DNA of 64,000 bases from positions 49,981 to 113,980 of the IMG/VR virus record IMGVR_UViG_3300042896_000657; one strand, written 5' to 3'. The stretch comes from a virus. Both the position numbers and the translations under genes were made by a program. Numbering within the stretch: position 1 is the stretch's first letter; each line of letters begins with the position of its first letter. The notes under the pieces are model-generated. The model saw nothing but the letters and a program-made list of their open reading frames with translations. It had not been told where the DNA came from and did not search any database. Shown here one piece after another: positions 1 to 64,000 of this stretch.

Positions 1-240
1 GAAACCAAAAAAGGTATCAAAGTACAATTTATATTACCTAATACTGTTAGTGGTGATGAAAAAGCCCAATTAACACAAAAGTTACAAAGTAAATTAAATA
101 CTGGATTAGCACCGTATAAATTAACAGCAAATACTGATACTGATGTTCCTTATGATAATATTATTGGATTTTTAATTAGCATCCAAGACATCAGATTATT
201 AATAAAGAATGCTTTATCAGGTGATACTTCTGAAAAATAG
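1..240 (+). CDS. C-terminal fragment of unknown phage protein (5' end outside window)
   Basis: An open frame runs from base 1 to a TAG at 238-240, giving the last 79 residues (ends SGDTSEK). There is no start codon in the window, so the gene begins upstream. The fragment is mixed alpha/beta-looking and I do not recognise a family. A T4-late-promoter-like TATAAATA follows at 241-248, suggesting the next genes are transcribed separately. Confidence 0.7.
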   Translation, partial: ETKKGIKVQFILPNTVSGDEKAQLTQKLQSKLNTGLAPYKLTANTDTDVPYDNIIGFLISIQDIRLLIKNALSGDTSEK

Positions 241-256
241 TATAAATAATTAATTT

Positions 257-556
257 ATGTCAAGACAAGTCCCAATTTTTAGAATAACATTGGATAATAC
301 TGCTACATATCAAGATGTAGAAAAAAATCCATATATTAGGGAAATAGTAATGAATGAATTAATATGTGCTGTAAAAGATGGCCTAAAAAAGAAAAAAAGA
401 GATATATCATTATTTATAATAAATGATAGTGAATATATGGTTAGTTTAGATAAAAAACAATGGAAACCATCTTTAGAATCAGCTTTAACACATTATGAAA
501 ATTTAGAAGAATACCATAAATGTTTTGAAATAAAAAATATAATAGATTCGTTATGA
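257..556 (+). CDS. hypothetical protein, 99 aa
   Basis: This small lysine-rich protein has a KKKKRD stretch near its middle and a predicted helical C-terminal half. It has no recognisable domain. The start lies 9 nt after TATAAATA, and the stop overlaps the next start by 4 nt (ATGA-type coupling at 553-556), so it is probably translationally coupled to the 142-aa gene that follows. Confidence 0.75.
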   Translation: MSRQVPIFRITLDNTATYQDVEKNPYIREIVMNELICAVKDGLKKKKRDISLFIINDSEYMVSLDKKQWKPSLESALTHYENLEEYHKCFEIKNIIDSL

Positions 557-981
557 AACCAACAAATAAACTACCAGAAGATGTAGAGGGTATTAAACAA
601 TCTTTAGAAAATATTCTTAACGCAGATTTTAAAATTAAAAGAAAAAAAAGAACCGAATTAGATATTCAACGAGATTTATTTTTTAAAATAGTACTAAGTT
701 TAGAAAAACTAAATATGCGTTCAAATGTATTGAATGTTGATTTAGATATAGATTTAAATAAATATGACGAAGTATTTTATAATACAATTGATGATTTGTT
801 ATTATTACATTTTGGAAAAAATATTGCTGAAATAATATTCTTTTATGTTTATGATAGAATAGATCAAGATGGAAATGTTATATATTTAAATGATTCAAAT
901 GGGAATCCTGTAATTTTAGATAATGTAAATGATTTATGGAGTTTAATTCAGAATATAAATAAAATATATAAAAATAAATAA
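553..981 (+). CDS. hypothetical protein, 142 aa
   Basis: This protein is charged at the N-terminus (KIKRKKRTELD near residues 27-37) and rich in Asp/Asn/Ile afterwards. No signal peptide or membrane segment is visible and I recognise no family. It is the middle gene of a tight three-gene set ending at the terminator near 1600, 4 nt overlapping upstream and 5 nt from the next start. Confidence 0.75.
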   Translation: MKPTNKLPEDVEGIKQSLENILNADFKIKRKKRTELDIQRDLFFKIVLSLEKLNMRSNVLNVDLDIDLNKYDEVFYNTIDDLLLLHFGKNIAEIIFFYVYDRIDQDGNVIYLNDSNGNPVILDNVNDLWSLIQNINKIYKNK

Positions 982-986
982 GTTAT

Positions 987-1577
987 ATGCCTGCTAAAAA
1001 AGAATTATTTAAAGAAGATATTCTTAGAGCAATACGTCACACCAAAAGTAATAGAGCTGCTGCTCGATACCTAGGATGTTCATATCAGCATTATAAACCA
1101 TACGCTAAGTTATTTAATGATGAAGAAACAGGACAAAATCTGTTTGATCTACATAAAAATCAGTGTGGTAAAGGTATTCCTAAATTTCTTCCTAATAGAC
1201 GAAGAGAACCAAATGTTAAATTAATATTTGAAGAAGGTGTAGGTTATGAATCATTTACTACAACAAAAATCAAAACCAGAGGCATTGCTGAAGGATTTTT
1301 AAGAGATGAATGTTATATATGTGGGTGTAATGAACGTAGAGTAACAGATTATAAAACACCAACATTATTAAATTTTAAAGATGGTAGTAAATCTAATTAT
1401 GTATTGGATAATTTAGAAATATTATGCTATAATTGTTATTTTCTATATGTTGCTGATCCTTTAACAAATGATGAAGTTCGTCATATCGAAACAAATCAAA
1501 CACCTAAAGCAAAACCATTTGAATGGGATTTAGATGATGAAGCTTTGTCTAATATGAAAGCATTAGGATTATTATAA
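987..1577 (+). CDS. HTH plus treble-clef/HNH-like zinc protein
   Basis: Residues 10-40 resemble a Fis/resolvase-type helix-turn-helix (NRAAARYLGCS). Residues 107-152 carry two CxxC pairs (C109/C112 and C147/C150) separated by a segment ending LDNLEILCYNC, which is the zinc knuckle layout of HNH nucleases. The canonical catalytic histidine preceding the N-x8-H part is not evident, so it could be a DNA-binding zinc protein rather than an active nuclease. Families of this build are common as mobile or regulatory genes in tailed phages. It is the last gene before a terminator. Confidence 0.6.
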   Translation: MPAKKELFKEDILRAIRHTKSNRAAARYLGCSYQHYKPYAKLFNDEETGQNLFDLHKNQCGKGIPKFLPNRRREPNVKLIFEEGVGYESFTTTKIKTRGIAEGFLRDECYICGCNERRVTDYKTPTLLNFKDGSKSNYVLDNLEILCYNCYFLYVADPLTNDEVRHIETNQTPKAKPFEWDLDDEALSNMKALGLL

Positions 1578-1598
1578 TATATCCCTTAAAAATTATTT

Positions 1599-1620
1599 AA
1601 GCTCCATTTTTGGGGCTTTT
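1599..1620 (+). terminator. rho-independent terminator
   Basis: The stem AAGCTCC/GGGGCTT has one G-U pair and a 6-nt T-rich loop, and is followed by a T-run. It closes the gene set ending at 1577. Confidence 0.75.
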
Positions 1621-1703
1621 ATTGTCTATTGATATTTATCAATAAGAAATAATATATTAGTTTTATTAATTAAGGTTGTCAAACACTAACTAATATTATT
1701 AAT

Positions 1704-2198
1704 ATGAAGTACACTGTTGCAATATTATTATTGATTACCATTATTCTGGCTGGTGCAACACCAACAAATCCCCCATCAATTTACATTTTACCTATTAAAA
1801 ATAGTATTAAAGTAGGTACTCTTTCTGGAAATATTAATCTTACTTTAGGTGTTAAAAATATTTTAGAAGAAGCATTAATGGATAAAGAATATAATTTATC
1901 TAATAATCAAGAATCATCAGATTATACTCTTCAAACTGAATTAATTTATTTTGATATTATGCAGACTAATAAAAATATATCTGTATTTCATAAAAATGAA
2001 AATGAAACAATTATAAGAATAAAAGGAATATTATATAATAAAAATAAAAAAATAAAGGAAATTATTGTTGAAGAATCATCATCAGAGATATCTTCATCAA
2101 CATTAGCTATTAGTTATGATGGTTCGTTTAATCAACAAACAGCAAGAAATGCTGTAAAAAAAGCATGTATTAAATTAATAGAAGGGATAATTAAATGA
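1704..2198 (+). CDS. secreted periplasmic/outer-membrane-associated protein, 164 aa
   Basis: An N-terminal hydrophobic signal (about residues 3-18, ending around AGATPT) is followed by a compact domain starting IYILPIKNS and ending in an amphipathic helix (ARNAVKKACIKLIEGI). The layout of beta strands plus a helix that pairs subunits weakly recalls CsgG/LpoB-like periplasmic domains, but I would not assign a family. It overlaps the cohesin-like gene by 4 nt and heads the envelope module, so export to the host envelope during infection is inferred. Confidence 0.65.
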   Translation: MKYTVAILLLITIILAGATPTNPPSIYILPIKNSIKVGTLSGNINLTLGVKNILEEALMDKEYNLSNNQESSDYTLQTELIYFDIMQTNKNISVFHKNENETIIRIKGILYNKNKKIKEIIVEESSSEISSSTLAISYDGSFNQQTARNAVKKACIKLIEGIIK

Positions 2199-4324
2199 AA
2201 TTAAAATTATTAATAATATTATTATTTGTAGCATTACAATCGTATAGCCAAAATCCAATTAAATTTAAATTAAGACAGTCTCCTATCATTACTAATATAA
2301 ATGGAAATACTATTAGTAGGGGTGATGAATTTGAATTGTGGATTGATGCTAATGGAAATGGAAACACTTCCACTAGACAATTACTATTTGATTTACAATA
2401 TGATTATGTAAATTTTGATTTAATATCTATAAATCATACAGGTACTGGAGGAAATGGTGGAGTACTACCAGCAGGATCTAATATACAACTAACTCATCAA
2501 ACATATCCAGGATATAATTTTGCTAGTAATCAACAAAATACAACATCAAATGGTACTACAAATTATCAATTTGCTAATTATCAATATTCACAAAATAATA
2601 CACAATCAATTATTAGAGCAACATTAACATGGGCTACTCCAAACGGAATGCCTTATGGGGGATATGATAGATTATTAATATTAAAATTTAGATTAAAACA
2701 ATCATCAACATCTTCATCATTTAATCCTATTAAATTAAATTTTGTAGCTGGTTGGAATGCAAATGGAGGTGGTGATGCAACATTTCAAGAAAATCCACTA
2801 TCATCAACAGTTTTAATAGATCAAAATGCTAGTAAACTAGTAACTGCTAAAGTAGATATTAATTCAAATTTACTAGCATTATCTAATGTTAAAGTATCAT
2901 TTAGAGATACTATATCAAATATAGGACAATTATTTAATGTTCTATCTGATGGTACTGTAGATATTAATCAATCATTATTATCTGAAAATAAAGTATATCA
3001 AGTAAGTGTAATGCATGAAATGGATAAAATGTATCAAACATATAATGGTGCAATTACTATTTCAGATTTTACAACAGCACAAAGTGAATTTACTACTATG
3101 GGATTAGATGGTTCTAATGGTCAAATTTTAAAAACAGGACAATCATTATATGCTGCTGATATAAATAGAAATAAAGTAATTGATGGTGGGGATTTACCTC
3201 AGTTATTAGCTCAAGTTGTAGGTTTAGATACATTATTTGCTTTACCTAATGGATATAATATTGGACAAGGTGGGTGGATGAGTTTACCAACTTGGAGAGC
3301 AACAAATGCAACATCAATATCTGGTCAAGTAGAATGGGCATATATAACTCCAAATATGTACTCTCAAGGAGTAAGTAGATTAATGATTGATGTTAGAGAA
3401 TTTAATGGAACTAATATTAATCCTAATCAATTAAAAAGTATTCAAATATTTGACATATATTCAGGACCTGTAGAATTTATTAGTTCAGATGGAACATGGG
3501 CTGAATATAAAATCCCATCATCATTAATTAAAGCAACAGATGGAACATCTTTATATCTACCATTTATTAGAAATAATAGTGGAAGTACCGATTATTCATT
3601 AAAATCAGAATGGGAATTTAATGTTTCGCCTTTATCATCTTGGAGTTCTATAAGTACATCAAATTGGAATACTATTACATATCCTAAAACATATGTTAAA
3701 ACAGGATTAATGGGAAGTAATACAGTATTAGAATTAAAATATTTGCTTTGGGGTGATGTAAATCGTTCACATTCATCACAAGTAGTAAATATAGATAATA
3801 GTGGAGGTAGTTACGTTCAAACAAACGCTATTAATAGTTTAAATAGTAATAAAGCATTTAAATTAATGTCATTAAATCCTTCATCATTTATTAATACTCC
3901 TAACGATATTTCTTCAATAAATGTTAATTTATCAAATTTAACAGTATTATCTAACAACATAGAAATCCCAGTAAGTATAGATACTAAAGGTAATAATGTT
4001 GGAGGATTACAATTTGAATTTACTTTTGATCCTAATAAAATCAAATTTGAAGAATTATTATCTAGTATTCCTAATACGTGGTATGTATTCGCAAATTCAA
4101 AATCTGGAAAAATTAAATTTGGAGCATTAGATCAAAGTAAAAATCCAATAAATGGAAATAATATACCCTTTAAACTTAAATTCTCTACTATAGGAAATGG
4201 AATAGACATATTAACATCAATAAAAGTTTCATCAACAATGGATGCAAGTGACTCTGAAGGAAAACAATTAGGGATCAATTTAAACACAACTCAAATTAAG
4301 TTAACGGGATATAAAAACTTTTAA
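2195..4324 (+). CDS. secreted cohesin/dockerin-like multidomain protein, 709 aa
   Basis: A clean signal peptide (about residues 1-19, cut after SYSQ) precedes an N-terminal beta-sandwich region that looks cohesin-like (FELWIDANGNG, LLFDLQYDYVNFDL). Around residues 318-345 there is a dockerin-type calcium half-motif (DINRNKVIDGGDL). A second cohesin-like sandwich fills roughly residues 575-705 (IPVSIDTKGNNVGGLQFEF, FTFDPNKIKFEELL). Cohesin-dockerin pairs build surface complexes in bacteria; such a protein is unusual in a phage. It may be displayed on the infected cell or shed. It sits between a secreted protein and a lipoprotein gene with 4-nt overlap and 1-nt spacing. Confidence 0.65.
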   Translation: MKLKLLIILLFVALQSYSQNPIKFKLRQSPIITNINGNTISRGDEFELWIDANGNGNTSTRQLLFDLQYDYVNFDLISINHTGTGGNGGVLPAGSNIQLTHQTYPGYNFASNQQNTTSNGTTNYQFANYQYSQNNTQSIIRATLTWATPNGMPYGGYDRLLILKFRLKQSSTSSSFNPIKLNFVAGWNANGGGDATFQENPLSSTVLIDQNASKLVTAKVDINSNLLALSNVKVSFRDTISNIGQLFNVLSDGTVDINQSLLSENKVYQVSVMHEMDKMYQTYNGAITISDFTTAQSEFTTMGLDGSNGQILKTGQSLYAADINRNKVIDGGDLPQLLAQVVGLDTLFALPNGYNIGQGGWMSLPTWRATNATSISGQVEWAYITPNMYSQGVSRLMIDVREFNGTNINPNQLKSIQIFDIYSGPVEFISSDGTWAEYKIPSSLIKATDGTSLYLPFIRNNSGSTDYSLKSEWEFNVSPLSSWSSISTSNWNTITYPKTYVKTGLMGSNTVLELKYLLWGDVNRSHSSQVVNIDNSGGSYVQTNAINSLNSNKAFKLMSLNPSSFINTPNDISSINVNLSNLTVLSNNIEIPVSIDTKGNNVGGLQFEFTFDPNKIKFEELLSSIPNTWYVFANSKSGKIKFGALDQSKNPINGNNIPFKLKFSTIGNGIDILTSIKVSSTMDASDSEGKQLGINLNTTQIKLTGYKNF

Positions 4325-4325
4325 A

Positions 4326-4694
4326 ATGAATAAAAAATTAATAACAATATTAATAATATTAGGGTTTGTAGTTGGATGTAAAAAATATGAAGAAACATAT
4401 CCTGAAACCTTACAAATTAATTTAGGTAAAACATCTGAATTAACTGCTATTAAATTAGTAAAGCAGGAAAATAATATTGTAACAGCTGTATTTTCAACTA
4501 CACCTGGAGCAAAATATTCAATTCAAATAATACCATTTGGTAGTGAAACACCAATATTAAAAGAAGGATTTACAGCAAATAATACTGAAGCATCTAGAAT
4601 ATTTGATTTATCTGATCTACCTAAAAAAGATTATGATTTAATATTTATAGATATAAGTGGTAAAGAAGTTAAATATCCAATCATAATTAAATAA
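4326..4694 (+). CDS. lipoprotein, 122 aa
   Basis: The N-terminus is a type II signal peptide with lipobox VVGC, so Cys18 should become the lipidated N-terminus. The remaining residues form a single beta-rich domain resembling a small Ig-like/Ca-binding fold (YSIQIIPFGSETPIL). It starts 1 nt after the cohesin-like gene and is likely its membrane-anchored partner. Membrane placement (inner or outer leaflet) cannot be read, although the KK after Cys is typical of many Bacteroidetes lipoproteins. Confidence 0.7.
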   Translation: MNKKLITILIILGFVVGCKKYEETYPETLQINLGKTSELTAIKLVKQENNIVTAVFSTTPGAKYSIQIIPFGSETPILKEGFTANNTEASRIFDLSDLPKKDYDLIFIDISGKEVKYPIIIK

Positions 4695-4701
4695 TAATAA
4701 T

Positions 4702-5025
4702 ATGTCAGAAGAACAAGAACAAGAAGGAACATGGTCTAGTGTAAAAAAAACCGTGTTAGGTACCTTAGCTACAGTCATCACAGCAGGTGGTGCATGGTTA
4801 GGATCAACATTATTTGGTGGTGGAAACGAGGAAACAACACAACAACCAGCACAATCCGCTCCAGTAATTAATATTACAAATTCAAATCAACAACAACAAT
4901 CTAATAATAGTGGTACTACTATTATTAAGGAAAGAGTAATTGAAAAACAAGCTCCATCAACAAAAAAAGAAGTAGTTAAGAAAAAAGAAGGTGATGAGTT
5001 TAAAGAAGAAGCACCAAAATGGTAA
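4702..5025 (+). CDS. small protein with hydrophobic segment and charged tail
   Basis: Residues 13-38 form one glycine/alanine-rich hydrophobic stretch (TVLGTLATVITAGGAWLG), followed by a Gln/Asn-rich linker and a Lys/Glu-rich C-terminus. It lies directly upstream of the holin-like and endolysin genes, so a role in lysis (antiholin or spanin-like) is possible, but no motif proves it. Confidence 0.6.
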   Translation: MSEEQEQEGTWSSVKKTVLGTLATVITAGGAWLGSTLFGGGNEETTQQPAQSAPVINITNSNQQQQSNNSGTTIIKERVIEKQAPSTKKEVVKKKEGDEFKEEAPKW

Positions 5026-5056
5026 GGAATAATTAAAAACAATTAAAATTAAAATT

Positions 5057-5305
5057 ATGAAATTCTCAGACATTTTTAAAGACAGTAATGATATCAACGA
5101 AAAATCAGTAGTTGGATTTATTGCCTTTTCAATAATGGTTATATTTGCTCTTACAGATTTAGTAACTGGATACTTTGGTAAGCATTTAGTTATTAGTGAT
5201 ACCATTTATAATTCATTCCAATTATTAGTATTAGGATGTTTTGGAATTTCTGGAGTTGAAAAGATATTTGGAAGTAAGAAAAAAGAAGAAGAAGAAATAA
5301 ATTAA
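5057..5305 (+). CDS. holin-like membrane protein, 82 aa
   Basis: Two hydrophobic segments (about residues 18-40 and 47-66) flank a short turn, and the C-terminus is highly charged (KKKEEEEIN). This size, topology and charged tail, plus its position 4 nt upstream of a GH19 endolysin, fit a class II phage holin that permeabilises the inner membrane. Holins have no conserved sequence, so the call rests on topology and neighbourhood. Confidence 0.6.
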   Translation: MKFSDIFKDSNDINEKSVVGFIAFSIMVIFALTDLVTGYFGKHLVISDTIYNSFQLLVLGCFGISGVEKIFGSKKKEEEEIN

Positions 5306-5309
5306 AGAC

Positions 5310-5909
5310 ATGGTATTAGATAAATTAAAAGGACACATACCTGATTCAGTTCTATCACAAATCCCTGATACAGCAGCTAAATTTGAATTAAATACTCCAT
5401 TGCGATTAGCTCATTTCCTAGCTCAAGCAGGTCATGAATCAGGAGGATTTAAAGCAGTAAATGAAAATTTAAATTATGGTGCTAAAGGATTATTAGGAAT
5501 ATTTAAAAAATATTTCCCTACAGAACAAAAAGCACTATTATATGAACGCAAACCTGAAAAAATAGCCAATCTAGTATATGGTGGTAGAATGGGAAATGGA
5601 CCTGAAGTATCTGGTGAAGGTTTTAAATTCCGTGGACGTGGATATATTCAATTAACAGGTAAAGATAACTATAAAGCATTTGATGCTGTAGTAACTGAAA
5701 ATATTATTGAAACCCCAGATCTAGTTGCAACTAAATATCCACTAATGTCTGCAGCATGGTTTTTCCATAAAAATGGATTACATAAGATTGCTGATGAAGG
5801 TGCTACTGATGAAGTAGTAACTAAAGTAACAAAAAGAGTAAACGGTGGAACAATTGGATTACCTGATAGAATTAAACATTTTAAAGAATATTACAACTTA
5901 TTAAAATAA
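5310..5909 (+). CDS. GH19 (chitinase class I-like) endolysin
   Basis: This 199-residue protein matches the lysozyme-type GH19 fold used by phage endolysins. HFLAQAGHESGGF carries the catalytic Glu (E43), and FRGRGYIQLTGKDNY and the C-terminal RVNGG are conserved family landmarks. It cleaves glycan strands of peptidoglycan. There is no signal peptide, so release probably needs the holin encoded just upstream. The stop and the next start overlap as TAATG. Confidence 0.9.
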   Translation: MVLDKLKGHIPDSVLSQIPDTAAKFELNTPLRLAHFLAQAGHESGGFKAVNENLNYGAKGLLGIFKKYFPTEQKALLYERKPEKIANLVYGGRMGNGPEVSGEGFKFRGRGYIQLTGKDNYKAFDAVVTENIIETPDLVATKYPLMSAAWFFHKNGLHKIADEGATDEVVTKVTKRVNGGTIGLPDRIKHFKEYYNLLK

Positions 5910-6502
5910 TGGCAAAATATACTAAAGATCAAATTGAAAAAGCAATTAAAGCTAAAGGTTATGTTTGGTTTGAAGGAATTAGAAACTTTGATCTAAACAT
6001 TGTAGGAGTACGTAATTCATCAACAGGTAATGTAGTAACAAATGCATTTGATGATGTTATTACAGTATCTTTTAAAGAGGATGGTAATTGGGTATATAAA
6101 GAATGGGCTAATACAACAGATCCAGGAACTAAAGGCGTTAAAGAATTTCACAATGCTGCTGGTGTTGCTAGATTAGTAGAAGGTCAATATAGAGGGTCTC
6201 ATACTATAGGTCTACACCAGGGTAAATATGAAGCATTAAAGCAACAAAAACCTGTTAAAGTATATCGTGATGCCAATAAAGATATGACTTATGATGAATC
6301 TAAGATCCAAGAAGGAATATTTGGTATTAATATTCATAAAGCAGGTGTTGATTCAACATATGTAGAGAATTGGTCTGAGGGATGCCAAGTATTTAAACGT
6401 GCTGCAGATTTTGAGGAATTTATGACAATATGTAGAAAATCAGCAAAAATACATGGTGCTTCATTTACTTATACATTAATTGAATCTAAAGATATAGTAT
6501 AA
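5909..6502 (+). CDS. L,D-transpeptidase/YkuD-like cell-wall enzyme
   Basis: Near residues 140-165 the segment GINIHKAG...NWSEGCQVF reproduces the His followed some 17 residues later by S-x-GC that forms the active site of L,D-transpeptidase-like (YkuD) domains. Phage proteins with this layout are often paired with endolysins. It is translationally coupled to the GH19 gene and closes the lysis cassette before a strong terminator. It may act as a second peptidoglycan enzyme; whether it cleaves or exchanges cross-links is unknown. Confidence 0.6.
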   Translation: MAKYTKDQIEKAIKAKGYVWFEGIRNFDLNIVGVRNSSTGNVVTNAFDDVITVSFKEDGNWVYKEWANTTDPGTKGVKEFHNAAGVARLVEGQYRGSHTIGLHQGKYEALKQQKPVKVYRDANKDMTYDESKIQEGIFGINIHKAGVDSTYVENWSEGCQVFKRAADFEEFMTICRKSAKIHGASFTYTLIESKDIV

Positions 6503-6540
6503 TAAAAAAGTTAAAGTAACGTAATATAAACATAATATGG

Positions 6541-6568
6541 AATCCTTACATTAATTGTAAGGATTTTC
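6541..6568 (+). terminator. rho-independent terminator
   Basis: A 10-bp A+T/G+C stem AATCCTTACA/TGTAAGGATT is followed by TTTT, ending the lysis operon. Confidence 0.85.
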
Positions 6569-6576
6569 TATTTATA
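6569..6576 (+). promoter_or_regulatory. late-promoter-like TATTTATA
   Basis: TATTTATA lies 14 nt upstream of the ATG of the TonB-receptor-like gene and right after a terminator. The same box precedes other virion or envelope genes in the window. Confidence 0.45.
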
Positions 6577-6590
6577 TTAAAATCATATTC

Positions 6591-8849
6591 ATGAAGTTAC
6601 TTTTATTATTACTGTTATGTGTTCCTATATTATCATTTTCCCAAGATACGATAACTTTTAAAGAACAAAATTTAACAGAATTTATTATTAAATCTGTCCC
6701 TAAAAAAATATCTGAAGTATCAATTATTAATACAATTAGAAAATCATCAGTAATATCTGATGGTATATCTATTGATTTTATTAAAAAAACACCAGACAGA
6801 ACTGTTGGAGATGCACTTAAAAGAGTAAGTGGTATTACAATTCAAAATGATAAATTTGTATTAGTAAGAGGATTAGCAGATAGATATAATTCTGCTATAT
6901 TAAATAAAACCTTATTACCATCAACTGAACCTGATAGGAGAGCATTTTCATTTGATATGATCCCAACAATATTAATTGATAACATTATAGTTTCTAAATC
7001 ATCATCAGCAAACCAACCAGGAGACTGGAGTGGGGGATTAGTACAAATTACAACAAAAGAAGTATCCGATAATTTTTTCAATATCTCATTAGGAAGTGGT
7101 TGGGGTTCGGTTTCAACTTTAAAGAATTTTAAGTCAATTCAATCTACTGCCTTCCCTTCAACATTCCCCTCTACTTACAATTATCGTATTAGTGGAAATG
7201 GTGATAAAAGATTATTCACAAAACAATTTAATAATCTAATAGTAGAAGAATTTAAAACAATACCAAATTTAAATGGAGGATTATCATTTGGTTATGTAAA
7301 TGGTAAATTTAATTCATTATTTAGTTCATCAATTAGAAATACATTTACTTTAAATAATATTGAAAGAAAAGATTATCAATCATCAACTGAATTAGCATAT
7401 GATTATAAGGATATATTATATACAAAAAGATCTTCATCAAATGGTTTATTTAATTTAACTTATTTAGGTAAAAATACATATAGCTTAAAAACATTATTAA
7501 ATTATCAAAAAGATAATACATACATGGATAGAAATGGTAAAAATTATGATAATATCCAAGATGTTAATAGTAATTTATCTAATCATATTAATAATTTCAT
7601 CATTAATTCCCAATTTGATGGTAAGATTAATACCTGGGATTTTAATGTAGGGTATAATTTAATGTTAAGAGAGCAACCTGATTATAGAGTTAATCCAATT
7701 ACAAAATCATTAGGAATAAACGAACCATATTCAACAGCATGGAGAGATACATATCGTTTTTGGAGTGTAATGGATGAAAATTCTTTTAATGGTAACATTA
7801 ATAAATCATTTGGTAATATCAAGATTGGTGGTGGTTACTTAAAAAAGATTAGAGGATTTGACGCAAGAATATTCAGATATCTTTCAACTGATATGTTAGA
7901 TGAAATAACAAATAATACGGATAGATATACTGCTGATTTTGATTTGGGTAGTGGATATGTAATGTGGGATAAAGAATTAGGTTTATGGAAGTTAAATACT
8001 GGTGTAAGAACTGAATATAATTTATTTAATGTTAATACTGCCGACTTCAGTGGGCAAAAAATAAATGTAAATAGAGAATATTTAGATATATTACCATCAT
8101 TAAATCTTTCATATAATTTAGATAAAGTAAAGTATAGATTCTCATTAAGTAAAACGTTAGCAAGACCTGAGTTTAGAGAAGTAGCTAATTTTGCTTATTA
8201 TGATTTTGTTCGTAACGCACAATTATTAGGTAATCCTAACTTAGAAAAATCTGATATATATAATTTAGATTTAAAATGGGAGGTATATCCAAAAGCTGGG
8301 GAGAATATTTCAGTATCTATATTTGGTAAGAATTTTATAAAACCAATTGAGCAAGTAGTAGCAGATGGTTCAGTTCCATCTAATTTATTATTAACTTATT
8401 CAAATCCTGATAAAGCATATCTTTATGGTATTGAATTAGAGTTTCGTAAAAAAATAACTAATTGGTTTGATGTTTATACAAACGCTTCGGTGATGAATTC
8501 TGAAGTAAATGTTAATGGAATAAAAAGACAATTACAGGGACAATCAAATTATATATTAAATGGTGGTATTAATTTTAAAAAGAAAAACAATATATTTAAT
8601 ATATCATATAATAAAGTAGGAAGTAGAATATCAGCAGTAGGATTCCAAGGCTATCCAGATATATTTGAAAATAGTAGAGATATATTAGATGTAACTATTT
8701 TACATAAAATAAAAAATGGAGAAATTAAGTTAGCATTTGGAGATGTGTTTGGTCAATCATCAAAATACTATCAAAATTCACGAAATACAAATCTTATAAA
8801 AATAAATAACGAACAAACAATTTCACTAACATTAAATTTAAATCTATGA
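6591..8849 (+). CDS. TonB-dependent-receptor-like outer-membrane protein
   Basis: A signal peptide (cut near SFSQ) is followed by a plug domain with the Bacteroidetes signature: KKTPDRTVGDALKRVSG at about residues 64-80, VRGLADRYN, LPSTEPDRRAFSFDMIP and DWSGGLVQITTKE. The rest alternates short hydrophobic strands and ends in a typical outer-membrane terminal strand (ISLTLNLNL). At 752 residues it is shorter than many host relatives, lacking the usual N-terminal carboxypeptidase-like domain. TonB receptors import nutrients and serve as phage receptors; a phage copy is unusual. It is translationally coupled (4-nt overlap) to its lipoprotein partner. Confidence 0.85.
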   Translation: MKLLLLLLLCVPILSFSQDTITFKEQNLTEFIIKSVPKKISEVSIINTIRKSSVISDGISIDFIKKTPDRTVGDALKRVSGITIQNDKFVLVRGLADRYNSAILNKTLLPSTEPDRRAFSFDMIPTILIDNIIVSKSSSANQPGDWSGGLVQITTKEVSDNFFNISLGSGWGSVSTLKNFKSIQSTAFPSTFPSTYNYRISGNGDKRLFTKQFNNLIVEEFKTIPNLNGGLSFGYVNGKFNSLFSSSIRNTFTLNNIERKDYQSSTELAYDYKDILYTKRSSSNGLFNLTYLGKNTYSLKTLLNYQKDNTYMDRNGKNYDNIQDVNSNLSNHINNFIINSQFDGKINTWDFNVGYNLMLREQPDYRVNPITKSLGINEPYSTAWRDTYRFWSVMDENSFNGNINKSFGNIKIGGGYLKKIRGFDARIFRYLSTDMLDEITNNTDRYTADFDLGSGYVMWDKELGLWKLNTGVRTEYNLFNVNTADFSGQKINVNREYLDILPSLNLSYNLDKVKYRFSLSKTLARPEFREVANFAYYDFVRNAQLLGNPNLEKSDIYNLDLKWEVYPKAGENISVSIFGKNFIKPIEQVVADGSVPSNLLLTYSNPDKAYLYGIELEFRKKITNWFDVYTNASVMNSEVNVNGIKRQLQGQSNYILNGGINFKKKNNIFNISYNKVGSRISAVGFQGYPDIFENSRDILDVTILHKIKNGEIKLAFGDVFGQSSKYYQNSRNTNLIKINNEQTISLTLNLNL

Positions 8850-10048
8850 AAAAATTATTAAGTATCTTTCTAATCGTAGGATTATTCAGCTGTAAAAAAG
8901 AATTAGGCAGTGATGTAACTCCTATTAATATTCCCTCATCTACCACACTTAATGGGAATATAAACATTACAACAACTTTAACATCAGATAAAGTGTGGAC
9001 ATTAAAAGGTTATGTATATGTAACTGATGGTGCAAAACTTATCATTCAACCAGGAACAACAATTGTTTCTGACATCGCAGAAAAAGGTGCATTGATTATT
9101 GAAAGAGGTGCACAAATAATTGCAGAAGGAACCGCTACAAAACCTATTGTATTTACATCAGGTAAAACAGTTGGTGATAAAGCCCCTGGTGATTGGGGAG
9201 GTGTAGTAATATTAGGTAAAGCAACTACTAATAGAACTTCTGAACCAATAATAGAAGGAGGTGTTAATAGATCTTATGGTGGAACTAATGATTTAGATAA
9301 TAGTGGTATTCTAAAATATGTAAGAATTGAATACGCTGGTATAGCAGCAATGCCAAACTCAGAAATAAATGCATTAACATTAGGTGGTGTTGGTTCTGGT
9401 ACTACAATTGAATACATTCAAACTGTATATGCTAACGATGATGCATTTGAGTTTTTTGGTGGTACTGTAAGTGCTAAAAACTTATACGCTTTTGCAACAG
9501 CGGATGATGATTTTGATTTTGATTTTGGATATAGAGGTTCAGTATCTTATTCAATTTCAAAAAGAGATCCACAATTCGTAGATAGTGGTGATGCTGGAAA
9601 TGGTGTAGAGTGTGATAATGATGGGAGTGGTACATTAGCACAACCATTTACACATCCTAAATTAGATAATATGATTTTAGTTGGGCCATTTGATGTGGCT
9701 TCATTAGCAAATCATAATTTGGGTTTAAGATGGAGAAGAGCAACCCAATTCACAATGACTAACTCAAAAATCATCGGATATCAAAAAGGTGCATTCTCAA
9801 TGGAAAGTAACGAAACTGCACAAGCATATAAAGATGGTGTAAGTAAATTCCAAAATAATGAGATTCAGTCTTATGACCCATTATTAAACTTTAGATCAAC
9901 ATCAACAGTAATTACCGCTGCTAATATGAAGATAAAGGCTTTATCAGAAGGTAATAAAGAGGTATCTTATACAAAAGCTGAAATGGAAAAATTATCCAAA
10001 CCAATATGGATTAATGGATGGACTAGATTTCCAAATAAAGGTAATTAA
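8846..10048 (+). CDS. surface lipoprotein of the Bacteroidetes beta-helix family
   Basis: The lipobox LFSC (Cys16) is followed by KKELGSD. The body contains repeated beta-helix rungs (GTTIVSDIAEKGALIIERG, GDWGGVVILGKAT) and closes with MEKLSKPIWINGW. Bacterial versions of this family usually sit next to a TonB-dependent receptor, exactly as here, and are thought to act with it at the cell surface. The intact pair argues for acquisition from a Bacteroidetes host as a unit and for selection to keep both. Confidence 0.8.
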   Translation: MKKLLSIFLIVGLFSCKKELGSDVTPINIPSSTTLNGNINITTTLTSDKVWTLKGYVYVTDGAKLIIQPGTTIVSDIAEKGALIIERGAQIIAEGTATKPIVFTSGKTVGDKAPGDWGGVVILGKATTNRTSEPIIEGGVNRSYGGTNDLDNSGILKYVRIEYAGIAAMPNSEINALTLGGVGSGTTIEYIQTVYANDDAFEFFGGTVSAKNLYAFATADDDFDFDFGYRGSVSYSISKRDPQFVDSGDAGNGVECDNDGSGTLAQPFTHPKLDNMILVGPFDVASLANHNLGLRWRRATQFTMTNSKIIGYQKGAFSMESNETAQAYKDGVSKFQNNEIQSYDPLLNFRSTSTVITAANMKIKALSEGNKEVSYTKAEMEKLSKPIWINGWTRFPNKGN

Positions 10049-10062
10049 TAGTTTAATAACAT

Positions 10063-10071
10063 ATATTTATA
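10063..10071 (+). promoter_or_regulatory. late-promoter-like ATATTTATA
   Basis: This exact ATATTTATA lies 14 nt before the ATG of the small membrane gene, in a 37-nt intergenic gap. Confidence 0.4.
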
Positions 10072-10085
10072 CTAAAATATAATAT

Positions 10086-10277
10086 ATGGAAAAGTTAAAA
10101 CAATTCTACTTAAAAAATGAACAAACACTACTATTTAGTAGTGTAATCATTTATCTATTTAGTTTATTATTTATACTTAATAATTCAGAATGGAAAGAAA
10201 TACTATGGGTATTACAATTCGTGGGATTAGGATTTTTATTAGTTTTTAAAGGTAAACAAAAAGGATGGAAATGGTAG
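10086..10277 (+). CDS. small membrane protein, 63 aa
   Basis: Two transmembrane segments (about residues 13-31 and 37-55) lie between a charged N-terminus and a basic tail (KGKQKGWKW). The last codons overlap the start of the CsgG-like gene. Its function is unknown. Co-transcription suggests it belongs to the envelope module. Confidence 0.65.
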   Translation: MEKLKQFYLKNEQTLLFSSVIIYLFSLLFILNNSEWKEILWVLQFVGLGFLLVFKGKQKGWKW

Positions 10278-11002
10278 TAAATATAAAAAAATTCATATTA
10301 TTATTTATTATTTGTTTAGTTGGGAATTTATCTATGGCCCAAACCATAGGTAAAACCCAAACTGAACAATATAAAGCATCTTTTGAGACTTCTATTGATA
10401 TTGAAAAATATATGGATTATGATGGTCCTCAAATTCCAATTCAAATTCTTAAGGCAGGTATATCTGATGAGATGTATGAAATGTATCCTGAATTAAAGGA
10501 AAAACGCGTAGGGTTAGGTGTTGCTAATATATCAATGGAATATCTTGAAAATCTTAATCGCTTCAAATTTACCGAAGATAAAACGGAAATTAAGAATAGA
10601 ATGGTTAAACAATTCCAAGCATCTCAAGCTGGAATTAGTGAAAATAAATTAGATGGCCGTGGCAAAATTAATTTAGCAGAATATTTCGTTACCATTGAAT
10701 GTTATGATTACTCAGTATCTGAAGATGAGACTATTAATCTAAAAGATGGAGTTAAGAATATGATGATTACTCGATTAGGTTTACAAGTAAGATTCACAAA
10801 TGCAGAAACTGGTGTTGTATTTGGAGCATCAGGATTGGGTGAAGCAAAAACAACTAGAGAATTAACATTTCTATCAGATGCTGCTGTGGATGAAATGAAG
10901 TTTAATCAATCAACAATATCAATAGCTACTAAAAAAGCATTAGATATAGCCTGTGCTCGTATATTGGATAGAATGATTAAAAAAGGAATATTTACAAAAT
11001 AA
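10265..11002 (+). CDS. CsgG-like secretion-channel/curli-assembly family protein
   Basis: A signal peptide (cut near SMAQ) precedes a domain resembling CsgG. It has GLGVANISMEYLENLNRF, a helix-rich middle (NRMVKQFQASQAGISENKL), YFVTIECYDYSVSE, LGLQVRFTNAETGVVFGASG and a C-terminal helix with ALDIACARILDRMI. CsgG forms the outer-membrane pore for curli export, and CsgG homologues are known in some T4-like phages of marine bacteria. There is no lipobox Cys, unlike bacterial CsgG. The start could be 10265 or 10271 (MVVNIKK); both overlap the upstream gene. Confidence 0.65.
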   Translation: MEMVVNIKKFILLFIICLVGNLSMAQTIGKTQTEQYKASFETSIDIEKYMDYDGPQIPIQILKAGISDEMYEMYPELKEKRVGLGVANISMEYLENLNRFKFTEDKTEIKNRMVKQFQASQAGISENKLDGRGKINLAEYFVTIECYDYSVSEDETINLKDGVKNMMITRLGLQVRFTNAETGVVFGASGLGEAKTTRELTFLSDAAVDEMKFNQSTISIATKKALDIACARILDRMIKKGIFTK

Positions 11003-11091
11003 AATATTACAAACCATATTTAATATTCTATAATATAGAATATATTAATATCAGAAGGTTATGATTCAAAATTAACATTTGAATTATCATA

Positions 11092-12345
11092 ATGAAAAAA
11101 TGGATTGGGATATTATTAATTATATTATCATATAGTTTAGACACTAAATCACAGGTATTAACACAAACATACTTAGATCCTTGTGATAGTAAAATGTATG
11201 TAGTATCATTTCCATTACCAATATCTGTTATTACAGTTGCTATTAGAAATAAAGCAAAATCATTTACATACATAGATGCTCAAAATGGAACAATGTCTCA
11301 ATGGATTGTTGGGATATTATCAACTCCATGTCCTGTACCTGTAGCCGCAGTAGTAACACAAACACAAGTAGCTACTTCTGTAGCAAGATCAGCAGCAACT
11401 GTTGCTGCTACAGCAGCAGCAGCACCACCTCCTGTAGTAGTACCAACAGCAGCACCTGCTCCTGCAGCAGCACCTTCCTCAGCTCCTGCTGCTTCTTCAT
11501 CAAGTACATCCTCATCATCTTCAAGTAGTAGCTCTGAATCATCTTCAAGTAGTAGTAGTTCGTCTGAATCAAAATCTGAATCAAGTAGTTCTGAGGAATC
11601 TAAAACTGAAGAATCGTCTTCCGAAGAATCATCTTCCGAAGAATCTAAATCTGAAGAAAAAGAAGAAGAAAAGAAAGAATCAAAAAACAAAGGTGCTAAA
11701 CAACAAAAAATTAATCCATTATTAATAGCATCAGATTTAACAACTGCTCAAAATCCAGACAATACATTCTCAGCAATAATGAATGTTGGGGTATCTAAAA
11801 ATTCAATGGCTGGGGATGTATCATATGGTGTAACTGGAATGGTATGGTCTAATCTAAATCAATTTGCTGTATCAAGTAGATATACTAAAATAACATTTAA
11901 TGATGCCATGGCAACAACAGTAGCTAATACTAGTTTAACCACAGCATATGCAATGGGTAGCGTATTTGTATTTTTAGGGTATAGTGAAGTAATTAGTAAA
12001 CCAAAACTTGGTGTTTTAGGATATAATGTAAATTTAGGAGCAATGTTCTTAACGGGGGGTATTCAAAGTTACTTATCGTCATTAACAATGTTCTATATGA
12101 AACCCGTAGTATTAACTAAAAGAATAATTATTACACCTTCTATGTTTGCTAGCGGGACTCCTTTATTATATTCCCAAAGTCAAACATCAGTAGATACTAA
12201 TTTAGCGTTAATGGCTGGTTCAACATTTGATTATGCTATTACTAAAAAATTTAAATTTGGTTTTGATTATAAAATTAGTTTTGGAACAGCACCTAATATT
12301 CCAATATTGAATATGGTTATGGTTGGATCTAAAATTCAACTATAA
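11092..12345 (+). CDS. outer-membrane beta-barrel protein with Ala/Pro and Ser/Glu linker
   Basis: A signal peptide (cut near TKSQ) leads into a short globular N-domain with two Cys, then an Ala/Pro-rich stretch (about 92-135), a long Ser run and a Ser/Glu/Lys tract (about 136-200). The C-terminal 210 residues look like an eight-or-more-stranded barrel (GDVSYGVTGMVWSNLNQFAV through MVMVGSKIQL). The linker would extend a domain away from the membrane. The partner is probably the CsgG-like protein upstream. The repetitive AGTAGC/TCTGAA DNA is prone to length change. Confidence 0.6.
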   Translation: MKKWIGILLIILSYSLDTKSQVLTQTYLDPCDSKMYVVSFPLPISVITVAIRNKAKSFTYIDAQNGTMSQWIVGILSTPCPVPVAAVVTQTQVATSVARSAATVAATAAAAPPPVVVPTAAPAPAAAPSSAPAASSSSTSSSSSSSSSESSSSSSSSSESKSESSSSEESKTEESSSEESSSEESKSEEKEEEKKESKNKGAKQQKINPLLIASDLTTAQNPDNTFSAIMNVGVSKNSMAGDVSYGVTGMVWSNLNQFAVSSRYTKITFNDAMATTVANTSLTTAYAMGSVFVFLGYSEVISKPKLGVLGYNVNLGAMFLTGGIQSYLSSLTMFYMKPVVLTKRIIITPSMFASGTPLLYSQSQTSVDTNLALMAGSTFDYAITKKFKFGFDYKISFGTAPNIPILNMVMVGSKIQL

Positions 12346-12402
12346 ATTTGGAGATGTCAGGGTAAGGCATTACATTGAATACATAAACATAAATAAATAA
12401 AA

Positions 12403-12684
12403 ATGAGTTACGATTTAGCAAACAAGTATGCGGAATTTGAAATTCCTAAAGAACTTAAACAAGTAGCACTCTCCAAACAATTATCATTAAGCGCTACTAA
12501 AATGGTATTATTTTCAGACCATGTTCAATTAAGTAATGATGATGTAGATTACTACATGGCTTTAAAACCTGAAAGAATGGAGGATGAAAGTTTTGAAGAT
12601 TACAAAAACAGACGTGTATTTACAAAACAATTATTTAAACATAGAACATTAATATTTGATTATTCAATTTACGAAACAATTTAA
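12403..12684 (+). CDS. hypothetical protein, 93 aa
   Basis: This soluble, charged, helix-rich protein (ERMEDESFEDYKNRR) has no recognisable family. It is the first of three consecutive small genes (spacings 21 and 5 nt) that appear to form one transcript. Confidence 0.7.
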   Translation: MSYDLANKYAEFEIPKELKQVALSKQLSLSATKMVLFSDHVQLSNDDVDYYMALKPERMEDESFEDYKNRRVFTKQLFKHRTLIFDYSIYETI

Positions 12685-12705
12685 AAACAATTTAAAAACA
12701 AAGTT

Positions 12706-12987
12706 ATGAGAAATTACGACGATAATGAACCAGTACAAGAAATGAGCACACCATCCCAATTAACCAGAAATAGTGGAGAAAAAGAATTTATCCGTCCAAG
12801 AATAGATTATTTAAGAGATCATGAAATAAGTATTAGATTTTTAAGTTTAGGATGTATAGTTAGAGTTGGATGTAAAGAAATAGCATTCACTTCAATTGAC
12901 GAAGCAATGAAAGAAGTTAATGCTTACGTTACTAATCCAGAAGCATCAACAGATAAATACAATAAATTATTTAACGAACAGAAATAA
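12706..12987 (+). CDS. conserved phage-type protein, 93 aa
   Basis: The start follows an A-rich leader (AACAAAGTT-ATG). The C-terminal two-thirds (EISIRFLSLGCIVRVGCKEIAF, then DEAMKEVNAYV) looks like a small beta-sheet with a helix, of a kind common in Bacteroidetes phages, but I cannot name a function. Confidence 0.7.
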   Translation: MRNYDDNEPVQEMSTPSQLTRNSGEKEFIRPRIDYLRDHEISIRFLSLGCIVRVGCKEIAFTSIDEAMKEVNAYVTNPEASTDKYNKLFNEQK

Positions 12988-12992
12988 AAATT

Positions 12993-13196
12993 ATGAGATA
13001 TTATCAGGTAAAAGTTGAGTTTAAAACAGAAGACGATAAAGGTAAAATTAAACGCCAAAGTTATTTATATTTAGTAGATGCTCAATCAGTAACTGAGGCG
13101 GAAGCTAGAACAGTTAAATATCTAAGAGAGCAATCAGAGGAAGATTTTGAAATTAAATCTGCAGGAGCTTCTAAAATTCTAGAAGTTTTACAATAA
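12993..13196 (+). CDS. DUF4494-like protein, 67 aa
   Basis: The layout YYQVKVEF...YLVDAQSVTEAEARTVKYL matches the DUF4494 pattern seen in Bacteroidetes and their phages, where a short beta-hairpin is followed by VDA-S-TEAEA. Its function is unknown. It is the last gene of the three-gene set. Confidence 0.55.
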   Translation: MRYYQVKVEFKTEDDKGKIKRQSYLYLVDAQSVTEAEARTVKYLREQSEEDFEIKSAGASKILEVLQ

Positions 13197-13219
13197 TTTA
13201 CATTTTTTAAAATTTACAT

Positions 13220-13228
13220 ATATTTATA
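13220..13228 (+). promoter_or_regulatory. late-promoter-like ATATTTATA
   Basis: This exact ATATTTATA lies 13 nt upstream of the 40-aa reading frame at 13242. Confidence 0.4.
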
Positions 13229-13241
13229 TCAAATAATAATA

Positions 13242-13364
13242 ATGAAACGATTTAGCTTACATATTCAACTTTCGATACCCGCGATTAAAACGCAAGGGGA
13301 AGGCATGGTTTGTAATTGGGATTATAATACCACAACAGGGTTAAAAGATACAGTATTGATATAA
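13242..13364 (+). CDS. putative short protein, 40 aa
   Basis: ATG to TAA encodes MKRFSLHIQL... ending LKDTVLI. It is preceded by a good promoter-like box and followed 25 nt later by a strong terminator, so it forms a complete small transcription unit. No homology is recognisable, and a regulatory RNA instead of a peptide is possible. Confidence 0.45.
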   Translation: MKRFSLHIQLSIPAIKTQGEGMVCNWDYNTTTGLKDTVLI

Positions 13365-13388
13365 ATAAGTAACTAAAATACATAATCG

Positions 13389-13421
13389 AAAGCCCTGATC
13401 CAAAAAGTCAGGGCTTTTTGT
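13389..13421 (+). terminator. rho-independent terminator
   Basis: The 10-bp stem AAAGCCCTGA/TCAGGGCTTT is followed by TTTTT; it isolates the tRNA array from upstream genes. Confidence 0.9.
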
Positions 13422-13437
13422 TTTGTCACAATAAAAA

Positions 13438-13456
13438 TTGTACATTTAAATATAAT
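13438..13456 (+). promoter_or_regulatory. promoter-like motif at head of tRNA array
   Basis: TTGTACATTTAAATATAAT abuts the first tRNA and resembles the GTAYATT...TATA motif found before many small genes further on. Confidence 0.4.
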
Positions 13457-13527
13457 GGTTAGGTTGATCAAGGTGGTCGGTAAGTCTGCAAAACTTACTA
13501 TAGTAGGTTCGATACCTATCCTAACCT
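13457..13527 (+). tRNA. tRNA-Cys(GCA)
   Basis: The acceptor GGTTAGG/CCTAACC is perfect. The anticodon stem GTAAGT/ACTTAC holds loop CTGCAAA. No CCA is encoded. Confidence 0.9.
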
Positions 13528-13539
13528 CAGGTGGGTTTA

Positions 13540-13569
13540 ATATTGTTCCCCGTGCGAAAAAAACAATAT
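13540..13569 (+). other. spacer hairpin between tRNA-Cys and tRNA-Phe
   Basis: A perfect 8-bp stem ATATTGTT/AACAATAT encloses a 14-nt loop. It may guide processing of the array transcript. Confidence 0.5.
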
Positions 13570-13574
13570 AAATT

Positions 13575-13647
13575 GGTACTTAAGCTAACTAGGTAGAAGC
13601 GATAGGTTGAAGACCTATAGGATAAGGTTCGATACCTTAAAGTACCA
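13575..13647 (+). tRNA. tRNA-Phe(GAA)
   Basis: Acceptor GGTACTT/AAGTACC; anticodon arm ATAGG-TTGAAGA-CCTAT. Confidence 0.9.
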
Positions 13648-13694
13648 CATGAAAAAACAATTTGAGATGCTTTAGGTTAATTAACCTAATCATC

Positions 13695-13871
13695 ATGAAA
13701 AAGCTAAAAAGAGCAGAAACAAACAAAGAATACAATCATGCATTAAAAAATTATAAATGTTATTGTATGATATGTAATAAAAGGGCAGGAATATATAATG
13801 CATATTGTGGTCCAAAGAGTGAAAAGAAAAATAAAAACTGGAAACAGTATAGAAAAACAAAATGGAAATGA
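13695..13871 (+). CDS. small basic Cys-rich protein inside tRNA array, 58 aa
   Basis: MKKLKRAETNK... has C-x-C-x2-C and a later Cys (about residues 22-38), then a strongly basic tail, suggesting a nucleic-acid or metal-binding peptide. A longer in-frame start at 13662 exists, but it would cover the inverted repeat TTAGGTTAA/TTAACCTAA at 13673-13690, so the ATG at 13695 is preferred. It is embedded between tRNAs. Confidence 0.5.
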   Translation: MKKLKRAETNKEYNHALKNYKCYCMICNKRAGIYNAYCGPKSEKKNKNWKQYRKTKWK

Positions 13872-13918
13872 AAAAGTATAAACAGTAATACCCTCTAAGT
13901 AAACGAGGGAAATAAAAC

Positions 13919-13991
13919 GCCTTCGTAGCTTAATTGGTAGAGCAATATGCTTTTAACATATGTGGTGACAGTTCGATTCTGTCCGGGGGTA
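13919..13991 (+). tRNA. tRNA-Lys(TTT)
   Basis: Anticodon arm ATATG-CTTTTAA-CATAT. The acceptor GCCTTCG/CGGGGGT relies on three G-U pairs. Confidence 0.85.
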
Positions 13992-13996
13992 CAAAA

Positions 13997-14069
13997 GTAA
14001 GTGTAGCACAATTGGTAGTGCAGTAGTCTCCAAAACTAAAGGCTATAGGTTCGAGTCCTGTCACTTGCG
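13997..14069 (+). tRNA. tRNA-Trp(CCA)
   Basis: Acceptor GTAAGTG/CACTTGC (one G-U); anticodon loop CTCCAAA on a 4-bp stem TAGT/ACTA; normal T arm. Confidence 0.85.
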
Positions 14070-14079
14070 CAAAAGATTA

Positions 14080-14089
14080 GTTCTTTGAT
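14080..14089 (+). promoter_or_regulatory. boxA-like element before tmRNA
   Basis: GTTCTTTGAT resembles the rRNA-leader antitermination boxA of Bacteroidetes and lies 4 nt upstream of the tmRNA. A similar element precedes the large RNA near 17410. Confidence 0.35.
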
Positions 14090-14093
14090 TTAT

Positions 14094-14582
14094 GGGGCAG
14101 TCAGGAATTGACTGGGCAAAAAAAGTATAAAACAACAAGCAGTGCGATGAATGGTATAGCACTATAAAATGTACGTTCGAACAATAAATGACAACAAGTC
14201 AACTTTCTCTTTCGAAGATGCAATGTCTTTCGTAGGAGCAGATTTCGCAGTAGCTGCTTAATCTATTCAGGTGGTAACCAACCTAGGAACAGAATGATTA
14301 CAAACAGAGCCACGTTCAGAATGCTGCTCTAATACAAGTGAATTCGTCACAGTTGCTGGTAACAATGTTAAAATAGGAACCTGATGGTGGATTAGACCGC
14401 TATAAACGGTCGGCCCTTACTGATCAATATAAGTTAGTAGAATAACGCTGCTGCTAGTATTCTTTAAATTACGTGGGAAGATGCAGCTCTCCCAATGTAG
14501 CTAACCATTATAGATCTAAGCTTGTAATAAATTGTTTTATGGCTGCTGCAACAGGACAAGGGTTCGAATCCCTTCTGCTCCA
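14094..14582 (+). ncRNA. ssrA: transfer-messenger RNA (tmRNA)
   Basis: The 5' end GGGGCAGTCAGGAATTGACT matches the conserved tmRNA start and pairs (GGGGCAG/CTGCTCC) with a 3' end that has a proper T arm (GGGTTCGAATCCC). An internal tag frame ends FVGADFAVAA-stop (TAA at 14259-14261), with the AVAA tail typical of proteolysis tags. tmRNA rescues stalled ribosomes and marks the aborted peptide for degradation. At about 489 nt it is longer than common bacterial versions. The tag frame may begin near 14190 (Asp-Asn-Lys), giving about 23 residues, about twice the usual length. Confidence 0.85.
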
Positions 14583-14586
14583 CTAT

Positions 14587-14658
14587 AGTTCCTTAGTTCA
14601 ATGGATAGAACACTTGACTACGAATCATGAAATACAAGTTCGAGTCTTGTAGGAACTA
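14587..14658 (+). tRNA. tRNA-Arg(ACG)
   Basis: Acceptor AGTTCCT/AGGAACT; loop CTACGAA on a stem with one T-T mismatch. Confidence 0.8.
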
Positions 14659-14663
14659 CAAAA

Positions 14664-14735
14664 TGCCGTGGGTTGAGGTTTAACAACATTCTCTCATAAG
14701 GAATGTCAATTCGGTTCGATACCGAAACACGGTAC
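14664..14735 (+). tRNA. tRNA-Met(CAT), elongator-type
   Basis: Acceptor TGCCGTG/CACGGTA; anticodon arm ATTCT-CTCATAA-GGAAT. Lysidine modification could turn a CAT tRNA into tRNA-Ile2; sequence alone does not decide. Confidence 0.8.
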
Positions 14736-14762
14736 TATAAAATTGGATTATCGCGATAATAA

Positions 14763-14782
14763 TCGTATATTGAATTATAATA
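14763..14782 (+). promoter_or_regulatory. promoter-like motif before tRNA-Pro
   Basis: TCGTATATTGAATTATAATA has the same GTATATT-n-TATA build as the small-gene promoters; a 14-bp palindrome ATTATCGCGATAAT sits immediately upstream. Confidence 0.4.
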
Positions 14783-14787
14783 AGAAA

Positions 14788-14860
14788 CGGGATGTGACAA
14801 AATTGGATACGCGCTCGCTTTGGAAGCGAGAGAATGCAGGTTCGACCCCTGCCATCCCGA
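14788..14860 (+). tRNA. tRNA-Pro(TGG)
   Basis: Acceptor CGGGATG/CATCCCG; anticodon arm CTCGC-TTTGGAA-GCGAG, all perfect. Confidence 0.92.
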
Positions 14861-14912
14861 CAAAAGTATTGTGAAGTACTATAAATTGATCTTTGACATC
14901 TAGGCTAAATTT

Positions 14913-14984
14913 ACCTCCATAGTTTAATTGGAAGAATAAGGCCCTTCTAAGGCTTTGGTAGTGGTTCAAATCCACTTGGAGGTT
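14913..14984 (+). tRNA. tRNA-Arg(TCT)
   Basis: Acceptor ACCTCCA/TGGAGGT; anticodon arm AGGCC-CTTCTAA-GGCTT. A boxA-like GATCTTTGACATC precedes it at 14889-14901. Confidence 0.88.
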
Positions 14985-14992
14985 CATAAAAT

Positions 14993-15065
14993 GGGCTGTT
15001 GGTATAGATGGCTAACACGGTAGATTTGCATTCTACAGTCCCCGGTTCGAAGCCGGGACGGTCCA
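14993..15065 (+). tRNA. tRNA-Ala(TGC)
   Basis: Anticodon arm GTAGA-TTTGCAT-TCTAC; acceptor GGGCTGT/ACGGTCC with two G-U pairs. Confidence 0.9.
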
Positions 15066-15071
15066 CAATAT

Positions 15072-15143
15072 AGTTCCTTAGCTCAATGGAAGAGCAATGT
15101 CTTTACATGGCAAAGGTTACAAGTTCGAATCTTGTAGGAACTA
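15072..15143 (+). tRNA. tRNA-Val(TAC)
   Basis: The acceptor AGTTCCT/AGGAACT is identical to tRNA-Arg(ACG) at 14587, suggesting one arose by duplication or recombination. Loop TTTACAT sits on a 4-bp stem. Confidence 0.75.
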
Positions 15144-15162
15144 CCCACAGGAGGTATTTTCT

Positions 15163-15192
15163 CTACTTTGTCCTGCGTCCCAATCAAAGTAG
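15163..15192 (+). other. spacer hairpin between tRNA-Val and tRNA-Gly
   Basis: Perfect stem CTACTTTG/CAAAGTAG; the loop begins TCCTG, which can pair with CAGGA at 15148-15152 as a pseudoknot. Confidence 0.45.
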
Positions 15193-15198
15193 TAATTT

Positions 15199-15270
15199 GC
15201 AGGTATAGCACAACGGTTAGTGCTCTGGTCTTCCAAACCGGAGATCTCGGTTCGAATCCGAGTATCTGCT
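15199..15270 (+). tRNA. tRNA-Gly(TCC)
   Basis: Acceptor GCAGGTA/TATCTGC; anticodon arm CTGGT-CTTCCAA-ACCGG. Confidence 0.9.
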
Positions 15271-15279
15271 CAATAATAT

Positions 15280-15351
15280 TGACCTATGGTGTAATGGTTA
15301 GCACAACTGGTTTTGAGCCAGTTTGTTTAGGTTCGAATCCTAATAGGTCAT
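15280..15351 (+). tRNA. tRNA-Gln(TTG)
   Basis: Acceptor TGACCTA/TAGGTCA; anticodon arm ACTGG-TTTTGAG-CCAGT. Confidence 0.9.
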
Positions 15352-15352
15352 C

Positions 15353-15430
15353 AAAGATGAATAGATTACACAAGGTGTTAGTAGCTAGCTAAAGAGTCTC
15401 ATTAGGTACACAAGTCCTAAATTCATCTTT
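15353..15430 (+). other. self-closing structured spacer
   Basis: A perfect 10-bp outer stem AAAGATGAAT/ATTCATCTTT encloses an inner hairpin TTAGG/CCTAA and a TAGCTAGCTA palindrome. It fills nearly the whole gap between tRNA-Gln and tRNA-Ser, so it may be an additional small RNA. Confidence 0.45.
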
Positions 15431-15435
15431 AAATT

Positions 15436-15523
15436 GGAAGATCCCAGTTGACTGAGGTACACGCTCTTGAAAAGCGCTAGGGGTCTGTGAGGGCCTGTAA
15501 GAGTTGGACTCTCTTATCTTCCG
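15436..15523 (+). tRNA. tRNA-Ser(TGA)
   Basis: Type II tRNA of 88 nt with a long variable arm; acceptor GGAAGAT/ATCTTCC; loop CTTGAAA. Confidence 0.88.
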
Positions 15524-15537
15524 CATTCGATGTGTTT

Positions 15538-15553
15538 GCCGAGCTAGATCGGC
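15538..15553 (+). other. spacer hairpin
   Basis: GCCGA-GCTAGA-TCGGC followed by TTT lies between tRNA-Ser and tRNA-His. Confidence 0.4.
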
Positions 15554-15560
15554 TTTATAT

Positions 15561-15636
15561 GGTGTTTATAGTGTTAATGGTTAAGCACGTCAGTTTGTGA
15601 TTCTGATAGTTTGAGTTCGAATCTCAATAAACACCC
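15561..15636 (+). tRNA. tRNA-His(GTG)
   Basis: Acceptor GGTGTTT/AAACACC with discriminator C as in bacterial tRNA-His; loop TTGTGAT on a stem with one T-T mismatch. Confidence 0.82.
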
Positions 15637-15691
15637 TCCTCCAATCCTGTGTCGGCTCGAGCAGGTGAAAGTTGAGGTATCGGGCCCTATT

Positions 15692-15777
15692 GGAAAGTAA
15701 AGCAGCCAGGGTTGCTGTCACCGCCTGCTAAGCGAGTGGTACTTTAACGGTATGAATTTCGAGTATTCTACTTTCCG
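15692..15777 (+). tRNA. tRNA-Ser(GCT)
   Basis: Type II; acceptor GGAAAGT/ACTTTCC; loop CTGCTAA, but the anticodon stem keeps only three pairs, so function may be weak. Confidence 0.75.
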
Positions 15778-15788
15778 CTGTATAATAT

Positions 15789-15869
15789 ATTGGAGTACCA
15801 GTGGAATCTTATACATTCTATATCTGTAGTGGTATGTTGAAAACATGGGTTCGAATCCCATCTCCAATA
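15789..15869 (+). tRNA. aberrant tRNA-like gene, isotype unclear
   Basis: A perfect acceptor ATTGGAG/CTCCAAT and T arm ATGGG-TTCGAAT-CCCAT flank 48 nt that do not form ordinary D and anticodon arms. TACCA/TGGTA can pair across most of the interior. It could be degenerate or a non-decoding tRNA mimic. Confidence 0.5.
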
Positions 15870-15874
15870 CTATA

Positions 15875-15954
15875 TTGTGACGTATCCACCCTGTCCGATA
15901 CACAGGAGTAAGGTAATTGGTTGAAAATATCGGTTCAAGTCCGATCGTCACAAC
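15875..15954 (+). tRNA. aberrant tRNA-like gene, isotype unclear (Ile?)
   Basis: Acceptor TTGTGAC/GTCACAA and T arm ATCGG-TTCAAGT-CCGAT are sound. The interior offers either a D-like GTATC/GATAC stem or CCTGT-CCGATAC-ACAGG with a GAT triplet, but the base before it is not the invariant T. A D-loop-like TAATTGGTT occurs after, not before, the putative anticodon arm, so arm order looks disturbed. Confidence 0.5.
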
Positions 15955-15963
15955 TTTAAAAAT

Positions 15964-16035
15964 GGTCTATTGGTGAAGTGGCTATCATATTACCTTGTCA
16001 CGGTAGAGTAGACGGATCGTAACCGTCATAGACCG
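15964..16035 (+). tRNA. tRNA-Asp(GTC)
   Basis: Acceptor GGTCTAT/ATAGACC; anticodon arm TTACC-TTGTCAC-GGTAG; unusual T loop ATCGTAA. Confidence 0.87.
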
Positions 16036-16045
16036 CTTAAAATAA

Positions 16046-16117
16046 GTTGAGGTAGCTCAGAGGCAGAGCAGGGTCCTGTTAAGACTCATGTCGAGATATC
16101 GTAATTCTCTCTCAACG
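16046..16117 (+). tRNA. tRNA-Asn(GTT)
   Basis: Acceptor GTTGAGG/TCTCAAC; anticodon arm GGGTC-CTGTTAA-GACTC. Confidence 0.88.
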
Positions 16118-16146
16118 CAAATTAAATGTGTATGTCACAGCTAGTG

Positions 16147-16165
16147 TTCGTACATTGATAATAAG
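16147..16165 (+). promoter_or_regulatory. promoter-like motif before tRNA-like element
   Basis: TTCGTACATTGATAATAAG is a close match to the small-gene motif and ends 3 nt before the first tRNA-Leu-like element. Confidence 0.45.
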
Positions 16166-16167
16166 AT

Positions 16168-16301
16168 AGTCAGGTGGCGGAATTGGTAAACGCAAAAGCC
16201 AACTCGTAGTTGGAAGCGAGTTTAAATAAGACAGTCCGAAGTTCGTGGGTGGCATTAGCCTCTGGCACTTTGGCTTACAGGTTCGAATCCTGTCCTGACT
16301 A
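16168..16301 (+). tRNA. tRNA-Leu-like element 1 (hypervariable interior)
   Basis: Acceptor AGTCAGG/CCTGACT, a Leu-type D arm (TGGCGGAATTGGTAAACGC) and T arm ACAGG-TTCGAAT-CCTGT are intact. About 90 nt replace the normal anticodon region. AAGCCAA/TTGGCTT closes the insert, and ACTCG/CGAGT forms an inner hairpin. It is 134 nt long, against about 85 for a normal tRNA-Leu. Confidence 0.65.
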
Positions 16302-16327
16302 CAAAAAATAAATAAAAATTTAAGATT

Positions 16328-16510
16328 ATGGATTGGATAGAAATTAAAAATCAAAAACCAAAAGATGATAGTTGGGTTTTGATAAAATCTTCTCTAAAGA
16401 ACGTACCGAAATATGAGGTTTGTCATTATGGAAATAATGAGTGGTATATGCCTTGTTATGATGATGCATGTCAAGAGAAGGATATTATTAAATGGTCGTA
16501 CATTGAATAA
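16328..16510 (+). CDS. DUF551-like small protein, 60 aa
   Basis: MDWIEIKNQKPKDDSWVLIK with a later WYMPCYD and C-terminal IIKWSYIE follow the DUF551 pattern (W-I near the N-terminus, P-x-D-x2-V-L, W-x-MP-x, then the I-x-W-x-P-like end). Function is unknown. It sits between two tRNA-Leu-like elements inside the RNA array. Confidence 0.6.
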   Translation: MDWIEIKNQKPKDDSWVLIKSSLKNVPKYEVCHYGNNEWYMPCYDDACQEKDIIKWSYIE

Positions 16511-16516
16511 TAATAC

Positions 16517-16665
16517 AGTCAGGTGGCGGAATGAAGGCACAAAGAGTAATAGTATGTGCTGGATATGGTAGACGCTAAGAAAGAAATTAACTTCGTATCT
16601 AAGTGGAAACACATGGTGGTACACTAAAGCATAATTTCATGCGGGTTCGATTCCTGTCCTGACTA
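16517..16665 (+). tRNA. tRNA-Leu-like element 2 (insertion in D loop)
   Basis: It has the same acceptor ends as element 1, but the D arm itself is split. GGCGGAAT and GGTAGACGC are separated by about 33 nt containing GCAC/GTGC. A further GCAT/ATGC hairpin abuts the T arm, which is altered to GCGGG-TTCGATT-CCTGT. Total length is 149 nt. Confidence 0.6.
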
Positions 16666-16678
16666 CAAGATAATATAT

Positions 16679-16750
16679 TGCGGGGTAGAGCAGAGGTAGC
16701 TCGGAAGGCTCATAACCTTTAGGTCACAGGTTCGAATCCTGTCCCTGCTA
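16679..16750 (+). tRNA. initiator tRNA-fMet(CAT)
   Basis: The first acceptor pair is a mismatch (T1-T72), the hallmark of bacterial initiators. TAGAGCAG-AGGTAGCTC and the loop CTCATAA between GG and CC complete the signature. An initiator tRNA is uncommon in phage genomes. Confidence 0.82.
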
Positions 16751-16752
16751 CA

Positions 16753-16804
16753 AATCATAGGATTAATTACCCTATGACTGTCAGGTTCGAAACTGACGAT
16801 TGAT
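16753..16804 (+). other. minimal tRNA-like structure (about 50 nt)
   Basis: AATCA/TGATT closes a hairpin CATAGG/CCTATG and a T-arm-like GTCAG-GTTCGAAA-CTGAC. The D arm is missing. Its 3' end overlaps the 5' end of the next tRNA-like gene. Confidence 0.35.
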
Positions 16805-16903
16805 TATGGTGTATAGGTGCACAGGATGATAAAGTAACAACTGGTAAGTAAGCCGGAAGAGAAATTGACACCAGGAATATGGTTCGAATCCATTTAAATC
16901 AAC
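16800..16903 (+). tRNA. aberrant long tRNA-like gene (possible Ile, GAT)
   Basis: TTGATT/AATCAA acceptor, a D-arm-like TGGTGTATAGGTGCAC and a T arm ATGG-TTCGAAT-CCAT are visible in 104 nt. A loop ATGATAA would carry GAT, but its flanks do not pair; ACTGGT/ACCAG pairs further on. No other tRNA-Ile is recognisable in the window. Confidence 0.45.
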
Positions 16904-17007
16904 AAAAGTAGAAGTAAGTATTGAGCAGGCACGCCGTAAAATAGATTCACAACTATCAGAGCTGTTTACTTTCAATATGTGAAAATGTGGGCATATTGAC
17001 TACTTTT
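16904..17007 (+). other. self-closing structured spacer
   Basis: The perfect stem AAAAGTAG/CTACTTTT starts at the base after one tRNA-like gene and ends 5 nt before tRNA-Tyr. Inside are AAGTAA/TTACTT and AATATG/CATATT helices, a three-way junction by hand. No T loop is seen, so it is not a tRNA. Confidence 0.45.
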
Positions 17008-17011
17008 AATT

Positions 17012-17095
17012 GGGAGTATCGCACAGCTGGAAAAGGCGCAGCACTGTAAATGCTGTAAGTCGCATGACTTGGAGGTTCGAGTCCTTTTGCTCCCA
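17012..17095 (+). tRNA. tRNA-Tyr(GTA)
   Basis: Acceptor GGGAGTA/TGCTCCC; anticodon arm CAGCA-CTGTAAA-TGCTG; long variable arm AGTC/GACT as expected for bacterial Tyr. Confidence 0.9.
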
Positions 17096-17105
17096 CTAAT
17101 ATAAT

Positions 17106-17177
17106 GCTCCTGTCGTCTAATGGTTAGGATATCTCACTTTCTATGAGATGATTTCGGTTCGAATCCGTGCGGGAGTA
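17106..17177 (+). tRNA. tRNA-Glu(TTC)
   Basis: Acceptor GCTCCTG/CGGGAGT; anticodon arm TCTCA-CTTTCTA-TGAGA. Confidence 0.88.
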
Positions 17178-17182
17178 CAAAA

Positions 17183-17265
17183 GTAATTAGGTGGGCGTAA
17201 TGAGGAACGGTTTCCAAGTCCAATAGAATGGTTGCTTATCCTGTTCGAGTCAGGCCCTAATTACT
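17183..17265 (+). tRNA. aberrant tRNA-like gene, isotype unclear
   Basis: An extended end helix GTAATTAGG/CCCTAATTAC and a T-arm-like CCTG-TTCGAGT-CAGG flank an interior with GGAA/TTCC but no clear anticodon arm. Confidence 0.4.
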
Positions 17266-17270
17266 TACTT

Positions 17271-17342
17271 GCTCTCAAAGCATTGCAGGCGATGCACCTG
17301 ACTTGTAATCAGGATAAATCGGTTCGATTCCGGTTGAGAGCT
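17271..17342 (+). tRNA. tRNA-Thr(TGT)
   Basis: Acceptor GCTCTCA/TGAGAGC, D arm GCAT/ATGC, anticodon arm CCTGA-CTTGTAA-TCAGG, all perfect. Confidence 0.92.
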
Positions 17343-17378
17343 CAAAAAAGGTAAAAGAAATTTGGCCTAGCAAAACAA

Positions 17379-17400
17379 CGTTTGTATATTGATAATATAG
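17379..17400 (+). promoter_or_regulatory. promoter-like motif before large RNA region
   Basis: TTTGTATATTGATAATATAG has the same build as the motif before the tRNA-like element at 16168. A boxA-like GTTCTTTGAA follows at 17411-17420. Confidence 0.45.
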
Positions 17401-17403
17401 AAA

Positions 17404-18307
17404 CAAATACGTTCTTTGAAAATATTGTTATCCATTTAAGTTACATTCGACGCGAAACAGTCCGGCTGCCGATAAGATTGTAGGTTGATAAATAACACTC
17501 GGCGGCCTATAGTCGTTAAATAAACCGTGAAAGCGGTATAAAGTGAATTAGTTTGACTGAACTAGTTTGCGCATCGTGAGATGTTAAGTAGGCAAGCAGG
17601 ATATCATTTATCCTTTAGTACCGAGGGTGACACTGTAGGGAAAGTGGATAGATGATTAGGCGATGTGGGTCGTCTGATTGAGCTCGGAAGAGCAATAAGA
17701 ATAACCTGTAGAATATATGCAAGAAATATACCTCCAAGTATGTAATTGCGTTATTCAATATAAGAGAAATCTTAAAATCGAAAGGTAAGATGATGTACAG
17801 GTGGTGCTGTTATTGTCCTCAAAATTAATCTACCAAGGTTTTTATTGAGAAGATTTCTTAAAGTATGGAGGTAGGGATACTTCAGAGAGTAGTCGAGTAT
17901 TTTGTTGTTCAAAAGATAACAAAGCTTAGGGTAAGCCACTACTTTCATAATCCATAAGTCTAAACTAAATTTGCTACTATGATGCAATATCTAAAATCAA
18001 ATTAAGCTTAAGCGCTTACCAGCTACGGACGAAAGATGCTTACATAGTACTGGGTTGTCCAGTGCCATTTAAGACCGCAAGTCAAGAATGATTCTTTTGA
18101 AAGACTTATAGTACCGCAAGTACGAATCAGGCTCGCAAGCTTGAATAGGGGTGAGTAGGAGGAGAGTAGTCCAATACAAGTAGCTCTAAGAGTGGTTCAC
18201 TTAAATAACCAGCATTGTCAGAGTAGGGATCAAAAGTTCCTGGATAAGAGAAGAATAAATAATGTCTCAAAAGCTTTGACGTCAAGACTGTAATCTCAGG
18301 TCTTTTT
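17404..18307 (+). ncRNA. candidate large structured non-coding RNA (about 900 nt)
   Basis: No plausible gene or tRNA occupies this stretch, yet it is less A+T-rich than the coding DNA around it and dense in hairpins. Examples are GCTC-GGAA-GAGC, AGGAT/ATCCT, ACCG/CGGT, ATCTTA/TAAGAT, AAGTAT/ATACTT and ACTGG/CCAGT. Three consecutive stems at about 18072-18145 share a CGCA(A) loop. It has its own promoter-like motif, a boxA-like element and a terminator-like end. Size, tRNA-array location and phage context match the GOLLD/ROOL-type ornate RNAs, but I cannot verify membership; RNase P RNA was considered less likely. Confidence 0.5.
18284..18307 (+). terminator. possible terminator of the large RNA
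   Basis: The stem AAGAC/GTCTT with a 10-nt spacer region is followed by TTTTT just before tRNA-Leu(TAA). Confidence 0.45.
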
Positions 18308-18308
18308 A

Positions 18309-18390
18309 TGCCTCGGTGGTGGAATTGGTAGTCACGCTGGCTTTAAGCGTCAGTCCGAAAGGGTGAGGGTTCGAGTCCCTCCTGGGGTAC
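18309..18390 (+). tRNA. tRNA-Leu(TAA)
   Basis: Type II; anticodon arm CTGGC-TTTAAGC-GTCAG; acceptor TGCCTCG/TGGGGTA with several G-U pairs. Confidence 0.85.
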
Positions 18391-18396
18391 TAATAT

Positions 18397-18541
18397 TGTA
18401 GTGTGATGAAACTGGCAGACATTGCCCTCCTGTCTCGGGGGTGAGGATCAACTGATAAACGTAGGATAGATGGGTTGACCACAAGCTAGCAATGTCCTAC
18501 AGCTAAAGTCCTCGTGAGTGGTTCGAATCCCTCCACTACAG
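18397..18541 (+). tRNA. aberrant tRNA-like gene with giant variable arm
   Basis: The acceptor TGTAGTG/CACTACA and a Leu-type D arm (GAAACTGGCAGAC) precede CCCTC-CTGTCTC-GGGGG, a good 5-bp/7-nt arm with GTC in the anticodon position. A long nested arm (GAGGA/TCCTC around GTAGGA/TCCTAC) occupies the variable region. At 145 nt it is far longer than any standard tRNA. Confidence 0.5.
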
Positions 18542-18549
18542 CAAAATAT

Positions 18550-18652
18550 AGTCAGGTGGCGTAATGGTAACGTGTCACCCTCCAGGTTGAGATAACAGCT
18601 AATGGCACTCTGTATGATAAAGAAGATACAGGTTCGAATCCTGTCCTGACTA
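18550..18652 (+). tRNA. tRNA-Leu-like element 3 (hypervariable interior)
   Basis: It keeps AGTCAGG/CCTGACT and the shared T arm, with D arm GGCGTAATGGTAACG. The interior has CTGTAT/ATACAG, which competes with the T-arm 5' strand. Length is 103 nt. Confidence 0.6.
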
Positions 18653-18673
18653 CAATTGATTAATGGAAACTTT

Positions 18674-18747
18674 ACCTGGGTGGCGGAACTGGCAGACGCA
18701 GCGGCCTTAGAAGTCGTAAGGTGAGGGTTCGAATCCCTCTCTGGGTA
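18674..18747 (+). tRNA. tRNA-Leu(TAG)
   Basis: Anticodon arm GCGGC-CTTAGAA-GTCGT. It has a Leu-type D arm, but the variable region is short. Confidence 0.8.
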
Positions 18748-18766
18748 CTATATTAAATTTAATGTT

Positions 18767-19273
18767 ATGGAATTTAAAATTTTATCTTCTGGAAAACCTG
18801 TTATAGATATAATCTCATACATTAAAGATTATATTAAACAATTTGAAAATACTCACTTCATCGAAGTAATTATTGGTTCAGATTCACAAAACAGAAAGCG
18901 TAAAACACAATACGCTACGGTTATATTACTACATAAAACTGATTATGATTCAGGTATTGGAAAAGGTGGACATGTTCTATATAAAACAGAATCATCAGAT
19001 AGACCATACACCATCACAGAATCTGAGCGTAAAGACCACAGATCAAAACGTTTACTAAATGAAGCCTGGAAGTCAATCGAGGTAGCTGAAATGCTACGTA
19101 CTAATGGAATAAACGTTGATGTTATTGATTTAGATATGAATCCTGATCCTAAATATAGATCAAATGATGTACTTGCTCAAGCTACTGGTTGGGCAGAAGG
19201 AATGGGATATAGAGTAAGATGTAAACCTGATGCTATGTCTGCTTCATATGCTGCTGATTCATTAGTTAAATAA
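18767..19273 (+). CDS. RNase H-like (DUF458/YkuK-type) protein
   Basis: The segment IEVIIGSDSQNRKRKTQYATVILLHK gives the first strand with an acidic residue followed by two more strands, and VDVIDLDMNPDPKYRSNDVLAQATGWAEG supplies later acidic residues. This is the RNase H-fold pattern of the DUF458 family. It may act on RNA or RNA-DNA hybrids, and its place directly downstream of the RNA array is suggestive of RNA processing. At 168 aa it is full length for the family. Confidence 0.65.
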   Translation: MEFKILSSGKPVIDIISYIKDYIKQFENTHFIEVIIGSDSQNRKRKTQYATVILLHKTDYDSGIGKGGHVLYKTESSDRPYTITESERKDHRSKRLLNEAWKSIEVAEMLRTNGINVDVIDLDMNPDPKYRSNDVLAQATGWAEGMGYRVRCKPDAMSASYAADSLVK

Positions 19274-19311
19274 AATATTTTAGTCAGGATTATTTTATTA
19301 TATTTCTATAT

Positions 19312-19515
19312 ATGAAAAGAAATAAAATACCATTTATTCATCCTAACCAATATGCTGCATTCGATCAAAATATGAAAGTATTTGCAGGATATAAGGATGG
19401 TTATCCATTATGGTCTAATAATGCAAATGATTTTAAGTATATAAATGATACATCCCATCCTAAAGCACTTAGAGATTGGTTTCCTGAAAAACAAATTGAA
19501 TTAATTAAAATATAA
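19312..19515 (+). CDS. hypothetical protein, 67 aa
   Basis: This small soluble protein is rich in aromatic residues (NDFKYINDTSHPKALRDWF). No family is recognised. It is separated by 38 A+T-rich nt from the RNase H-like gene and 3 nt from the next gene. Confidence 0.65.
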   Translation: MKRNKIPFIHPNQYAAFDQNMKVFAGYKDGYPLWSNNANDFKYINDTSHPKALRDWFPEKQIELIKI

Positions 19516-19518
19516 ATT

Positions 19519-19707
19519 ATGGCTGCAAAAAGCAAAAATAAATACGATGTATTTAATTGGATTAAAGATAAAGTTATTCCATCATGTAAAACACTCCAAC
19601 AAAGTGTGGTTTGTGAAAAATTAATTCACAATTTTCAAGAAGTATATAATGACTACGAATTAACTAGACTATTAATGTTAGACTGTGTATATTATGAAAA
19701 TGTTTAA
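19519..19707 (+). CDS. hypothetical protein, 62 aa
   Basis: A helix-rich protein with three Cys (SCKTLQQSVVCEKL and LDCVYYENV). Its last 14 nt overlap the next gene in another frame. Function is unknown. Confidence 0.6.
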   Translation: MAAKSKNKYDVFNWIKDKVIPSCKTLQQSVVCEKLIHNFQEVYNDYELTRLLMLDCVYYENV

Positions 19708-19960
19708 ATTATTTAAGAGAGTGGATCCAATATTCGTTGTTGGGTTCCCTATGACTATAAAAGGAGATCAAGTAGATTCATTTCATGAACAATTAATGAA
19801 AGAATTGAAAGGATATCATGTTCTAGCATATAGAGATAATACAATAAAAGCTATTAAATTTGAATGCTTTAATTGTGAAATTAACGAAATTGAATTTAAT
19901 GAATTGAAAGAAAAATTATATAAAACCGTTATCAATAATGAAAGCAATATTAGAGTTTAA
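19694..19960 (+). CDS. hypothetical protein, 88 aa
   Basis: The reading frame opens with an upstream GTG at 19685, but the ATG at 19694 (MKMFKLFKRVDPIF) is preferred. It has the CF-x-C motif near residue 60 and a helical C-terminus. It resembles small phage proteins that interact with other factors, but no function can be given. It overlaps both neighbours. Confidence 0.6.
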   Translation: MKMFKLFKRVDPIFVVGFPMTIKGDQVDSFHEQLMKELKGYHVLAYRDNTIKAIKFECFNCEINEIEFNELKEKLYKTVINNESNIRV

Positions 19961-20162
19961 TCTACCAGAAGATAATATAGAATATGAATTAGTAAATAAT
20001 GCTGGAAAAATGCATTCAGTTTTATGGGATATGGATCAATGGTTAAGAGCACAATACAAATATATGCCAGATGAAGAATATAATGAAGTTGCATATAATA
20101 CATATTTAAAATGTAGAGAACAACTACGTGAATTATTAAATGAAAAAAATATAGATTTATAA
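19938..20162 (+). CDS. conserved phage protein, 74 aa
   Basis: The pattern MKAILEFNLPEDNIEYELV...VLWDMDQWLRAQYKYMPDE is a very common unassigned phage family, with an N-terminal beta strand and the WDMDQWLR helix. It overlaps the upstream gene by 23 nt. Its role is unknown. Confidence 0.8.
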   Translation: MKAILEFNLPEDNIEYELVNNAGKMHSVLWDMDQWLRAQYKYMPDEEYNEVAYNTYLKCREQLRELLNEKNIDL

Positions 20163-20174
20163 ATAATATAAATT

Positions 20175-20390
20175 ATGAAACTAAGCAATAAACGTAAATT
20201 TTTATTCTGTTATAATCATTTTACAGAAATGATTACTATTACTTATAAAGATTCTACATTTGATAAACAAAGATTAAGACATAAAGATTGGATGCCTAGG
20301 GTGTTTGAATGTAATAGTAGTGAAGTAATGGATAATATTAGATATTATAGAAAGAAAAATCCTAATGTTTTTATATCTAAAATAACTTAA
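20175..20390 (+). CDS. hypothetical protein, 71 aa
   Basis: A basic protein (KLSNKRKFLFC, RLRHKDWMPRVFEC) that may bind nucleic acid. It starts after an A+T-rich 12-nt gap, and no recognised domain is present. Confidence 0.6.
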   Translation: MKLSNKRKFLFCYNHFTEMITITYKDSTFDKQRLRHKDWMPRVFECNSSEVMDNIRYYRKKNPNVFISKIT

Positions 20391-20427
20391 ACCAATATAA
20401 ATAATTTAGATAAAACAATAGAAAGTT

Positions 20428-20613
20428 ATGAATAAAGAAGATACATATTCAATACCTATTTACGAAAATGGGGTGAAGACAAAATGGACAGTTGATGGTA
20501 TAATTGGTGATGAGAGATATTTTAAATTATTAGAGTTGGGTAATGGAAAAGATTTACCCGATATGATTCACACGACAACGAATGGTATGATACTGAAAAA
20601 TCAAAAACAATAA
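20428..20613 (+). CDS. hypothetical protein, 61 aa
   Basis: A short beta-rich protein (YENGVKTKWTVDGIIG) with no recognised family, placed 6 nt upstream of the membrane protein gene. Confidence 0.55.
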   Translation: MNKEDTYSIPIYENGVKTKWTVDGIIGDERYFKLLELGNGKDLPDMIHTTTNGMILKNQKQ

Positions 20614-20619
20614 ATAAAT

Positions 20620-21177
20620 ATGAACAACCTAGATAACCAATCCACAGATTTAATTGGTGATTGCTATAAAAAGTATTATACTGAATGGAGTAAAAGCGTT
20701 CCAGGTGATGGTACATTTAGTTCTAATGAATATTCGTCACCTTCAAAATATGAAGCATGTAATTTTACAAAAGAAGAATTCATCAACAAAATTAAAACAG
20801 ATGATGAGTTTGCTAAGAAGTGGGGAGTTAAAGTTGAAGTAAGAGAGTTGACAATTTACGAAAGAGCAAACCTATACGTGAAAAAAATAGTAAAAGAATA
20901 TAAAGATGCTACTCCAAAAGAAATATGGGAGGGAGTTAGAGATAATTTTATATTTGGATTTTTAGGAGCAATGCTTGTAGTATTCATTGCCACCAGAACA
21001 GATCTGGCAGTTCTAGTAGGATATATTACATATTATTTATATATGGGTAGAATTGTAAATAGACCTAAATATATTACTGATTTAGGAAGATTAATAGTAT
21101 TCCCAATTCCATCATCAGTAGGTGCATTTGTAGGATATAAATTAAGTTATTTAGTACATCAATATTTATTGGTATGA
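20620..21177 (+). CDS. membrane protein with soluble N-domain, 185 aa
   Basis: About 100 hydrophilic residues with acidic and Lys clusters precede two or three hydrophobic segments (NFIFGFLGAMLVVFIA, then LAVLVGYITYYLYMG and a last one near VGAFVGYKLSYLV). Its stop overlaps the start of the secreted nuclease by 4 nt. Function is unknown; inner-membrane localisation is inferred. Confidence 0.65.
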   Translation: MNNLDNQSTDLIGDCYKKYYTEWSKSVPGDGTFSSNEYSSPSKYEACNFTKEEFINKIKTDDEFAKKWGVKVEVRELTIYERANLYVKKIVKEYKDATPKEIWEGVRDNFIFGFLGAMLVVFIATRTDLAVLVGYITYYLYMGRIVNRPKYITDLGRLIVFPIPSSVGAFVGYKLSYLVHQYLLV

Positions 21178-21809
21178 AAATAATATTATTATCCTTATTA
21201 TTAGTTGTTAGTTTTACAATTAATGCTCAAACAGTAGTATTAAAACATAAAACATATACATCAACATATGATACTATAAAAAACTATCCAATAATGGTAG
21301 AATATTGGTTAACTAAAGCAATGTTGGTATGTCATGTTAGAATACCTAGAGGAACAAAATTTATGCCTGATCCACTATTAAAAAAAGAAACAGATCTACA
21401 ATCGAGTTATGATAAGTCTGGTTACGATAGAGGGCACAATATGAATGCTGAGGATAACAGATGTGATCAAATAGGAATGAATGAATCATTCTACTTCAGT
21501 AACATGACTCCACAAGATCCAAGATTAAATAGAGGTGTTTGGAAGTCACTTGAAACTAAAGTAAGAGAGACGGCAGCACTAGATGACAGTATTAAAGTAT
21601 GGATGGGTTCAGTTGGTGAAATTAAAAAAATAGGTAAATTATCAATTCCTACTCATTGTTGGAAAGTAATTTATGATAATAAAACTAAACAATATCAAGC
21701 TTGGATATTCCCAAACATATCTCCAAAAATTATGGAAGTAGATAATTATAAATCAACGGTTGAAGATGTTGAGAAATTATCTAAATTAAAATTTGTAATA
21801 TCAAAATAA
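21174..21809 (+). CDS. secreted DNA/RNA non-specific endonuclease (NUC1/EndoG family)
   Basis: A signal peptide (cut near TINAQ) is followed by the beta-beta-alpha metal nuclease core. SGYDRGHNMNAEDN contains the DRGH motif with the catalytic His (about residue 88), and MNESFYFSNMTPQDPRLNRG holds the metal-binding Asn and Arg. These enzymes cut DNA and RNA without sequence preference. A secretion signal means it acts in the periplasm or outside, perhaps on competitor DNA or on eDNA in biofilm. Confidence 0.85.
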   Translation: MKIILLSLLLVVSFTINAQTVVLKHKTYTSTYDTIKNYPIMVEYWLTKAMLVCHVRIPRGTKFMPDPLLKKETDLQSSYDKSGYDRGHNMNAEDNRCDQIGMNESFYFSNMTPQDPRLNRGVWKSLETKVRETAALDDSIKVWMGSVGEIKKIGKLSIPTHCWKVIYDNKTKQYQAWIFPNISPKIMEVDNYKSTVEDVEKLSKLKFVISK

Positions 21810-21827
21810 AATTAGTATATTAAGGTT

Positions 21828-22505
21828 ATGAAAATAATATTAATAAGTGACACACACAACAGACACAGAGAAGTAACAGTACCTAATGGTGATATTCTAA
21901 TACATTCAGGAGACTTTTCAGGTAGAGGAAATCCTTATGAAGTTGAAGATTTCTTAGAATGGTTCACATCCCATCCCCACACTAATAAAATATTCATAGC
22001 AGGTAATCATGATGTGTCTTTTGAAGATAAACCAGAATGGTTAAAAGATATGTTAGATAAATTACCTCCTAATATATTTTATTTAGAAGATAGCTCAGTG
22101 ATTATTGATGAAATTAAATTTTATGGATCACCATGGCAACCAGAATTTCATAATTGGGCATTTAATCTAGTAAGAGGTCCTGAATTAGCTGAAAAATGGG
22201 CTAAAATTCCATTAGATACAAATGTATTAATTACTCATGGGCCTGCTTATGGATATTTAGATTATACAATATTCGGTCATCAAAATGTAGGATGCCATGA
22301 TTTGCTTGAAAGAATACAAGAAGTAAAACCCCAAATACATACTTGTGGTCATATTCATCATTCACACGGAAGTAAATACGATGAATATACAATGTATTTT
22401 AATGCTTCTATATGTGATGAAAGATATCAACCAACAAATAAACCATGGATTGTTGATTTAGATCTTGATACTAAAAAGATAATCGACTACTTCCAAGCAG
22501 ATTAG
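21828..22505 (+). CDS. calcineurin-like metallophosphoesterase
   Basis: The five metal-binding blocks are visible: SDTHN near residue 7, GDFSG near 29, GNHD near 61, then ITHGP and GHIHHSHG. Family members cleave phosphomonoesters or diesters including nucleotide and RNA ends. At 225 residues it is a typical single-domain enzyme. A second metallophosphoesterase lies at 31282. Confidence 0.85.
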   Translation: MKIILISDTHNRHREVTVPNGDILIHSGDFSGRGNPYEVEDFLEWFTSHPHTNKIFIAGNHDVSFEDKPEWLKDMLDKLPPNIFYLEDSSVIIDEIKFYGSPWQPEFHNWAFNLVRGPELAEKWAKIPLDTNVLITHGPAYGYLDYTIFGHQNVGCHDLLERIQEVKPQIHTCGHIHHSHGSKYDEYTMYFNASICDERYQPTNKPWIVDLDLDTKKIIDYFQAD

Positions 22506-22556
22506 AGTGGGAATATCACAATAAATTAGTTATATTGAATTTAAATAAATAGTTAT

Positions 22557-22796
22557 ATGGATGTAATAGAAAATATTATAATAGAATTTCACCAAGACGA
22601 TAATGTCGTTTATGTTACTCGAGAAGATTATTTAGATAAAAATTTTAAATTAAAAACTAAGTATCTCTTTAGCTATGGTACTTTATCAGGTAATAGGAAA
22701 ACACGTATAAATACCTATTATAAATCAATAGCTGGTGTAATGAAACAATTCAATAAAGCAGTTGATGCAATTAAAAACGGAACTAAAATAAAATAA
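22557..22796 (+). CDS. hypothetical protein, 79 aa
   Basis: Beta strands in the first half, Lys-rich helix at the end (SIAGVMKQFNKAVDAIK). No family is recognised. It is adjacent (2 nt) to the next small gene. Confidence 0.6.
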   Translation: MDVIENIIIEFHQDDNVVYVTREDYLDKNFKLKTKYLFSYGTLSGNRKTRINTYYKSIAGVMKQFNKAVDAIKNGTKIK

Positions 22797-22798
22797 AT

Positions 22799-23044
22799 AT
22801 GGCTGATTATAGTAAACAATGGTGCGAATTAAATGATTCAGATAGGTCTTTTGATTTTGATATTTTTAAAGAATTTGAAAAATTATCTAAAAATCATTAT
22901 ATTTCAATGATATGTGAGGGATTTGGATTTATAGCAATAATGAGAGATCATGAAGATAGATGCTTATTAGCATTTGATGATGATGGTGAAATTATATGGG
23001 AAGAATATGATCAATTTATAAATAGAACTATAGAATTAAAATAA
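22799..23044 (+). CDS. acidic hypothetical protein, 81 aa
   Basis: It is rich in Asp/Glu (DSDRSFDFDIFKEF-like), with a central hydrophobic core ISMICEGFGFIAIM. Strong acidity is typical of phage host-takeover or DNA-mimic proteins, but this is only a composition remark. Confidence 0.6.
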   Translation: MADYSKQWCELNDSDRSFDFDIFKEFEKLSKNHYISMICEGFGFIAIMRDHEDRCLLAFDDDGEIIWEEYDQFINRTIELK

Positions 23045-23058
23045 TAAAATAAAACAAT

Positions 23059-23955
23059 ATGAGCAAAATAAGTCCAGATAAATTAATGATTAGTAGCGAC
23101 TTCTACTCAGTACAGGGTGAAGGTCGATCAACAGGAGTACCATCATATTTCATTCGCTTAGGCCTATGTAATTTAACTTGTGGTTTTTCACGAACATTTG
23201 GAAATCAATTATTAAAAGATAAATCATTAGAGGATGGAGAAATCTTCAAAGGTGATTTAGAATTAGAAGGTAAAGCTAGCTGGACTTGTGATAGTACAAG
23301 TCAGTGGTTATGGAGAGGTGTTGATAAAGACTTTCAATACCTAATTGATCAATGGAAAGAACAAGGTATTTATCAAGATATTTTAGATGGAGTAATTCAT
23401 TTGATTTGGACAGGTGGAGAACCAACAATTAAAGGTCATCAAGTATCTATTGTTAATTTTCATAAATACTGGAGTGAATTAGAGAAAGATAATATACAGA
23501 CGAAAGTAGAATTATATGATGGTTTAACTGGTAAGATATGGACGTATTATAAACCAATAAATGTATTTAATGAAATTGAAACTAATGGTACTATATATAT
23601 TGAAGATGATTTATTTTATCAATTAGACCAAATCAATTGCTCCCCAAAATTAACAAATTCAGGTATGGCTGAAAAACAACGTATTGTCCCTGCAGCTATT
23701 AAACGTATAATGGAACATGGAAATTACCAATTTAAATTTGTTATATCAACCGAAGATGATGTTAAGGAATTATTCCGTGACTTTGTAGAACCATTTAATA
23801 TACCATTGAAAAACGTAATTTGTATGCCTGGATTAGATGATCAAGCAGATTTTCATGAGCGCACTCAATTCTGTTTAGAAATGGGAAAAAAATACAAATT
23901 TACAGCCTTAACACGCTTACATATCTCAGCATGGAATAAAACGCTTAATGTATAA
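23059..23955 (+). CDS. queE: 7-carboxy-7-deazaguanine synthase (radical SAM)
   Basis: QueE converts 6-carboxy-tetrahydropterin to 7-carboxy-7-deazaguanine, a step towards queuosine or 7-deazaguanine DNA modifications that protect phage DNA. The N-terminal YSVQGEGRSTGVPSYFIRLGLCNLTC gives the QGEG motif and the first two Cys (C37, C41). The third cluster Cys appears only at C77 (WTCDST) after an insertion of about 33 residues. TGGEPT follows, the SAM-binding glycine motif, and NEIETNGT. No other queuosine gene is in the window. Confidence 0.82.
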   Translation: MSKISPDKLMISSDFYSVQGEGRSTGVPSYFIRLGLCNLTCGFSRTFGNQLLKDKSLEDGEIFKGDLELEGKASWTCDSTSQWLWRGVDKDFQYLIDQWKEQGIYQDILDGVIHLIWTGGEPTIKGHQVSIVNFHKYWSELEKDNIQTKVELYDGLTGKIWTYYKPINVFNEIETNGTIYIEDDLFYQLDQINCSPKLTNSGMAEKQRIVPAAIKRIMEHGNYQFKFVISTEDDVKELFRDFVEPFNIPLKNVICMPGLDDQADFHERTQFCLEMGKKYKFTALTRLHISAWNKTLNV

Positions 23956-23957
23956 TT

Positions 23958-24113
23958 ATGGCTACAGAAAAAATTAATCATGAAATACTAAATACAATAC
24001 TTCAATTAATTGAAATATTACATGAAATTGAGGATGTTGATACTTTAGGAAATACTATTAGTATTAAAGCAAAAATAGTAAATAAAATTGATCACTTATT
24101 AGATGATTTATAA
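23958..24113 (+). CDS. hypothetical protein, 51 aa
   Basis: MATEKINHEILNTILQLIEI... is almost entirely helical with heptad-like Leu/Ile, suggesting a small coiled coil. It follows queE by 2 nt and its TAA overlaps the next ATG (TAATG), which supports translation. Confidence 0.6.
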   Translation: MATEKINHEILNTILQLIEILHEIEDVDTLGNTISIKAKIVNKIDHLLDDL

Positions 24114-24523
24114 TGAATAAAATTTATTTATCTTGGGATGATGTTAATCATTTAGTTGATAAATTAGCTATTGAAATTAATAGCTACCCAACACAACCAA
24201 CATATGTAACAGGATTAGCCAGAGGAGGATTAATTCCTGCAGTTATGTTATCTCATAAAACAAATTTAAAATATATATCTAGTGATAAATTAAATACAGT
24301 TCCATATATTGATGTATTAATTGTTGATGATATTGCTGATTCAGGAGAAACATTAAGCCAATATACATCTTGGAATACTGCTGTATTACATTATAAATTA
24401 CAATCAGAACATATTCCAACATATTATGCAGAAATAGTACCTGATAATATATGGATGAGTTACCCATGGGAAAAAGACGATGCTAGACCAATTCAGGATT
24501 ATTTAAAAAATGATAAAAAATGA
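24113..24523 (+). CDS. phosphoribosyltransferase-domain protein
   Basis: The PRPP loop is clear in IDVLIVDDIADSGETLSQY (about residues 66-84), with the preceding TGLARGGLIPAVMLSH as the first conserved loop of type I phosphoribosyltransferases. Such enzymes attach or remove bases from PRPP. Placed next to queE, it could take part in deazaguanine salvage or modified nucleotide handling, though that is inference. It overlaps the next gene by 14 nt. Confidence 0.8.
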   Translation: MNKIYLSWDDVNHLVDKLAIEINSYPTQPTYVTGLARGGLIPAVMLSHKTNLKYISSDKLNTVPYIDVLIVDDIADSGETLSQYTSWNTAVLHYKLQSEHIPTYYAEIVPDNIWMSYPWEKDDARPIQDYLKNDKK

Positions 24524-24764
24524 AGAATATACAGATGGATTTGAAAATTATGATCAGCGTATAGCTAATCTACTATTATTTATTAAACAACAAAATGCAC
24601 AAGCGCTTCGAGAAGAAGCATTTATAAATTGTCACAATAAAAATATTACATTTAAAACGAAAAAGAAACACAAATCAAAAGCTCAAGTAAGGAGAGAGCA
24701 ATTACAAAAATTACAAAAACAAGTGCCCAAAATGGGTAACGTTTCAAAATTTTTTAACTTTTAA
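24510..24764 (+). CDS. basic hypothetical protein, 84 aa
   Basis: The C-terminal half is strongly basic (KTKKKHKSKAQVRREQLQKL), suggesting nucleic-acid binding, while the N-terminal half is acidic. No family is recognised. Confidence 0.6.
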   Translation: MIKNEEYTDGFENYDQRIANLLLFIKQQNAQALREEAFINCHNKNITFKTKKKHKSKAQVRREQLQKLQKQVPKMGNVSKFFNF

Positions 24765-24777
24765 ACTTAAAACAGTT

Positions 24778-25326
24778 ATGATTTACAAGTACAGTAAAAA
24801 AGAATTATTATTTAAAAACGTATTTTTAAAATACGTGTCAACAACATTATTATCATTTTTATTATTAATTACAGTTACGGCATTATTATCATTTCATTAT
24901 GGGAAAGAAAAAGGTGTTAGTTCATTATCAAATGAAGAAAAAACAGTTATAATTGAAAAAATAGATCCATTTAAAGTAGTGGAATTAAAAGAATATTTAG
25001 TTGATCTAAATGTTAAATTTCCTGATGTTGTTTATGCTCAAGCAAGATTAGAAACTAATGGTTTTAAATCTAAAATATTTAAAGAAAATAACAATTTATT
25101 TGGGATGAAGACAGCAACTAAACGCTCTTCAACTAATAAAGGAGAACAACATGGTCATGCTTATTATGATAATTGGAGAGAATCAGTATTGGACTTTGCA
25201 TTATGGCAATGTAGATATTTGTCTACTATTAATACTAGAGAAGAATATTTAAGATATTTAAAAGCAAATTATGCTGAGGATCCTAATTATATAAATAAAC
25301 TAAATAAATTATTAAATGAAGAATGA
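24778..25326 (+). CDS. membrane-anchored glucosaminidase (GH73-like)
   Basis: One N-terminal membrane segment (about residues 21-42) anchors a periplasmic domain with VVYAQARLETNGFKSKIF (catalytic Glu in the ARLETNG helix), NNLFGMK and YDNWRESVLDFALWQ, and ending YAEDPNYINKLN. These are the landmarks of FlgJ/LytG-like N-acetylglucosaminidases. It may remodel peptidoglycan during infection, distinct from the endolysin. It overlaps the next start by 11 nt. Confidence 0.8.
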   Translation: MIYKYSKKELLFKNVFLKYVSTTLLSFLLLITVTALLSFHYGKEKGVSSLSNEEKTVIIEKIDPFKVVELKEYLVDLNVKFPDVVYAQARLETNGFKSKIFKENNNLFGMKTATKRSSTNKGEQHGHAYYDNWRESVLDFALWQCRYLSTINTREEYLRYLKANYAEDPNYINKLNKLLNEE

Positions 25327-25519
25327 TATTTCCCAAAGTATAGTCTCAGAATCTATGATTCAAGAATTAAGAATTGAATTATCTAATGATAAAAGATATA
25401 AATTAGCATTTCATGAATTAGAAAAGGAAATACAATCTTTACCATTCAGAACAACTGAAGATTTAATTAATATATCTAAATTAACATCTAAAATTAAAAA
25501 TGATTTTAATATTATTTAA
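25316..25519 (+). CDS. hypothetical protein, 67 aa
   Basis: Charged and helical (MIQELRIELSNDKRYKLAFHELEKEI). It overlaps the glucosaminidase end by 11 nt. Function is unknown. Confidence 0.6.
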   Translation: MKNDISQSIVSESMIQELRIELSNDKRYKLAFHELEKEIQSLPFRTTEDLINISKLTSKIKNDFNII

Positions 25520-25528
25520 TATTGGATT

Positions 25529-25556
25529 GTCATAGTTTGTTTCGTATCTTGATGGT
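25529..25556 (+). promoter_or_regulatory. weak copy of small-gene promoter motif
   Basis: GTCATAGTTTGTTTCGTATC followed by TTGATGGT matches the GTCANAAT...TCGTAT part only; it abuts the start at 25557. Confidence 0.3.
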
Positions 25557-25736
25557 ATGAAAAAAGCAATAAAAATACAAGCTGAACAAATTGGAGATAA
25601 ATGGTATGTAGTTGGAGATGGTTTAAAAATGCCTGTCCCTTCTCAAGAACATGCTATTGTTATATCTAATTATTTGATGACTGCTGAAGTGCCTGATCCT
25701 AATTTTAATCCTGGTAGAAGGAAAAAATCAGTGTAG
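25557..25736 (+). CDS. hypothetical protein, 59 aa
   Basis: MKKAIKIQAEQIGDKWYVVG... forms a beta-hairpin followed by a helix and a basic tail (PGRRKKSV). It ends just before a good copy of the promoter motif. No family is known to me. Confidence 0.55.
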   Translation: MKKAIKIQAEQIGDKWYVVGDGLKMPVPSQEHAIVISNYLMTAEVPDPNFNPGRRKKSV

Positions 25737-25737
25737 T

Positions 25738-25780
25738 GTCACAATCCACCTCGTATATTAACGTATTAGATAATTAAAAC
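25738..25780 (+). promoter_or_regulatory. small-gene promoter motif, strong copy
   Basis: GTCACAATCC, CTCGTATATTAACGTATTAG and ATAATTAAAAC in order, 18 nt before the DUF932-like gene. Confidence 0.55.
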
Positions 25781-25798
25781 AAATAAAACAAAAAGGTT

Positions 25799-26584
25799 AT
25801 GAAAAATCAAACATTAACATTAGATCAAGTTAAAGAAAAATGTCCAACTGCATTTACAATGCAAGCTTCACCTGCAACCACTACTGAACGTTACACTCAC
25901 ATTCCAACATCAGTAGTAATTGAGGATTTAATGAAATTAGGTTGGCAACCAACCGAGGCTAAACAAGTTAAGGCTCGTAAGAATATAGGTTATCAAAAAC
26001 ACTTAATCACATTTACTAATCCTAATATTATGATTAAAGGTGAAGGTGGTGATGATGTTCAACCAACAGTATTACTAACTAATTCACATGATGGAAAAAA
26101 TGCATTCCATTTTCAAGTTGGATTAATTAGATTCGTTTGTGAGAATGGATTAGTAATTAGTGATCAAGATTTCGCTAAAGTTTCAATTCGTCACACTGGT
26201 TATTCATTTGAGGAATTACAGGTAAAGATTGCTGGTGTAATTGAGAAATTACCAAATTTAGTAGAAAAAATTAATATATTTAAAACTACTGAATTAAGTG
26301 ATGAACAAGTAATTGAATTTGCAACTAAAGCATCACAACTTCGTTTCAATAACGATAAATCAGAAACTGTAGTTGATATTAATGGATTATTAGTAGTTGA
26401 ACGTGTTGAGGATGAAGGTAATGATTTATGGTCTGTTTTCAATCGTGTTCAGGAAAAATTGATTAATGGTAATTTTAGCTATGGAAGAAAAAACCGTAAA
26501 GCTAGGTCAATTAAAAATTTCACTCAAGATTTAAATATTAATAAAGATCTTTGGGAAGTTGCTAATGACTATGTATTAGTATAA
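25799..26584 (+). CDS. DUF932-like protein, 261 aa
   Basis: HIPTSVVIEDLMKLGWQPTEAKQ, then FHFQVGLIRFVCENGLVIS and FNRVQEKLINGNFSYGRKNR follow the DUF932 pattern found in phages and plasmids (phage/plasmid-like protein family). Function is unproven. It is transcribed alone between a promoter motif and a hairpin. Confidence 0.75.
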   Translation: MKNQTLTLDQVKEKCPTAFTMQASPATTTERYTHIPTSVVIEDLMKLGWQPTEAKQVKARKNIGYQKHLITFTNPNIMIKGEGGDDVQPTVLLTNSHDGKNAFHFQVGLIRFVCENGLVISDQDFAKVSIRHTGYSFEELQVKIAGVIEKLPNLVEKINIFKTTELSDEQVIEFATKASQLRFNNDKSETVVDINGLLVVERVEDEGNDLWSVFNRVQEKLINGNFSYGRKNRKARSIKNFTQDLNINKDLWEVANDYVLV

Positions 26585-26590
26585 CATCAT

Positions 26591-26612
26591 AGGAGGCTCG
26601 TCAGGGCCTCCT
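26591..26612 (+). terminator. terminator-like hairpin
   Basis: AGGAGGC/GCCTCCT with an 8-nt loop follows the DUF932-like stop by 6 nt; the T-run is weak. Confidence 0.5.
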
Positions 26613-26642
26613 CATTATATTAATGTATGAGATAAAAAAGAT

Positions 26643-26762
26643 ATGAAAAATAAAATTATGAATCAACAAGAGATTAAAGAATGGATTGATAGATGGTCAA
26701 AATTAAAACCATCCTCTAAAAGGGATATGGTTATTAAGATTTGGTCAAGATTATTAAAATAA
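26643..26762 (+). CDS. short protein, 39 aa
   Basis: MKNKIMNQQEIKEWIDRWSK... is a basic helical peptide. It starts behind AGATATG like the small-gene cassettes and ends 3 nt before a tRNA-like element. A second start lies at 26658. Confidence 0.45.
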   Translation: MKNKIMNQQEIKEWIDRWSKLKPSSKRDMVIKIWSRLLK

Positions 26763-26765
26763 TAT

Positions 26766-26872
26766 AGTCAGGTGGCGGAATGGTAGACGCTAGAAGTGAA
26801 TAGATAAGTAAGTGTATTGTCGCTTAAACAACTTTGCTACTTATCATACAGGTTCGAATCCTGTCCTGACCA
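26766..26872 (+). tRNA. tRNA-Leu-like element 4 (hypervariable interior)
   Basis: Shared ends, D arm TGGCGGAATGGTAGACGC. The interior is one arm closed by GATAAGTA/TACTTATC with TTGT/ACAA inside. The 3' strand ends CCTGACC, giving an A-C mismatch at the first pair. Confidence 0.6.
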
Positions 26873-26881
26873 CACAAAAAA

Positions 26882-26964
26882 TGTGTTGTTCCCTTGAGAA
26901 AGGAAATATAAAGATTAGTGACATTACTTGAATTATGGAAAACATAATCGTACACTACAACACA
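26882..26964 (+). other. self-closing structured spacer
   Basis: TGTGTTGT/ACAACACA outer stem encloses CCTT-GAGA-AAGG and ATTATG/CATAAT hairpins. A separate 5-bp/7-nt hairpin GAGGA-CTTCTCA-TCCTC (26965-26981), shaped like an anticodon arm, follows. Confidence 0.45.
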
Positions 26965-26986
26965 GAGGACTTCTCATCCTCAACAT

Positions 26987-27109
26987 AGTCAGGTGGCGGA
27001 ATGGTAGACGCTAATGAATTGTCCTGAGATGAGACGATGCCTAACACCAGCAGAGACTTAATGGTGTCCGAGAAGATTAGGTGTACAGGTTCGAATCCTG
27101 TCCTGACTA
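26987..27109 (+). tRNA. tRNA-Leu-like element 5 (hypervariable interior)
   Basis: Identical D arm to element 4. The interior folds as CCTAA/TTAGG around ACACCA/TGGTGT. Total 123 nt. Confidence 0.6.
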
Positions 27110-27122
27110 CAAAAAATAAATT

Positions 27123-27236
27123 ATGAAAATTAGATTACGGACACAAAAAGAAAAGTTTTTTATAGGAAGTGTTATCATATTAGTAATTGCTGGTTTGAGT
27201 GTAGTAGTAACAATATTCTATTCTATATTAAAATAA
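27123..27236 (+). CDS. single-pass membrane peptide, 37 aa
   Basis: A basic N-terminus (MKIRLRTQKEK) precedes one hydrophobic segment (about residues 13-34). It fills the gap between two tRNA-like elements. Size and topology are those of small phage membrane peptides, but no function is known. Confidence 0.5.
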   Translation: MKIRLRTQKEKFFIGSVIILVIAGLSVVVTIFYSILK

Positions 27237-27242
27237 AAAAAT

Positions 27243-27400
27243 AGTCAGGTGGCGAAATTGGTAGACGCCTAATAAACTAACAAGTGAGGTAATTAGCACT
27301 TGGTTACGATGGGGAAAAATTCAAAGTAATGTTTTTTAGAAAAGTGAAAAGTAAGAAGTACAATGAAAATCATTTACAGGTTCGAATCCTGTTCTGACTA
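27243..27400 (+). tRNA. tRNA-Leu-like element 6 (hypervariable interior)
   Basis: Longest copy, 158 nt. Ends match the family with one change (TCTGACT). The interior has AAGTG/CACTT and a long A-rich unpaired tract. Confidence 0.55.
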
Positions 27401-27418
27401 CAATTTAAGGTTGGTTAA

Positions 27419-27455
27419 TCACAATCCTTTTCATATATTAATATATAAGATAAAA
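27419..27455 (+). promoter_or_regulatory. small-gene promoter motif
   Basis: TCACAATCC with CATATATTAATATATAAGAT, ending at GGTTATG of the SWIM gene. Confidence 0.5.
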
Positions 27456-27460
27456 AGGTT

Positions 27461-27739
27461 ATGAAATATACAGTCACATCAATTATTCCCCCACGTTTAT
27501 ATTCAGGATTGGATAATAAAACGTATGTTGTTCCTCAATGGATTGAGGTACCATCAAATACTAAACTTGAAGATATTAATTGGATTAAATTTATACCTAA
27601 ACCAAAACCAGTTATTATTGATAATGGTTATAACACTCGTTATGATGCTGTATCTAAAAAATATATATGTGGATGTCAAGGATATTGGAGAGCGAAAGGA
27701 TTATGTAAGCATGTTAAAGAATTAATGTCAAAACGATGA
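27461..27739 (+). CDS. SWIM zinc-finger protein, 92 aa
   Basis: The C-terminal third carries CGCQGYWRAKGLCKH (C-x-C-xn-C-x-H), the SWIM zinc-binding motif, which binds DNA or proteins. The N-terminal part is a proline-rich extension (IKFIPKPKPVII). The stop overlaps the next start by 4 nt. Confidence 0.75.
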   Translation: MKYTVTSIIPPRLYSGLDNKTYVVPQWIEVPSNTKLEDINWIKFIPKPKPVIIDNGYNTRYDAVSKKYICGCQGYWRAKGLCKHVKELMSKR

Positions 27740-28008
27740 AAGAAACACTTAATCTTCAACCTATATCAATAGGTAAACAGCATCTTAATACAATATACCA
27801 ATCCGTTGAGACATCGTTGAATATAACGTTATCTAGCGCAGGTAAGCGTACAATACGTCGTGATATTGATAGATATCTTTTACTTTATGATAATAAAATA
27901 GATAGAGTATTAGAATACTTTTCTAATTATAGAGATAATATTAAAAAACTATATTTGGGATATAATGAAGAGGCTTTAAATGGTATTATTAAATATTTAG
28001 CAAAATGA
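27736..28008 (+). CDS. hypothetical protein, 90 aa
   Basis: Helical and basic in the centre (AGKRTIRRDIDRYLLLYDNK). It is coupled to the SWIM gene. No family assigned. Confidence 0.6.
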   Translation: MKETLNLQPISIGKQHLNTIYQSVETSLNITLSSAGKRTIRRDIDRYLLLYDNKIDRVLEYFSNYRDNIKKLYLGYNEEALNGIIKYLAK

Positions 28009-28016
28009 TTATAATA

Positions 28017-28175
28017 ATGCAAAATACATTAGAGTATATGATACAATTATCAAAGACTCCAAACAATGATCCAGCAAATATTAGTAATAACATTGCTGAA
28101 TTATGGCATTATATTAAACCAGATAATGTAAGAGAAACAGCAGATGGAATTAGATACGTAAAATTAGAATTATAA
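28017..28175 (+). CDS. hypothetical protein, 52 aa
   Basis: MQNTLEYMIQLSKTPNNDPA... ends in a TAATG overlap with the next gene, which supports translation. No homology is apparent. Confidence 0.55.
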   Translation: MQNTLEYMIQLSKTPNNDPANISNNIAELWHYIKPDNVRETADGIRYVKLEL

Positions 28176-28414
28176 TGGAAACACCAAAACCAACATTAGA
28201 AAGAGCTACATTTGAATTTAGTCAAGATGCTAATTGTCTTTCAGATCAAGATGATTTTGAAACTCTAATTATTGAAGCTCAAAGTTCATTAGGTATTGAT
28301 AGAGATGAGGATTGTTTCTTCATTTTAAAAACTGAAAAATGGTCCATTGATAGTGTTGAGGACTTGAAATTATTATTTGATAGAATTGAAAAAGTAATTA
28401 TAAATAAAAAATGA
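28175..28414 (+). CDS. acidic hypothetical protein, 79 aa
   Basis: Net acidic (QDANCLSDQDDFETLIIEA), with two Cys. It overlaps both neighbours by 1-4 nt in a run of coupled small genes. Confidence 0.6.
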   Translation: METPKPTLERATFEFSQDANCLSDQDDFETLIIEAQSSLGIDRDEDCFFILKTEKWSIDSVEDLKLLFDRIEKVIINKK

Positions 28415-28650
28415 TAACGCTAACACCAAAAGAAAAAGCAAAGGAATTAGTAAATACATTTTTAAGAACTTATAAGGTTAGTCTTTATCCTCCATTTACT
28501 AAAGCATCTGATGAAGCTAAAGAATGTGCATTAATAGCAGTTGATGAGATAATAAAAGAATTTGAAAATATTTTTTCAATATTTACCGATAAAAATTCTC
28601 CAAGATTAATTTATTGGCAACAAGTTAAACAAGAAATAGAAAAGTTATGA
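28411..28650 (+). CDS. conserved phage protein, 79 aa
   Basis: TPKEKAKELVNTF...KECALIAVDEIIKEF...YWQQVKQEIEKL is a pattern seen repeatedly in Bacteroidetes phages, an all-helical small protein. Its role is unknown. Confidence 0.7.
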   Translation: MITLTPKEKAKELVNTFLRTYKVSLYPPFTKASDEAKECALIAVDEIIKEFENIFSIFTDKNSPRLIYWQQVKQEIEKL

Positions 28651-28943
28651 AAAACATTTTAGGAAAAACAGAGAATTTAACATTATTTGACAAGGATGGT
28701 AGATTATTGTATAATTTTTACAAAGGTTCAGATGGATATAGTTATGAAAGAACCTACGATTCAAATGGTAATGTGTTGACATTCAAAGATTCAACTGGAT
28801 ATAGTTCTGAGTACACTTATGATTCAGATGGTAAAGAATTAACATATAAAAATTCAACTGGATTTACACGAGGTTTTGACATTCCCGAATACACAATGGA
28901 GGAACTTGTAGAGAGATTAGGCAACTTTAAAATTAAGAAATAG
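28647..28943 (+). CDS. YD-repeat-like protein, 98 aa
   Basis: Three short repeats in the RHS/YD style (YERTYDSNGNVLTFKDSTGY, YTYDSDGKELTYKNSTG) make most of the sequence, followed by a helix. These repeats normally form beta-shells in toxins and adhesins; here only a minimal set is present, as found in several Bacteroidetes phages. Function is unknown. Confidence 0.65.
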   Translation: MKNILGKTENLTLFDKDGRLLYNFYKGSDGYSYERTYDSNGNVLTFKDSTGYSSEYTYDSDGKELTYKNSTGFTRGFDIPEYTMEELVERLGNFKIKK

Positions 28944-28950
28944 AAAAGTT

Positions 28951-29292
28951 ATGAGTAAATTAATACTAGGAATATTATTAGGATCATTAGCTCAAATAAT
29001 AACGTTCTTTCAATTTCAGGGACAATTCAAGATAGAATGGATGAAGAATAATCCATTCATTGTATCATTTTTAGGAATACCAATCGCTTATATATTCTTA
29101 CTATCAGTAAAACATATGGTATCATATTACGATGGACAATTATGGCCCAGTAGATTAATTGGATTTGGCATTGGAATGGTAATATTCATTGTAATGTCTA
29201 AATTATGGTTTAATGAAGATCTATCAGCTAAAACATTAGTATGTTTAGCATTATCTGTAGTAATTATATTAATTCAAATATTTTGGAAATAA
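28951..29292 (+). CDS. membrane protein, 113 aa
   Basis: Four hydrophobic segments can be placed (about residues 2-22, 32-52, 68-85, 93-112) with short charged loops. It has no recognised family and resembles small inner-membrane proteins of phages. Confidence 0.65.
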   Translation: MSKLILGILLGSLAQIITFFQFQGQFKIEWMKNNPFIVSFLGIPIAYIFLLSVKHMVSYYDGQLWPSRLIGFGIGMVIFIVMSKLWFNEDLSAKTLVCLALSVVIILIQIFWK

Positions 29293-29405
29293 TAAGTTGT
29301 AAGTATTACATTAATATGATATTTTACTTAATATTTTTAATATGTATCTGTATCACCAATAAAATCCTATTTGCTATTTAATATTAAATTTAGCGTTAGG
29401 TGTAT

Positions 29406-29921
29406 ATGATGATTAATAAATGTATAATAATCTTATTTATTCTGCTTCCTAGTCTAGGACTAGCACAGAACTCAACCCAGACTAATCAGTCAAAAGAACA
29501 ACAAACCAAAATTGAATATTTTAATCAAATAGTAGGAGTAGCATTAGATTATACTCCATCATCATTAAGACTACATGATTTTATATTTGACTGGATCGGT
29601 AAACCTTATCGATTTGGAGGAGAATCAAAAAAAGGTATTGATTGTTCAGCCTTAGTTAGAGAACTATATAGTAAAGTATTTGAAATATCTTTACCTAGAA
29701 GTTCAAAACAACAATTTAAATATACTGAATTAATTAATAAAAATGAATTACAAATAGGAGACTTAGTATTCTTTAAAATTAAAACCAAACAAATCAGTCA
29801 TGTGGGGGTGTATTTGGGAGAAGATAAATTCTTTCAAGCAAGTAATAGTGGAGTAACTATTTCATCACTACAACACCCGTATTGGAAAAAATACTACTAT
29901 AAAGGTGGTAGAGTAAATTAA
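29406..29921 (+). CDS. secreted NlpC/P60 peptidase
   Basis: A signal peptide (cut near LAQ) precedes the papain-like NlpC/P60 domain. GIDCSALVRELY holds the catalytic Cys, ISHVGVYLG the His, and the LPRSSKQQF and NELQIGDLVFF segments are family landmarks. It should cut peptidoglycan stem peptides in the periplasm. The ATG at 29406 is preferred over an upstream GTG at 29400. Confidence 0.85.
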   Translation: MMINKCIIILFILLPSLGLAQNSTQTNQSKEQQTKIEYFNQIVGVALDYTPSSLRLHDFIFDWIGKPYRFGGESKKGIDCSALVRELYSKVFEISLPRSSKQQFKYTELINKNELQIGDLVFFKIKTKQISHVGVYLGEDKFFQASNSGVTISSLQHPYWKKYYYKGGRVN

Positions 29922-29927
29922 AATAAT

Positions 29928-30071
29928 ATGGAAGATTTAAAAAATAAAAACGATAAATTAGTTGACGAAGTACTTCACTTAGTAGATATAATTGAAGAAA
30001 GAGATAAAAAAATAGAAGAACTTGAGAATGAATTAAATAAAATAATTATCCCTAGTGGATCATCAGGATAA
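29928..30071 (+). CDS. small coiled-coil protein, 47 aa
   Basis: Almost entirely charged heptads (LVDEVLHLVDIIEERDKKIE), a short coiled coil with a Ser/Gly tail. It follows the peptidase by 6 nt. Confidence 0.55.
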   Translation: MEDLKNKNDKLVDEVLHLVDIIEERDKKIEELENELNKIIIPSGSSG

Positions 30072-30089
30072 AATTAATATATTAATATT

Positions 30090-30722
30090 ATGAAATTAAA
30101 ATACGAAGATTCAGTACTTGAAAAGATTGTGGATTTTTTCTGGTACGATTGTAAACTATGGAAAATTAAAGATGTCTTAACTATAGGCATACCTAACTTC
30201 TTTAAAAACATTTGGCGTTTTCGTAAAGAACTATATCAACACCAATGGTGGGATTATCATTTCACATTACAAATGATGTATCGTTCCTTAAGTATTATGG
30301 TTGTTAAATTAGAGAAGGATGGCATTGAAATAGATTCACATCGCTTAAAAAAAGTTAATGCAATTAAAAGAGCATTAACAATACTTAAATCTAAAATTGA
30401 TGGAGATTATATTGAACGTGCTGAATTAAAATATGGAGAAATACATTTAAGACCATTTCAATTTGAACCTATAGAAAATAGTAATTTATATAGAATGGTT
30501 GATGATGATACTCCAGCAGAAAAGAAACATAATTCAAAGGTATATTCATATGCTAATAAATTAGAAGAAGATGAATGGAAAGAACTTTGGAAAATCTTTG
30601 AAGGTCAAGATATTAAACAATATTCTAAATTATTAAAATCAAAAACAAAAGAAGAACAACGAAATAATGATGTTTGGGGAGAATGGTTTGACGGATCAGG
30701 TATGAGAAGCTGGTGGGATTAA
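30090..30722 (+). CDS. conserved phage protein, 210 aa
   Basis: A Trp-rich N-terminus (FFWYDCKLWKIKDV, HQWWDYHFTLQMM) leads to charged helices and ends with GEWFDGSGMRSWWD. This arrangement is familiar from phages of Bacteroidetes and other hosts but has no assigned function. Confidence 0.7.
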   Translation: MKLKYEDSVLEKIVDFFWYDCKLWKIKDVLTIGIPNFFKNIWRFRKELYQHQWWDYHFTLQMMYRSLSIMVVKLEKDGIEIDSHRLKKVNAIKRALTILKSKIDGDYIERAELKYGEIHLRPFQFEPIENSNLYRMVDDDTPAEKKHNSKVYSYANKLEEDEWKELWKIFEGQDIKQYSKLLKSKTKEEQRNNDVWGEWFDGSGMRSWWD

Positions 30723-30760
30723 TCAGAATCCAAATCGTATATTAATGTATTAAATAAGAA
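30723..30760 (+). promoter_or_regulatory. small-gene promoter motif
   Basis: TCAGAATCC then AATCGTATATTAATGTATTA, 4 nt before a 25-aa membrane peptide gene. Confidence 0.5.
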
Positions 30761-30764
30761 TAAT

Positions 30765-30842
30765 ATGAAAGATAAAAAAGATGAACTAATTGCATTAGTA
30801 TTATTTATTATTACTATGTTAATAGTAATTTGGATATTATAA
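30765..30842 (+). CDS. single-pass membrane peptide, 25 aa
   Basis: MKDKKDELIALVLFIITM... has a charged N-terminus and one membrane segment to the end. Small but cleanly placed behind the promoter motif. Confidence 0.45.
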   Translation: MKDKKDELIALVLFIITMLIVIWIL

Positions 30843-30856
30843 GTAAAATAAAGGTT

Positions 30857-30895
30857 ATGAAAATTACATTAAATAGAGGTCAGAAATTATGGTAG
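30857..30895 (+). pseudogene. duplicated 5' end of metallophosphoesterase gene
   Basis: The leader and first 12 codons (MKITLNRGQKLW, then TAG) are almost identical to those of the metallophosphoesterase at 31282. The stop overlaps the ATG of the next gene (30889). Either a partial duplication or a short leader peptide coupling translation. Confidence 0.65.
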
Positions 30896-31272
30896 AATTT
30901 AAAGATTTATTAGGCAAAACACTTACAAAAATAGATATAGATCATGGTAAGGATACAATTACATTCCATTGTAATGATGAGACTGTATATCAACTATTTC
31001 ATCAACATGATTGTTGCGAATTAGTAACAATTGATGATATTGTTGGTGATTTAGAGGATTTACTTGAAAATCCAATTTTATTAGCTGAAGAAGTCTCAAA
31101 CTACGAACCAACTTCTGAAGAAGATATTAAAAGAACCAAAGAAATAAATGTATGGGGTTCATGTACTTGGACATTCTATAAATTAGCAACTGTAAAAGGA
31201 TATGTCGATATTAAATGGTTTGGTGAATCGAATGGATACTATAGTGAATCTGTAGATTTTAAACAATTGTAA
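30889..31272 (+). CDS. DUF7448-like protein, 127 aa
   Basis: LGKTLTKIDIDHGKDTITFH and a later GSCTWTFYKLATVKGYVDIKW suggest a beta-sheet domain of the kind annotated DUF7448 in phages. An acidic middle (DIVGDLEDLLENP) separates them. Its start overlaps the duplicated leader, so its expression may depend on it. Confidence 0.55.
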   Translation: MVEFKDLLGKTLTKIDIDHGKDTITFHCNDETVYQLFHQHDCCELVTIDDIVGDLEDLLENPILLAEEVSNYEPTSEEDIKRTKEINVWGSCTWTFYKLATVKGYVDIKWFGESNGYYSESVDFKQL

Positions 31273-31281
31273 ATAAAGGTT

Positions 31282-31920
31282 ATGAAAATTACATTAAATA
31301 GAGGTCAAAAATTATGGTTCACTAGTGATACACACTACAACCATTCAAACATCTGTTCATCCACTACTCAATGGACTGATCCTGTAACTTGTAGAGAATT
31401 TAAATCATTAGAATATATGAACACTACATTGGTAAATAATATCAATGAAGTAGTAGGTCAAGATGATATTTTATTCCATTTAGGTGATTGGTCATTTGGT
31501 GGCTTTGAATTCATCCAATTATTCAGAGATCAAATAGTATGTCGTAATGTTCATATCATCACTGGTAATCATGATCATCACATCGAGAGAAACAGAGATA
31601 ATATTAAATCAATATTCAGTTCAGTAAACAAATATTTGGATTTAGATGTAAAGTGGGATGCTGGTAAGCAGAGATTCGCTTTAATGCACTTTCCAATCGC
31701 AAGTTGGGATAATATGGCTAGAGGTGCTATTCATTTACATGGTCATGTTCACTTTGAAGCTAATGCAAGAATTGGAGTTGGTAAGATGATGGATGTGGGA
31801 TGTGATGGAAACGGATTATACCCAATTGAAATGAATGAAGTATTAAGATTAATGAATAAACAACCAATCAAAAGTATGTTTAAATTTGATCATCATGAGA
31901 TTGTTGAAAATTATAAATAA
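31282..31920 (+). CDS. metallophosphoesterase
   Basis: Motifs SDTHYNHSN, HLGDWSFGG, GNHDHH and HLHGHVHFE give the full dinuclear metal site. HFPIASWDN is typical of the phage-encoded subfamily. It differs clearly from the enzyme at 21828 and so is a second phosphoesterase. It is followed after 1 nt by a P-loop kinase gene; a nucleic-acid end-processing role is possible. Confidence 0.85.
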   Translation: MKITLNRGQKLWFTSDTHYNHSNICSSTTQWTDPVTCREFKSLEYMNTTLVNNINEVVGQDDILFHLGDWSFGGFEFIQLFRDQIVCRNVHIITGNHDHHIERNRDNIKSIFSSVNKYLDLDVKWDAGKQRFALMHFPIASWDNMARGAIHLHGHVHFEANARIGVGKMMDVGCDGNGLYPIEMNEVLRLMNKQPIKSMFKFDHHEIVENYK

Positions 31921-31921
31921 T

Positions 31922-32332
31922 ATGAATACAATTATATTTCTTCGTGGACTTCCAGGCTCTGGAAAGTCAACATTCGCTAATTATATGTTTTCAAATAATA
32001 TATTTGAAGCAGATCAATACTTCTATGATGAGGATCGAAATTATAATTTTGATGCTTCTAAATTATATGAAGCTCATAAATGGTGTCAACTTAGAGTTGA
32101 ACATGCTATGGAAGATAACTTAGAATCTAATGGTATGTATTTTTCAGAAATTGTAGTATCTAATACATCAACAACAGAGAAAGAATTAGAACCATATTTG
32201 AAATTAGCTAAAAAATATGATTATCAAGTTGTATCATTAATAGTGGAGAATAGACATGGTAACAAATCAGTTCATAATGTGCCTGAAGAAACATTATTAA
32301 GAATGAAGAATAGATTTTCAATAAAGTTGTAG
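31922..32332 (+). CDS. P-loop kinase (polynucleotide kinase/AAA_33-like)
   Basis: Walker A is GLPGSGKST at residues 9-17. EADQYFYDEDRNYNFDASKLYEAHKWC continues in the manner of N4BP2/Pnk-like kinases with an acidic base after strand 2. With an RNA ligase at 33754 it could phosphorylate broken RNA 5' ends, but nucleotide or protein kinases share this fold. A longer frame begins at 31886, within the upstream gene; the ATG at 31922 fits the protein family. Confidence 0.75.
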   Translation: MNTIIFLRGLPGSGKSTFANYMFSNNIFEADQYFYDEDRNYNFDASKLYEAHKWCQLRVEHAMEDNLESNGMYFSEIVVSNTSTTEKELEPYLKLAKKYDYQVVSLIVENRHGNKSVHNVPEETLLRMKNRFSIKL

Positions 32333-32333
32333 T

Positions 32334-32370
32334 ATCATAATTTATTCCGTATATTAAGGTATAATAATTA
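32334..32370 (+). promoter_or_regulatory. small-gene promoter motif, variant
   Basis: ATCATAATTTATTCCGTATA followed by TTAAGGTATAATAATTAAAA, 11 nt before the next ATG. Confidence 0.45.
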
Positions 32371-32381
32371 AAATAAAGGTT

Positions 32382-32738
32382 ATGAAATATAATAAACAAG
32401 ACATTATTCAGTTAATTGAAGATAGAATATTATCAGAATATAAAAAACATTCAGCATCATTACCTAATGAGTGGGCTAAAATAGCAGCTTATAAAATTTA
32501 TAAATCAATTTCAGATAAAGAGGAAATTGGGTTACTACAAATAGAGCTTAACCACACTAAAACACTTTTGCAAAGTTGTGAAAAAGCATTAGAAGAAAGG
32601 GATAATCAAGATGAAAGAATGTATAGTGATGAAGAAGTAATGAATGCTTTACATAGTGTAGAGTTAAAGTACAACAAAGACTTTACTAAAATCTATGAGG
32701 GTATGAAAGAATGGTTTGAACAATTTAAAAAGAAATAA
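32382..32738 (+). CDS. hypothetical protein with shared C-terminal cassette, 118 aa
   Basis: N-terminal helices with a coiled-coil stretch (ELNHTKTLLQSCEKALEER) are followed by a C-terminal 40 residues (MYSDEEVMNALHSVELKYNK to EQFKKK) that reappear almost unchanged in the protein at 34916. This MYSxxEV ending is common in Bacteroidetes phages. Function is unknown. Confidence 0.65.
   Translation: MKYNKQDIIQLIEDRILSEYKKHSASLPNEWAKIAAYKIYKSISDKEEIGLLQIELNHTKTLLQSCEKALEERDNQDERMYSDEEVMNALHSVELKYNKDFTKIYEGMKEWFEQFKKK
32613..32738 (+). repeat. coding repeat copy A (pairs with 35102-35227)
   Basis: About 126 bp nearly identical to the 3' end of the gene at 34916, differing at a few codons. Confidence 0.85.
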
Positions 32739-32741
32739 GAT

Positions 32742-33350
32742 ATGATAGATAATTTAGAATTAATAAAACCATTACTCAACTTCGATAACGAAGATGATTT
32801 CTATATGTTATATATTTTTAAACGCAAGAAGGATCAAACTGAAGGCGAGAGAGATAATCATCAATCAGTAAGAACTATACGTTCATATTGTATTTCTAGT
32901 ATTGAACAACTAGAGAAACGATATGATGAGATTATCCAATTATGTGAAATGTTTAAAGCAAGAGCATATATTCATATCCAAAAACAAAATCATAAAGATG
33001 TATCTTTAGATATGATGGTTGATCTTGCTCAACGAATTAAAAGCGGACAACATCAACAACAAAATCTATTTGATTCAGTAGTTGGTCAAATGAAAACATA
33101 TGAGAAAAGATGGATTGTTGATATTGATACTAAAGATGAAGATATTATTTTAAATATAAGATATACTATCAATACAATCCGACCTGAAGGTTTAAAAATA
33201 CATCGTACTATTCCAACTAAAAATGGAGTTCATCTTATTACTGATAGATTTGATATTCAGGAATTTAAAAAAATATATCCAGAAATCGATATCCAAAAGA
33301 AAAATCCAACTCTATTATATTATCCTGATTCGTTGGATATTCAGGATTAA
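32742..33350 (+). CDS. conserved phage protein, 202 aa
   Basis: FDNEDDFYMLYIFKRKKDQ, MFKARAYIHIQKQNHKDVSL, RWIVDIDTKDEDI and HLITDRFDIQEFKKIYPEID are landmarks of a widespread phage family of about 200 residues. The WIVDID strand with paired acidic residues recalls primase-like (AEP) folds, but this is only a resemblance. Confidence 0.65.
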   Translation: MIDNLELIKPLLNFDNEDDFYMLYIFKRKKDQTEGERDNHQSVRTIRSYCISSIEQLEKRYDEIIQLCEMFKARAYIHIQKQNHKDVSLDMMVDLAQRIKSGQHQQQNLFDSVVGQMKTYEKRWIVDIDTKDEDIILNIRYTINTIRPEGLKIHRTIPTKNGVHLITDRFDIQEFKKIYPEIDIQKKNPTLLYYPDSLDIQD

Positions 33351-33385
33351 TTACTTATATTTAAGTATAATAAGAAATAAAGGTT

Positions 33386-33586
33386 ATGAGTAAAGAAATC
33401 GAACAACTCCAACAAGAAATTATAGATAATTTAAAAGAACAACTTGATATTAATCAAAATATAATATTAAATCAAGATAAATTGATTTCAAAATATGAAA
33501 AACAATTACAACTATGTTATGCTCATATTGATAATCAAAAAGAAATTATAAGTCAATTTACTGAAATTATAAGTCAATTTTACTAA
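33386..33586 (+). CDS. coiled-coil protein, 66 aa
   Basis: Gln/Glu/Ile-rich heptads throughout (IEQLQQEIIDNLKEQLDINQ), ending in two near-identical repeats of EIISQFT. Overlaps the next start as TAATG. Confidence 0.6.
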   Translation: MSKEIEQLQQEIIDNLKEQLDINQNIILNQDKLISKYEKQLQLCYAHIDNQKEIISQFTEIISQFY

Positions 33587-33750
33587 TGAGAAAAAAAGCG
33601 AGAAAAAAAGCACCGAATAAAACAGTTCAAAGACTATTAGATGAAATAGATAAAGATCCATGGTATATAAAACTAAAACGATGGTTTAGATTACAAATAT
33701 GGGTTTGGAAATGCTTAACTAGAAAATATAATATATTTAAAAAGAAATAA
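33586..33750 (+). CDS. basic protein, 54 aa
   Basis: MRKKARKKAPNKTVQRLLDE then Trp-rich helix (KLKRWFRLQIWVWK) and a Lys-rich end. It is probably nucleic-acid or membrane interacting, immediately upstream of the RNA ligase. Confidence 0.55.
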   Translation: MRKKARKKAPNKTVQRLLDEIDKDPWYIKLKRWFRLQIWVWKCLTRKYNIFKKK

Positions 33751-33753
33751 AAT

Positions 33754-34872
33754 ATGGAAAATAATAATTCAGTTTGCTACGTTGCAAAAATAAATGAAAT
33801 TAAATCTATTGAGGGTGCTGATAATATTGAATTAGCAGTAATTGGAGGATGGAATTGTATTACTAAAAAAGGAGAATACAAAGTAGATGATTTAGTAATT
33901 ATAGCTACTACTGATGCTATTATCCCTCAAAATCTATCAGACGCAATGAATGTAACTAATTACTTACGTAAAGGTGGACGTGTACGTACTGTTAAATTAA
34001 AAGGAGTATATAGTGAATGTTTAATCATCCCTAATAAATTTATATTTACAGAATATTACAAAGAAGGAAGCGATATGATGGATAAATTAAGTATCCATAA
34101 ATACGAACCACCGGTTAAACAAATTCAATTAGCATCAGGCCGTAAGATTAAATATAAGGATAATCCTAACTTCCATGTATATTATAAGTTCCCTAATTTA
34201 AAGAATGTTGATGGAATGTTTACTGTAAATGATATGGTAGAAATCACCCGTAAGATTCATGGTACTAATGCTCGTTATGGTATTGTAAAGAAAACTAAAT
34301 TATCATTATTAGATAAAATTAAAAAATTCTTTGGAAATAAATGGATTGAATATGAATTTATTGTTGGATCCCATAATGTTGAAAAAGGATCTGAATCACA
34401 AGGATTTTATGATACTAACGTTTGGTATGATATTGAAAAGAAATATAATATTAAATCTAAATTATGGAATTGGGTTAGAAGACATAACCCTATAGATATA
34501 GGTGAAGGTATAGTATTATATGGAGAAATATATGGTCCAGGTATCCAAAAAAATTATGATTATGGATTAGATGAGATTAAATTTGCTGGGTTTGATATAA
34601 AGATGAATGGAGAATATCTAAATGTAATCAGAGCTAATTTTATAATTACTCAACCCTTATCACTACCATATGTTGAAATATTACATAGAGGTGTATGGTC
34701 TCAAGAGATACAAGATAAATTCACATTCAATAACTTCATTCCAGGAACTAAAGTACCTGAAGAAGGAATTGTAATTAAACATGTGTCTGGTGAACGCCAA
34801 AGAATAGCTAAAGTCATTAATCCAGACTATAGTATATATAGTGAAAAACATAATGTTGGGGATAGCCACTAA
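33754..34872 (+). CDS. RNA ligase (DRB0094/Rnl5-like)
   Basis: An N-terminal OB-like region (YVAKINEIKSIEGADNIELA, KGEYKVDDLVI) precedes the nucleotidyltransferase core: adenylated Lys in KIHGTNAR (K167), then LYGEIYGPG, EIKFAGFDIKM and EEGIVIKHVSGE. These are motifs I, III, IIIa and IV of the ligase family. It seals RNA ends; with a kinase and metallophosphoesterase nearby it could repair tRNAs cut by host anticodon nucleases. Confidence 0.85.
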   Translation: MENNNSVCYVAKINEIKSIEGADNIELAVIGGWNCITKKGEYKVDDLVIIATTDAIIPQNLSDAMNVTNYLRKGGRVRTVKLKGVYSECLIIPNKFIFTEYYKEGSDMMDKLSIHKYEPPVKQIQLASGRKIKYKDNPNFHVYYKFPNLKNVDGMFTVNDMVEITRKIHGTNARYGIVKKTKLSLLDKIKKFFGNKWIEYEFIVGSHNVEKGSESQGFYDTNVWYDIEKKYNIKSKLWNWVRRHNPIDIGEGIVLYGEIYGPGIQKNYDYGLDEIKFAGFDIKMNGEYLNVIRANFIITQPLSLPYVEILHRGVWSQEIQDKFTFNNFIPGTKVPEEGIVIKHVSGERQRIAKVINPDYSIYSEKHNVGDSH

Positions 34873-34887
34873 TGTGAGCTACCCCAA
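34856..34887 (+). terminator. strong hairpin over the RNA ligase stop codon
   Basis: TTGGGG-TAGC-CAC pairs with GTG-GCTA-CCCCAA (13 bp, two single-base bulges, loop TAAT). The TAA stop begins in the loop. No T-run follows, so it may act as a processing or attenuation element. Confidence 0.55.
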
Positions 34888-34915
34888 TTAATATCGTATA
34901 TTAGTGATATAGATA
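34882..34915 (+). promoter_or_regulatory. small-gene promoter motif
   Basis: CCCCAATTAATATCGTATAT then TAGTGATATAGATA, abutting the ATG at 34916 and overlapping the 3' arm of the hairpin. Confidence 0.45.
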
Positions 34916-35227
34916 ATGAAAAATAAACTAATGGAAAAAGAACAACAAAAACAACATCTTATTGATATGATGAGGGATGATGAGAATCTAGGATTGTATG
35001 AAAATTGGGTTGAAGATGCTGAAAAAGAATCCAACCTATCAGATTTAAACGATAAAGCCAATATTTTTTGGAGTGGATTTAGAGTGGGTGTTAAATCTAA
35101 AGAAAGAATGTATAGTGATAAAGAAGTAATGAATGCTTTACATAGTGTAGAGTTAAAGTACAACAAAGACTTTACTAAAATCTATGAGGGTATGAAAGAA
35201 TGGTTTGAACAATATAAAAATAAATAA
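34916..35227 (+). CDS. hypothetical protein with shared C-terminal cassette, 103 aa
   Basis: The N-terminal 60 residues (MKNKLMEKEQQKQHLIDMMR..) differ from the protein at 32382, while the last 40 residues (MYSDKEVMNALHSVELKYNK to EQYKNK) are nearly the same. This is cassette-like shuffling of C-terminal modules. Its role is unknown. Confidence 0.65.
   Translation: MKNKLMEKEQQKQHLIDMMRDDENLGLYENWVEDAEKESNLSDLNDKANIFWSGFRVGVKSKERMYSDKEVMNALHSVELKYNKDFTKIYEGMKEWFEQYKNK
35102..35227 (+). repeat. coding repeat copy B (pairs with 32613-32738)
   Basis: Near-identical 126-bp module, likely the product of recent gene conversion or recombination. Confidence 0.85.
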
Positions 35228-35228
35228 T

Positions 35229-35402
35229 ATGAAAAAATACTATATAGAAGTAATAGGAGCAAGTAAAGAATTATATACTGTAAAAGCAGACAACATGTTA
35301 ACCAAATCAGATGGCTGTTATGTATTTTATGATGAATATGGATCTATAATAGCATCATATCCAATTGATAAAAGTATAATTAAATCTATTGAAACAAAAT
35401 AA
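35229..35402 (+). CDS. hypothetical protein, 57 aa
   Basis: MKKYYIEVIGASKELYTVKA... is beta-rich, ending IKSIETK. It begins 1 nt after the previous stop; a longer frame from TTG at 35205 lies inside the upstream gene and is not preferred. Confidence 0.55.
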   Translation: MKKYYIEVIGASKELYTVKADNMLTKSDGCYVFYDEYGSIIASYPIDKSIIKSIETK

Positions 35403-35411
35403 TAGTTGCTA

Positions 35412-35450
35412 TGTCATAATTAATATCGTATATTAAGGTATAATAATTAA
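35412..35450 (+). promoter_or_regulatory. small-gene promoter motif, variant
   Basis: GTCATAATTAATATCGTATA then TTAAGGTATAATAATTAAA, close to the copy at 32334. Confidence 0.5.
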
Positions 35451-35464
35451 AATAAATAAAGGTT

Positions 35465-36316
35465 ATGAAAAACATACACTTAATATCAACGGACAAACCA
35501 AGTAGGTTGTGGACTAATAATCTAAAGAGAAGATTAGTATTAGATGAATTTCCCTCTCAACATCCAACCAATATTGCAAAAAACATCTACATCACATCTG
35601 ATGAAGAAATTAAAGAAGGAGATTGGTGCTTAGATATTTTTTTACAAGCTATATTTCAAGCAAATAGTTTTATGGGTATAAAAACTAAAAACACAGCAAG
35701 AAAAATCATTCTAACAACAGACCAAGACTTAATCAAAGATGGTGTTCAAGATATTAATGATGAATTTTTAGAATGGTTTGTTAGGAATCCAAGTTGTGAA
35801 AGTGTTGAGGTTATTAAAGATTTATTTCAAGTAAATCAAAACAATCCTGTATTAAAAGGAAGTACAGCATTAGTAAAACAACATAAAATCATCATTCCAC
35901 AAGAAGAACCTAAACAAGATTTAGAAAAAGAAATGTTTGAGTTAGAACAGGAACTTGATATACCATCATCTATGAGATGGCACAATTCTAAACCTAAACA
36001 AGAAATCAAATTAGAAGATATTTTTAATGATGAAAAGAAACAAGGTGTAAAAGATTTGATTGATGCACATAAACAAGAAACACTTGAAGAAGTAGCTAAA
36101 TCAGAAGCATTTGAATTTAGTGTTGATTATAAACCATGGGAAACAGATTTAGATTATAGAGAATATGCTGAATATGGCTTTGAGAAGGGTTTTATAGAAG
36201 GTGCTAAATACCAAGCTAAAGGAATGTATAGTGAGAAAGAAGTATTAGCAATGTTATTAATTAAGCACAATGGTTTAACTCCACAATATGTTTTAGAACA
36301 ATTTAAAAAGAAATAA
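35465..36316 (+). CDS. conserved Bacteroidetes-phage protein, 283 aa
   Basis: MKNIHLISTDKPSRL, YITSDEEIKEGDWCLD, ARKIILTTDQDLIKDGVQDI and DEFLEWFVRNPSCESVEV are landmarks of a family found in many Bacteroidetes phages and prophages. It ends with a MYSEKEV...LEQFKKK module, the same C-terminal tag style as the proteins at 32382 and 34916. Function is unknown. Confidence 0.8.
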   Translation: MKNIHLISTDKPSRLWTNNLKRRLVLDEFPSQHPTNIAKNIYITSDEEIKEGDWCLDIFLQAIFQANSFMGIKTKNTARKIILTTDQDLIKDGVQDINDEFLEWFVRNPSCESVEVIKDLFQVNQNNPVLKGSTALVKQHKIIIPQEEPKQDLEKEMFELEQELDIPSSMRWHNSKPKQEIKLEDIFNDEKKQGVKDLIDAHKQETLEEVAKSEAFEFSVDYKPWETDLDYREYAEYGFEKGFIEGAKYQAKGMYSEKEVLAMLLIKHNGLTPQYVLEQFKKK

Positions 36317-36317
36317 T

Positions 36318-36524
36318 ATGAGTACAAATTCAATAAACAGAACTAATGACGAGGAAATAATCGACATTATGAACAGTATTTTATCAAATGGTAATATGCA
36401 AGTAGAAACAATTAACGAAGCCATTTTGGTTAAATTAATGGAACTACGAGGCACTCCAATAAAATACAGTAAAACATTAAGAAATATTGACGAGGATTAT
36501 GAGCGTTGGCAAAATGGCTTATAA
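36318..36524 (+). CDS. hypothetical protein, 68 aa
   Basis: A mixed alpha/beta protein (MSTNSINRTNDEEIIDIMNS) starting 1 nt after the previous stop. It ends before the CACTAACCAAACTT leader region. Confidence 0.6.
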   Translation: MSTNSINRTNDEEIIDIMNSILSNGNMQVETINEAILVKLMELRGTPIKYSKTLRNIDEDYERWQNGL

Positions 36525-36559
36525 CTCATTGCAAACCGAACCTTTATATCGCATAGCCA

Positions 36560-36582
36560 CTCACTAACCAAACTTAAAAAAA
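36560..36582 (+). promoter_or_regulatory. leader repeat CACTAACCAAACTTAAAAA, copy 1
   Basis: CTCACTAACCAAACTTAAAA precedes the ATG at 36584; related copies lie before 36745 and 36985. Confidence 0.5.
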
Positions 36583-36583
36583 A

Positions 36584-36742
36584 ATGGAAAAGCAAATTGA
36601 AAATGTGTTTGTCGAAATAGATGGTAATCTCATACCTATAAGAGAACTATCAAAGAGTCAATATGAGACATTCTTAGAAATTATACACCGAATAAGATTA
36701 GCTTATATAACAACAATTGATAAACCCACTAACCAAACTTAA
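36584..36742 (+). CDS. hypothetical protein, 52 aa
   Basis: MEKQIENVFVEIDGNLIPIR... follows leader copy 1 and its last codons contain leader copy 2 (CACTAACCAAACTTAA). No family. Confidence 0.5.
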   Translation: MEKQIENVFVEIDGNLIPIRELSKSQYETFLEIIHRIRLAYITTIDKPTNQT

Positions 36743-36744
36743 AA
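36727..36744 (+). promoter_or_regulatory. leader repeat, copy 2
   Basis: CACTAACCAAACTTAAAA inside the end of the 52-aa gene, directly before the next ATG. A third, diverged copy (CACTAATCAAACATAAAAA) is at 36957-36975. Confidence 0.5.
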
Positions 36745-36939
36745 ATGAAAACAATAAAATTTATCTTATTTATCGAGTTCGTAGCACTATTCGTTTGTGG
36801 TGCTTGTCATTTAGTAGCATTTTTTACCAAAACGGGATTTCCAATATCAATGTATTGGATTATACCATCAATTGTATTAATATGCTGTTTATTGGCAATT
36901 TTCATTATAGCACCTATTGGGGAGTGGTTTCTTTATTAA
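36745..36939 (+). CDS. two-pass membrane protein, 64 aa
   Basis: Two long hydrophobic stretches (about residues 5-27 and 37-60) leave almost no soluble part. Cys are present in both (CGACH, CC). Unknown function. Confidence 0.6.
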   Translation: MKTIKFILFIEFVALFVCGACHLVAFFTKTGFPISMYWIIPSIVLICCLLAIFIIAPIGEWFLY

Positions 36940-36984
36940 ATTCACCATAACCCAATCACTAATCAAACATAAAAACCAAAAATA

Positions 36985-37326
36985 ATGATAAGAATAAATG
37001 AACTAAAACTAAATAATCTAATAACATACTCAGGAACTAATACGGTGAGAGTGATGAATATTAGTAATACACATCTGGGGGTAGAGAATAATAAAATCCA
37101 GAAATATAAAAAAATAAAGAAATTTAATCCAATACCATTAACGGATGAATGGTTGATGAAATTAGGATTTAAACGAATAGTGAATGATTGGTATTATAGA
37201 GGTGTGTTTGTGCATACTAGGAAACGAGGGTATGTGGTGAGGAGGTCGATGCCACAAGTGGAGTATGTACATCAATTACAAAATGTATTTTTTGTATTGA
37301 AAGGTAAGGAATTGGATGTAGTATAA
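36985..37326 (+). CDS. conserved Bacteroidetes-phage protein, 113 aa
   Basis: The pattern NPIPLTDEWLMKLGFKRIVND...VEYVHQLQNVFFVLKGKELDV is shared by many Bacteroidetes phage proteins. It is a compact alpha/beta domain of unknown role and the last gene before a long gene-free stretch. Confidence 0.75.
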   Translation: MIRINELKLNNLITYSGTNTVRVMNISNTHLGVENNKIQKYKKIKKFNPIPLTDEWLMKLGFKRIVNDWYYRGVFVHTRKRGYVVRRSMPQVEYVHQLQNVFFVLKGKELDVV

Positions 37327-37503
37327 TTAAATTCGTTAGAGTAATGGTAAAATAAACGTTAATTCAACGAGTGTTAATGAAATACATAGTAGTGTGCGAG
37401 AAGTGATAAGAGTTTTGTAAAAGTTAGCACTTTTGTGTGAAATTGCTACATAACGTATTATATGTGATGTGTGACAAACAGTGTTTTGTGTAACGAAACA
37501 AGA

Positions 37504-37521
37504 GTTTCGGGCGCCCGAAAC
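37504..37521 (+). repeat. 18-bp perfect palindrome
   Basis: GTTTCGGGCGCCCGAAAC; an extra CGAAAC just upstream can pair instead with its left arm (CGAAAC-AAGA-GTTTCG). Confidence 0.8.
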
Positions 37522-37737
37522 GATAGTTTAGGGTAATGAGAATGCGTATGGTATGTGGAATGTTGTTAGTGTGTGGTATTGTGCGTAAAAATATATACCC
37601 GAACTTTCCCCCGCCACTCCCCCAACTCCTCGTCGACAAAGTATATACTTCACCGCATAATCGTTGGTTTTATTGACGTCCCTACGCGATTTTGTATAAA
37701 CTTGTGTTGTAAATAAGCACTAATGTGATTATTGCTT

Positions 37738-37764
37738 GTCGCAATTAATTTTGTACATTAATGG
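37738..37764 (+). promoter_or_regulatory. promoter-like motif, TTTTGTACATTAATGG type
   Basis: GTCGCAATTAATTTTGTACA then TTAATGGT just before the ATG at 37766; hybrid of the small-gene motif and the TTTTGT repeat. Confidence 0.45.
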
Positions 37765-37765
37765 T

Positions 37766-37942
37766 ATGGAAACAAACGAATTTTTTGCATTATTATTTTT
37801 ATTATTCAATTTATTTTGTTATTTATTTAAAGATAAATACATTTTGTGTAATAAAGCGTGGTTTGTGCTAAAAGCATTCTGGATTGCATTAGCTGTTGTA
37901 CTTGCAATTGGTTTTGTTAAGGATCAATTTAAAAATAAGTAA
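37766..37942 (+). CDS. membrane protein, 58 aa
   Basis: METNEFFALLFLLFNLFCYL... then a second hydrophobic segment (FWIALAVVLAIGFV) and a basic tail. The ATG directly following the promoter-like motif is preferred to an in-frame start 30 nt upstream. Confidence 0.55.
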   Translation: METNEFFALLFLLFNLFCYLFKDKYILCNKAWFVLKAFWIALAVVLAIGFVKDQFKNK

Positions 37943-38112
37943 TTTTTTACACAACATATTGCGCTTTCACCCGCGTCCCTAGCAATAGGTGTGTAATTTT
38001 GTGTAGGATTTTGTACAAGTGGTTTTGTATAATAATGGTTTTGTACACCAAATATGTAATATATTGCGTTTATGCGCGTTTATATAAATAAGTTTTGTGT
38101 AGAGTTTTGTAT

Positions 38113-38203
38113 AAAGGACCCCACCGCAAAATAAATCGCGGTTTAAATGCGATTTTGTACGCGTAAATAGTTTTTTACAAAGAAAATAAAGGACCCCACC
38201 GCA
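38113..38203 (+). repeat. direct repeat AAAGGACCCCACCGCA, two copies 75 bp apart
   Basis: Copies at 38113-38128 and 38188-38203 are identical over 16 bp and follow TTTTGTATA and TTTTTTACA words respectively. Confidence 0.85.
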
Positions 38204-38243
38204 TTATTTTATAAGTTTTGTATAAAGAATTTTGTATAAATGG

Positions 38244-38275
38244 GTTTTGTCCAAATTAGTTTTGTACATTAATGA
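38244..38275 (+). promoter_or_regulatory. promoter-like motif, TTTTGTACATTAATGA type
   Basis: TTTTGTCCAAATTAG then TTTTGTACATTAATGATA next to the ATG at 38277. Confidence 0.45.
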
Positions 38276-38276
38276 T

Positions 38277-38732
38277 ATGAGAGTAATAGAAAAAGATACT
38301 AGATTTGGTCCACGTAAAGCATACACAAACGTAGAACCATTATATAAAATGTTTACCAAAGGTATACGTGTATTACCAGCACCATATTTTGAGGATCGTA
38401 AAATTATGTTTACTTTTGTTGCACAACACGATCCAGGAACACCTGGTTGGTTAGAAGGTGGATATGAAGTGGCTGGTCCAACAGGTGATTTTAGAGCATA
38501 TTATTTAGACCAGTTAATATTACATCCAGAAATAATTAAACGTCGTCACAAAACAGATATTGAGACGAACAAGTCCGGCTTGAAGCGCGGGCGCAAAGGT
38601 GGGGAACCAAAATTCCCTAAAGTAGGTGGAACAGGAAAACGTGGTAGGCCATCAGTTGATCCAGCATTACGTAAGAATAAACCTTATGTCGCAAATGGTC
38701 TACCACGGGGAAGGCGTAAGAAAGTAGAATAA
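38277..38732 (+). CDS. protein with AT-hook-like basic tail, 151 aa
   Basis: The N-terminal 100 residues form an alpha/beta domain (RVLPAPYFEDRKIMFTFVAQ, GWLEGGYEVAGPTGDFRAYY). The last 40 are Lys/Arg/Gly-rich with GKRGRPSVDP and GLPRGRRKKVE, which resemble AT-hooks that grip the minor groove of A+T-rich DNA. A DNA-packaging or regulatory role next to the repeat region is plausible. Confidence 0.6.
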   Translation: MRVIEKDTRFGPRKAYTNVEPLYKMFTKGIRVLPAPYFEDRKIMFTFVAQHDPGTPGWLEGGYEVAGPTGDFRAYYLDQLILHPEIIKRRHKTDIETNKSGLKRGRKGGEPKFPKVGGTGKRGRPSVDPALRKNKPYVANGLPRGRRKKVE

Positions 38733-38733
38733 G

Positions 38734-38764
38734 TTTTGTCCAAATCAATTTTATATATTAATGG
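38734..38764 (+). promoter_or_regulatory. promoter-like motif, TTTTATATATTAATGG type
   Basis: TTTTGTCCAAATCAATTTTA then TATATTAATGG, the third of three similar leaders (with 37738 and 38244). Confidence 0.45.
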
Positions 38765-38765
38765 T

Positions 38766-38990
38766 ATGGAAAAAGATATGAAAACAAAAATCGAAGAATT
38801 AAGAGAATCAATTGGTAAAATAATGTCACACAACTACAGCCCAATACTTAGAGCAAAGTTAGTTAAAGTGAATAAAGTAACTTGTGTACTTGAAGTAACT
38901 AAAGGTGAATATGTTAAAGATAAAGATTATACTATAGGTATGAGATTTAAAGATAATGTAAGCCATACTTGGAATGCTTTATATTATTAG
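38766..38990 (+). CDS. hypothetical protein, 74 aa
   Basis: MEKDMKTKIEELRESIGKIM... then beta strands (LVKVNKVTCVLEVTKGEYV). The first ATG after the leader is chosen. Unknown function. Confidence 0.55.
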   Translation: MEKDMKTKIEELRESIGKIMSHNYSPILRAKLVKVNKVTCVLEVTKGEYVKDKDYTIGMRFKDNVSHTWNALYY

Positions 38991-39032
38991 TCAGAATCCC
39001 TTTAGTACATTAATGATATAGATAATTAAAAC
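38990..39032 (+). promoter_or_regulatory. small-gene promoter motif
   Basis: GTCAGAATCCC, TTAGTACATTAATGATATAG and ATAATTAAAAC, before the gene at 39041. Confidence 0.55.
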
Positions 39033-39040
39033 AAAACGAT

Positions 39041-39244
39041 ATGACAAACGAACAAAGCCAAATTTTAAGTAAATTAATTGATGCTAAATGGGATTCAGAC
39101 CACCTAGAATCTTATCACGAACGTGATATTGCACGTCAGAATTATTATAATTTAAAACGTGAATTAGTTGAATCAATGGGATTAGATGAATTTATAGAAT
39201 TTATGAATATGGGAGCAAAAATGTTCGCTCCGGCACAATCCTAA
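39041..39244 (+). CDS. hypothetical protein, 67 aa
   Basis: A helical acidic/His-rich protein (DAKWDSDHLESYHERDIARQ). It is the first of the cassette genes, with start context CGATATGAC. Its end overlaps the next promoter motif. Confidence 0.6.
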   Translation: MTNEQSQILSKLIDAKWDSDHLESYHERDIARQNYYNLKRELVESMGLDEFIEFMNMGAKMFAPAQS

Positions 39245-39270
39245 TTGTATATTAACGTATAAGATAAAAC
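39233..39270 (+). promoter_or_regulatory. small-gene promoter motif
   Basis: CACAATCC, AATTGTATATTAACGTATAA, GATAAAAC; start follows after CGAT. Confidence 0.55.
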
Positions 39271-39273
39271 GAT

Positions 39274-39438
39274 ATGAAAACAAATAGAGTAAAAGCATTT
39301 GATTTAAGAGAAGAATTAGAAAATAATCATGGAGTAACTCCAGAAAGTTTATTAAACTATTTAATGGATTGTTGGATGTCAGGGGATGATTCATTACAAG
39401 CAGTAGAGGATTTTAAGAATGATGTTATAAATAATTGA
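39274..39438 (+). CDS. cassette protein, 54 aa
   Basis: MKTNRVKAFDLREELENNHG... is acidic and helical. Start context CGATATGAAA matches the hairpin loops at 42210-42300. No family. Confidence 0.55.
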   Translation: MKTNRVKAFDLREELENNHGVTPESLLNYLMDCWMSGDDSLQAVEDFKNDVINN

Positions 39439-39440
39439 TT

Positions 39441-39480
39441 AATCAGAATCCTAATCGTATATTAACGTATTAGATAATTA
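39441..39480 (+). promoter_or_regulatory. small-gene promoter motif
   Basis: TCAGAATCC, AATCGTATATTAACGTATTA, GATAATTA; 12 nt before ATG. Confidence 0.55.
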
Positions 39481-39492
39481 AAAAACAAAGAT

Positions 39493-39732
39493 ATGAAATT
39501 TATTAGATTAACAAGCCTTAAAGATTCAAAACCAGTATTTATTAATCCAGACTTTATAGGACATATGTTTAGAGTTCCTGAAAAAATGAGTTATGGAAGT
39601 GTTGATGAAGTAGAACATACAACTGTGGGTGTCACAACTCATAATAATGGAGGATTTAAAGTTATAGAAGATGTAAAGCAAATTCTAAAACTGATTGAAT
39701 TGTCAGAATCTCACTCGTACATTAACGTATAA
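39493..39732 (+). CDS. cassette protein, 79 aa
   Basis: MKFIRLTSLKDSKPVFINPD... reads as a beta-sheet protein with a C-terminal helix ending LSESHSYINV. The pattern resembles small flagellar/Hfq-size beta proteins, but no family can be named. Start context AGATATGAAA. The next promoter motif overlaps its 3' end. Confidence 0.6.
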   Translation: MKFIRLTSLKDSKPVFINPDFIGHMFRVPEKMSYGSVDEVEHTTVGVTTHNNGGFKVIEDVKQILKLIELSESHSYINV

Positions 39733-39744
39733 GATAATTAAAAC
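39702..39744 (+). promoter_or_regulatory. small-gene promoter motif
   Basis: GTCAGAATCTCA, CTCGTACATTAACGTATAAG, ATAATTAAAAC. Confidence 0.55.
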
Positions 39745-39753
39745 AAAAACGAT

Positions 39754-39936
39754 ATGAAAAAATTAGATTACGACACATTAGTAATGATTGAAGGTTTAAT
39801 AGATTTAAGAGATTTAGATTTATTTAAAAACGCTTTAGAAAATATTACAAACGATTTAGAAATGGAAGGTTTTGAATTAAGTGATGTCAAAGCATATTTT
39901 CAATTAATATTAAATGAAATATTAGGAGATCAATAG
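39754..39936 (+). CDS. cassette protein, 60 aa
   Basis: Acidic and helical (LVMIEGLIDLRDLDLFKNAL). Start context CGATATGAAA. Unknown function. Confidence 0.6.
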   Translation: MKKLDYDTLVMIEGLIDLRDLDLFKNALENITNDLEMEGFELSDVKAYFQLILNEILGDQ

Positions 39937-39977
39937 TCAGAATCCACCTCGTATATTAATGGTATAGATAATTAAAA
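39936..39977 (+). promoter_or_regulatory. small-gene promoter motif
   Basis: GTCAGAATCCAC, CTCGTATATTAATGGTATAG, ATAATTAAAA. Confidence 0.55.
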
Positions 39978-39987
39978 AAAAAACGAT

Positions 39988-40218
39988 ATGAAAAAATTTA
40001 ACGGTTTCGAAAGTTACAATCTAGTAACAGGTTTAGAATTATTAAGAGAATCTTATTTAGCTGATATTAAAGCAGCTACTGATAAAGGCAAACATCACAT
40101 ATTTAGTGAAAGATTTGCAAATGGTACTATTGATGATTTAATTAAGATTGTTAAAGATAATACTAAAAAGGATAAATACGTATTTAGTCATGAATGTACT
40201 CAATATAAAGAAGTTTGA
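39988..40218 (+). CDS. cassette protein, 76 aa
   Basis: MKKFNGFESYNLVTGLELLRE is followed by charged helices and a C-terminal Cys (SHECTQYKEV). Start context CGATATGAAA. Unknown function. Confidence 0.6.
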   Translation: MKKFNGFESYNLVTGLELLRESYLADIKAATDKGKHHIFSERFANGTIDDLIKIVKDNTKKDKYVFSHECTQYKEV

Positions 40219-40234
40219 TAAAAAACAATAGATT

Positions 40235-40312
40235 ATGTGGGGATTAAATTGTAAATATTATACTAAAACATTTAATTCATTAGATGAATTAATTGAGGAT
40301 ATTATGAGTTAG
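40235..40312 (+). CDS. possible peptide, 25 aa
   Basis: MWGLNCKYYTKTFNSLDELI... follows the previous gene by 16 nt (GATTATG). Short; kept because it fills the gap and has coherent composition. Confidence 0.35.
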   Translation: MWGLNCKYYTKTFNSLDELIEDIMS

Positions 40313-40314
40313 GA

Positions 40315-40389
40315 ATGGATCCAAATTATGAAATAGTCAGAAATGGAAAAATAACCAGCGAAATGGCTATTGATTTTATTGTATTTTAA
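40315..40389 (+). CDS. possible peptide, 24 aa
   Basis: MDPNYEIVRNGKITSEMAID... directly follows the 25-aa frame and ends at the next promoter motif. Confidence 0.35.
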   Translation: MDPNYEIVRNGKITSEMAIDFIVF

Positions 40390-40390
40390 T

Positions 40391-40435
40391 AGTCAAAATC
40401 CAACTCGTATATTAACGTATAAATAAATAATTAAA
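40391..40435 (+). promoter_or_regulatory. small-gene promoter motif
   Basis: GTCAAAATCCAA, CTCGTATATTAACGTATAAA, TAATTAAAA. Confidence 0.55.
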
Positions 40436-40444
40436 AATAAAGAT

Positions 40445-40804
40445 ATGACAAAAGAAGAAACATTACACACATTAAGAACCATGAATTTAGTTGGTTCAGT
40501 TTCATTAGGACTTGATAGTGTTATAGCATTGGTTGAGAGTTTAGATTTAATTGAAGTAACTACAGTTAGTGATGAATCTAAAAGTTTAGTAATTAATCAA
40601 TTAATTGAAGAGTTAGATAATGATAACATAGGAGATTTTATGTTAATGCCATCTTCTAATCAAATAATGGATTGTATTGATGATTTTGAAGTTAATATAT
40701 ATGATAAAAGAATTGAACTTGAAGAAATTTATATTGATGAATATAAATTAGCAGAGTTAATTCAAGATGGTGTGAAAAAATGGTTGAATGATAGATTGTC
40801 CTAA
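40445..40804 (+). CDS. cassette protein, 119 aa
   Basis: An acidic protein with repeated Leu/Ile helices (ESLDLIEVTTVSDESKSLVI). Start context AGATATGAC. Its 3' end overlaps the zinc-motif gene that follows. No recognised family. Confidence 0.6.
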   Translation: MTKEETLHTLRTMNLVGSVSLGLDSVIALVESLDLIEVTTVSDESKSLVINQLIEELDNDNIGDFMLMPSSNQIMDCIDDFEVNIYDKRIELEEIYIDEYKLAELIQDGVKKWLNDRLS

Positions 40805-40961
40805 ATGCGAAGGCTCAGGCTTTCGCTCTGTAGAATCATCCAGCACATATAATGATATAGAATACAATAAACCTAATATACAGGTACCATGTATTGCCTG
40901 TAAAGGTGCTCGTCAAGTTACTAAATTGAAGGCATTTCATATTAATAAGAAATACAAATAG
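40788..40961 (+). CDS. DnaJ-type zinc-motif mini-protein, 57 aa
   Basis: Two CxxCxG motifs (CPKCEGSGF at residues 4-12 and CIACKGAR at 35-42) reproduce half of a DnaJ cysteine-rich zinc site. Such stand-alone zinc peptides occur in phages and may bind nucleic acid or protein. Start is ATG within the upstream gene's last codons. Confidence 0.6.
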   Translation: MIDCPKCEGSGFRSVESSSTYNDIEYNKPNIQVPCIACKGARQVTKLKAFHINKKYK

Positions 40962-41003
40962 TCACAATCCTAATCATACATTGACGGTATAGATAATTAA
41001 AAC
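40961..41003 (+). promoter_or_regulatory. small-gene promoter motif
   Basis: GTCACAATCCTAA, TCATACATTGACGGTATAG, ATAATTAAAAC. Confidence 0.55.
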
Positions 41004-41010
41004 AAACGAT

Positions 41011-41295
41011 ATGAACAGAGAACTATTTTTAGAAAGTACATTAAGCCAAATTTCACAAGTTTATTCAGGCAAAAATCATAATTGTAGATGTGGTTGTGCA
41101 GGATCTTATACTGCAACTTCATTTATGGATGAACCTAGAGATGATATTAATGATAAGTTAGTAGAAAGAAGATTAAAGAAAGCGAAAGCATTAATTTTAA
41201 ATGGTGCTAATGTTGATTATGCTGAAACTTATGTTAATGTTGAAACTGGAGATAATAGAGCTTTGACATTCTATTTTGATGAAGTAAGAGCTTAG
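41011..41295 (+). CDS. conserved phage protein, 94 aa
   Basis: A Cys cluster (NCRCGCAGSY at about residues 24-33) and a C-terminal alpha/beta part (RLKKAKALILNGANVDYAET, VETGDNRALTFYFDE) are seen in a number of phage proteins of this size. Function is unknown. Start context CGATATGAAC. Confidence 0.65.
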   Translation: MNRELFLESTLSQISQVYSGKNHNCRCGCAGSYTATSFMDEPRDDINDKLVERRLKKAKALILNGANVDYAETYVNVETGDNRALTFYFDEVRA

Positions 41296-41330
41296 TCACA
41301 ATCTCTCTCGTATATTAATGGTATAATAAG
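41295..41330 (+). promoter_or_regulatory. small-gene promoter motif
   Basis: GTCACAATCTCT, CTCGTATATTAATGGTATAA; it could also drive the RNA locus that follows the gene. Confidence 0.5.
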
Positions 41331-41337
41331 AAACGAT

Positions 41338-41637
41338 ATGAAAAAAACAAATAAATCAGCAGACGGAACATCATTCCACAACACAATGATTAAAACCACA
41401 ATTGGTGAATTAGTAAGAGTATTAGGTGAACCAACTTATCAACAAAATACAGGTAAAGATAAAGTGAATGTAGAATGGGTTTGTGAAACTATTGATGGTA
41501 ATGTAGTGACAATCTATGATTGGAAAGAATATATTACACTAAGTGAAAATGAAGAAATATTATTTCATTTGGGTGGTCACAGTTTAATCCATACATTGGA
41601 TGGTAAGGATGAATTATTAAGATTATTAGAAAAATAG
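41338..41637 (+). CDS. conserved phage protein, 99 aa
   Basis: KTTIGELVRVLGEPTYQQNT...KVNVEWVCETIDGNVVTIYD is a pattern of phage proteins with an alpha/beta fold; the C-terminus has HLGGHSLIHTLDGKDELLRL. Function unknown. Start context CGATATGAAA. It lies immediately upstream of the second RNA locus. Confidence 0.65.
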   Translation: MKKTNKSADGTSFHNTMIKTTIGELVRVLGEPTYQQNTGKDKVNVEWVCETIDGNVVTIYDWKEYITLSENEEILFHLGGHSLIHTLDGKDELLRLLEK

Positions 41638-41642
41638 GGTTA

Positions 41643-41705
41643 TGTGTTGTTGTTCAGGATACATAAATGCAAAAGTGAACATGGCGACTCGGAAAGACGA
41701 GTAAC
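41643..41705 (+). CDS. possible Cys-rich peptide, 20 aa
   Basis: MCCCSGYINAKVNMATRKDE behind GGGTTATG. An alternative reading is that this stretch is structured RNA, since ACTCG/CGAGT and TGTTCA/TGAACA pair. Confidence 0.2.
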
Positions 41706-41710
41706 AATAT

Positions 41711-41851
41711 AGTCAGGTGGTGAAATTGGTAGACACGCTAATGTAGGCATCTTTAAGATGGACGATTGTACTCCGCAGGTTCACGTTAGTTTATTCTAAA
41801 GAGATATGAGTACACTTAATAGAATTACAGGTTCGAATCCTGTCCTGACTA
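41711..41851 (+). tRNA. tRNA-Leu-like element 7 (hypervariable interior)
   Basis: Family ends with D arm TGGTGAAATTGGTAGACACG; interior hairpin CATC-TTTAA-GATG. 141 nt. Confidence 0.6.
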
Positions 41852-41858
41852 CAGCAAA

Positions 41859-41943
41859 TTAGAAGTGTCGCAATACGCGTTTCAATCTAATTGATAGACG
41901 TATCAATGAAATATGTTCGGAGGTGAAAATCCTTAGCTTCTAA
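41859..41943 (+). other. self-closing structured spacer
   Basis: TTAGAAG/CTTCTAA closes TTGATA-GACG-TATCAA and a small GGA/TCC hairpin; it fills the gap between elements 7 and 8. Confidence 0.45.
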
Positions 41944-41946
41944 AAT

Positions 41947-42054
41947 AGTCAGGTGGCGCAATTGGTAGCCAAAAAGGGATGTTGAAGGTAGTAGTAATAC
42001 TCCGCCTCGAACAAGTGTAGGCGACTTTTACAGGTTCGAGTCCTGTCCTGACTA
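41947..42054 (+). tRNA. tRNA-Leu-like element 8 (hypervariable interior)
   Basis: Family ends (D arm GGCGCAATTGGTAGCC, T loop TTCGAGT). Interior hairpin GCCT/AGGC. 108 nt. Confidence 0.6.
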
Positions 42055-42081
42055 CCAGGTCGGTTGTAAGTGACATCCCAG

Positions 42082-42095
42082 AAGTTATGGAACTT
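42082..42095 (+). other. spacer hairpin
   Basis: AAGTT-ATGG-AACTT between elements 8 and 9. Confidence 0.4.
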
Positions 42096-42102
42096 TCAAA
42101 TT

Positions 42103-42208
42103 AGTCAGGTGGCGGAATGGTAGACGCTATCTAAAAGATCATATGAAAGGGTGATATAAGACTGAAACGAATAAACCCAATCTACAGGTTCGAGTCCTGT
42201 CCTGACTA
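42103..42208 (+). tRNA. tRNA-Leu-like element 9 (hypervariable interior)
   Basis: Family ends; the interior holds ATATGAAA at 42141-42148, complementary to the loops of the hairpins directly downstream. Confidence 0.6.
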
Positions 42209-42209
42209 C

Positions 42210-42364
42210 AACGCGTTTCATATCCGCGTTACAAACGACGAAAGGTCTTCATATCACCTTAGTCACGATGACTTAGTACATGCACCGTTTCATATCCGGT
42301 TTGAGGTTGGAAAAGTCATTTATTTTAATTATCTAAAGCACCTAAGCCGCTCTCGCGGCTTTTG
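42210..42364 (+). ncRNA. candidate antisense RNA with three start-codon-complementary hairpins
   Basis: AACGCG-TTTCATATC-CGCGTT (42210-42230), AAGGT-CTTCATATC-ACCTT (42242-42260) and ACCG-TTTCATATC-CGGT (42284-42300) have unrelated stems but share the 8-nt loop core TTCATATC. This is the reverse complement of GATATGAA, the start context of many neighbouring small genes. A fourth hairpin AGTCA-CGA-TGACT lies between the second and third. An intrinsic terminator ends the unit. I infer an RNA that pairs with ribosome-binding regions. Confidence 0.6.
42344..42364 (+). terminator. rho-independent terminator
   Basis: AAGCCGC-TCTC-GCGGCTT followed by TTT ends the tRNA-like/antisense RNA locus. Confidence 0.85.
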
Positions 42365-42407
42365 GTGTTGGATTTAACGCATAACACCGTTTATTCAATG
42401 GTGTTCT

Positions 42408-42450
42408 GTCATAATCACCATCGTACATTGACGGTATAGATAATTAAAAC
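42408..42450 (+). promoter_or_regulatory. small-gene promoter motif
   Basis: GTCATAATCACC, ATCGTACATTGACGGTATAG, ATAATTAAAAC, restarting transcription after the terminator. Confidence 0.55.
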
Positions 42451-42460
42451 AAACAAAGAT

Positions 42461-42637
42461 ATGAAACTATTAACATTCCCAATCGCGCAATCAAAAAAAT
42501 CAATTTCAATAATTGTAAATTCAAACAAATTAAAATCTGAAGTAAAGATACTATATCCAAACAAAATAATTGTTGATTTAGTTGATTTATTAGTTATTGA
42601 AAAAATGTTGGATCGTAATTACTTAAACTATAGATAA
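42461..42637 (+). CDS. cassette protein, 58 aa
   Basis: MKLLTFPIAQSKKSISIIVN... is a small alpha/beta protein with Lys clusters. Start context AGATATGAAA. Confidence 0.55.
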   Translation: MKLLTFPIAQSKKSISIIVNSNKLKSEVKILYPNKIIVDLVDLLVIEKMLDRNYLNYR

Positions 42638-42670
42638 TCACAATCCACCTCGTACATTAACGTATAAGAT
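42637..42670 (+). promoter_or_regulatory. small-gene promoter motif, short form
   Basis: ATCACAATCCAC, CTCGTACATTAACGTATAAG, then ATATG directly; the ATAATTAAAAC tail is missing. Confidence 0.5.
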
Positions 42671-42787
42671 ATGAATGATATGAAAACAATACAAATTACA
42701 CAAGATGAAATCCGAATGGCTACAAGGCCTAATGTTTATAGAAGTAAAAAACATTATACACGTAAATCTAAACATAAAACATTATAA
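42671..42787 (+). CDS. cassette protein, 38 aa
   Basis: MNDMKTIQITQDEIRMATRP... ends very basic (SKKHYTRKSKHKTL). The second Met (42680, context GATATGAAA) may be the real start. Confidence 0.5.
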   Translation: MNDMKTIQITQDEIRMATRPNVYRSKKHYTRKSKHKTL

Positions 42788-42795
42788 ATAAAGAT

Positions 42796-42999
42796 ATGGA
42801 ATTAACAGAACAACAAAAACAAACAGTATTAGATATTTTATCATTTGCTGATGGTGAGGATATGGAGGAAATAATTGATAGATCTACATTTAAAGATTAT
42901 TTAACAAGATCATTAATTATGGATTGTATAGATGATATAGATTTAAAATATTACTTATCTGAACGTGATGAATTAATTAAAATCTTAAAAAATAGATAA
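42796..42999 (+). CDS. cassette protein, 67 aa
   Basis: Acidic (FADGEDMEEIIDRSTF)-type helical protein beginning MELTEQQKQTVLDILS. Start context AGATATGG. Unknown function. Confidence 0.55.
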   Translation: MELTEQQKQTVLDILSFADGEDMEEIIDRSTFKDYLTRSLIMDCIDDIDLKYYLSERDELIKILKNR

Positions 43000-43001
43000 A
43001 T

Positions 43002-43187
43002 ATGTTTGAAGAACAAGTATTTTGGAAAGATGGAGTTGATGGTGAATTTAAGGGTGGAATATTCATTAGAGCATTTGATTTAGTAAAGTTTCTAGAGAAA
43101 GTCGAAGCTGATAGTGAAGGTGGTGAAGTTGTTGGATTAAAGTTTGATGGCAATAATCTAGAGATAATCGTTAAGTCAGAATCCTAA
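43002..43187 (+). CDS. cassette protein, 61 aa
   Basis: MFEEQVFWKDGVDGEFKGGI reads as a beta-rich protein and is acidic throughout. It follows the previous gene by 2 nt and shares its promoter. The next motif overlaps its end. Confidence 0.55.
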   Translation: MFEEQVFWKDGVDGEFKGGIFIRAFDLVKFLEKVEADSEGGEVVGLKFDGNNLEIIVKSES

Positions 43188-43212
43188 TCGTACATTGACG
43201 GTATAGATAAAA
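43174..43212 (+). promoter_or_regulatory. small-gene promoter motif
   Basis: GTCAGAATCCTA, ATCGTACATTGACGGTATAG, ATAAAAAG. Confidence 0.55.
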
Positions 43213-43216
43213 AGAT

Positions 43217-43384
43217 ATGAACATAGAAAAAGTAAAGCAAGCCGTAGAATTACAAAAACAAATGAATACTGATATTGATGTATTTGGATGTACTAGTGAG
43301 TATAATTGTAAAATGGTAGAGCGCTTAGTTGATAATATGAGCGATGAAGAAGGCGATTTATTTATAGAATTAATGAATGGATAA
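43217..43384 (+). CDS. cassette protein, 55 aa
   Basis: MNIEKVKQAVELQKQMNTDI... then MVERLVDNMSDEEGDLFIEL, an acidic helical protein. Start context AGATATGAAC. Confidence 0.55.
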   Translation: MNIEKVKQAVELQKQMNTDIDVFGCTSEYNCKMVERLVDNMSDEEGDLFIELMNG

Positions 43385-43422
43385 TCACAATCCCCCTCGT
43401 ACATTGACAGTATAGATAAAAA
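43384..43422 (+). promoter_or_regulatory. small-gene promoter motif
   Basis: ATCACAATCCCC, CTCGTACATTGACAGTATAG, ATAAAAAG. Confidence 0.55.
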
Positions 43423-43425
43423 GAT

Positions 43426-43662
43426 ATGAATATGACCCAAGAAGAAATTTACCAAGCACAACAAGATCACAAGGAATACCAGAGGTTGATCAACACGGTT
43501 GAAATATTAACTCAAGCAGAATATGAATTCTGTAAGGCATGGGATGATGAGGAAACTTGGAAATACCTATTCGATTTAACTGGTGGTAGATGGTTAAACA
43601 CTAACGTGTATAGTGAGGCTGAGCATCACGATCATATCTATAGAATGGAATGTGGCTTGTAA
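43426..43662 (+). CDS. cassette protein, 78 aa
   Basis: Aromatic and acidic (YEFCKAWDDEETWKYLFDLT) with a His-rich end (SEAEHHDHIYRM) that could bind metal. Start context AGATATGAAT. Confidence 0.6.
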   Translation: MNMTQEEIYQAQQDHKEYQRLINTVEILTQAEYEFCKAWDDEETWKYLFDLTGGRWLNTNVYSEAEHHDHIYRMECGL

Positions 43663-43663
43663 T

Positions 43664-43705
43664 GTCACAATCCATTCAGTATATTAACGTATTAGATAAT
43701 TAGAT
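43664..43705 (+). promoter_or_regulatory. small-gene promoter motif
   Basis: GTCACAATCCAT, TCAGTATATTAACGTATTAG, ATAATTAGA. Confidence 0.55.
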
Positions 43706-43710
43706 AAGAT

Positions 43711-43905
43711 ATGAAACAAAATCCAATTAATGTAAGTGAATTAAATGAAGATAGATATGAAATTATTAATAATTTAGTTAATATTGAATTAGTTAAAAAA
43801 TTTATTAATGATGTCGAAGCGTTAGAAATTGATTTAATGAAATCAAATATCCAAGCAAAAGAAATATATCAATATTTGTTAACAATAATGGTTAATCAAT
43901 GTTAG
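43711..43905 (+). CDS. cassette protein, 64 aa
   Basis: A helical acidic protein (MKQNPINVSELNEDRYEIIN). Start context AGATATGAAA. Unknown function. Confidence 0.55.
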   Translation: MKQNPINVSELNEDRYEIINNLVNIELVKKFINDVEALEIDLMKSNIQAKEIYQYLLTIMVNQC

Positions 43906-43909
43906 AATA

Positions 43910-43952
43910 GTCAGAATCACCATCGTACATTAACGTATTAGATAATTAAAAC
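43910..43952 (+). promoter_or_regulatory. small-gene promoter motif
   Basis: GTCAGAATCACC, ATCGTACATTAACGTATTAG, ATAATTAAAAC. Confidence 0.55.
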
Positions 43953-43961
43953 AAAAACGAT

Positions 43962-44192
43962 ATGATCACAAAAACACAATTAAAAGCCGGATTACAATTC
44001 AGGTACAAAACAATGAAATACACACTTAAAGGTGAAGAAGATCAATATTATATTATTGGAGGTGGTTTAATGGGTTATGTAGGTAATGTAGAATCAATAG
44101 GAACCAAGTCATTTACATTATATACCTATGTAATGGGTAAAGCAGTTAAGGTAAAGGTTAATTATAGTGATTGTGAGTTGGTGGTTGAATAA
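43962..44192 (+). CDS. cassette protein, 76 aa
   Basis: Beta-rich with regular alternation (GGGLMGYVGNVESIGTKSFT), probably a small barrel. Start context CGATATGAT. Unknown function. Confidence 0.6.
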   Translation: MITKTQLKAGLQFRYKTMKYTLKGEEDQYYIIGGGLMGYVGNVESIGTKSFTLYTYVMGKAVKVKVNYSDCELVVE

Positions 44193-44234
44193 CCCCAATT
44201 CACCTCGTACATTAACGGTATAGATAATTAAAAC
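44191..44234 (+). promoter_or_regulatory. small-gene promoter motif
   Basis: ACCCCAATTCAC, CTCGTACATTAACGGTATAG, ATAATTAAAAC. Confidence 0.55.
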
Positions 44235-44237
44235 GAT

Positions 44238-44483
44238 ATGAAAAACGAAATCAATAATATTAGTATTTGTGAATTAATGGATATCATCTTTCCTGGTTAT
44301 TGGGACAAGCAACTATACACTCAGATGTCTTATGATGATGAATGTAAAGCAGTGGGTGAATGGTGTAGGATTAATAATTATGTTCTTTATGAAAAATGTA
44401 ATGAAGATTACTTTGAGTGGGAAGCATTCCAACTAGCCACTACTGGTAGATATGATGGGGTGGTATTAAGTAACTTAAGTTAA
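44238..44483 (+). CDS. cassette protein, 81 aa
   Basis: MKNEINNISICELMDIIFPG then acidic helices with several Cys and Trp (AVGEWCRINNYVLYEKCNED). Start context CGATATGAAA. Unknown function. Confidence 0.6.
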   Translation: MKNEINNISICELMDIIFPGYWDKQLYTQMSYDDECKAVGEWCRINNYVLYEKCNEDYFEWEAFQLATTGRYDGVVLSNLS

Positions 44484-44493
44484 ATGAGTTGCC

Positions 44494-44537
44494 TGTCAGA
44501 ATCATAATCGTACATTGACGGTATAGATAATTAAAAC
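44494..44537 (+). promoter_or_regulatory. small-gene promoter motif
   Basis: GTCAGAATCATA, ATCGTACATTGACGGTATAG, ATAATTAAAAC. Confidence 0.55.
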
Positions 44538-44546
44538 AAATAAGAT

Positions 44547-44717
44547 ATGAACAAGCAAACACTTTCAAAATTAATCGAAATCACATTAGCAGACACTAAT
44601 GAGTTATTTAAAAACAAAACCGAATCAGAGGCTTATATAATTGGATACCTCCAAGGTACACTAAAAACGATTCAAAAAGAATTAAATGAAGGTTTATTTT
44701 ACGGTATAGAAAAATAA
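44547..44717 (+). CDS. cassette protein, 56 aa
   Basis: MNKQTLSKLIEITLADTNEL... is helical with a basic centre. Start context AGATATGAAC; its end (AAGATATG) forms the leader of the next gene. Confidence 0.55.
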   Translation: MNKQTLSKLIEITLADTNELFKNKTESEAYIIGYLQGTLKTIQKELNEGLFYGIEK

Positions 44718-44720
44718 GAT

Positions 44721-45008
44721 ATGACAAAGACAGAACGCAACAAAACAATCAACAAATTAGTCTACAAATATGCTGAATCATTAGGCTATGAGGTGGATAT
44801 GAGTGAGATAGATGTTAATTTCATCCCCGAATCAGGTAATATGGATGATTGTATTGAATATAGAAGATCATCACACTCAGTGGCTGCCTATAATTGGGCA
44901 TGTGCAAAAACATTGAATGATGAAAAGTTGATTGAGGATTATATTGATGATGTGAGTGTGTTAAGTGATGATGAATTAGCTGATCAAATGCGTGCTGTAC
45001 AAAAATAG
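44721..45008 (+). CDS. cassette protein, 95 aa
   Basis: A basic start (MTKTERNKTINKLVYKYAES) passes into acidic helices (DEKLIEDYIDDVSVLSDDEL). It is the last gene of the small-gene tract; start context AGATATGAC. Confidence 0.6.
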   Translation: MTKTERNKTINKLVYKYAESLGYEVDMSEIDVNFIPESGNMDDCIEYRRSSHSVAAYNWACAKTLNDEKLIEDYIDDVSVLSDDELADQMRAVQK

Positions 45009-45385
45009 GCGCATCGTACAAAAAAGGTGCGATTTGTAAAAAAGGAGTCATCGCTAGCGGCCCGCTAATGGGTCGCGTGCGTTCCTCTCCCATGGCAATT
45101 GCGGTCCATCGATGGTGCGCGTGTTTGTAAAAAACACCAGGTGTATTCTCAACGCAACAACAACCTCCAACCATCGACAGTATATACGCATATACCTCCA
45201 TAAATCAAATCCAAATTTCAAAATAACCCCTTTTGGACCACTTTGCGCAATCCGCAATTCAAACTCTTGAACGATTTTTTTGTCTAAAAACAAGTATATA
45301 CGAAAAATGTGGCTTGGTCAAGATTTCTCTCGTATTTTTTATTAAAATTAAAATAATTTAAACATTTACAAACACATTTACAACT
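45009..45385 (+). other. gene-free stretch of atypical composition
   Basis: No credible gene. G+C is visibly higher in 45009-45180, with clustered palindromic hexamers (GCTAGC, CCATGG, CAATTG, ATCGAT), a TAGCG/CGCTA hairpin and the imperfect direct repeat GCGCATCGTACAAAAAAGG / GTGCGATTTGTAAAAAAGG. GTATATAC occurs near 45180 and 45290. It ends in an A+T-rich leader for the gene at 45386. Confidence 0.5.
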
Positions 45386-45601
45386 ATGAACAATCACAAA
45401 GAACACTACAAATTGAAACAAGATTATTATGGTAATGAGGATTACAGAAAACGAGCATTTTGGATATTAAATTCAGATAACAAATATTCATGTAATTTTG
45501 TGTTTTTTCAAGACCTTAAAGAATGGGTTGAATGGAAAAGAGATGAAGGACACACCGTAGAAATTAAATATGCAGAAGGACATAAAAATATAATAACTTA
45601 A
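45386..45601 (+). CDS. hypothetical protein, 71 aa
   Basis: Lys- and aromatic-rich (KEHYKLKQDYYGNEDYRKRA), with a FFQDLKEWVEWKRDEGH helix. First gene after the atypical stretch; not recognised. Confidence 0.6.
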   Translation: MNNHKEHYKLKQDYYGNEDYRKRAFWILNSDNKYSCNFVFFQDLKEWVEWKRDEGHTVEIKYAEGHKNIIT

Positions 45602-45612
45602 AAAATAAAAAT

Positions 45613-45876
45613 ATGAAAGCATTTAAAGATTTAGAATTCAAAAAATTACCCGACTTAAGTGGAATATATTGTCGCATTATATTTGAAAATGGATTTGGTG
45701 CAAGCATTGTAAAACACAAATTTTCATATGGTGGCGATAAAGGATTATATGAAATCGCAGTATTAGATGATATTAACGGTTCACCAATCTATTATACGTC
45801 AGTTACTGATGATGTGTTAGGACATCTTTCTGAAGATGAGGTTATGTTCCATTTAAATGAAATTGAAAATCTATAA
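45613..45876 (+). CDS. hypothetical protein, 87 aa
   Basis: Beta-strand-rich (LSGIYCRIIFENGFGASIV), with an acidic C-terminal helix. The three genes 45386-46352 are closely spaced and likely co-transcribed. Confidence 0.6.
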   Translation: MKAFKDLEFKKLPDLSGIYCRIIFENGFGASIVKHKFSYGGDKGLYEIAVLDDINGSPIYYTSVTDDVLGHLSEDEVMFHLNEIENL

Positions 45877-45881
45877 TAAAA

Positions 45882-46352
45882 ATGACAAAGCGAATATCTT
45901 TGGATGAGGCAAAACAAAACTTTTTGCCTAAACCCTCAAACATGCCATTAAATAAAGATACATTTTTTACATTAACTCCAGACCCACTAGATTCTGTTAC
46001 TAATATTATTAATTATTGGATTGAAAAATTCAGATTTGATGCTCACCTATCATTTAATGAGGGGTATATTTATATTTTAGAAAATAAAGGTATTCCTGGT
46101 GTATTAAAAATAGGATACACGGATAGATCTGTTCAAGATAGAGTAAAAGAAATTAATAGAGGAACAGGTGTTATTACTACGTGGTATATTGTTTCTTCTT
46201 TTCCCTGTAAATCTCCAAAACATATTGAGACAATTATTCATCAAAAATTAAAATCATTTAATATTAATAAAGAGGGATTTGGTATAAAACTACACGAAGC
46301 CGAGCATATTATTGAGCAAATAATAATTGAAAACAACGCTCAAATTAAATAG
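45882..46352 (+). CDS. T5orf172/GIY-YIG-type nuclease domain protein
   Basis: GYIYILENKGIPGVLKIGYT followed by DRVKEINRGTGVITTWYI and KHIETIIHQKL is the T5orf172 variant of the GIY-YIG nuclease fold (about residues 65-140). The Tyr pair, Lys-x-Gly-x-Thr and the later Glu match the active site. Such genes are often mobile or regulatory in phages. A 60-residue N-terminal extension precedes the domain. Confidence 0.75.
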   Translation: MTKRISLDEAKQNFLPKPSNMPLNKDTFFTLTPDPLDSVTNIINYWIEKFRFDAHLSFNEGYIYILENKGIPGVLKIGYTDRSVQDRVKEINRGTGVITTWYIVSSFPCKSPKHIETIIHQKLKSFNINKEGFGIKLHEAEHIIEQIIIENNAQIK

Positions 46353-46452
46353 CGCGTAATTATGTTGTGGACTTAAATTTAGTTGATTAAAACGTTGTAT
46401 GTACGTATATACGTATTGAAGTATGAGGGGTGTGGTAAATGGCAAATTGCAT

Positions 46453-46461
46453 ATATTTATT
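46453..46461 (+). promoter_or_regulatory. late-promoter-like ATATTTATT
   Basis: ATATTTATT lies 21 nt before the ATG at 46483, at the head of the late region. A 14-bp palindrome TACGTATATACGTA lies upstream near 46402. Confidence 0.4.
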
Positions 46462-46482
46462 ATTAACTAAAAACATAAAAAA

Positions 46483-46749
46483 ATGGATTTACCAAAAACA
46501 TATAACATTAAATTAGAGGATAAGGCTGCTTTTGTCAATAAGGCAGAGAAAATGGGAATGACAATTGATTCGTTTGATATTAAAGATAATAAAATAAACG
46601 ATACGTTTTCTATTACATTAAATACACCTCAAGATGTTGAGATTGTTAAAGCTGTGTTGAAGTCTTCACCTAAAATTAATGATGTTAATATTAGTGAAAT
46701 AATTAGTAAAGAAATTAAACAACAAATTCAAGAATATTTGGAGAAGTAG
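46483..46749 (+). CDS. hypothetical protein, 88 aa
   Basis: An alpha/beta protein (YNIKLEDKAAFVNKAEKMGM), with a helical charged C-terminus. First gene of the late block. Confidence 0.6.
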   Translation: MDLPKTYNIKLEDKAAFVNKAEKMGMTIDSFDIKDNKINDTFSITLNTPQDVEIVKAVLKSSPKINDVNISEIISKEIKQQIQEYLEK

Positions 46750-46792
46750 GATATTTTTCGTAGCTTCTACCTAAATATAAAATAAATAATTT

Positions 46793-46996
46793 ATGAGGTA
46801 CAAAAATAACGTTTTAGATCAACTTGTTAGAGCAGAAGGAATATTAATGAGAATTAACTTAGAAGTAAGTAGAGGGATGTCTCAAAATACAACACTTAAG
46901 ACAATTGAGGATTTGAAAGAACAATTAGAATCAATTAGAGGGATGATCCAAATAGAACCCGATGATTTTGAACAACAATTCTCTCCAAACAGATAA
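46793..46996 (+). CDS. hypothetical helical protein, 67 aa
   Basis: RYKNNVLDQLVRAEGILMRI and TLKTIEDLKEQLESIRGMIQ indicate two helices, possibly a small chaperone or assembly factor. Not recognised. Confidence 0.6.
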   Translation: MRYKNNVLDQLVRAEGILMRINLEVSRGMSQNTTLKTIEDLKEQLESIRGMIQIEPDDFEQQFSPNR

Positions 46997-47001
46997 TTAA
47001 T

Positions 47002-47265
47002 ATGGAAACGACATTATGGGTGTTATTAATTCATTTAATTGAGTTAGTGGCTTTAGGTGTGTTCTTTATTATTCGTAAAAATAATAAATTAGAACAAGCA
47101 GTTAATCAACAAAGACAATATATTGATACATTAAATATATTATTTGGGAATTTAACTGATTCTATGGGTAAAATTGATGAGAAAATTTGGGTTGAGGGGG
47201 ATGAAGAATTAAGTGAAGTATTTGAAAATATAAAACGCATCAATCAAACAATTAATTCATTATAA
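47002..47265 (+). CDS. membrane-anchored coiled-coil protein, 87 aa
   Basis: An N-terminal membrane segment (about residues 5-23) is followed by heptads (NQQRQYIDTLNILFGNLTDS). The stop overlaps the sigma gene start by 1 nt (TAATG). Confidence 0.6.
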   Translation: METTLWVLLIHLIELVALGVFFIIRKNNKLEQAVNQQRQYIDTLNILFGNLTDSMGKIDEKIWVEGDEELSEVFENIKRINQTINSL

Positions 47266-48233
47266 TGAGTATTTATTACGATGAGTTTGATCTGGATAGA
47301 TTTCTAGATGAAGAATTAGGTAAAGTACCTTTAACCAAAAAAGGTCAATTACGTAAACGTAAACCTAAAGAACCAAGAATATATTTTACTCAAGATACTG
47401 AGGATGCTATTATTAAGTATTTAATTACTGAAGATGATGTATTACGTAATCGCATATATAATGATCATATTAAATATGCGTTTTATAAATTATCTGAAAA
47501 CATAATACATACATTTAAATTCTACTATACTGATTCAGATACAATTGAGGAATTGAAACATGAAGTTATTACATTTTTATTAGAAAAATTACATTTATAT
47601 CATCATAGTAAAAATATAAATGATAAATTGAGAAAAATAATTATTGGAATATATAATGAAAAATATACCCTTGATTCATTCTTAGCATATACAGATAATT
47701 CTCCTGTAGTTTCTCAATCCCAAATTAATGATTTTATTAATATGTTAGATATTAGTGATAAGTGTAAAAGTGAATTATTAACCATCACTCCTCCAAAAGC
47801 ATATTCATATTTTGGTACTATTGCTAAACGCTATTTAATTATATATAATCAGAAAAATTATGATAAATTAAAGGAAAAAACAGGAATTGAGGAAATTGAT
47901 GAAGATCCAGTTATATTAAATGATATTATACGTAATGCGAAAGATGAGATTAATTCTTCGGATTTTATGGTATTATATGTTAAATATATAGATAAATATT
48001 TGTATACATTATTTACTAAAAAACAAGACTTAAAAACAGCAGATGCAATAATGGAATTATTTCGTAAACGTGAGTCATTAGAAATATTTAATAAAAAAGC
48101 ATTATACATTTATATTCGTGAAATCACGGATGCTTCAACTCCTCAAATTACTAAAGTTACTAAAAAACTTAAAACATTATATGTTAAATTATATAATGAA
48201 TACTATAAAAACGGATATATTTCGGGAATTTAA
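47265..48233 (+). CDS. late-transcription sigma factor (T4 gp55-like)
   Basis: IYNDHIKYAFYKLSENIIHT, TIEELKHEVITFLLEKLHLY and PPKAYSYFGTIAKRYLIIYN match the core-binding and region-2-like blocks of gp55-type sigma factors in T4-related phages of marine bacteria. At 322 residues it is longer than T4 gp55. It would direct host RNA polymerase to late promoters, and an ATATTTATA box precedes several late genes here. Confidence 0.7.
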   Translation: MSIYYDEFDLDRFLDEELGKVPLTKKGQLRKRKPKEPRIYFTQDTEDAIIKYLITEDDVLRNRIYNDHIKYAFYKLSENIIHTFKFYYTDSDTIEELKHEVITFLLEKLHLYHHSKNINDKLRKIIIGIYNEKYTLDSFLAYTDNSPVVSQSQINDFINMLDISDKCKSELLTITPPKAYSYFGTIAKRYLIIYNQKNYDKLKEKTGIEEIDEDPVILNDIIRNAKDEINSSDFMVLYVKYIDKYLYTLFTKKQDLKTADAIMELFRKRESLEIFNKKALYIYIREITDASTPQITKVTKKLKTLYVKLYNEYYKNGYISGI

Positions 48234-48241
48234 TATTTATG
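48233..48241 (+). promoter_or_regulatory. late-promoter-like ATATTTATG
   Basis: Starts inside the sigma gene stop and lies 15 nt before the ATG at 48257. Confidence 0.4.
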
Positions 48242-48256
48242 GTAAATATATAATTT

Positions 48257-48652
48257 ATGGCTACTAAATTTGATGATATAACTCTATTTGGCACTAAATC
48301 TCTAGCAGATTTATTTAAACAAATACATAAAAATAATAAAGATACAGATACCCAAATTAATGAATTAATTGAGGTTATAAAACCTATGATTACTAATGCT
48401 GGGTCTGTTGTTATGATTATGCCTACTGTTAAAGATTTAATTGATGTTAATGTTAGAAATAATGATCAATTAATAAAAATGGCAGGTATTGCCCAACGTG
48501 CTGCTTCTGTAAATATTGCTAATAGTGATAGTAGTTTTCTTCCTGATTTAGATGAAATTCAACATTTATTAGATGAACAAAATATTATTAAAGAAGAAAG
48601 TAATAAATTATTAGCTGAAACTAATAATATTCAGAAACAAATAGGGGAATAA
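48257..48652 (+). CDS. virion/tail-associated helical protein, 131 aa
   Basis: Predominantly helical with a coiled-coil end (LDEQNIIKEESNKLLAETNN). The stop overlaps the next start as TAATG. It sits at the head of the baseplate genes and may be a small structural or chaperone protein. Confidence 0.6.
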   Translation: MATKFDDITLFGTKSLADLFKQIHKNNKDTDTQINELIEVIKPMITNAGSVVMIMPTVKDLIDVNVRNNDQLIKMAGIAQRAASVNIANSDSSFLPDLDEIQHLLDEQNIIKEESNKLLAETNNIQKQIGE

Positions 48653-49821
48653 TGAAAATTAAAGAAAATCTTTCTTCTTATAATGCTGCTTTAGGAAGAA
48701 ATATTTCTATTCCTTTACAGACTCCTCAAATTGGGAAAGTATTTGCTGTAATTACTACAGAGAATACTCCTACAAAAGAATTATATGAACGTGAAGGAAA
48801 ATCAAATGGTATAGGAACTATATTTTATTTAGATTATATTGGATCTAAAGATACAGTTCTTAATGAAGTAAACCTATCATCTTGTTCTATAGCAAAACCA
48901 TATTATCCACATTTACAAGATTATCCATTAGTAGGAGAATTAGTTACTTTAGTTGATGCTCCAGCACCTGCCTCTCAAGAAGCACCAAATATTACTCAAA
49001 AATATTATACTGGTATTATTAATGTGTGGAATAATAATCAGCAAAATTCATTAAGTAATGATAGTTTAGGAGCTACATTTAATGAAAATGGGGAAATAAG
49101 AAAATTACTTGCTTTTGAAGGTGATAGAATATATCAAGGTAGAAAAGGTAATGGTATAAGATTTGGTAGTACTGTTAAAATGACTCCTATGTTAAATGAA
49201 TGGAGTAATACAGGAAACAATGGTGATCCTATTACTATATTAGTTAATGGTTATATAACAACCGATCAAAAACAAATTACACCTAATATAGAGGAAATAA
49301 ATAAGGAATTATCCTCAATTTATTTAACATCAACTCAACGTATACCCTTAATTCCTGATAGAAATGTTAATTTAAATCCTATAACTAATCCTAAAATAGT
49401 ATCTAGTTATTTTGGAGGATCTCAATTATTATTTAATTCAGATAGATTAGTATTAAATTCTAAAAAGGATGAAGTAATGATATTTGCTAAAACAAATGTT
49501 GAAATCAATACTAATAATACAATTAATTTAAATGCTGGTGAGAGAAACCATTTAAATTCTCCTAGAAATTTTATAGGAACTAAATCAGATGGAACACTTC
49601 CAGATGAACCTTTATTATTAGGAACTCAAACTATAAATTTATTAACTGATATTTTAGAAGCAGTTTCTAATTTTGGTAGTGAAGTATCATCTGTTATATC
49701 TGCTCCAGCTGGATCACCATTAATGGATTTAAACGCATCTGGGAATAAACTTTCAAATACTATTAATAATTTAATGGGAAAATTGAATAAAATAATTTCT
49801 AAACAAAATTATACATCATAA
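48652..49821 (+). CDS. probable baseplate hub/spike protein (gp5/gpV-like)
   Basis: An OB-like opening (GKVFAVITTENTPTK) and a central GDRIYQGRKGNGIRFGSTVK segment, followed by NSDRLVLNSKKDEVMIFAKT and NTNNTINLNAGERNH, resemble spike proteins with an OB-fold and a beta-prism needle. At 389 residues it fits a central baseplate spike. Position ahead of gp25-like and gp6-like genes supports the call. Confidence 0.6.
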   Translation: MKIKENLSSYNAALGRNISIPLQTPQIGKVFAVITTENTPTKELYEREGKSNGIGTIFYLDYIGSKDTVLNEVNLSSCSIAKPYYPHLQDYPLVGELVTLVDAPAPASQEAPNITQKYYTGIINVWNNNQQNSLSNDSLGATFNENGEIRKLLAFEGDRIYQGRKGNGIRFGSTVKMTPMLNEWSNTGNNGDPITILVNGYITTDQKQITPNIEEINKELSSIYLTSTQRIPLIPDRNVNLNPITNPKIVSSYFGGSQLLFNSDRLVLNSKKDEVMIFAKTNVEINTNNTINLNAGERNHLNSPRNFIGTKSDGTLPDEPLLLGTQTINLLTDILEAVSNFGSEVSSVISAPAGSPLMDLNASGNKLSNTINNLMGKLNKIISKQNYTS

Positions 49822-51104
49822 TGGCGGATAATAGAAACATATCATCATTAGTTAATACTAATACTTTAAATACATTATCTAGTGTAAATGCACCTAAATC
49901 ATTTGGTGATCAAATATCTAATAATAGTGAAAAAATAATAAATTCTTCTTTAGGTAAAAAACAACAATTACAATTTGATTTTGATAAATTAGTATCTGAT
50001 GAAATTGAAGAAAACGTAAAATATGCAAAAACATTAAATGATTTATTTAATCAATTTCAACCACCACCACCAACAAAAGCTACATTAACATTTGAACAAT
50101 ACGAACTAAAGAAAAAAGAAGCTGAAGTATTATATACTAAGAGAATTAATGAAATCAAACTTCAAAAAAATGAAATAGATAAACAAATTAAGGATATATC
50201 AAATGATCCATATAAAAATATAAAAAATAGTACTAAAAGAAGAGAAATAAGAAATAATAGAAAAATACAAAGAGCTAAAAATAAAGAAAATAAAGAAAAA
50301 AAAATATTATCTAAAAAAGTATTACAAAATTTATCTAAAACAATTGCTTCTTTAGTTTCATTACAAGCAACTAAACTTTTATTTAGTATAGTATTTAATA
50401 ATAAAAAACTTCAAGAGTTAATAGATGATACAAATAATATAATAGATAGTGCTACTACACAAGAGGCTATTAATAATGCTAGAGTAATTAGAAATTCTAC
50501 ATTAGCTATAATAATTAATAATGAAAGAAAATTAGATTCATTAAATAAAATAGTAGATAATGCTAATAGAGTTGTAACTATATTAAATATATCATTAACA
50601 GCTATAATATTATTATTTACAATTCCTAAACCTTTTGGATTAGGTCCTACAATGCCTACTCCTATAGCTAATAAAGTTAAAAAATTTCAAGATTTAGTAG
50701 TTGCTTTAAATATATTAATATCAATAATTAGAGGTATATTAGATAGTAAACTAAATGAACTAAATGATTTAAAATCTCAATTAAATCAACTAAATAATAT
50801 ATTAGATAATACATTAATAAATAATTTATCTAATGAACAATTACAATCATTTATTAATGAACAAAGAAATTTACAAAGTAAATTTGCAGAATATAAAGGA
50901 TTTAAATTAGAAATAAGAGAAGAAGAAACATTAGGAGCTCAACAAGCAGTAGTAGTAAGAAATAATATAAAACGTAAATATGCTGTAGCTTTAGATAAAG
51001 ATGGTGTACCAGTTTTAAAGAGTGATTTTTCTTTTACTTTAGATCCAGTAGATTTAATAGAACAATTAAAATTAATAATAGATAATAATAATTTACAAGC
51101 TTAA
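49821..51104 (+). CDS. large helical tail/baseplate protein, 427 aa
   Basis: Long coiled-coil stretches (RREIRNNRKIQRAKNKENKE; LNDLKSQLNQLNNILDNTLI) flank a hydrophobic middle (NISLTAIILLFTIPKPFGLG). The C-terminal 80 residues are beta-rich. It may be a baseplate-hub or tape-measure-like chaperone; I cannot assign it. Confidence 0.55.
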   Translation: MADNRNISSLVNTNTLNTLSSVNAPKSFGDQISNNSEKIINSSLGKKQQLQFDFDKLVSDEIEENVKYAKTLNDLFNQFQPPPPTKATLTFEQYELKKKEAEVLYTKRINEIKLQKNEIDKQIKDISNDPYKNIKNSTKRREIRNNRKIQRAKNKENKEKKILSKKVLQNLSKTIASLVSLQATKLLFSIVFNNKKLQELIDDTNNIIDSATTQEAINNARVIRNSTLAIIINNERKLDSLNKIVDNANRVVTILNISLTAIILLFTIPKPFGLGPTMPTPIANKVKKFQDLVVALNILISIIRGILDSKLNELNDLKSQLNQLNNILDNTLINNLSNEQLQSFINEQRNLQSKFAEYKGFKLEIREEETLGAQQAVVVRNNIKRKYAVALDKDGVPVLKSDFSFTLDPVDLIEQLKLIIDNNNLQA

Positions 51105-51117
51105 AATATTTATATGT

Positions 51118-51450
51118 ATGAAAGTAGACTTATTTAAAAAATTAATTAAAGAAGCAGTTGCAGAAGCAGTTAGAGAAGAATTAACTCATATTTTTGAGCA
51201 ACAATCATCTCCTAAAATAAATCAAATTAAAGAAAATAAAACATTAAACTTTACGAGCAATGACGTAATGTCTGTTCGTACTAATTTAAGAGAAAAAATG
51301 GGTAGTATGTTTGGATTTGAAGAATCTCAACCTCAATCATCTACATTAAAAGTAGATGTTAATTCTGAAAATCCATATTTATCTTTTATTGCTGATGCTG
51401 CTAATAATATGACCCCTCAAGAAAGAGCAGGTCTAAAAAACTTAGGATAA
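51118..51450 (+). CDS. small structural protein, 110 aa
   Basis: An acidic helical opening (KKLIKEAVAEAVREELTHIF) followed by a Ser/Gln-rich segment. ATATTTATA lies 4 nt before its start. Unknown function in the tail block. Confidence 0.55.
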   Translation: MKVDLFKKLIKEAVAEAVREELTHIFEQQSSPKINQIKENKTLNFTSNDVMSVRTNLREKMGSMFGFEESQPQSSTLKVDVNSENPYLSFIADAANNMTPQERAGLKNLG

Positions 51451-51451
51451 G

Positions 51452-51871
51452 ATGCCAATACCTCAAGTAACACGTGTTAACCCACTAGATTTACAAAAAA
51501 ATATTGCAATTGGGATTTCACTACCTTTTGGTAGATTAGGTACTAATCAATTATTTAATAAAACATATAATACAAAAGATCAAATAAAATCAAACTTTAT
51601 TAATTTATTATTAACTAATAAAGGAGAAAGAATATTAAATCCTGAATTTGGATCTAGTTTAAAACAATTATTATTTGAAAATATCACCCCAATAACTGAA
51701 GAAAATATAAAAGATGCAATAATTTCATCTGCTAATATTTATCTACCAGAAATACAAGTTGTTAATATTATTTTAAATAATGAATATGATAGTAATACTA
51801 TTAATATTACTATTGATTATATATTAAGGATATCAGGAACAGCTGAACAAATAACAATATCATTCCAATAA
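51452..51871 (+). CDS. baseplate wedge protein (GPW/gp25 family)
   Basis: The 139-residue protein has the family build: NKTYNTKDQIKSNFINLLLT, KGERILNPEFGSSLKQLLFE and ITEENIKDAIISSANIYLPE, then strands VVNIILNN. GPW/gp25 proteins form the core of the baseplate wedge in contractile tails. It starts 1 nt after the previous stop. Confidence 0.88.
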   Translation: MPIPQVTRVNPLDLQKNIAIGISLPFGRLGTNQLFNKTYNTKDQIKSNFINLLLTNKGERILNPEFGSSLKQLLFENITPITEENIKDAIISSANIYLPEIQVVNIILNNEYDSNTINITIDYILRISGTAEQITISFQ

Positions 51872-51879
51872 TATAAAAG

Positions 51880-53706
51880 ATGTCAGATAATAATAATGTA
51901 TCATATTTAAATAAAACATTTAGTGATTTCAAGTCTAATCTTGTAAATTATGCTAAAACTTATTTTCCTACTACTTATAATGACTTTTCTGAAGCATCTC
52001 CTGGGAATATGTTTATTGAAATGGCATCATATGTTGGAGATGTAATGTCTTTTTATCTGGATACTCAAACACAAGAAAATTTTTTAATATACGCTAAAGA
52101 AAAAGAAAATTTATATGCATTATCATATGCTTTTGGATATAGACCTAAAGCATCATATGCATCATCAACAAATATAGATATATATCAATTAGTTCCTTCT
52201 ATAATTAGTGGTAGTAATACTAGTCCTGATTTTAATACTTATGGGTTAATTATTCCTATTAATACTTCATTAACTTCTAATAGTACTGGTACTAAATTTA
52301 TAACTACTGAAAAACTTGATTTTACAGATACTGGTTCTACAGAAATAACATTTATAGATGAAAATTTTTATCTATTTAAAAAATCAGTTCCTGCAATTTC
52401 TGCTGAAATAAAAACTACTAGTTTTACATTTACTTCACCTCAAAAATATCAAAATATATCAATTACTGATGATAATATATTACAAATATTAGATGTTTCT
52501 GGAAGTGATAGTAATAAATGGTATGAAGTACCATATTTAGCTCAATCTTCTATTTTTAATCCAGTTACTAATCCTTCATATAATACAGATCAAGTTCCGT
52601 ATTTATTAACTCTTCAACAAGTTCCAAGAAGATTTGTATCTAGAATAATATCTGATAATACTTTACAATTAGAATTTGGAGCAGGAATGACAAATTATGC
52701 AGATAATGTTATTATACCTACTCCAGATAATATTCAATTAGGATTAGTTCCTGGAATATCTGATTTAAGTGATAATTATAATAAAGCCTCAGTATTTTTT
52801 ACAAGACAATATGGTTTAGCACCTTCTAATACAACATTACAAGTTAGATATTTAGTTGGTGGTGGTATTACATCAAATGTTCCTTCTAATGATATTACTA
52901 TAATAGATACTTCAGGAATTTACTTTAAAAATCCATCAGGTCCTTTATCTGGATCAGTATTAAATAGTGTTGTTTCAACAAACCCAAATCCTTCTTCAGG
53001 AGGTAGAGGAGGAGATGAAATTGAAGAGATTAGAAATAATGCTTTATATTCGTATTCAACACAAAATAGAGCTGTAACTAAAGATGATTATATTGTAAGA
53101 GCACTATCATTACCATCAGATTATGGTAGTATATCAAAGGTTTATATTACTCAAGATTTTGAACGTTCTAATGTTTTAGAAACAGTTAGTTCAACTAAGA
53201 ATCCATTAGCTTTAGATTTATATATATTAGCATATAATTCAAATAAACAATTAGTTACATCAAGCGATACTTTAAAAAATAATTTAATAACATATCTAAA
53301 TCAATATAGAATGATTACAGATGCTATTAATATTAAAGATGCTTTTTATATTAATATAGGAATTAATTTTGATATAACTATACTATCAGGATATAATAAT
53401 CAAGATATTATAACAAATTGTATAACTTCTTTACAAAATTATTTTAATATTGAAAAATGGCAAATTAATCAACCTATTGTTATATCTGAAATATATTCTA
53501 CTTTACTAACTGTTAAAGGAGTACAATCTGTAATTAAGGTAGAAATAATAAATAAACAAGATAATACAGGAAATACTTATTCTCCATATGGATATGATAT
53601 TCCAGGTGCAACACGAAATAATAATATATATCCTTCTTTAGATCCATCAATTTTTGAAATAAGATATCCAAATACTGATATTCAAGGAAGAGTAGTAACA
53701 TATTAA
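51880..53706 (+). CDS. baseplate wedge protein (gp6/J-like)
   Basis: FPTTYNDFSEASPGNMFIEM and SFYLDTQTQENFLIYAKEKE with LYALSYAFGYRPKAS are the N-terminal signatures of T4 gp6-like wedge subunits. GGRGGDEIEEIRNNALYSYS and RAVTKDDYIVRALSLPSDYG follow, as in baseplate J-family proteins. At 608 residues it is complete, and a strong terminator follows. Confidence 0.88.
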   Translation: MSDNNNVSYLNKTFSDFKSNLVNYAKTYFPTTYNDFSEASPGNMFIEMASYVGDVMSFYLDTQTQENFLIYAKEKENLYALSYAFGYRPKASYASSTNIDIYQLVPSIISGSNTSPDFNTYGLIIPINTSLTSNSTGTKFITTEKLDFTDTGSTEITFIDENFYLFKKSVPAISAEIKTTSFTFTSPQKYQNISITDDNILQILDVSGSDSNKWYEVPYLAQSSIFNPVTNPSYNTDQVPYLLTLQQVPRRFVSRIISDNTLQLEFGAGMTNYADNVIIPTPDNIQLGLVPGISDLSDNYNKASVFFTRQYGLAPSNTTLQVRYLVGGGITSNVPSNDITIIDTSGIYFKNPSGPLSGSVLNSVVSTNPNPSSGGRGGDEIEEIRNNALYSYSTQNRAVTKDDYIVRALSLPSDYGSISKVYITQDFERSNVLETVSSTKNPLALDLYILAYNSNKQLVTSSDTLKNNLITYLNQYRMITDAINIKDAFYINIGINFDITILSGYNNQDIITNCITSLQNYFNIEKWQINQPIVISEIYSTLLTVKGVQSVIKVEIINKQDNTGNTYSPYGYDIPGATRNNNIYPSLDPSIFEIRYPNTDIQGRVVTY

Positions 53707-53729
53707 TTTTAATTTAAATAATATTTAGG

Positions 53730-53757
53730 AGCTTCAATTATAAAGATTGAAGCTTTC
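53730..53757 (+). terminator. rho-independent terminator
   Basis: 9-bp stem AGCTTCAAT/ATTGAAGCT with a 7-nt loop and short T-run ends the gp25-gp6 transcript. Confidence 0.8.
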
Positions 53758-53758
53758 T

Positions 53759-53767
53759 ATATTTATA
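53759..53767 (+). promoter_or_regulatory. late-promoter-like ATATTTATA
   Basis: Lies 21 nt before the ATG at 53789, immediately after a terminator: strong positional evidence for a promoter. Confidence 0.5.
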
Positions 53768-53788
53768 ATCATATATAAAATATAATAA

Positions 53789-54883
53789 ATGGCTGTATAT
53801 AAAATTTTTCCTGAAAAGAGTACTACATTATATTCATTTACTCCTATAAAAAATACAGGATTAGATGAAATATTAGAACTTAGTACTTTTTTATCTATAA
53901 ATAATACTAACGAAGTATCTAGAATATTAATTAAATTTCCATCTGACCAAATCACCGATATAATAACTAATCTTGTTAGTGGTTCAAACTACGACGCATA
54001 TATTAAGTTATATTTAGCTAACGCTTCATCTATACCAGTAAATTATACTATATATAGTCACCCCATATCTGGAAGTTGGGAAAAAGGAACAGGAAGATTA
54101 GGAAATGTTCCTGAAACAACAGATGGAGCTAGTTGGGATTTTAGAAATTATGATAGTGGTTCTCCTTGGTTTGGTGTTTCATTTCCAGCAAATACTACTG
54201 GTTCGTATAGTGGAAATAATACTGGAGGTGGATTATGGTATACTGCTTCTTCTTATGAATCAACTCAATCTTTTACTCCTGCATTAACTAAAGATATTGA
54301 ATTAAAAGTAAGTAATACTGTAAAAGCTTGGTTTACTTCTTCAATAAATAATGAAGGATTCATTATAAAACATTCTCCCTCATTAGAATTTACATCTCAA
54401 TCATATTTTGAAACTAAATATTTTTCAAATAATACTCATACTATATATCCTCCATGTTTAGAAATAAAATGGAATGACTATAATTTTTCATCTTCATTAA
54501 GTATAGCTAGTAATGATAAAATTGTAGCTACATTAGATAATAATAAAAACGAATATCAACAAGATTCAGTACAAAAATTTAGAATTAATGTAAGAGACCA
54601 ATATCCTACTAGGTCTTTCAGTACTTCTTCCGTATATTTAATTAATAAATTACTACCAGTACAATCATATTATTCAATAGTAGATTTAGATACTAAAGAA
54701 ATTATTATAGATTATGATACAATTTATACAAAAATAAGTGCTGATTCTATAGGTAATTATTTTAAAATTTATGTAAATGGATTAGAACCTGAAAGATATT
54801 ATCAAATATTAATAAAATCTATATTTACAAATGGAGAAACAATAATATTAGATAATAATTATTATTTTAAAGTTATAAGATAA
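53789..54883 (+). CDS. baseplate/tail structural protein, 364 aa
   Basis: A DNRLRE-like opening (EILELSTFLSINNTNEVSRILIKF) gives a beta-sandwich, followed by Trp/Gly-rich loops (GSWEKGTGRLGNVPETTDGA) and a C-terminal beta domain. It likely belongs to the wedge or fibre attachment. No enzyme motifs. Confidence 0.6.
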   Translation: MAVYKIFPEKSTTLYSFTPIKNTGLDEILELSTFLSINNTNEVSRILIKFPSDQITDIITNLVSGSNYDAYIKLYLANASSIPVNYTIYSHPISGSWEKGTGRLGNVPETTDGASWDFRNYDSGSPWFGVSFPANTTGSYSGNNTGGGLWYTASSYESTQSFTPALTKDIELKVSNTVKAWFTSSINNEGFIIKHSPSLEFTSQSYFETKYFSNNTHTIYPPCLEIKWNDYNFSSSLSIASNDKIVATLDNNKNEYQQDSVQKFRINVRDQYPTRSFSTSSVYLINKLLPVQSYYSIVDLDTKEIIIDYDTIYTKISADSIGNYFKIYVNGLEPERYYQILIKSIFTNGETIILDNNYYFKVIR

Positions 54884-55231
54884 ATGTCACAAATTCCTAT
54901 TCAAAGAACAGTATTTAATAAAAATAATTTTACTAAAGTAGTTGATACCCAATTTAGTCAATTAATTAATAATCAATCAGTAGAAGAAACACCATCCTTT
55001 ACTTTAAATGATTTTTTTCAATTATATGAAGATTTATTTGATCAAATTCCTAAAGAAGGGGATATTAATTCGCATCAATATATTTTACAAAAAGAAGCAG
55101 ATTATTTAGGTGTACAAATTGATAAAGATGATGTTCAATCATTATTAGATGAAATTACTTCATTAAGACAAGAAGTATTAGATTCACAAACAATTATAAA
55201 TGAATTAACAACTACTACTAATGGCCAATAA
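54884..55231 (+). CDS. small tail/baseplate protein, 115 aa
   Basis: Helical with an acidic C-terminal coiled coil (EITSLRQEVLDSQTIINELT). It starts directly after the previous stop, and its last codons overlap the 1250-aa gene by 11 nt. Possibly an assembly factor. Confidence 0.6.
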   Translation: MSQIPIQRTVFNKNNFTKVVDTQFSQLINNQSVEETPSFTLNDFFQLYEDLFDQIPKEGDINSHQYILQKEADYLGVQIDKDDVQSLLDEITSLRQEVLDSQTIINELTTTTNGQ

Positions 55232-58200
55232 TATTCAAATAGTAGGTAATATATTAAATAGTTCAACTATTTCTCGTTATTCTAATCAAGATACTAATCT
55301 TCTTACATCATTTCAGGTGCAAGAAAATTTTGGAGATACTAACGACTATATAGAATATTATGTATATGATGCTGGTAGAAATTTATTAAATATAAATTAT
55401 AATTATCAAGATTATAAACTTCCACCTTCATCAGGATTAACACCTGGAGTTTCAACCCCTCCAAATACTAATAACTCTATACCATCATCTGATGTTGGTA
55501 TGGTTTCAAATACTAATACTCAAACAGGTTCTTTATATCCAATAATTGAAATAGATCCTATTAAAGATTTAGAAAATTATGGTTATACTTCTGGGGAGTT
55601 TGTTGTTCAATATAATTTTTTTAATAATAAAATTTCATCTCCTGCAGCAGAATTATTTATTAAAGAAATATCTTCTAACAGAACTGAAATAAGTGTAATA
55701 TCTACTACATTAACTAATAATGAAATAGAAGAAGGATTTAATTCTTTAATATCAGAAATTAGTGGTTCTGTATATTTTGTAGATTATTTATTAAATTTTG
55801 GTAATAATCAACAAGTATTATCTGTTAATGTTGCTTTAAATAAGTTAGATACTGGATACGAAATATTATTTAAATTATATGAACCACTTTCTAATGAAAT
55901 TACTGAAAAAACTCAATTGTGGGTTGTTGATGAAAAAGTAGATCCCTATGTTTTTAATATTAATTTAGATACTTTAATTACACCTCCAACAGGTTCACAA
56001 TTAAGAGGACCTAATTTTAATATTACTTTAAATCAACAAGGAACAATATCAACAACATATCAAAATCAAGATCAATTATTAAATAATTTAAAATCAATAC
56101 AAAGTTCTTCATATAGTAAGATATTAAACTTATTAAATACTCAAAGTATTGATATTAATGTGGATTATACTAACTTTTCAGATTTTTCATTCTTTGGTTC
56201 TGTAAAACAAAGATTACAAAATTTTTATACTAAAGCAAAACAAATAGAAGATTATAATACTATTATATCATCGTATACTCCATATGTTACTACTACTAGT
56301 AGTTTATCTTTAGAAATTACATCATCTGTTAATAATATAAACAGTATAATTTCTCAATTTGATGGTTTTGAATATTATTTGTATTTTGAATCTAGTTCAT
56401 ATACATGGCCTAAAACAACATCTACATTACCATATATTTTAGCAACTACTTCATCATCTGCTACATGGTATAATAATTATATTAATGTAGCAACAACATA
56501 TGATGAAAATAATGTAAATAATTTACAAAATTCTGTACCATCTTTCATTATTGATGATCATGATAATAATGAATATTTGATCTTCTTAAATATGATAGGT
56601 CAATATTTTGATAATATTTGGATTTTTTTAAAAGCAGTTACAGACATTAATTTAGCTAATAATAATTTAGAACAAGGTGTATCTAAAGACTTAGTATATT
56701 ATGTTTTAAAATCATATGGTGTTAAATTATATAATTCTCAAGGTGGAGAAGATTTAAATCAATTTTTAATAGGATATGATTCAGGATCTGCAAATTTTGA
56801 TAATAATTTTTCACCAACAGGAAGTTATTTAAATAATATTCCTCGTAAAGATTTATTATCTGAAATATATAAAAGAATTTACCATAATTTACCATATTTA
56901 GTAAAAAATAAAGGTACTATTAAGGGTGTTGAAGGATTAATTAATGTATTTGGTATTACTGGTAGCATATTAAATTCTAAAGAATATGGTGGGGGTACAA
57001 AATCCCAATTACTTAAAGGATATAATAATGATAAAGTAAGAGTAATAGATAATGGAATAACAGGGAGTGTATTATCACCTTTTATATCATTACAAACATT
57101 CCCTACTTCATCTACACAATTTATAGATGATGATTTGCATTATTTAGATGTATCTTTTTCACCTCAATCACAAATAGATACTTATGTATCTACTTCAATA
57201 TCAATTGCAAACCCAACATTTGTTTTAGATGATTATATTGGAGATCCTAGACAACAATATGATACAACATATCCTGATTTAATAAAACAACGTAATATAT
57301 ATTTTGCTCCATTTACTGGTTCATATATGGATTATAATGGTTTTATTAGATTAATTCAATTTTTTGATAATGCTTTATTTAAAATGATGGAGGATTTTAT
57401 TCCTGCTCGAACTAGCTTATCAACAGGTATAACAATAGATTCACCAGTTTTAGAACGTAATAAAATATCGTATGCCAAACCTATTTTTGCAAACCAAGAA
57501 GTATATACAGCTGAATACCAATCTTCATCCATTAGTGCTCAATATGGAACTTTATATAATAATCTCCCTGGGGATAAGGCAGCTTATTACAATGGTGAAT
57601 TAAGTGGTAGTCAAATAGATATATATAATTCTTATTTTATCCCTGCTAATTTTAATCCATACTTAGGAGATACAAGTTCATATAATTCTCAAAATACAAT
57701 AGAAGATCATATAAGCTTAAATAGATTTAATCATTCTGAATATAATGTATTATTAAATAATGTATCTTCTAGTTTAATATCTGACTACAGAAAATTATAT
57801 GAACCAATATATGGTACTACATCATCTATATTATCTCCTGTTCAACTTCAAGATTCATATTTATCTTTAAAATCATATCAAACATCAAGACATGAAGGTT
57901 CTAAATTAATTAGTTTAAAATATAATACATATACTAGTTCTTCATATACTAGTTCTGATGATTTTACTTCAATATATGGAGATAAATCATATGGAAAAAC
58001 AGCTGTTATTGATCATTATGTTAGAAAAATTGGTTTATTTACTCAAATAGAAAGTAGTTCTTATTTACCTCTAAGAAATAATATATCAATAAAATATTTG
58101 GTTGATGAGAATGGTAATTTAACTGAATTAAACCAACAAAATAAACATTGGGAAGAAATTCAAAATACCTTTAAATCTTATAATACTTTAGATGTTTCAT

Positions 58201-58973
58201 TATTTGATAATAAAAAATTTAGTAATCAAAAATTAACTGAAGGGAATAAACCAATATTTGATAGTGGATATTCATATTCTCCTATTTTTTATGGTACTGG
58301 ATCTTGTAATATAAATAATGTTTCATATTTTGAAAATATAGATAATCCATCAGCTTATTTAGCTACAGCTAATAATACTTTTTCTCCTTTTTTCATCAGT
58401 GGAAGTAATACAAATCAATATCCATTAAAACCATCTGGATCCGTATATATTGTTTCTAACTTATTTAATAATGTTATACAAGGAGGAGCATATTTTTCTC
58501 CAGGTGGAGCTACAATTAACAATTTTCCATCATATTCTATACAAGAAAAAGGAATACATAATATACAATCATCTTTTAATTTTGATATAACATTAAATTC
58601 AGATACAACAAATTCAACTACATTTGCTTTACAAGCCTGGGCAAGTGGTTCAACTAGAAATACATTAATAACTTCAATTCAAAAAACTTTTAGTACAATT
58701 GATTCTGTATATTCAATGACATTAGCATATATTAGTGGTGGTTCTCCTCTAAATGTTTGTGATACTATGACAGGCGCAACTATAGCAGGTTTATTTTTAT
58801 CAACACCTACATTACAACCTAATATAACTATTGTTTATACAGATACAATAGGAACTTTATTAACAGGCGCAAGTTATGTAGTTGCTAACCCAACAGGTGG
58901 TAATATAATATATGAAATAAATTCAGTTGATGGAAAATTAGGAAATCCAACAGGATTATCATGTCCTATTTAA
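55221..58973 (+). CDS. large baseplate/fibre protein, 1250 aa
   Basis: The largest gene in the window is Ser/Thr/Asn/Tyr-rich and lacks enzyme motifs. NLPYLVKNKGTIKGVEGLIN with YGGGTKSQ, in mid-protein, is typical of large baseplate-wedge-arm proteins of T4-like phages of Bacteroidetes. The C-terminus (about residues 1130-1250) is a beta domain ending NPTGLSCPI, perhaps binding neighbours. Role by position: gp7-like wedge arm or fibre base. Confidence 0.6.
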   Translation: MANNIQIVGNILNSSTISRYSNQDTNLLTSFQVQENFGDTNDYIEYYVYDAGRNLLNINYNYQDYKLPPSSGLTPGVSTPPNTNNSIPSSDVGMVSNTNTQTGSLYPIIEIDPIKDLENYGYTSGEFVVQYNFFNNKISSPAAELFIKEISSNRTEISVISTTLTNNEIEEGFNSLISEISGSVYFVDYLLNFGNNQQVLSVNVALNKLDTGYEILFKLYEPLSNEITEKTQLWVVDEKVDPYVFNINLDTLITPPTGSQLRGPNFNITLNQQGTISTTYQNQDQLLNNLKSIQSSSYSKILNLLNTQSIDINVDYTNFSDFSFFGSVKQRLQNFYTKAKQIEDYNTIISSYTPYVTTTSSLSLEITSSVNNINSIISQFDGFEYYLYFESSSYTWPKTTSTLPYILATTSSSATWYNNYINVATTYDENNVNNLQNSVPSFIIDDHDNNEYLIFLNMIGQYFDNIWIFLKAVTDINLANNNLEQGVSKDLVYYVLKSYGVKLYNSQGGEDLNQFLIGYDSGSANFDNNFSPTGSYLNNIPRKDLLSEIYKRIYHNLPYLVKNKGTIKGVEGLINVFGITGSILNSKEYGGGTKSQLLKGYNNDKVRVIDNGITGSVLSPFISLQTFPTSSTQFIDDDLHYLDVSFSPQSQIDTYVSTSISIANPTFVLDDYIGDPRQQYDTTYPDLIKQRNIYFAPFTGSYMDYNGFIRLIQFFDNALFKMMEDFIPARTSLSTGITIDSPVLERNKISYAKPIFANQEVYTAEYQSSSISAQYGTLYNNLPGDKAAYYNGELSGSQIDIYNSYFIPANFNPYLGDTSSYNSQNTIEDHISLNRFNHSEYNVLLNNVSSSLISDYRKLYEPIYGTTSSILSPVQLQDSYLSLKSYQTSRHEGSKLISLKYNTYTSSSYTSSDDFTSIYGDKSYGKTAVIDHYVRKIGLFTQIESSSYLPLRNNISIKYLVDENGNLTELNQQNKHWEEIQNTFKSYNTLDVSLFDNKKFSNQKLTEGNKPIFDSGYSYSPIFYGTGSCNINNVSYFENIDNPSAYLATANNTFSPFFISGSNTNQYPLKPSGSVYIVSNLFNNVIQGGAYFSPGGATINNFPSYSIQEKGIHNIQSSFNFDITLNSDTTNSTTFALQAWASGSTRNTLITSIQKTFSTIDSVYSMTLAYISGGSPLNVCDTMTGATIAGLFLSTPTLQPNITIVYTDTIGTLLTGASYVVANPTGGNIIYEINSVDGKLGNPTGLSCPI

Positions 58974-58984
58974 AAATATAAATA

Positions 58985-59716
58985 ATGGCTTATAAAACAT
59001 TTACAGACTCTTTTACATTATCTACAACATTTGATTTAAATGCTGGTGAAAAGATTGTATTTAAATTAGTACAATTAAATTCTACTACTAATGATTTTAC
59101 TGCATCTATATCTACTGGTAATTTAACAGTATCATCTTTAACTCCTTCAATAGGATATGTTTCTACAACTTGCCCTTATTTAGCAACATCATCTTTAATA
59201 AATAATGAATTAAAACTAACTTCAGGTTCAACTGATTTACATGATAATGGTTATATATTTACCCCAAACCCATTAGGTTTACCTCAAAATCCATTGTATC
59301 CAATATATGGAGATGTAGATTATCCATTCACAATTAAACCATTTGATATAATATTATTATATTTAAATGATGGTACTTATGTAGAATATAGAGTATTAAG
59401 TTTACGTGTTGAAAGTGGTGAGTTAATAATGACTTTAGATTCATCATTATCAGAAACAACAAAAACAAGTATAGCTAATAATACATTAAATAAATTTTTA
59501 ATATTAACAAGAATTAAAGATGAAACTAATGCTTCTATAATATATAAAAAAAGATCAGGTAAAACATCTTATGGATTTATAATACCAGATAATTTGTCTC
59601 CTGAAGTTTTAGCTAAAATAGATACAATTACAAGAGAAGTAAAACAAAAATTAATAAATGAACAACAAACAGTAGAAGTAAATAGTATTAACACTATAGA
59701 TGGTGGAGAAATTTAA
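58985..59716 (+). CDS. tail-associated structural protein, 243 aa
   Basis: Beta-rich throughout (KIVFKLVQLNSTTNDFTASI, VEYRVLSLRVESGELIMTLD) with a charged helical end. It begins after ATATAAATAATGG, a late-type leader. Not recognised beyond virion-like composition. Confidence 0.55.
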   Translation: MAYKTFTDSFTLSTTFDLNAGEKIVFKLVQLNSTTNDFTASISTGNLTVSSLTPSIGYVSTTCPYLATSSLINNELKLTSGSTDLHDNGYIFTPNPLGLPQNPLYPIYGDVDYPFTIKPFDIILLYLNDGTYVEYRVLSLRVESGELIMTLDSSLSETTKTSIANNTLNKFLILTRIKDETNASIIYKKRSGKTSYGFIIPDNLSPEVLAKIDTITREVKQKLINEQQTVEVNSINTIDGGEI

Positions 59717-59723
59717 TTCTAAT

Positions 59724-59732
59724 ATATTTATA
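59724..59732 (+). promoter_or_regulatory. late-promoter-like ATATTTATA
   Basis: Lies 18 nt before the ATG at 59751. Confidence 0.45.
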
Positions 59733-59750
59733 TCATATACATAAAATAAT

Positions 59751-60416
59751 ATGGCAATATTAAACCCAAGCACAGTAACAGTAGACGCTATCCTTACTAC
59801 AAAAGGACGTGAATTATTAGCACGTAATGATGGATCTTTCCAAATAACACAATTTTCATTAGCAGATGATGAAATAGATTATACATTATATAATCCAAAC
59901 CAACCATCTGGATCTGCATTTTATGGTGAAGCTATCGAAGCTATGCCAATAATTGAAGCATTTCCTAATGAATCTCAAATAATGAGATATAAATTAGTAA
60001 CTTTACCACGTGGTACTAGTAGATTACCTGTTATCAATGTAGGATATAGTAGTATTATTTTAAAACAAGGTGCTTCATTAACTATCACTCCTCAAACTCT
60101 AAATTATTTAGGTGCTACAAGTACTTTTGAAGCAAATGGATATATTGTAACAGTAGCAGATAGTAGATTATTATCATCTTTCCAAGGTACAGGTATTAAT
60201 ACCACTACTTTAGGTACTACCGATTTAAATACCACTACTGGCACCGTATTATCGTTAAGTCAAATAGGTACATCGTTTACTTTAACCGGTACAACAATTA
60301 ATACTTTATTTGGAACAACGTTGACTACATTAACTACTACAATAACATTTATTGGTAGAGATAGCGGAGCCAGAATAACTATTCCATTAAATATACAAAA
60401 AGTATCAACAACATAA
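59751..60416 (+). CDS. virion structural protein, 221 aa
   Basis: MAILNPSTVTVDAILTTKGR and QFSLADDEIDYTLYNPNQPS head a beta-rich protein with a Thr-rich tail. This opening is widespread in structural proteins of T4-like marine and Bacteroidetes phages. It may be a tail-fibre or sheath-associated component. Confidence 0.6.
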   Translation: MAILNPSTVTVDAILTTKGRELLARNDGSFQITQFSLADDEIDYTLYNPNQPSGSAFYGEAIEAMPIIEAFPNESQIMRYKLVTLPRGTSRLPVINVGYSSIILKQGASLTITPQTLNYLGATSTFEANGYIVTVADSRLLSSFQGTGINTTTLGTTDLNTTTGTVLSLSQIGTSFTLTGTTINTLFGTTLTTLTTTITFIGRDSGARITIPLNIQKVSTT

Positions 60417-60429
60417 TTAAAAATAAAAT

Positions 60430-61410
60430 ATGTCATTTGTAAGATATAACACTGATGATTCAGTAATAAGTGCCGAAACCGTAGTTAGAGGTTTATGGAG
60501 TGGAGATAATAATTCTTTATCTTCTTTCTTTACATCTAGTAACTATACCGAATATTATTTAGATGTATACCAAAACACCCCAACTACTACTGGTTCAAGT
60601 GTTCAATTTGATATTCAATATGGTAATATCAATGGTTCAGGTTCAGCTCCAATTAACCCCACAGTAAATGGATATTCACCATCACGAATTGTTTATGGTC
60701 AATATAGAAATTTAGTTTATGGTACCGAAACAACTAATTTTAGTTTTGATGGAGGTATTACAACAGCTAGAGATATATATGTTGTAAATATTTCTAGAGC
60801 AAGATATAAAGAATCATTACAACCTGGATCCTTAAATTTAGTTTTAGCTAGTGGTAGTAGTTATATAAGATTAACAGATGATAGTAATACTACTAATTTA
60901 ACTCGTTTTATCGGAGAAAATAGAATATTTAATATTATTAGTGGAAGTAATGGTAATGCTTTTACATCAAGTGCTGCTACCACATATTATGGTATGGTAT
61001 TACCTGATTTAGGTGTTATAATTTTAAATGCTAGTGGAACATTAAGTCCTTATATTGCTACCCCAACCCAAACTACATCTTCAGTTAATAATCATTTAAA
61101 ATTATTTACATCAATAGTTTCTGGTTCAGCATCTGGTAGTTTTACATTACAATCTTCAGAAACTGTATCATCTCGTTATTTTTTTACAAGAGTAAAAAAT
61201 AGTGATTTTAATTATACTACTAATCCTTCAATTATAGATGACAATGGTAATATATTATATACAACTTTAATTAATAATCCACAAACATTTATCACTACAG
61301 TAGGTATGTATAATGATTCTAATGAATTATTAGCAGTAGCCAAATTATCAAAACCATTAGTAAAGGATTTTACTAAAGAAGCACTTATTCGCGTTAAGTT
61401 AGATTATTAA
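60430..61410 (+). CDS. virion structural protein, 326 aa
   Basis: Rich in Ser/Thr/Asn with a SVIRYNTDD-like opening (FVRYNTDDSVISAETVVRGL) and beta repeats. It ends AKLSKPLVKDFTKEALIRVK. Its position suggests fibre or baseplate decoration. No catalytic motif is seen. Confidence 0.6.
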   Translation: MSFVRYNTDDSVISAETVVRGLWSGDNNSLSSFFTSSNYTEYYLDVYQNTPTTTGSSVQFDIQYGNINGSGSAPINPTVNGYSPSRIVYGQYRNLVYGTETTNFSFDGGITTARDIYVVNISRARYKESLQPGSLNLVLASGSSYIRLTDDSNTTNLTRFIGENRIFNIISGSNGNAFTSSAATTYYGMVLPDLGVIILNASGTLSPYIATPTQTTSSVNNHLKLFTSIVSGSASGSFTLQSSETVSSRYFFTRVKNSDFNYTTNPSIIDDNGNILYTTLINNPQTFITTVGMYNDSNELLAVAKLSKPLVKDFTKEALIRVKLDY

Positions 61411-61415
61411 TATGT

Positions 61416-63104
61416 ATGTCTTCATTCAAAAAATTAAAATCATCTGATGTTACGTTATCACCGTATATTGCTAATAAACAGTGGTCTGTAAACCAGTGTT
61501 ATCCTTCAAGTGGTTCTTATTTTACTATATATAAAGGGACTAATTTAACAAGTAGTTTTAATTCATTTACAGATCCCGTAACTGAAGAACAATATGAAAG
61601 ATTAGTATATGATTCAATAAATCATTTATTTTATCAATCATATAATGGAGATACATTAAATACCCAATCTCTATCTGTTTCATTATTTTATGAATCATCT
61701 TCTGAACAAAGACCTACAAATTCATATTTTGTATATAATGAAAATCCTGCTTTTATAACAAATTATCCTTCAGGTGCTAATGCTGGTATTCGTGTATTAG
61801 CTATAAATCAAGATATATATGGTTCTCAAATATTACCCTATAATTTTAAACTATCTTCATCAGCATATTATATTAAAGACGATGGTAATGGAAATTTATA
61901 TGACATAGCATCTGGATCAGTTCACATAGGAAATATTTTTTACCCACAAGGTATATCAGTAATTACAAATCCTGATTATCAGTTAATGTTCCCTTTACCT
62001 CCATTAGCTGTTAATGATTATTATATTTATAAATTAAGTGATATTAATAAACTGATTACCCCATTATCTAATGATATAGCTAGAAGTGGTAATTTAATTA
62101 CCTCCTCAATAATATTATCAGGTAGTCAAGCATCAGGTACTACAAATATATTGGGTTTTAATCCTCCATTCAAATCTTCATATTTTAATATAAATTTAAA
62201 TGGAACAGGTAGTGTAACAGCTAGTGCTGTTGGTACTTATGAAGTATATTATACTGTTGAAGCTAATTTAAATAATGGATGTGATAATTTAATTAGTAAT
62301 AAAGCAAAAATAGTAGTTGATATTACAGATCCTGATTGTAATTTTGCATTTACTGCCGTATTTGTACCAACAACAACCACCACAAGTACTACTACCTCAA
62401 CAACTACTACAACATCAACTACTACAACATCAACTACAAGTACTACAACAACAACTACCGCTGCACCTACTACAACATCAACTACAAGTACTACAACAAC
62501 AACTACCGCTGCACCTACTACCACAACAACAACTGCTACACCAACAACTACAACCACAACTGCTGCACCAACTACAACAACAACTACCGCTGCACCAATT
62601 ATAACAACAACCACCACTACAGAAGCACCTACAACTACAACCACAACTGCTACACCAACTACAACTACAACTACAGAGGCACCTACAACTACAACTACAA
62701 CTACAGAGGCACCTACAACTACAACTACAACTACAGAGGCACCTACAACTACAACTACAACTACAACTGCTGCACCTCCACCTGAACAAAATTGTGAATT
62801 ATACACTTTATTTATTTCACAAGATGATTTAGATCTGGCAAAAGAAGATGAGAAAGTTATATATGTAAATTATTATAATTGTGCTGATCCTACTGTATTG
62901 ACTACTATTAGTTATACTATTGCTGGAACATATCCTGATGCATTTTGTTGGTGTGTTTTAACACCTAGTCCATTCCTATATTACTATGACCAATCAGAAC
63001 CACCAGATATAACAGTTGCTATGAATTCAACAGCAGGTTCATATAGTACTGGAGTAGATTGTGGAATATGTGGTGGATATAGTGGAGGTGGTGGAGGATT
63101 ATAA
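61416..63104 (+). CDS. fibre/adhesin-like protein with Thr-rich mucin-type linker, 562 aa
   Basis: About 310 residues of beta-rich head, then roughly 150 residues of (T)n with AAP and EAP spacers, then a Cys-rich C-terminal domain of about 100 residues (FCWCV, DCGICGG) ending in a Gly run. Such linkers are flexible, may be O-glycosylated and extend a terminal binding domain. A glycosyltransferase-like gene lies directly downstream. The tandem coding repeats make the linker length prone to change. Confidence 0.65.
   Translation: MSSFKKLKSSDVTLSPYIANKQWSVNQCYPSSGSYFTIYKGTNLTSSFNSFTDPVTEEQYERLVYDSINHLFYQSYNGDTLNTQSLSVSLFYESSSEQRPTNSYFVYNENPAFITNYPSGANAGIRVLAINQDIYGSQILPYNFKLSSSAYYIKDDGNGNLYDIASGSVHIGNIFYPQGISVITNPDYQLMFPLPPLAVNDYYIYKLSDINKLITPLSNDIARSGNLITSSIILSGSQASGTTNILGFNPPFKSSYFNINLNGTGSVTASAVGTYEVYYTVEANLNNGCDNLISNKAKIVVDITDPDCNFAFTAVFVPTTTTTSTTTSTTTTTSTTTTSTTSTTTTTTAAPTTTSTTSTTTTTTAAPTTTTTTATPTTTTTTAAPTTTTTTAAPIITTTTTTEAPTTTTTTATPTTTTTTEAPTTTTTTTEAPTTTTTTTEAPTTTTTTTTAAPPPEQNCELYTLFISQDDLDLAKEDEKVIYVNYYNCADPTVLTTISYTIAGTYPDAFCWCVLTPSPFLYYYDQSEPPDITVAMNSTAGSYSTGVDCGICGGYSGGGGGL
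62375..62775 (+). repeat. Thr-codon tandem repeat tract
   Basis: ACA/ACT-rich. It includes two copies of a 48-bp unit near 62423 and 62471 and near-identical 30-bp units at 62681, 62711 and 62741 (ACCTACAACTACAACTACAA then CTACAGAGGC). Confidence 0.8.
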
Positions 63105-63151
63105 ATAACTTAATAAAATAAAAATACTATAATTATATACAAATAAAAGTT

Positions 63152-64000
63152 ATGAAACAATTAAGATTTATATGTGCTCAACCTTCTACTCTATATTATG
63201 CGTGGCAGGTTGAAGTAATGTTAAACAATTTTATAGAAATGGGTATAAACCCAAACTACATAGATATTGTTTGCTACAAACAAAATAACATAATCCCTGA
63301 TGAGTGGAATAAACTAGCTAATAATTATGCTGCTCGTTTCTTCTTCTATGACGATATACGAGAAACTCGTCATTATATTAGCTCAATCCGACCAAATATC
63401 CTAAAACAACATTGGTTAAAATATCCTGAGTTAGAAAATGATACAATATTATATTTCGATTCAGATATTATTTTTAGCAAACCAACCTCAGAATGGATTA
63501 CAGATGAAATGATTAATGATAATATATGGTATGGTAGTGATACTCGTTGGTATATTGCTCATTCTTATATTAAATCAAAAGGAGATGATATAATAAATAA
63601 GATGTGTGAGATAATGGAAATAGATGAAAACATTATTGAAGCAAATGAATTAAATTGTATTGGAGCACAATATCTAATGAAGGGATTAACTTATGAATTT
63701 TGGAATAGAGTAGAAAGTGATTCTGAAAGATTATTCAAAGAAATAACTGATTTAAATAATGAAAAAATTCAATTAGATAGACATACAATGTCTGAGGAAG
63801 AATCAAGAAAACCTTATCACCCATTACAAATATGGTGTGCTGATATGTGGGCAGTATTATGGGGCGGATGGAGATTAGGATATAAGACTTGTACTCATTC
63901 CAACTTTAATTTTAGTTGGGCTACATCATCTCAAGAAGATTATCATAAAATGAATATAATGCATAATGCTGGAGTTACATCCCCAGATAGTGGATTATTT
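63152..64000 (+). CDS. glycosyltransferase-like protein (3' end outside window)
   Basis: The open frame of 283 codons runs to the last base. MKQLRFICAQPSTLYYAWQV and TILYFDSDIIF with the D-x-D metal motif, then LQIWCADMWAVLWGGWRLGY, match nucleotide-sugar glycosyltransferases with a GT-A fold. The most obvious substrates are virion proteins, the Thr-rich linker protein upstream being a candidate, or host surface glycans. Confidence 0.7.
   Translation, partial: MKQLRFICAQPSTLYYAWQVEVMLNNFIEMGINPNYIDIVCYKQNNIIPDEWNKLANNYAARFFFYDDIRETRHYISSIRPNILKQHWLKYPELENDTILYFDSDIIFSKPTSEWITDEMINDNIWYGSDTRWYIAHSYIKSKGDDIINKMCEIMEIDENIIEANELNCIGAQYLMKGLTYEFWNRVESDSERLFKEITDLNNEKIQLDRHTMSEEESRKPYHPLQIWCADMWAVLWGGWRLGYKTCTHSNFNFSWATSSQEDYHKMNIMHNAGVTSPDSGLF

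Follow-up and report, generated by a model that had tools for sequence, protein, structure and literature searches.

A Bacteroidota-type phage carries, directly downstream of a tRNA-like element, three hairpins whose loops are complementary to the start-codon leaders of a tract of small genes, and related units recur in other phages with loop and leader matched. We judge it probable that this unit encodes a noncoding antisense RNA acting in trans, which extends from the tRNA-like element to a terminator and whose loops mask the start codons of a leader-defined gene set. Comparison of sequences establishes the unit, its structure, its strand and its complementarity, as well as the matched way in which loop and leader differ from one phage to another. 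The window (the whole 64,000-nucleotide stretch analysed here) covers bases 49981-113980 of the 113,980-base IMG/VR virus record IMGVR_UViG_3300042896_000657. The nearest named relatives found for this phage belong to Immutovirus, a genus of Flavobacterium phages, with 44% identity in a baseplate protein and 44% in one small cassette protein.

Three hairpins with one loop and unrelated stems

Between 41.7 and 42.4 kb, all on the + strand, three consecutive tRNA-like elements are followed by three hairpins and then by a terminator-like hairpin. Hairpin 1 (42210-42230; AACGCG, loop TTTCATATC, CGCGTT) has a 6-bp stem and a loop at 42216-42224; hairpin 2 (42242-42260; AAGGT, loop CTTCATATC, ACCTT) has a 5-bp stem and a loop at 42247-42255; and hairpin 3 (42284-42300; ACCG, loop TTTCATATC, CGGT) has a 4-bp stem of marginal stability and a loop at 42288-42296. 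The initial annotation had described three hairpins with different stems and one loop core, and its sequences and coordinates are exact. The stems are unrelated, and every loop is precisely 9 nt long, with the consensus YTTCATATC. When 42209-42378, the stretch that follows the tRNA-like element and includes the terminator, is folded, all three hairpins form and their loops are mostly unpaired (loops 1 and 2 unpaired, loop 3 for the most part), with pair probabilities of ~0.8-1.0 for hairpin 1, 0.84-0.99 for hairpin 2 and 0.65-0.73 for hairpin 3. A 101-nt sub-window of the hairpin region folds differently.

Not one of 3000 shuffles of 41641-42400 repeated a 9-nt-loop hairpin core even twice, against three occurrences of TTCATATC observed, and TTTCATATC has no + strand occurrence in the 114-kb record outside hairpins 1 and 3. 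Together, these results exclude a chance origin of the hairpin set. Other cores that recur three or more times across the window are limited to tRNA T-loops and a single AT word of low complexity.

Loops antisense to the starts of a gene tract

The complement of the loops, GATATGAA, lies at the starts of 13 genes between 39274 and 44547, nine of which carry the full GATATGAAA, a count given in the initial annotation that we reproduce. These 13 genes account for 14 GATATGAA sites, as one ORF has two alternative starts, 42671 and 42680. Across the window, GATATGAA is observed 25 times versus 6.5 +/- 2.8 in shuffled sequence (0/100 shuffles reach 25). The proposed regulon (38775-44728, + strand) comprises small genes with a promoter-like cassette, CGTAYATTRACG..TAGATAATTAAAA, and the leader GATATGA; its genes start at 38778, 39041, 39274, 39493, 39754, 39988, 40445, 41011 and 41338 in the first part and at 42461, 42671/42680, 43217, 43426, 43711, 43962, 44238, 44547 and 44721 in the second. 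At 39271-39279 (+ strand), for example, the target site GATATGAAA is complementary over 9 nt to both loop 1 and loop 3. None of the ten regulon proteins tested has a PHROG match.

The leaders sit in longer repeated cassettes (promoter-like CGTAYATTRACG..TAGATAATTAAAA..GATATGAAA). Because these cassettes are duplicated, the number of leaders is not independent evidence of regulation, and such evidence has to be sought in the hairpins and in other phages. It is this repetition that lends some support to the idea that the match arose by chance or merely accompanies the duplication of leader cassettes. We find that idea scarcely credible, since only the loop word is common to the hairpins, in antisense and within different stems, an arrangement never met in shuffles, and since the unit recurs in other contigs, more than 20 in number, with stem covariation that disfavours accident. 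The exact cassette pattern CGTAYATTRACGGTATAGATAA had no match in IMG/VR.

Of the 23 GAT leaders in the window, 19 are grouped near the unit, between 38.3 and 44.7 kb, and all 14 GTT leaders are found outside this tract. The two types, GTT-ATG and GAT-ATG, are segregated within one phage genome, occupying tracts at 21828-35465 and 38277-44721, respectively. A TTCATAAC loop for the window phage's own GTT genes was not found in the 114-kb record, itself a fragment, and this weakens the case.

The loop-leader duplex is predicted at -8.7 kcal/mol when matched versus -5.2 kcal/mol for the other leader class. The shortness and A/U-rich composition of the loop-leader duplexes (-7.5 to -10 kcal/mol) also tell against the model, although loop-initiated pairing does make use of such duplexes. 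In shape the loop resembles the U-turn loops known from antisense RNAs, its UUCA fitting the YUNR motif. YUNR U-turn loops are reported to speed RNA-RNA pairing (PMC4485353, citing Franch 1999). Plasmid antisense RNAs with such loops differ from the phage RNA in being mostly cis-encoded and having one target.

Recurrence of the unit in other phages

A unit consisting of a tRNA-like element, a hairpin with a 9-nt loop and a terminator is present in >20 other viral contigs, a number reached by scans in which the two key loop bases were left free; these scans yielded no 9-nt-loop unit with a different combination of bases at the two positions. In L123, located via the gene upstream of the array, a 53-nt tRNA-like element leads directly into TACAGGA, loop CTTCATATC, TCCTGTA, after which come a second, unstructured TTTCATATC and the terminator; the leaders are GATATGA, as in the window. 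In L151 and L156, the first to emerge from a scan for the tRNA-like 3' end, AACTG, loop CTTCATAAC and CAGTT are followed by a strong terminator, and GTT-ATGA is among the leaders of these phages or dominant in them. The tRNA-like element lies 0-20 nt upstream of the hairpin in most units and ~140 nt upstream in L330, where a promoter-like CGTATATT..TATAAT stands immediately 5' of it. L353 has two units with different stems, and the L333 contig has a second unit, seen as L513. The description of the RNA as 'multi-headed' fits the window phage, with its three hairpins, and does not extend to relatives, which have one hairpin per unit and sometimes two units. In L151, L156 and L353 the unit comes after a gene with a similar C-terminus in all three, which we take from its sequence, without a family search, to be a DUF932 gene.

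Phages bearing the unit have Bacteroidota-type hosts and are mostly known only from metagenomes; no cultured phage with the unit was found. In immuto, a cultured relative whose genome is complete, the leaders are GTT-ATG and the unit is absent; the leader can therefore occur without the RNA, which weighs against the model. A region of the immuto genome (MW353176.1, ~66230-66800; L490 16230-16800) is unannotated and holds many irregular ACCCGTT/ACCCGTC repeats. Searching the units against named phages by blastn returned short tRNA or chance matches only, and a scan of genome contigs with the tRNA-like/loop pattern revealed the unit in none among the matches listed.

In a separate group of contigs (L255, L281, L283, L289, L302, L323, L325, L349, L351 and L586), the shared tRNA-like end precedes another conserved sequence, which has a 7-nt loop of TTCATCA, TTCATTA or TTCATCG plus AGTATGYCCAATACGATGAGAAG. 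In L283 this sequence is embedded in a dense tRNA array, without any Rfam match of its own. No leader matches the 7-nt loops (TTCATCA, also TTCATTA, TTCATCG and TTCATCT).

A pattern of three TTCATATC words gave at least 119 matches in viral contigs and was rejected, the parts inspected being repetitive sequence and not hairpins; the equal 80-nt spacing is therefore regarded as coincidence. Repeats in contigs L003-L119, many of them with a 36-nt periodicity like that of coding sequence, contain TTCATATC at intervals resembling those of the three loops and can mislead searches by pattern. A generic search for hairpin loops containing CAT was dropped as too noisy.

Matched loops and leaders and covarying stems

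Leaders were tabulated for the cassette genes of each contig, on the hairpin strand only, because raw whole-contig 8-mer counts are too contaminated by coding matches. The 20 tabulated contigs with a YTTCATAAC loop have 147 GTT and 10 GAT among their pooled cassette leaders, and GTT-ATG is the commonest or joint commonest in every one (20/20, with ties in L287, L331 and L353). The two contigs with a YTTCATATC loop, those of the window phage and L123, have 16 GAT and 3 GTT, with GAT-ATG the commonest. Leaders are mixed in several contigs of the GTT group (L151, L287, L331 and L353). The difference between the groups hits the complementary base in both partners, namely five loop copies and the whole leader set. 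Loops that differ while leaders stay unchanged would, according to the initial annotation, have refuted its proposal; such cases were looked for, and GTTATGAA leaders were found to go with TTCATAAC, and GATATGAA leaders with TTCATATC. The co-change may nevertheless be one evolutionary event, as there are only two loop/leader states and contigs of the same group are related rather than independent.

Across 16 distinct hairpins, 95% of stem cells are paired (57.6% in shuffles), 28 cells are double changes (9.1 in shuffles), and all five pairs change on both sides. The covariation score is 0.97 versus 0.23 for shuffled hairpins and collapses in slid controls. The loop, by comparison, is fixed in length and invariant at six bases and the final C, giving the motif YTTCATAWC. 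These compensatory stem changes, along with the matched loop/leader states, support the earlier suggestion that the loops are under selection for pairing with start leaders. Three G-U stem cells, in the L279, L285 and L287 types, become A-C on the other strand; these pairs exist only on the + strand and so point to it as the strand of the RNA.

The loop itself invites another explanation, in which the hairpin imitates the anticodon arm of a tRNA with a CAU anticodon (initiator, elongator Met or Ile2), acting, for example, as a decoy that draws off an anticodon nuclease or a modification enzyme, and the leader match follows from the shared CAU. TTCATAA is indeed laid out like an anticodon loop (U33, CAU, A37), the hairpin comes after a tRNA-like element, and the phage's own tRNA-Met loop is CTCATAA. 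Mimicry is improbable, in our view, given a loop that is always 9 nt and not 7. Nor does it predict that the TTCATATC loop of the window phage and L123 should be changed at the very base matching the leader change, and it leaves the antisense tails of some units unexplained.

tRNA-like elements upstream of the hairpins

The unit begins with a tRNA-like element, which was omitted from the RNA as first proposed. The window has three on the + strand: element 1 (41711-41851; AGTCAGG ... GGTTCGAATCCTGTCCTGACTA; Rfam tRNA 40.9 bits), with no anti-leader hairpin after it; element 2 (41947-42054; 28.6 bits, slightly below the gathering score of 29); and element 3 (42103-42208; 37.4 bits), directly 5' of the hairpins. 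A counterpart of element 3 is also directly 5' of the hairpin in relatives, and element 3 probably forms the 5' part of the RNA or serves as its processing module. The acceptor and T-arm consensus is present in the window elements (28.6-40.9 bits, two of the three above the gathering score), and these arms are shared with tRNA (Rfam RF00005), whereas the middle consists of unrelated inserts of variable length. ARAGORN calls none of the three, so that a recognisable cloverleaf with an anticodon is missing, and Rfam gives no match at the gathering score in the hairpin region besides tRNA.

The tRNA-like family (41711-42208 in the window, L150-L269 and others) combines an invariant acceptor, AGTCAGG/CCTGACTA, and T arm with unrelated middles. 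Its 177 distinct members range from ~53 to 190 nt and can be dense, as many as six lying within 5 kb in contig L158; ARAGORN calls a tRNA in 39 of the 177, with scattered or undetermined identities. The sequence is absent from five bacterial genomes tested for host origin. Such elements could punctuate transcripts for RNase P/Z.

Within the tRNA-like element, ATATGAAA had been put forward as a possible self-regulating partner of the loops. This is unsupported, as L353 has a near-identical insert but the loop TTCATAAC, with which the full match is lost. The insert of element 3 (AGATCATATGAAAGGGTGATATAAGA..GAATAAACCC, 42103-42208) is nearly identical in L353 at ~820-975. Because L353 and the window phage differ in both loop and leader, this near-identity points to a function of the insert's own or to a recent origin.

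Terminator and antisense tail

The initial annotation placed a terminator after the hairpins, and it is real: the intrinsic-terminator-like hairpin GCACCTAAGCCGCTCTCGCGGCTTTTGGTGTT (42338-42369, + strand) has same-place terminators in relatives, and 42325-42378 folds at -22 kcal/mol (z -5.7), with a T-run of merely TTTT. Upstream of it, the linear segment TTTTAATTATCTA (42323-42335, + strand) is a 13-nt antisense of the cassette-gene 5' UTR TAGATAATTAAAA and the only antisense copy of TAGATAATTAAAA in the window. The longest antisense run of the window spacer against the 5' UTR is 15 nt, reached in 0/2000 shuffles, and the spacer has an antisense match of at least 8 nt to 12 of 17 leaders. Tails antisense to the 5' UTR are also found in L123 (p 0.001) and L304 (p 0.002), and this complementarity is absent in L151, L156, L305 and L330. 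As tail-leader duplex energies, own versus other, are mixed, we claim a tail for the window, L123 and L304 only.

The same segment, read from the other side, is a promoter-like TAGATAATTAAAA at 42335, and the minus strand might then be the active one, its loops displaying GATATGAAA as decoys for a leader-binding protein. TAGATAATTAAAA does occur only once on the window's minus strand, precisely at this position, and the three hairpins fold on that strand too. We nonetheless give a minus-strand product very little credence: the terminators, the orientation of the tRNA-like elements and the G-U pairs all indicate the + strand, the minus-strand motif is missing in most relatives and is explained as 5' UTR antisense, and no homologue of the T4 protein RegA was found in five of these records, with a positive T4 control. 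TTTTAATTATCTA is better read as an antisense tail, because the unit has the colinear order that an antisense RNA needs, with start-codon loops 5' and 5' UTR antisense 3'.

Proposed mechanism and comparison with known regulators

Under the antisense model, a transcript through the tRNA-like element would end at the terminator, and tRNA-like processing would free a short RNA exposing one to three anti-start loops, with the tRNA-like element probably serving to process or stabilise it. The 9-nt loop would pair in trans with mRNAs of the phage itself, over positions -3 to +5/+6, and in the window phage and some relatives the linear tail would also pair with the 5' UTR just upstream. Pairing would cover the AUG and most likely block ribosome binding or initiation, a step inferred by analogy with the csRNAs (PMC3091779) and RegA. 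One RNA would thereby dampen or time translation of all small genes with the common leader, and three loops would raise its valency. Transcription, processing, trans pairing and repression by the RNA all remain inferences in the absence of transcript data; control over the translation of a whole phage gene block is the probable outcome. Bacteroidota mRNAs lack SD sequences and have initiation tuned by the bases just before the AUG (PMC6847099), which makes the start region a natural address.

The comparative evidence is silent on the sign of the effect, and a tRNA-like element could recruit a factor. The RNA might therefore pair with the leaders and activate, protect, localise or titrate the mRNAs, with no translational repression. 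Such an outcome is unlikely, though it deserves more weight than mimicry of an anticodon arm, as the AUG itself is covered, the standard blocking arrangement of csRNAs (PMC3091779) and of RegA sites (PMC3014915).

Trans antisense RNAs with anti-start-codon segments (csRNAs) and RNAs with several recognition motifs (LhrC) are already known. In the csRNAs of Streptococcus (CiaRH regulon), an exposed sequence complements initiation regions, including an anti-AUG CAU, and a block of initiation has been proposed (PMC3091779). The phage RNA likewise has an exposed sequence complementary to the start-codon region. However, csRNAs are chromosomal, carry anti-SD and anti-AUG sequences in an unpaired region between two stem-loops and have no tRNA-like element, whereas the phage RNA comes from a Bacteroidota-type phage, holds its word in a 9-nt loop and differs in loop bases with the leader between phages. 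An anti-SD linker and a Streptococcus host, the marks of a csRNA, are both lacking: the loop word targets non-SD GNNATGAA leaders, and the relatives point to Flavobacterium phages. LhrC of Listeria blocks translation through several redundant recognition motifs, in a loop, a single strand and the terminator (PMC4132741), and so resembles the phage RNA in having several motifs in one molecule. LhrC, in contrast, is bacterial, directs CU-rich motifs against SD sequences and has copies that are several homologous genes; redundant CU-rich (UCCC) motifs are not present in the phage RNA, where the motif is YTTCATAWC, with no Rfam match but tRNA.

T4 RegA represses ~30 early mRNAs at the AUG region, and its SELEX site contains GUUAUG (PMC3014915). 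It is thus one phage factor acting at the AUG, and GUUAUG is the word of the GTT leader class, but RegA is a protein, and the likeness is in working only. Searches for a RegA (PF01818) homologue found none in 13 phage records (the window record and 12 related ones, several of them fragments; T4 control 2.3e-75). Our searches, confined to open-access papers, uncovered no phage-encoded, tRNA-like-linked RNA with a loop that follows the leader word shared by a set of genes.

Implications

The phage RNA family may constitute a master translational switch, an RNA counterpart of RegA in non-SD bacteria, in which loop and leader form a co-evolving address code that differs between phages; we hold the evidence for this broader proposal to be evenly balanced. 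If it is true, many phage genes would be controlled at once by an RNA that reads the start-codon leader in non-SD hosts (PMC6847099). The RNA would then be a natural, addressable anti-start-codon regulator with its specificity set by one or two loop bases, and it would suggest a role for the degenerate tRNA-like elements scattered through such genomes.
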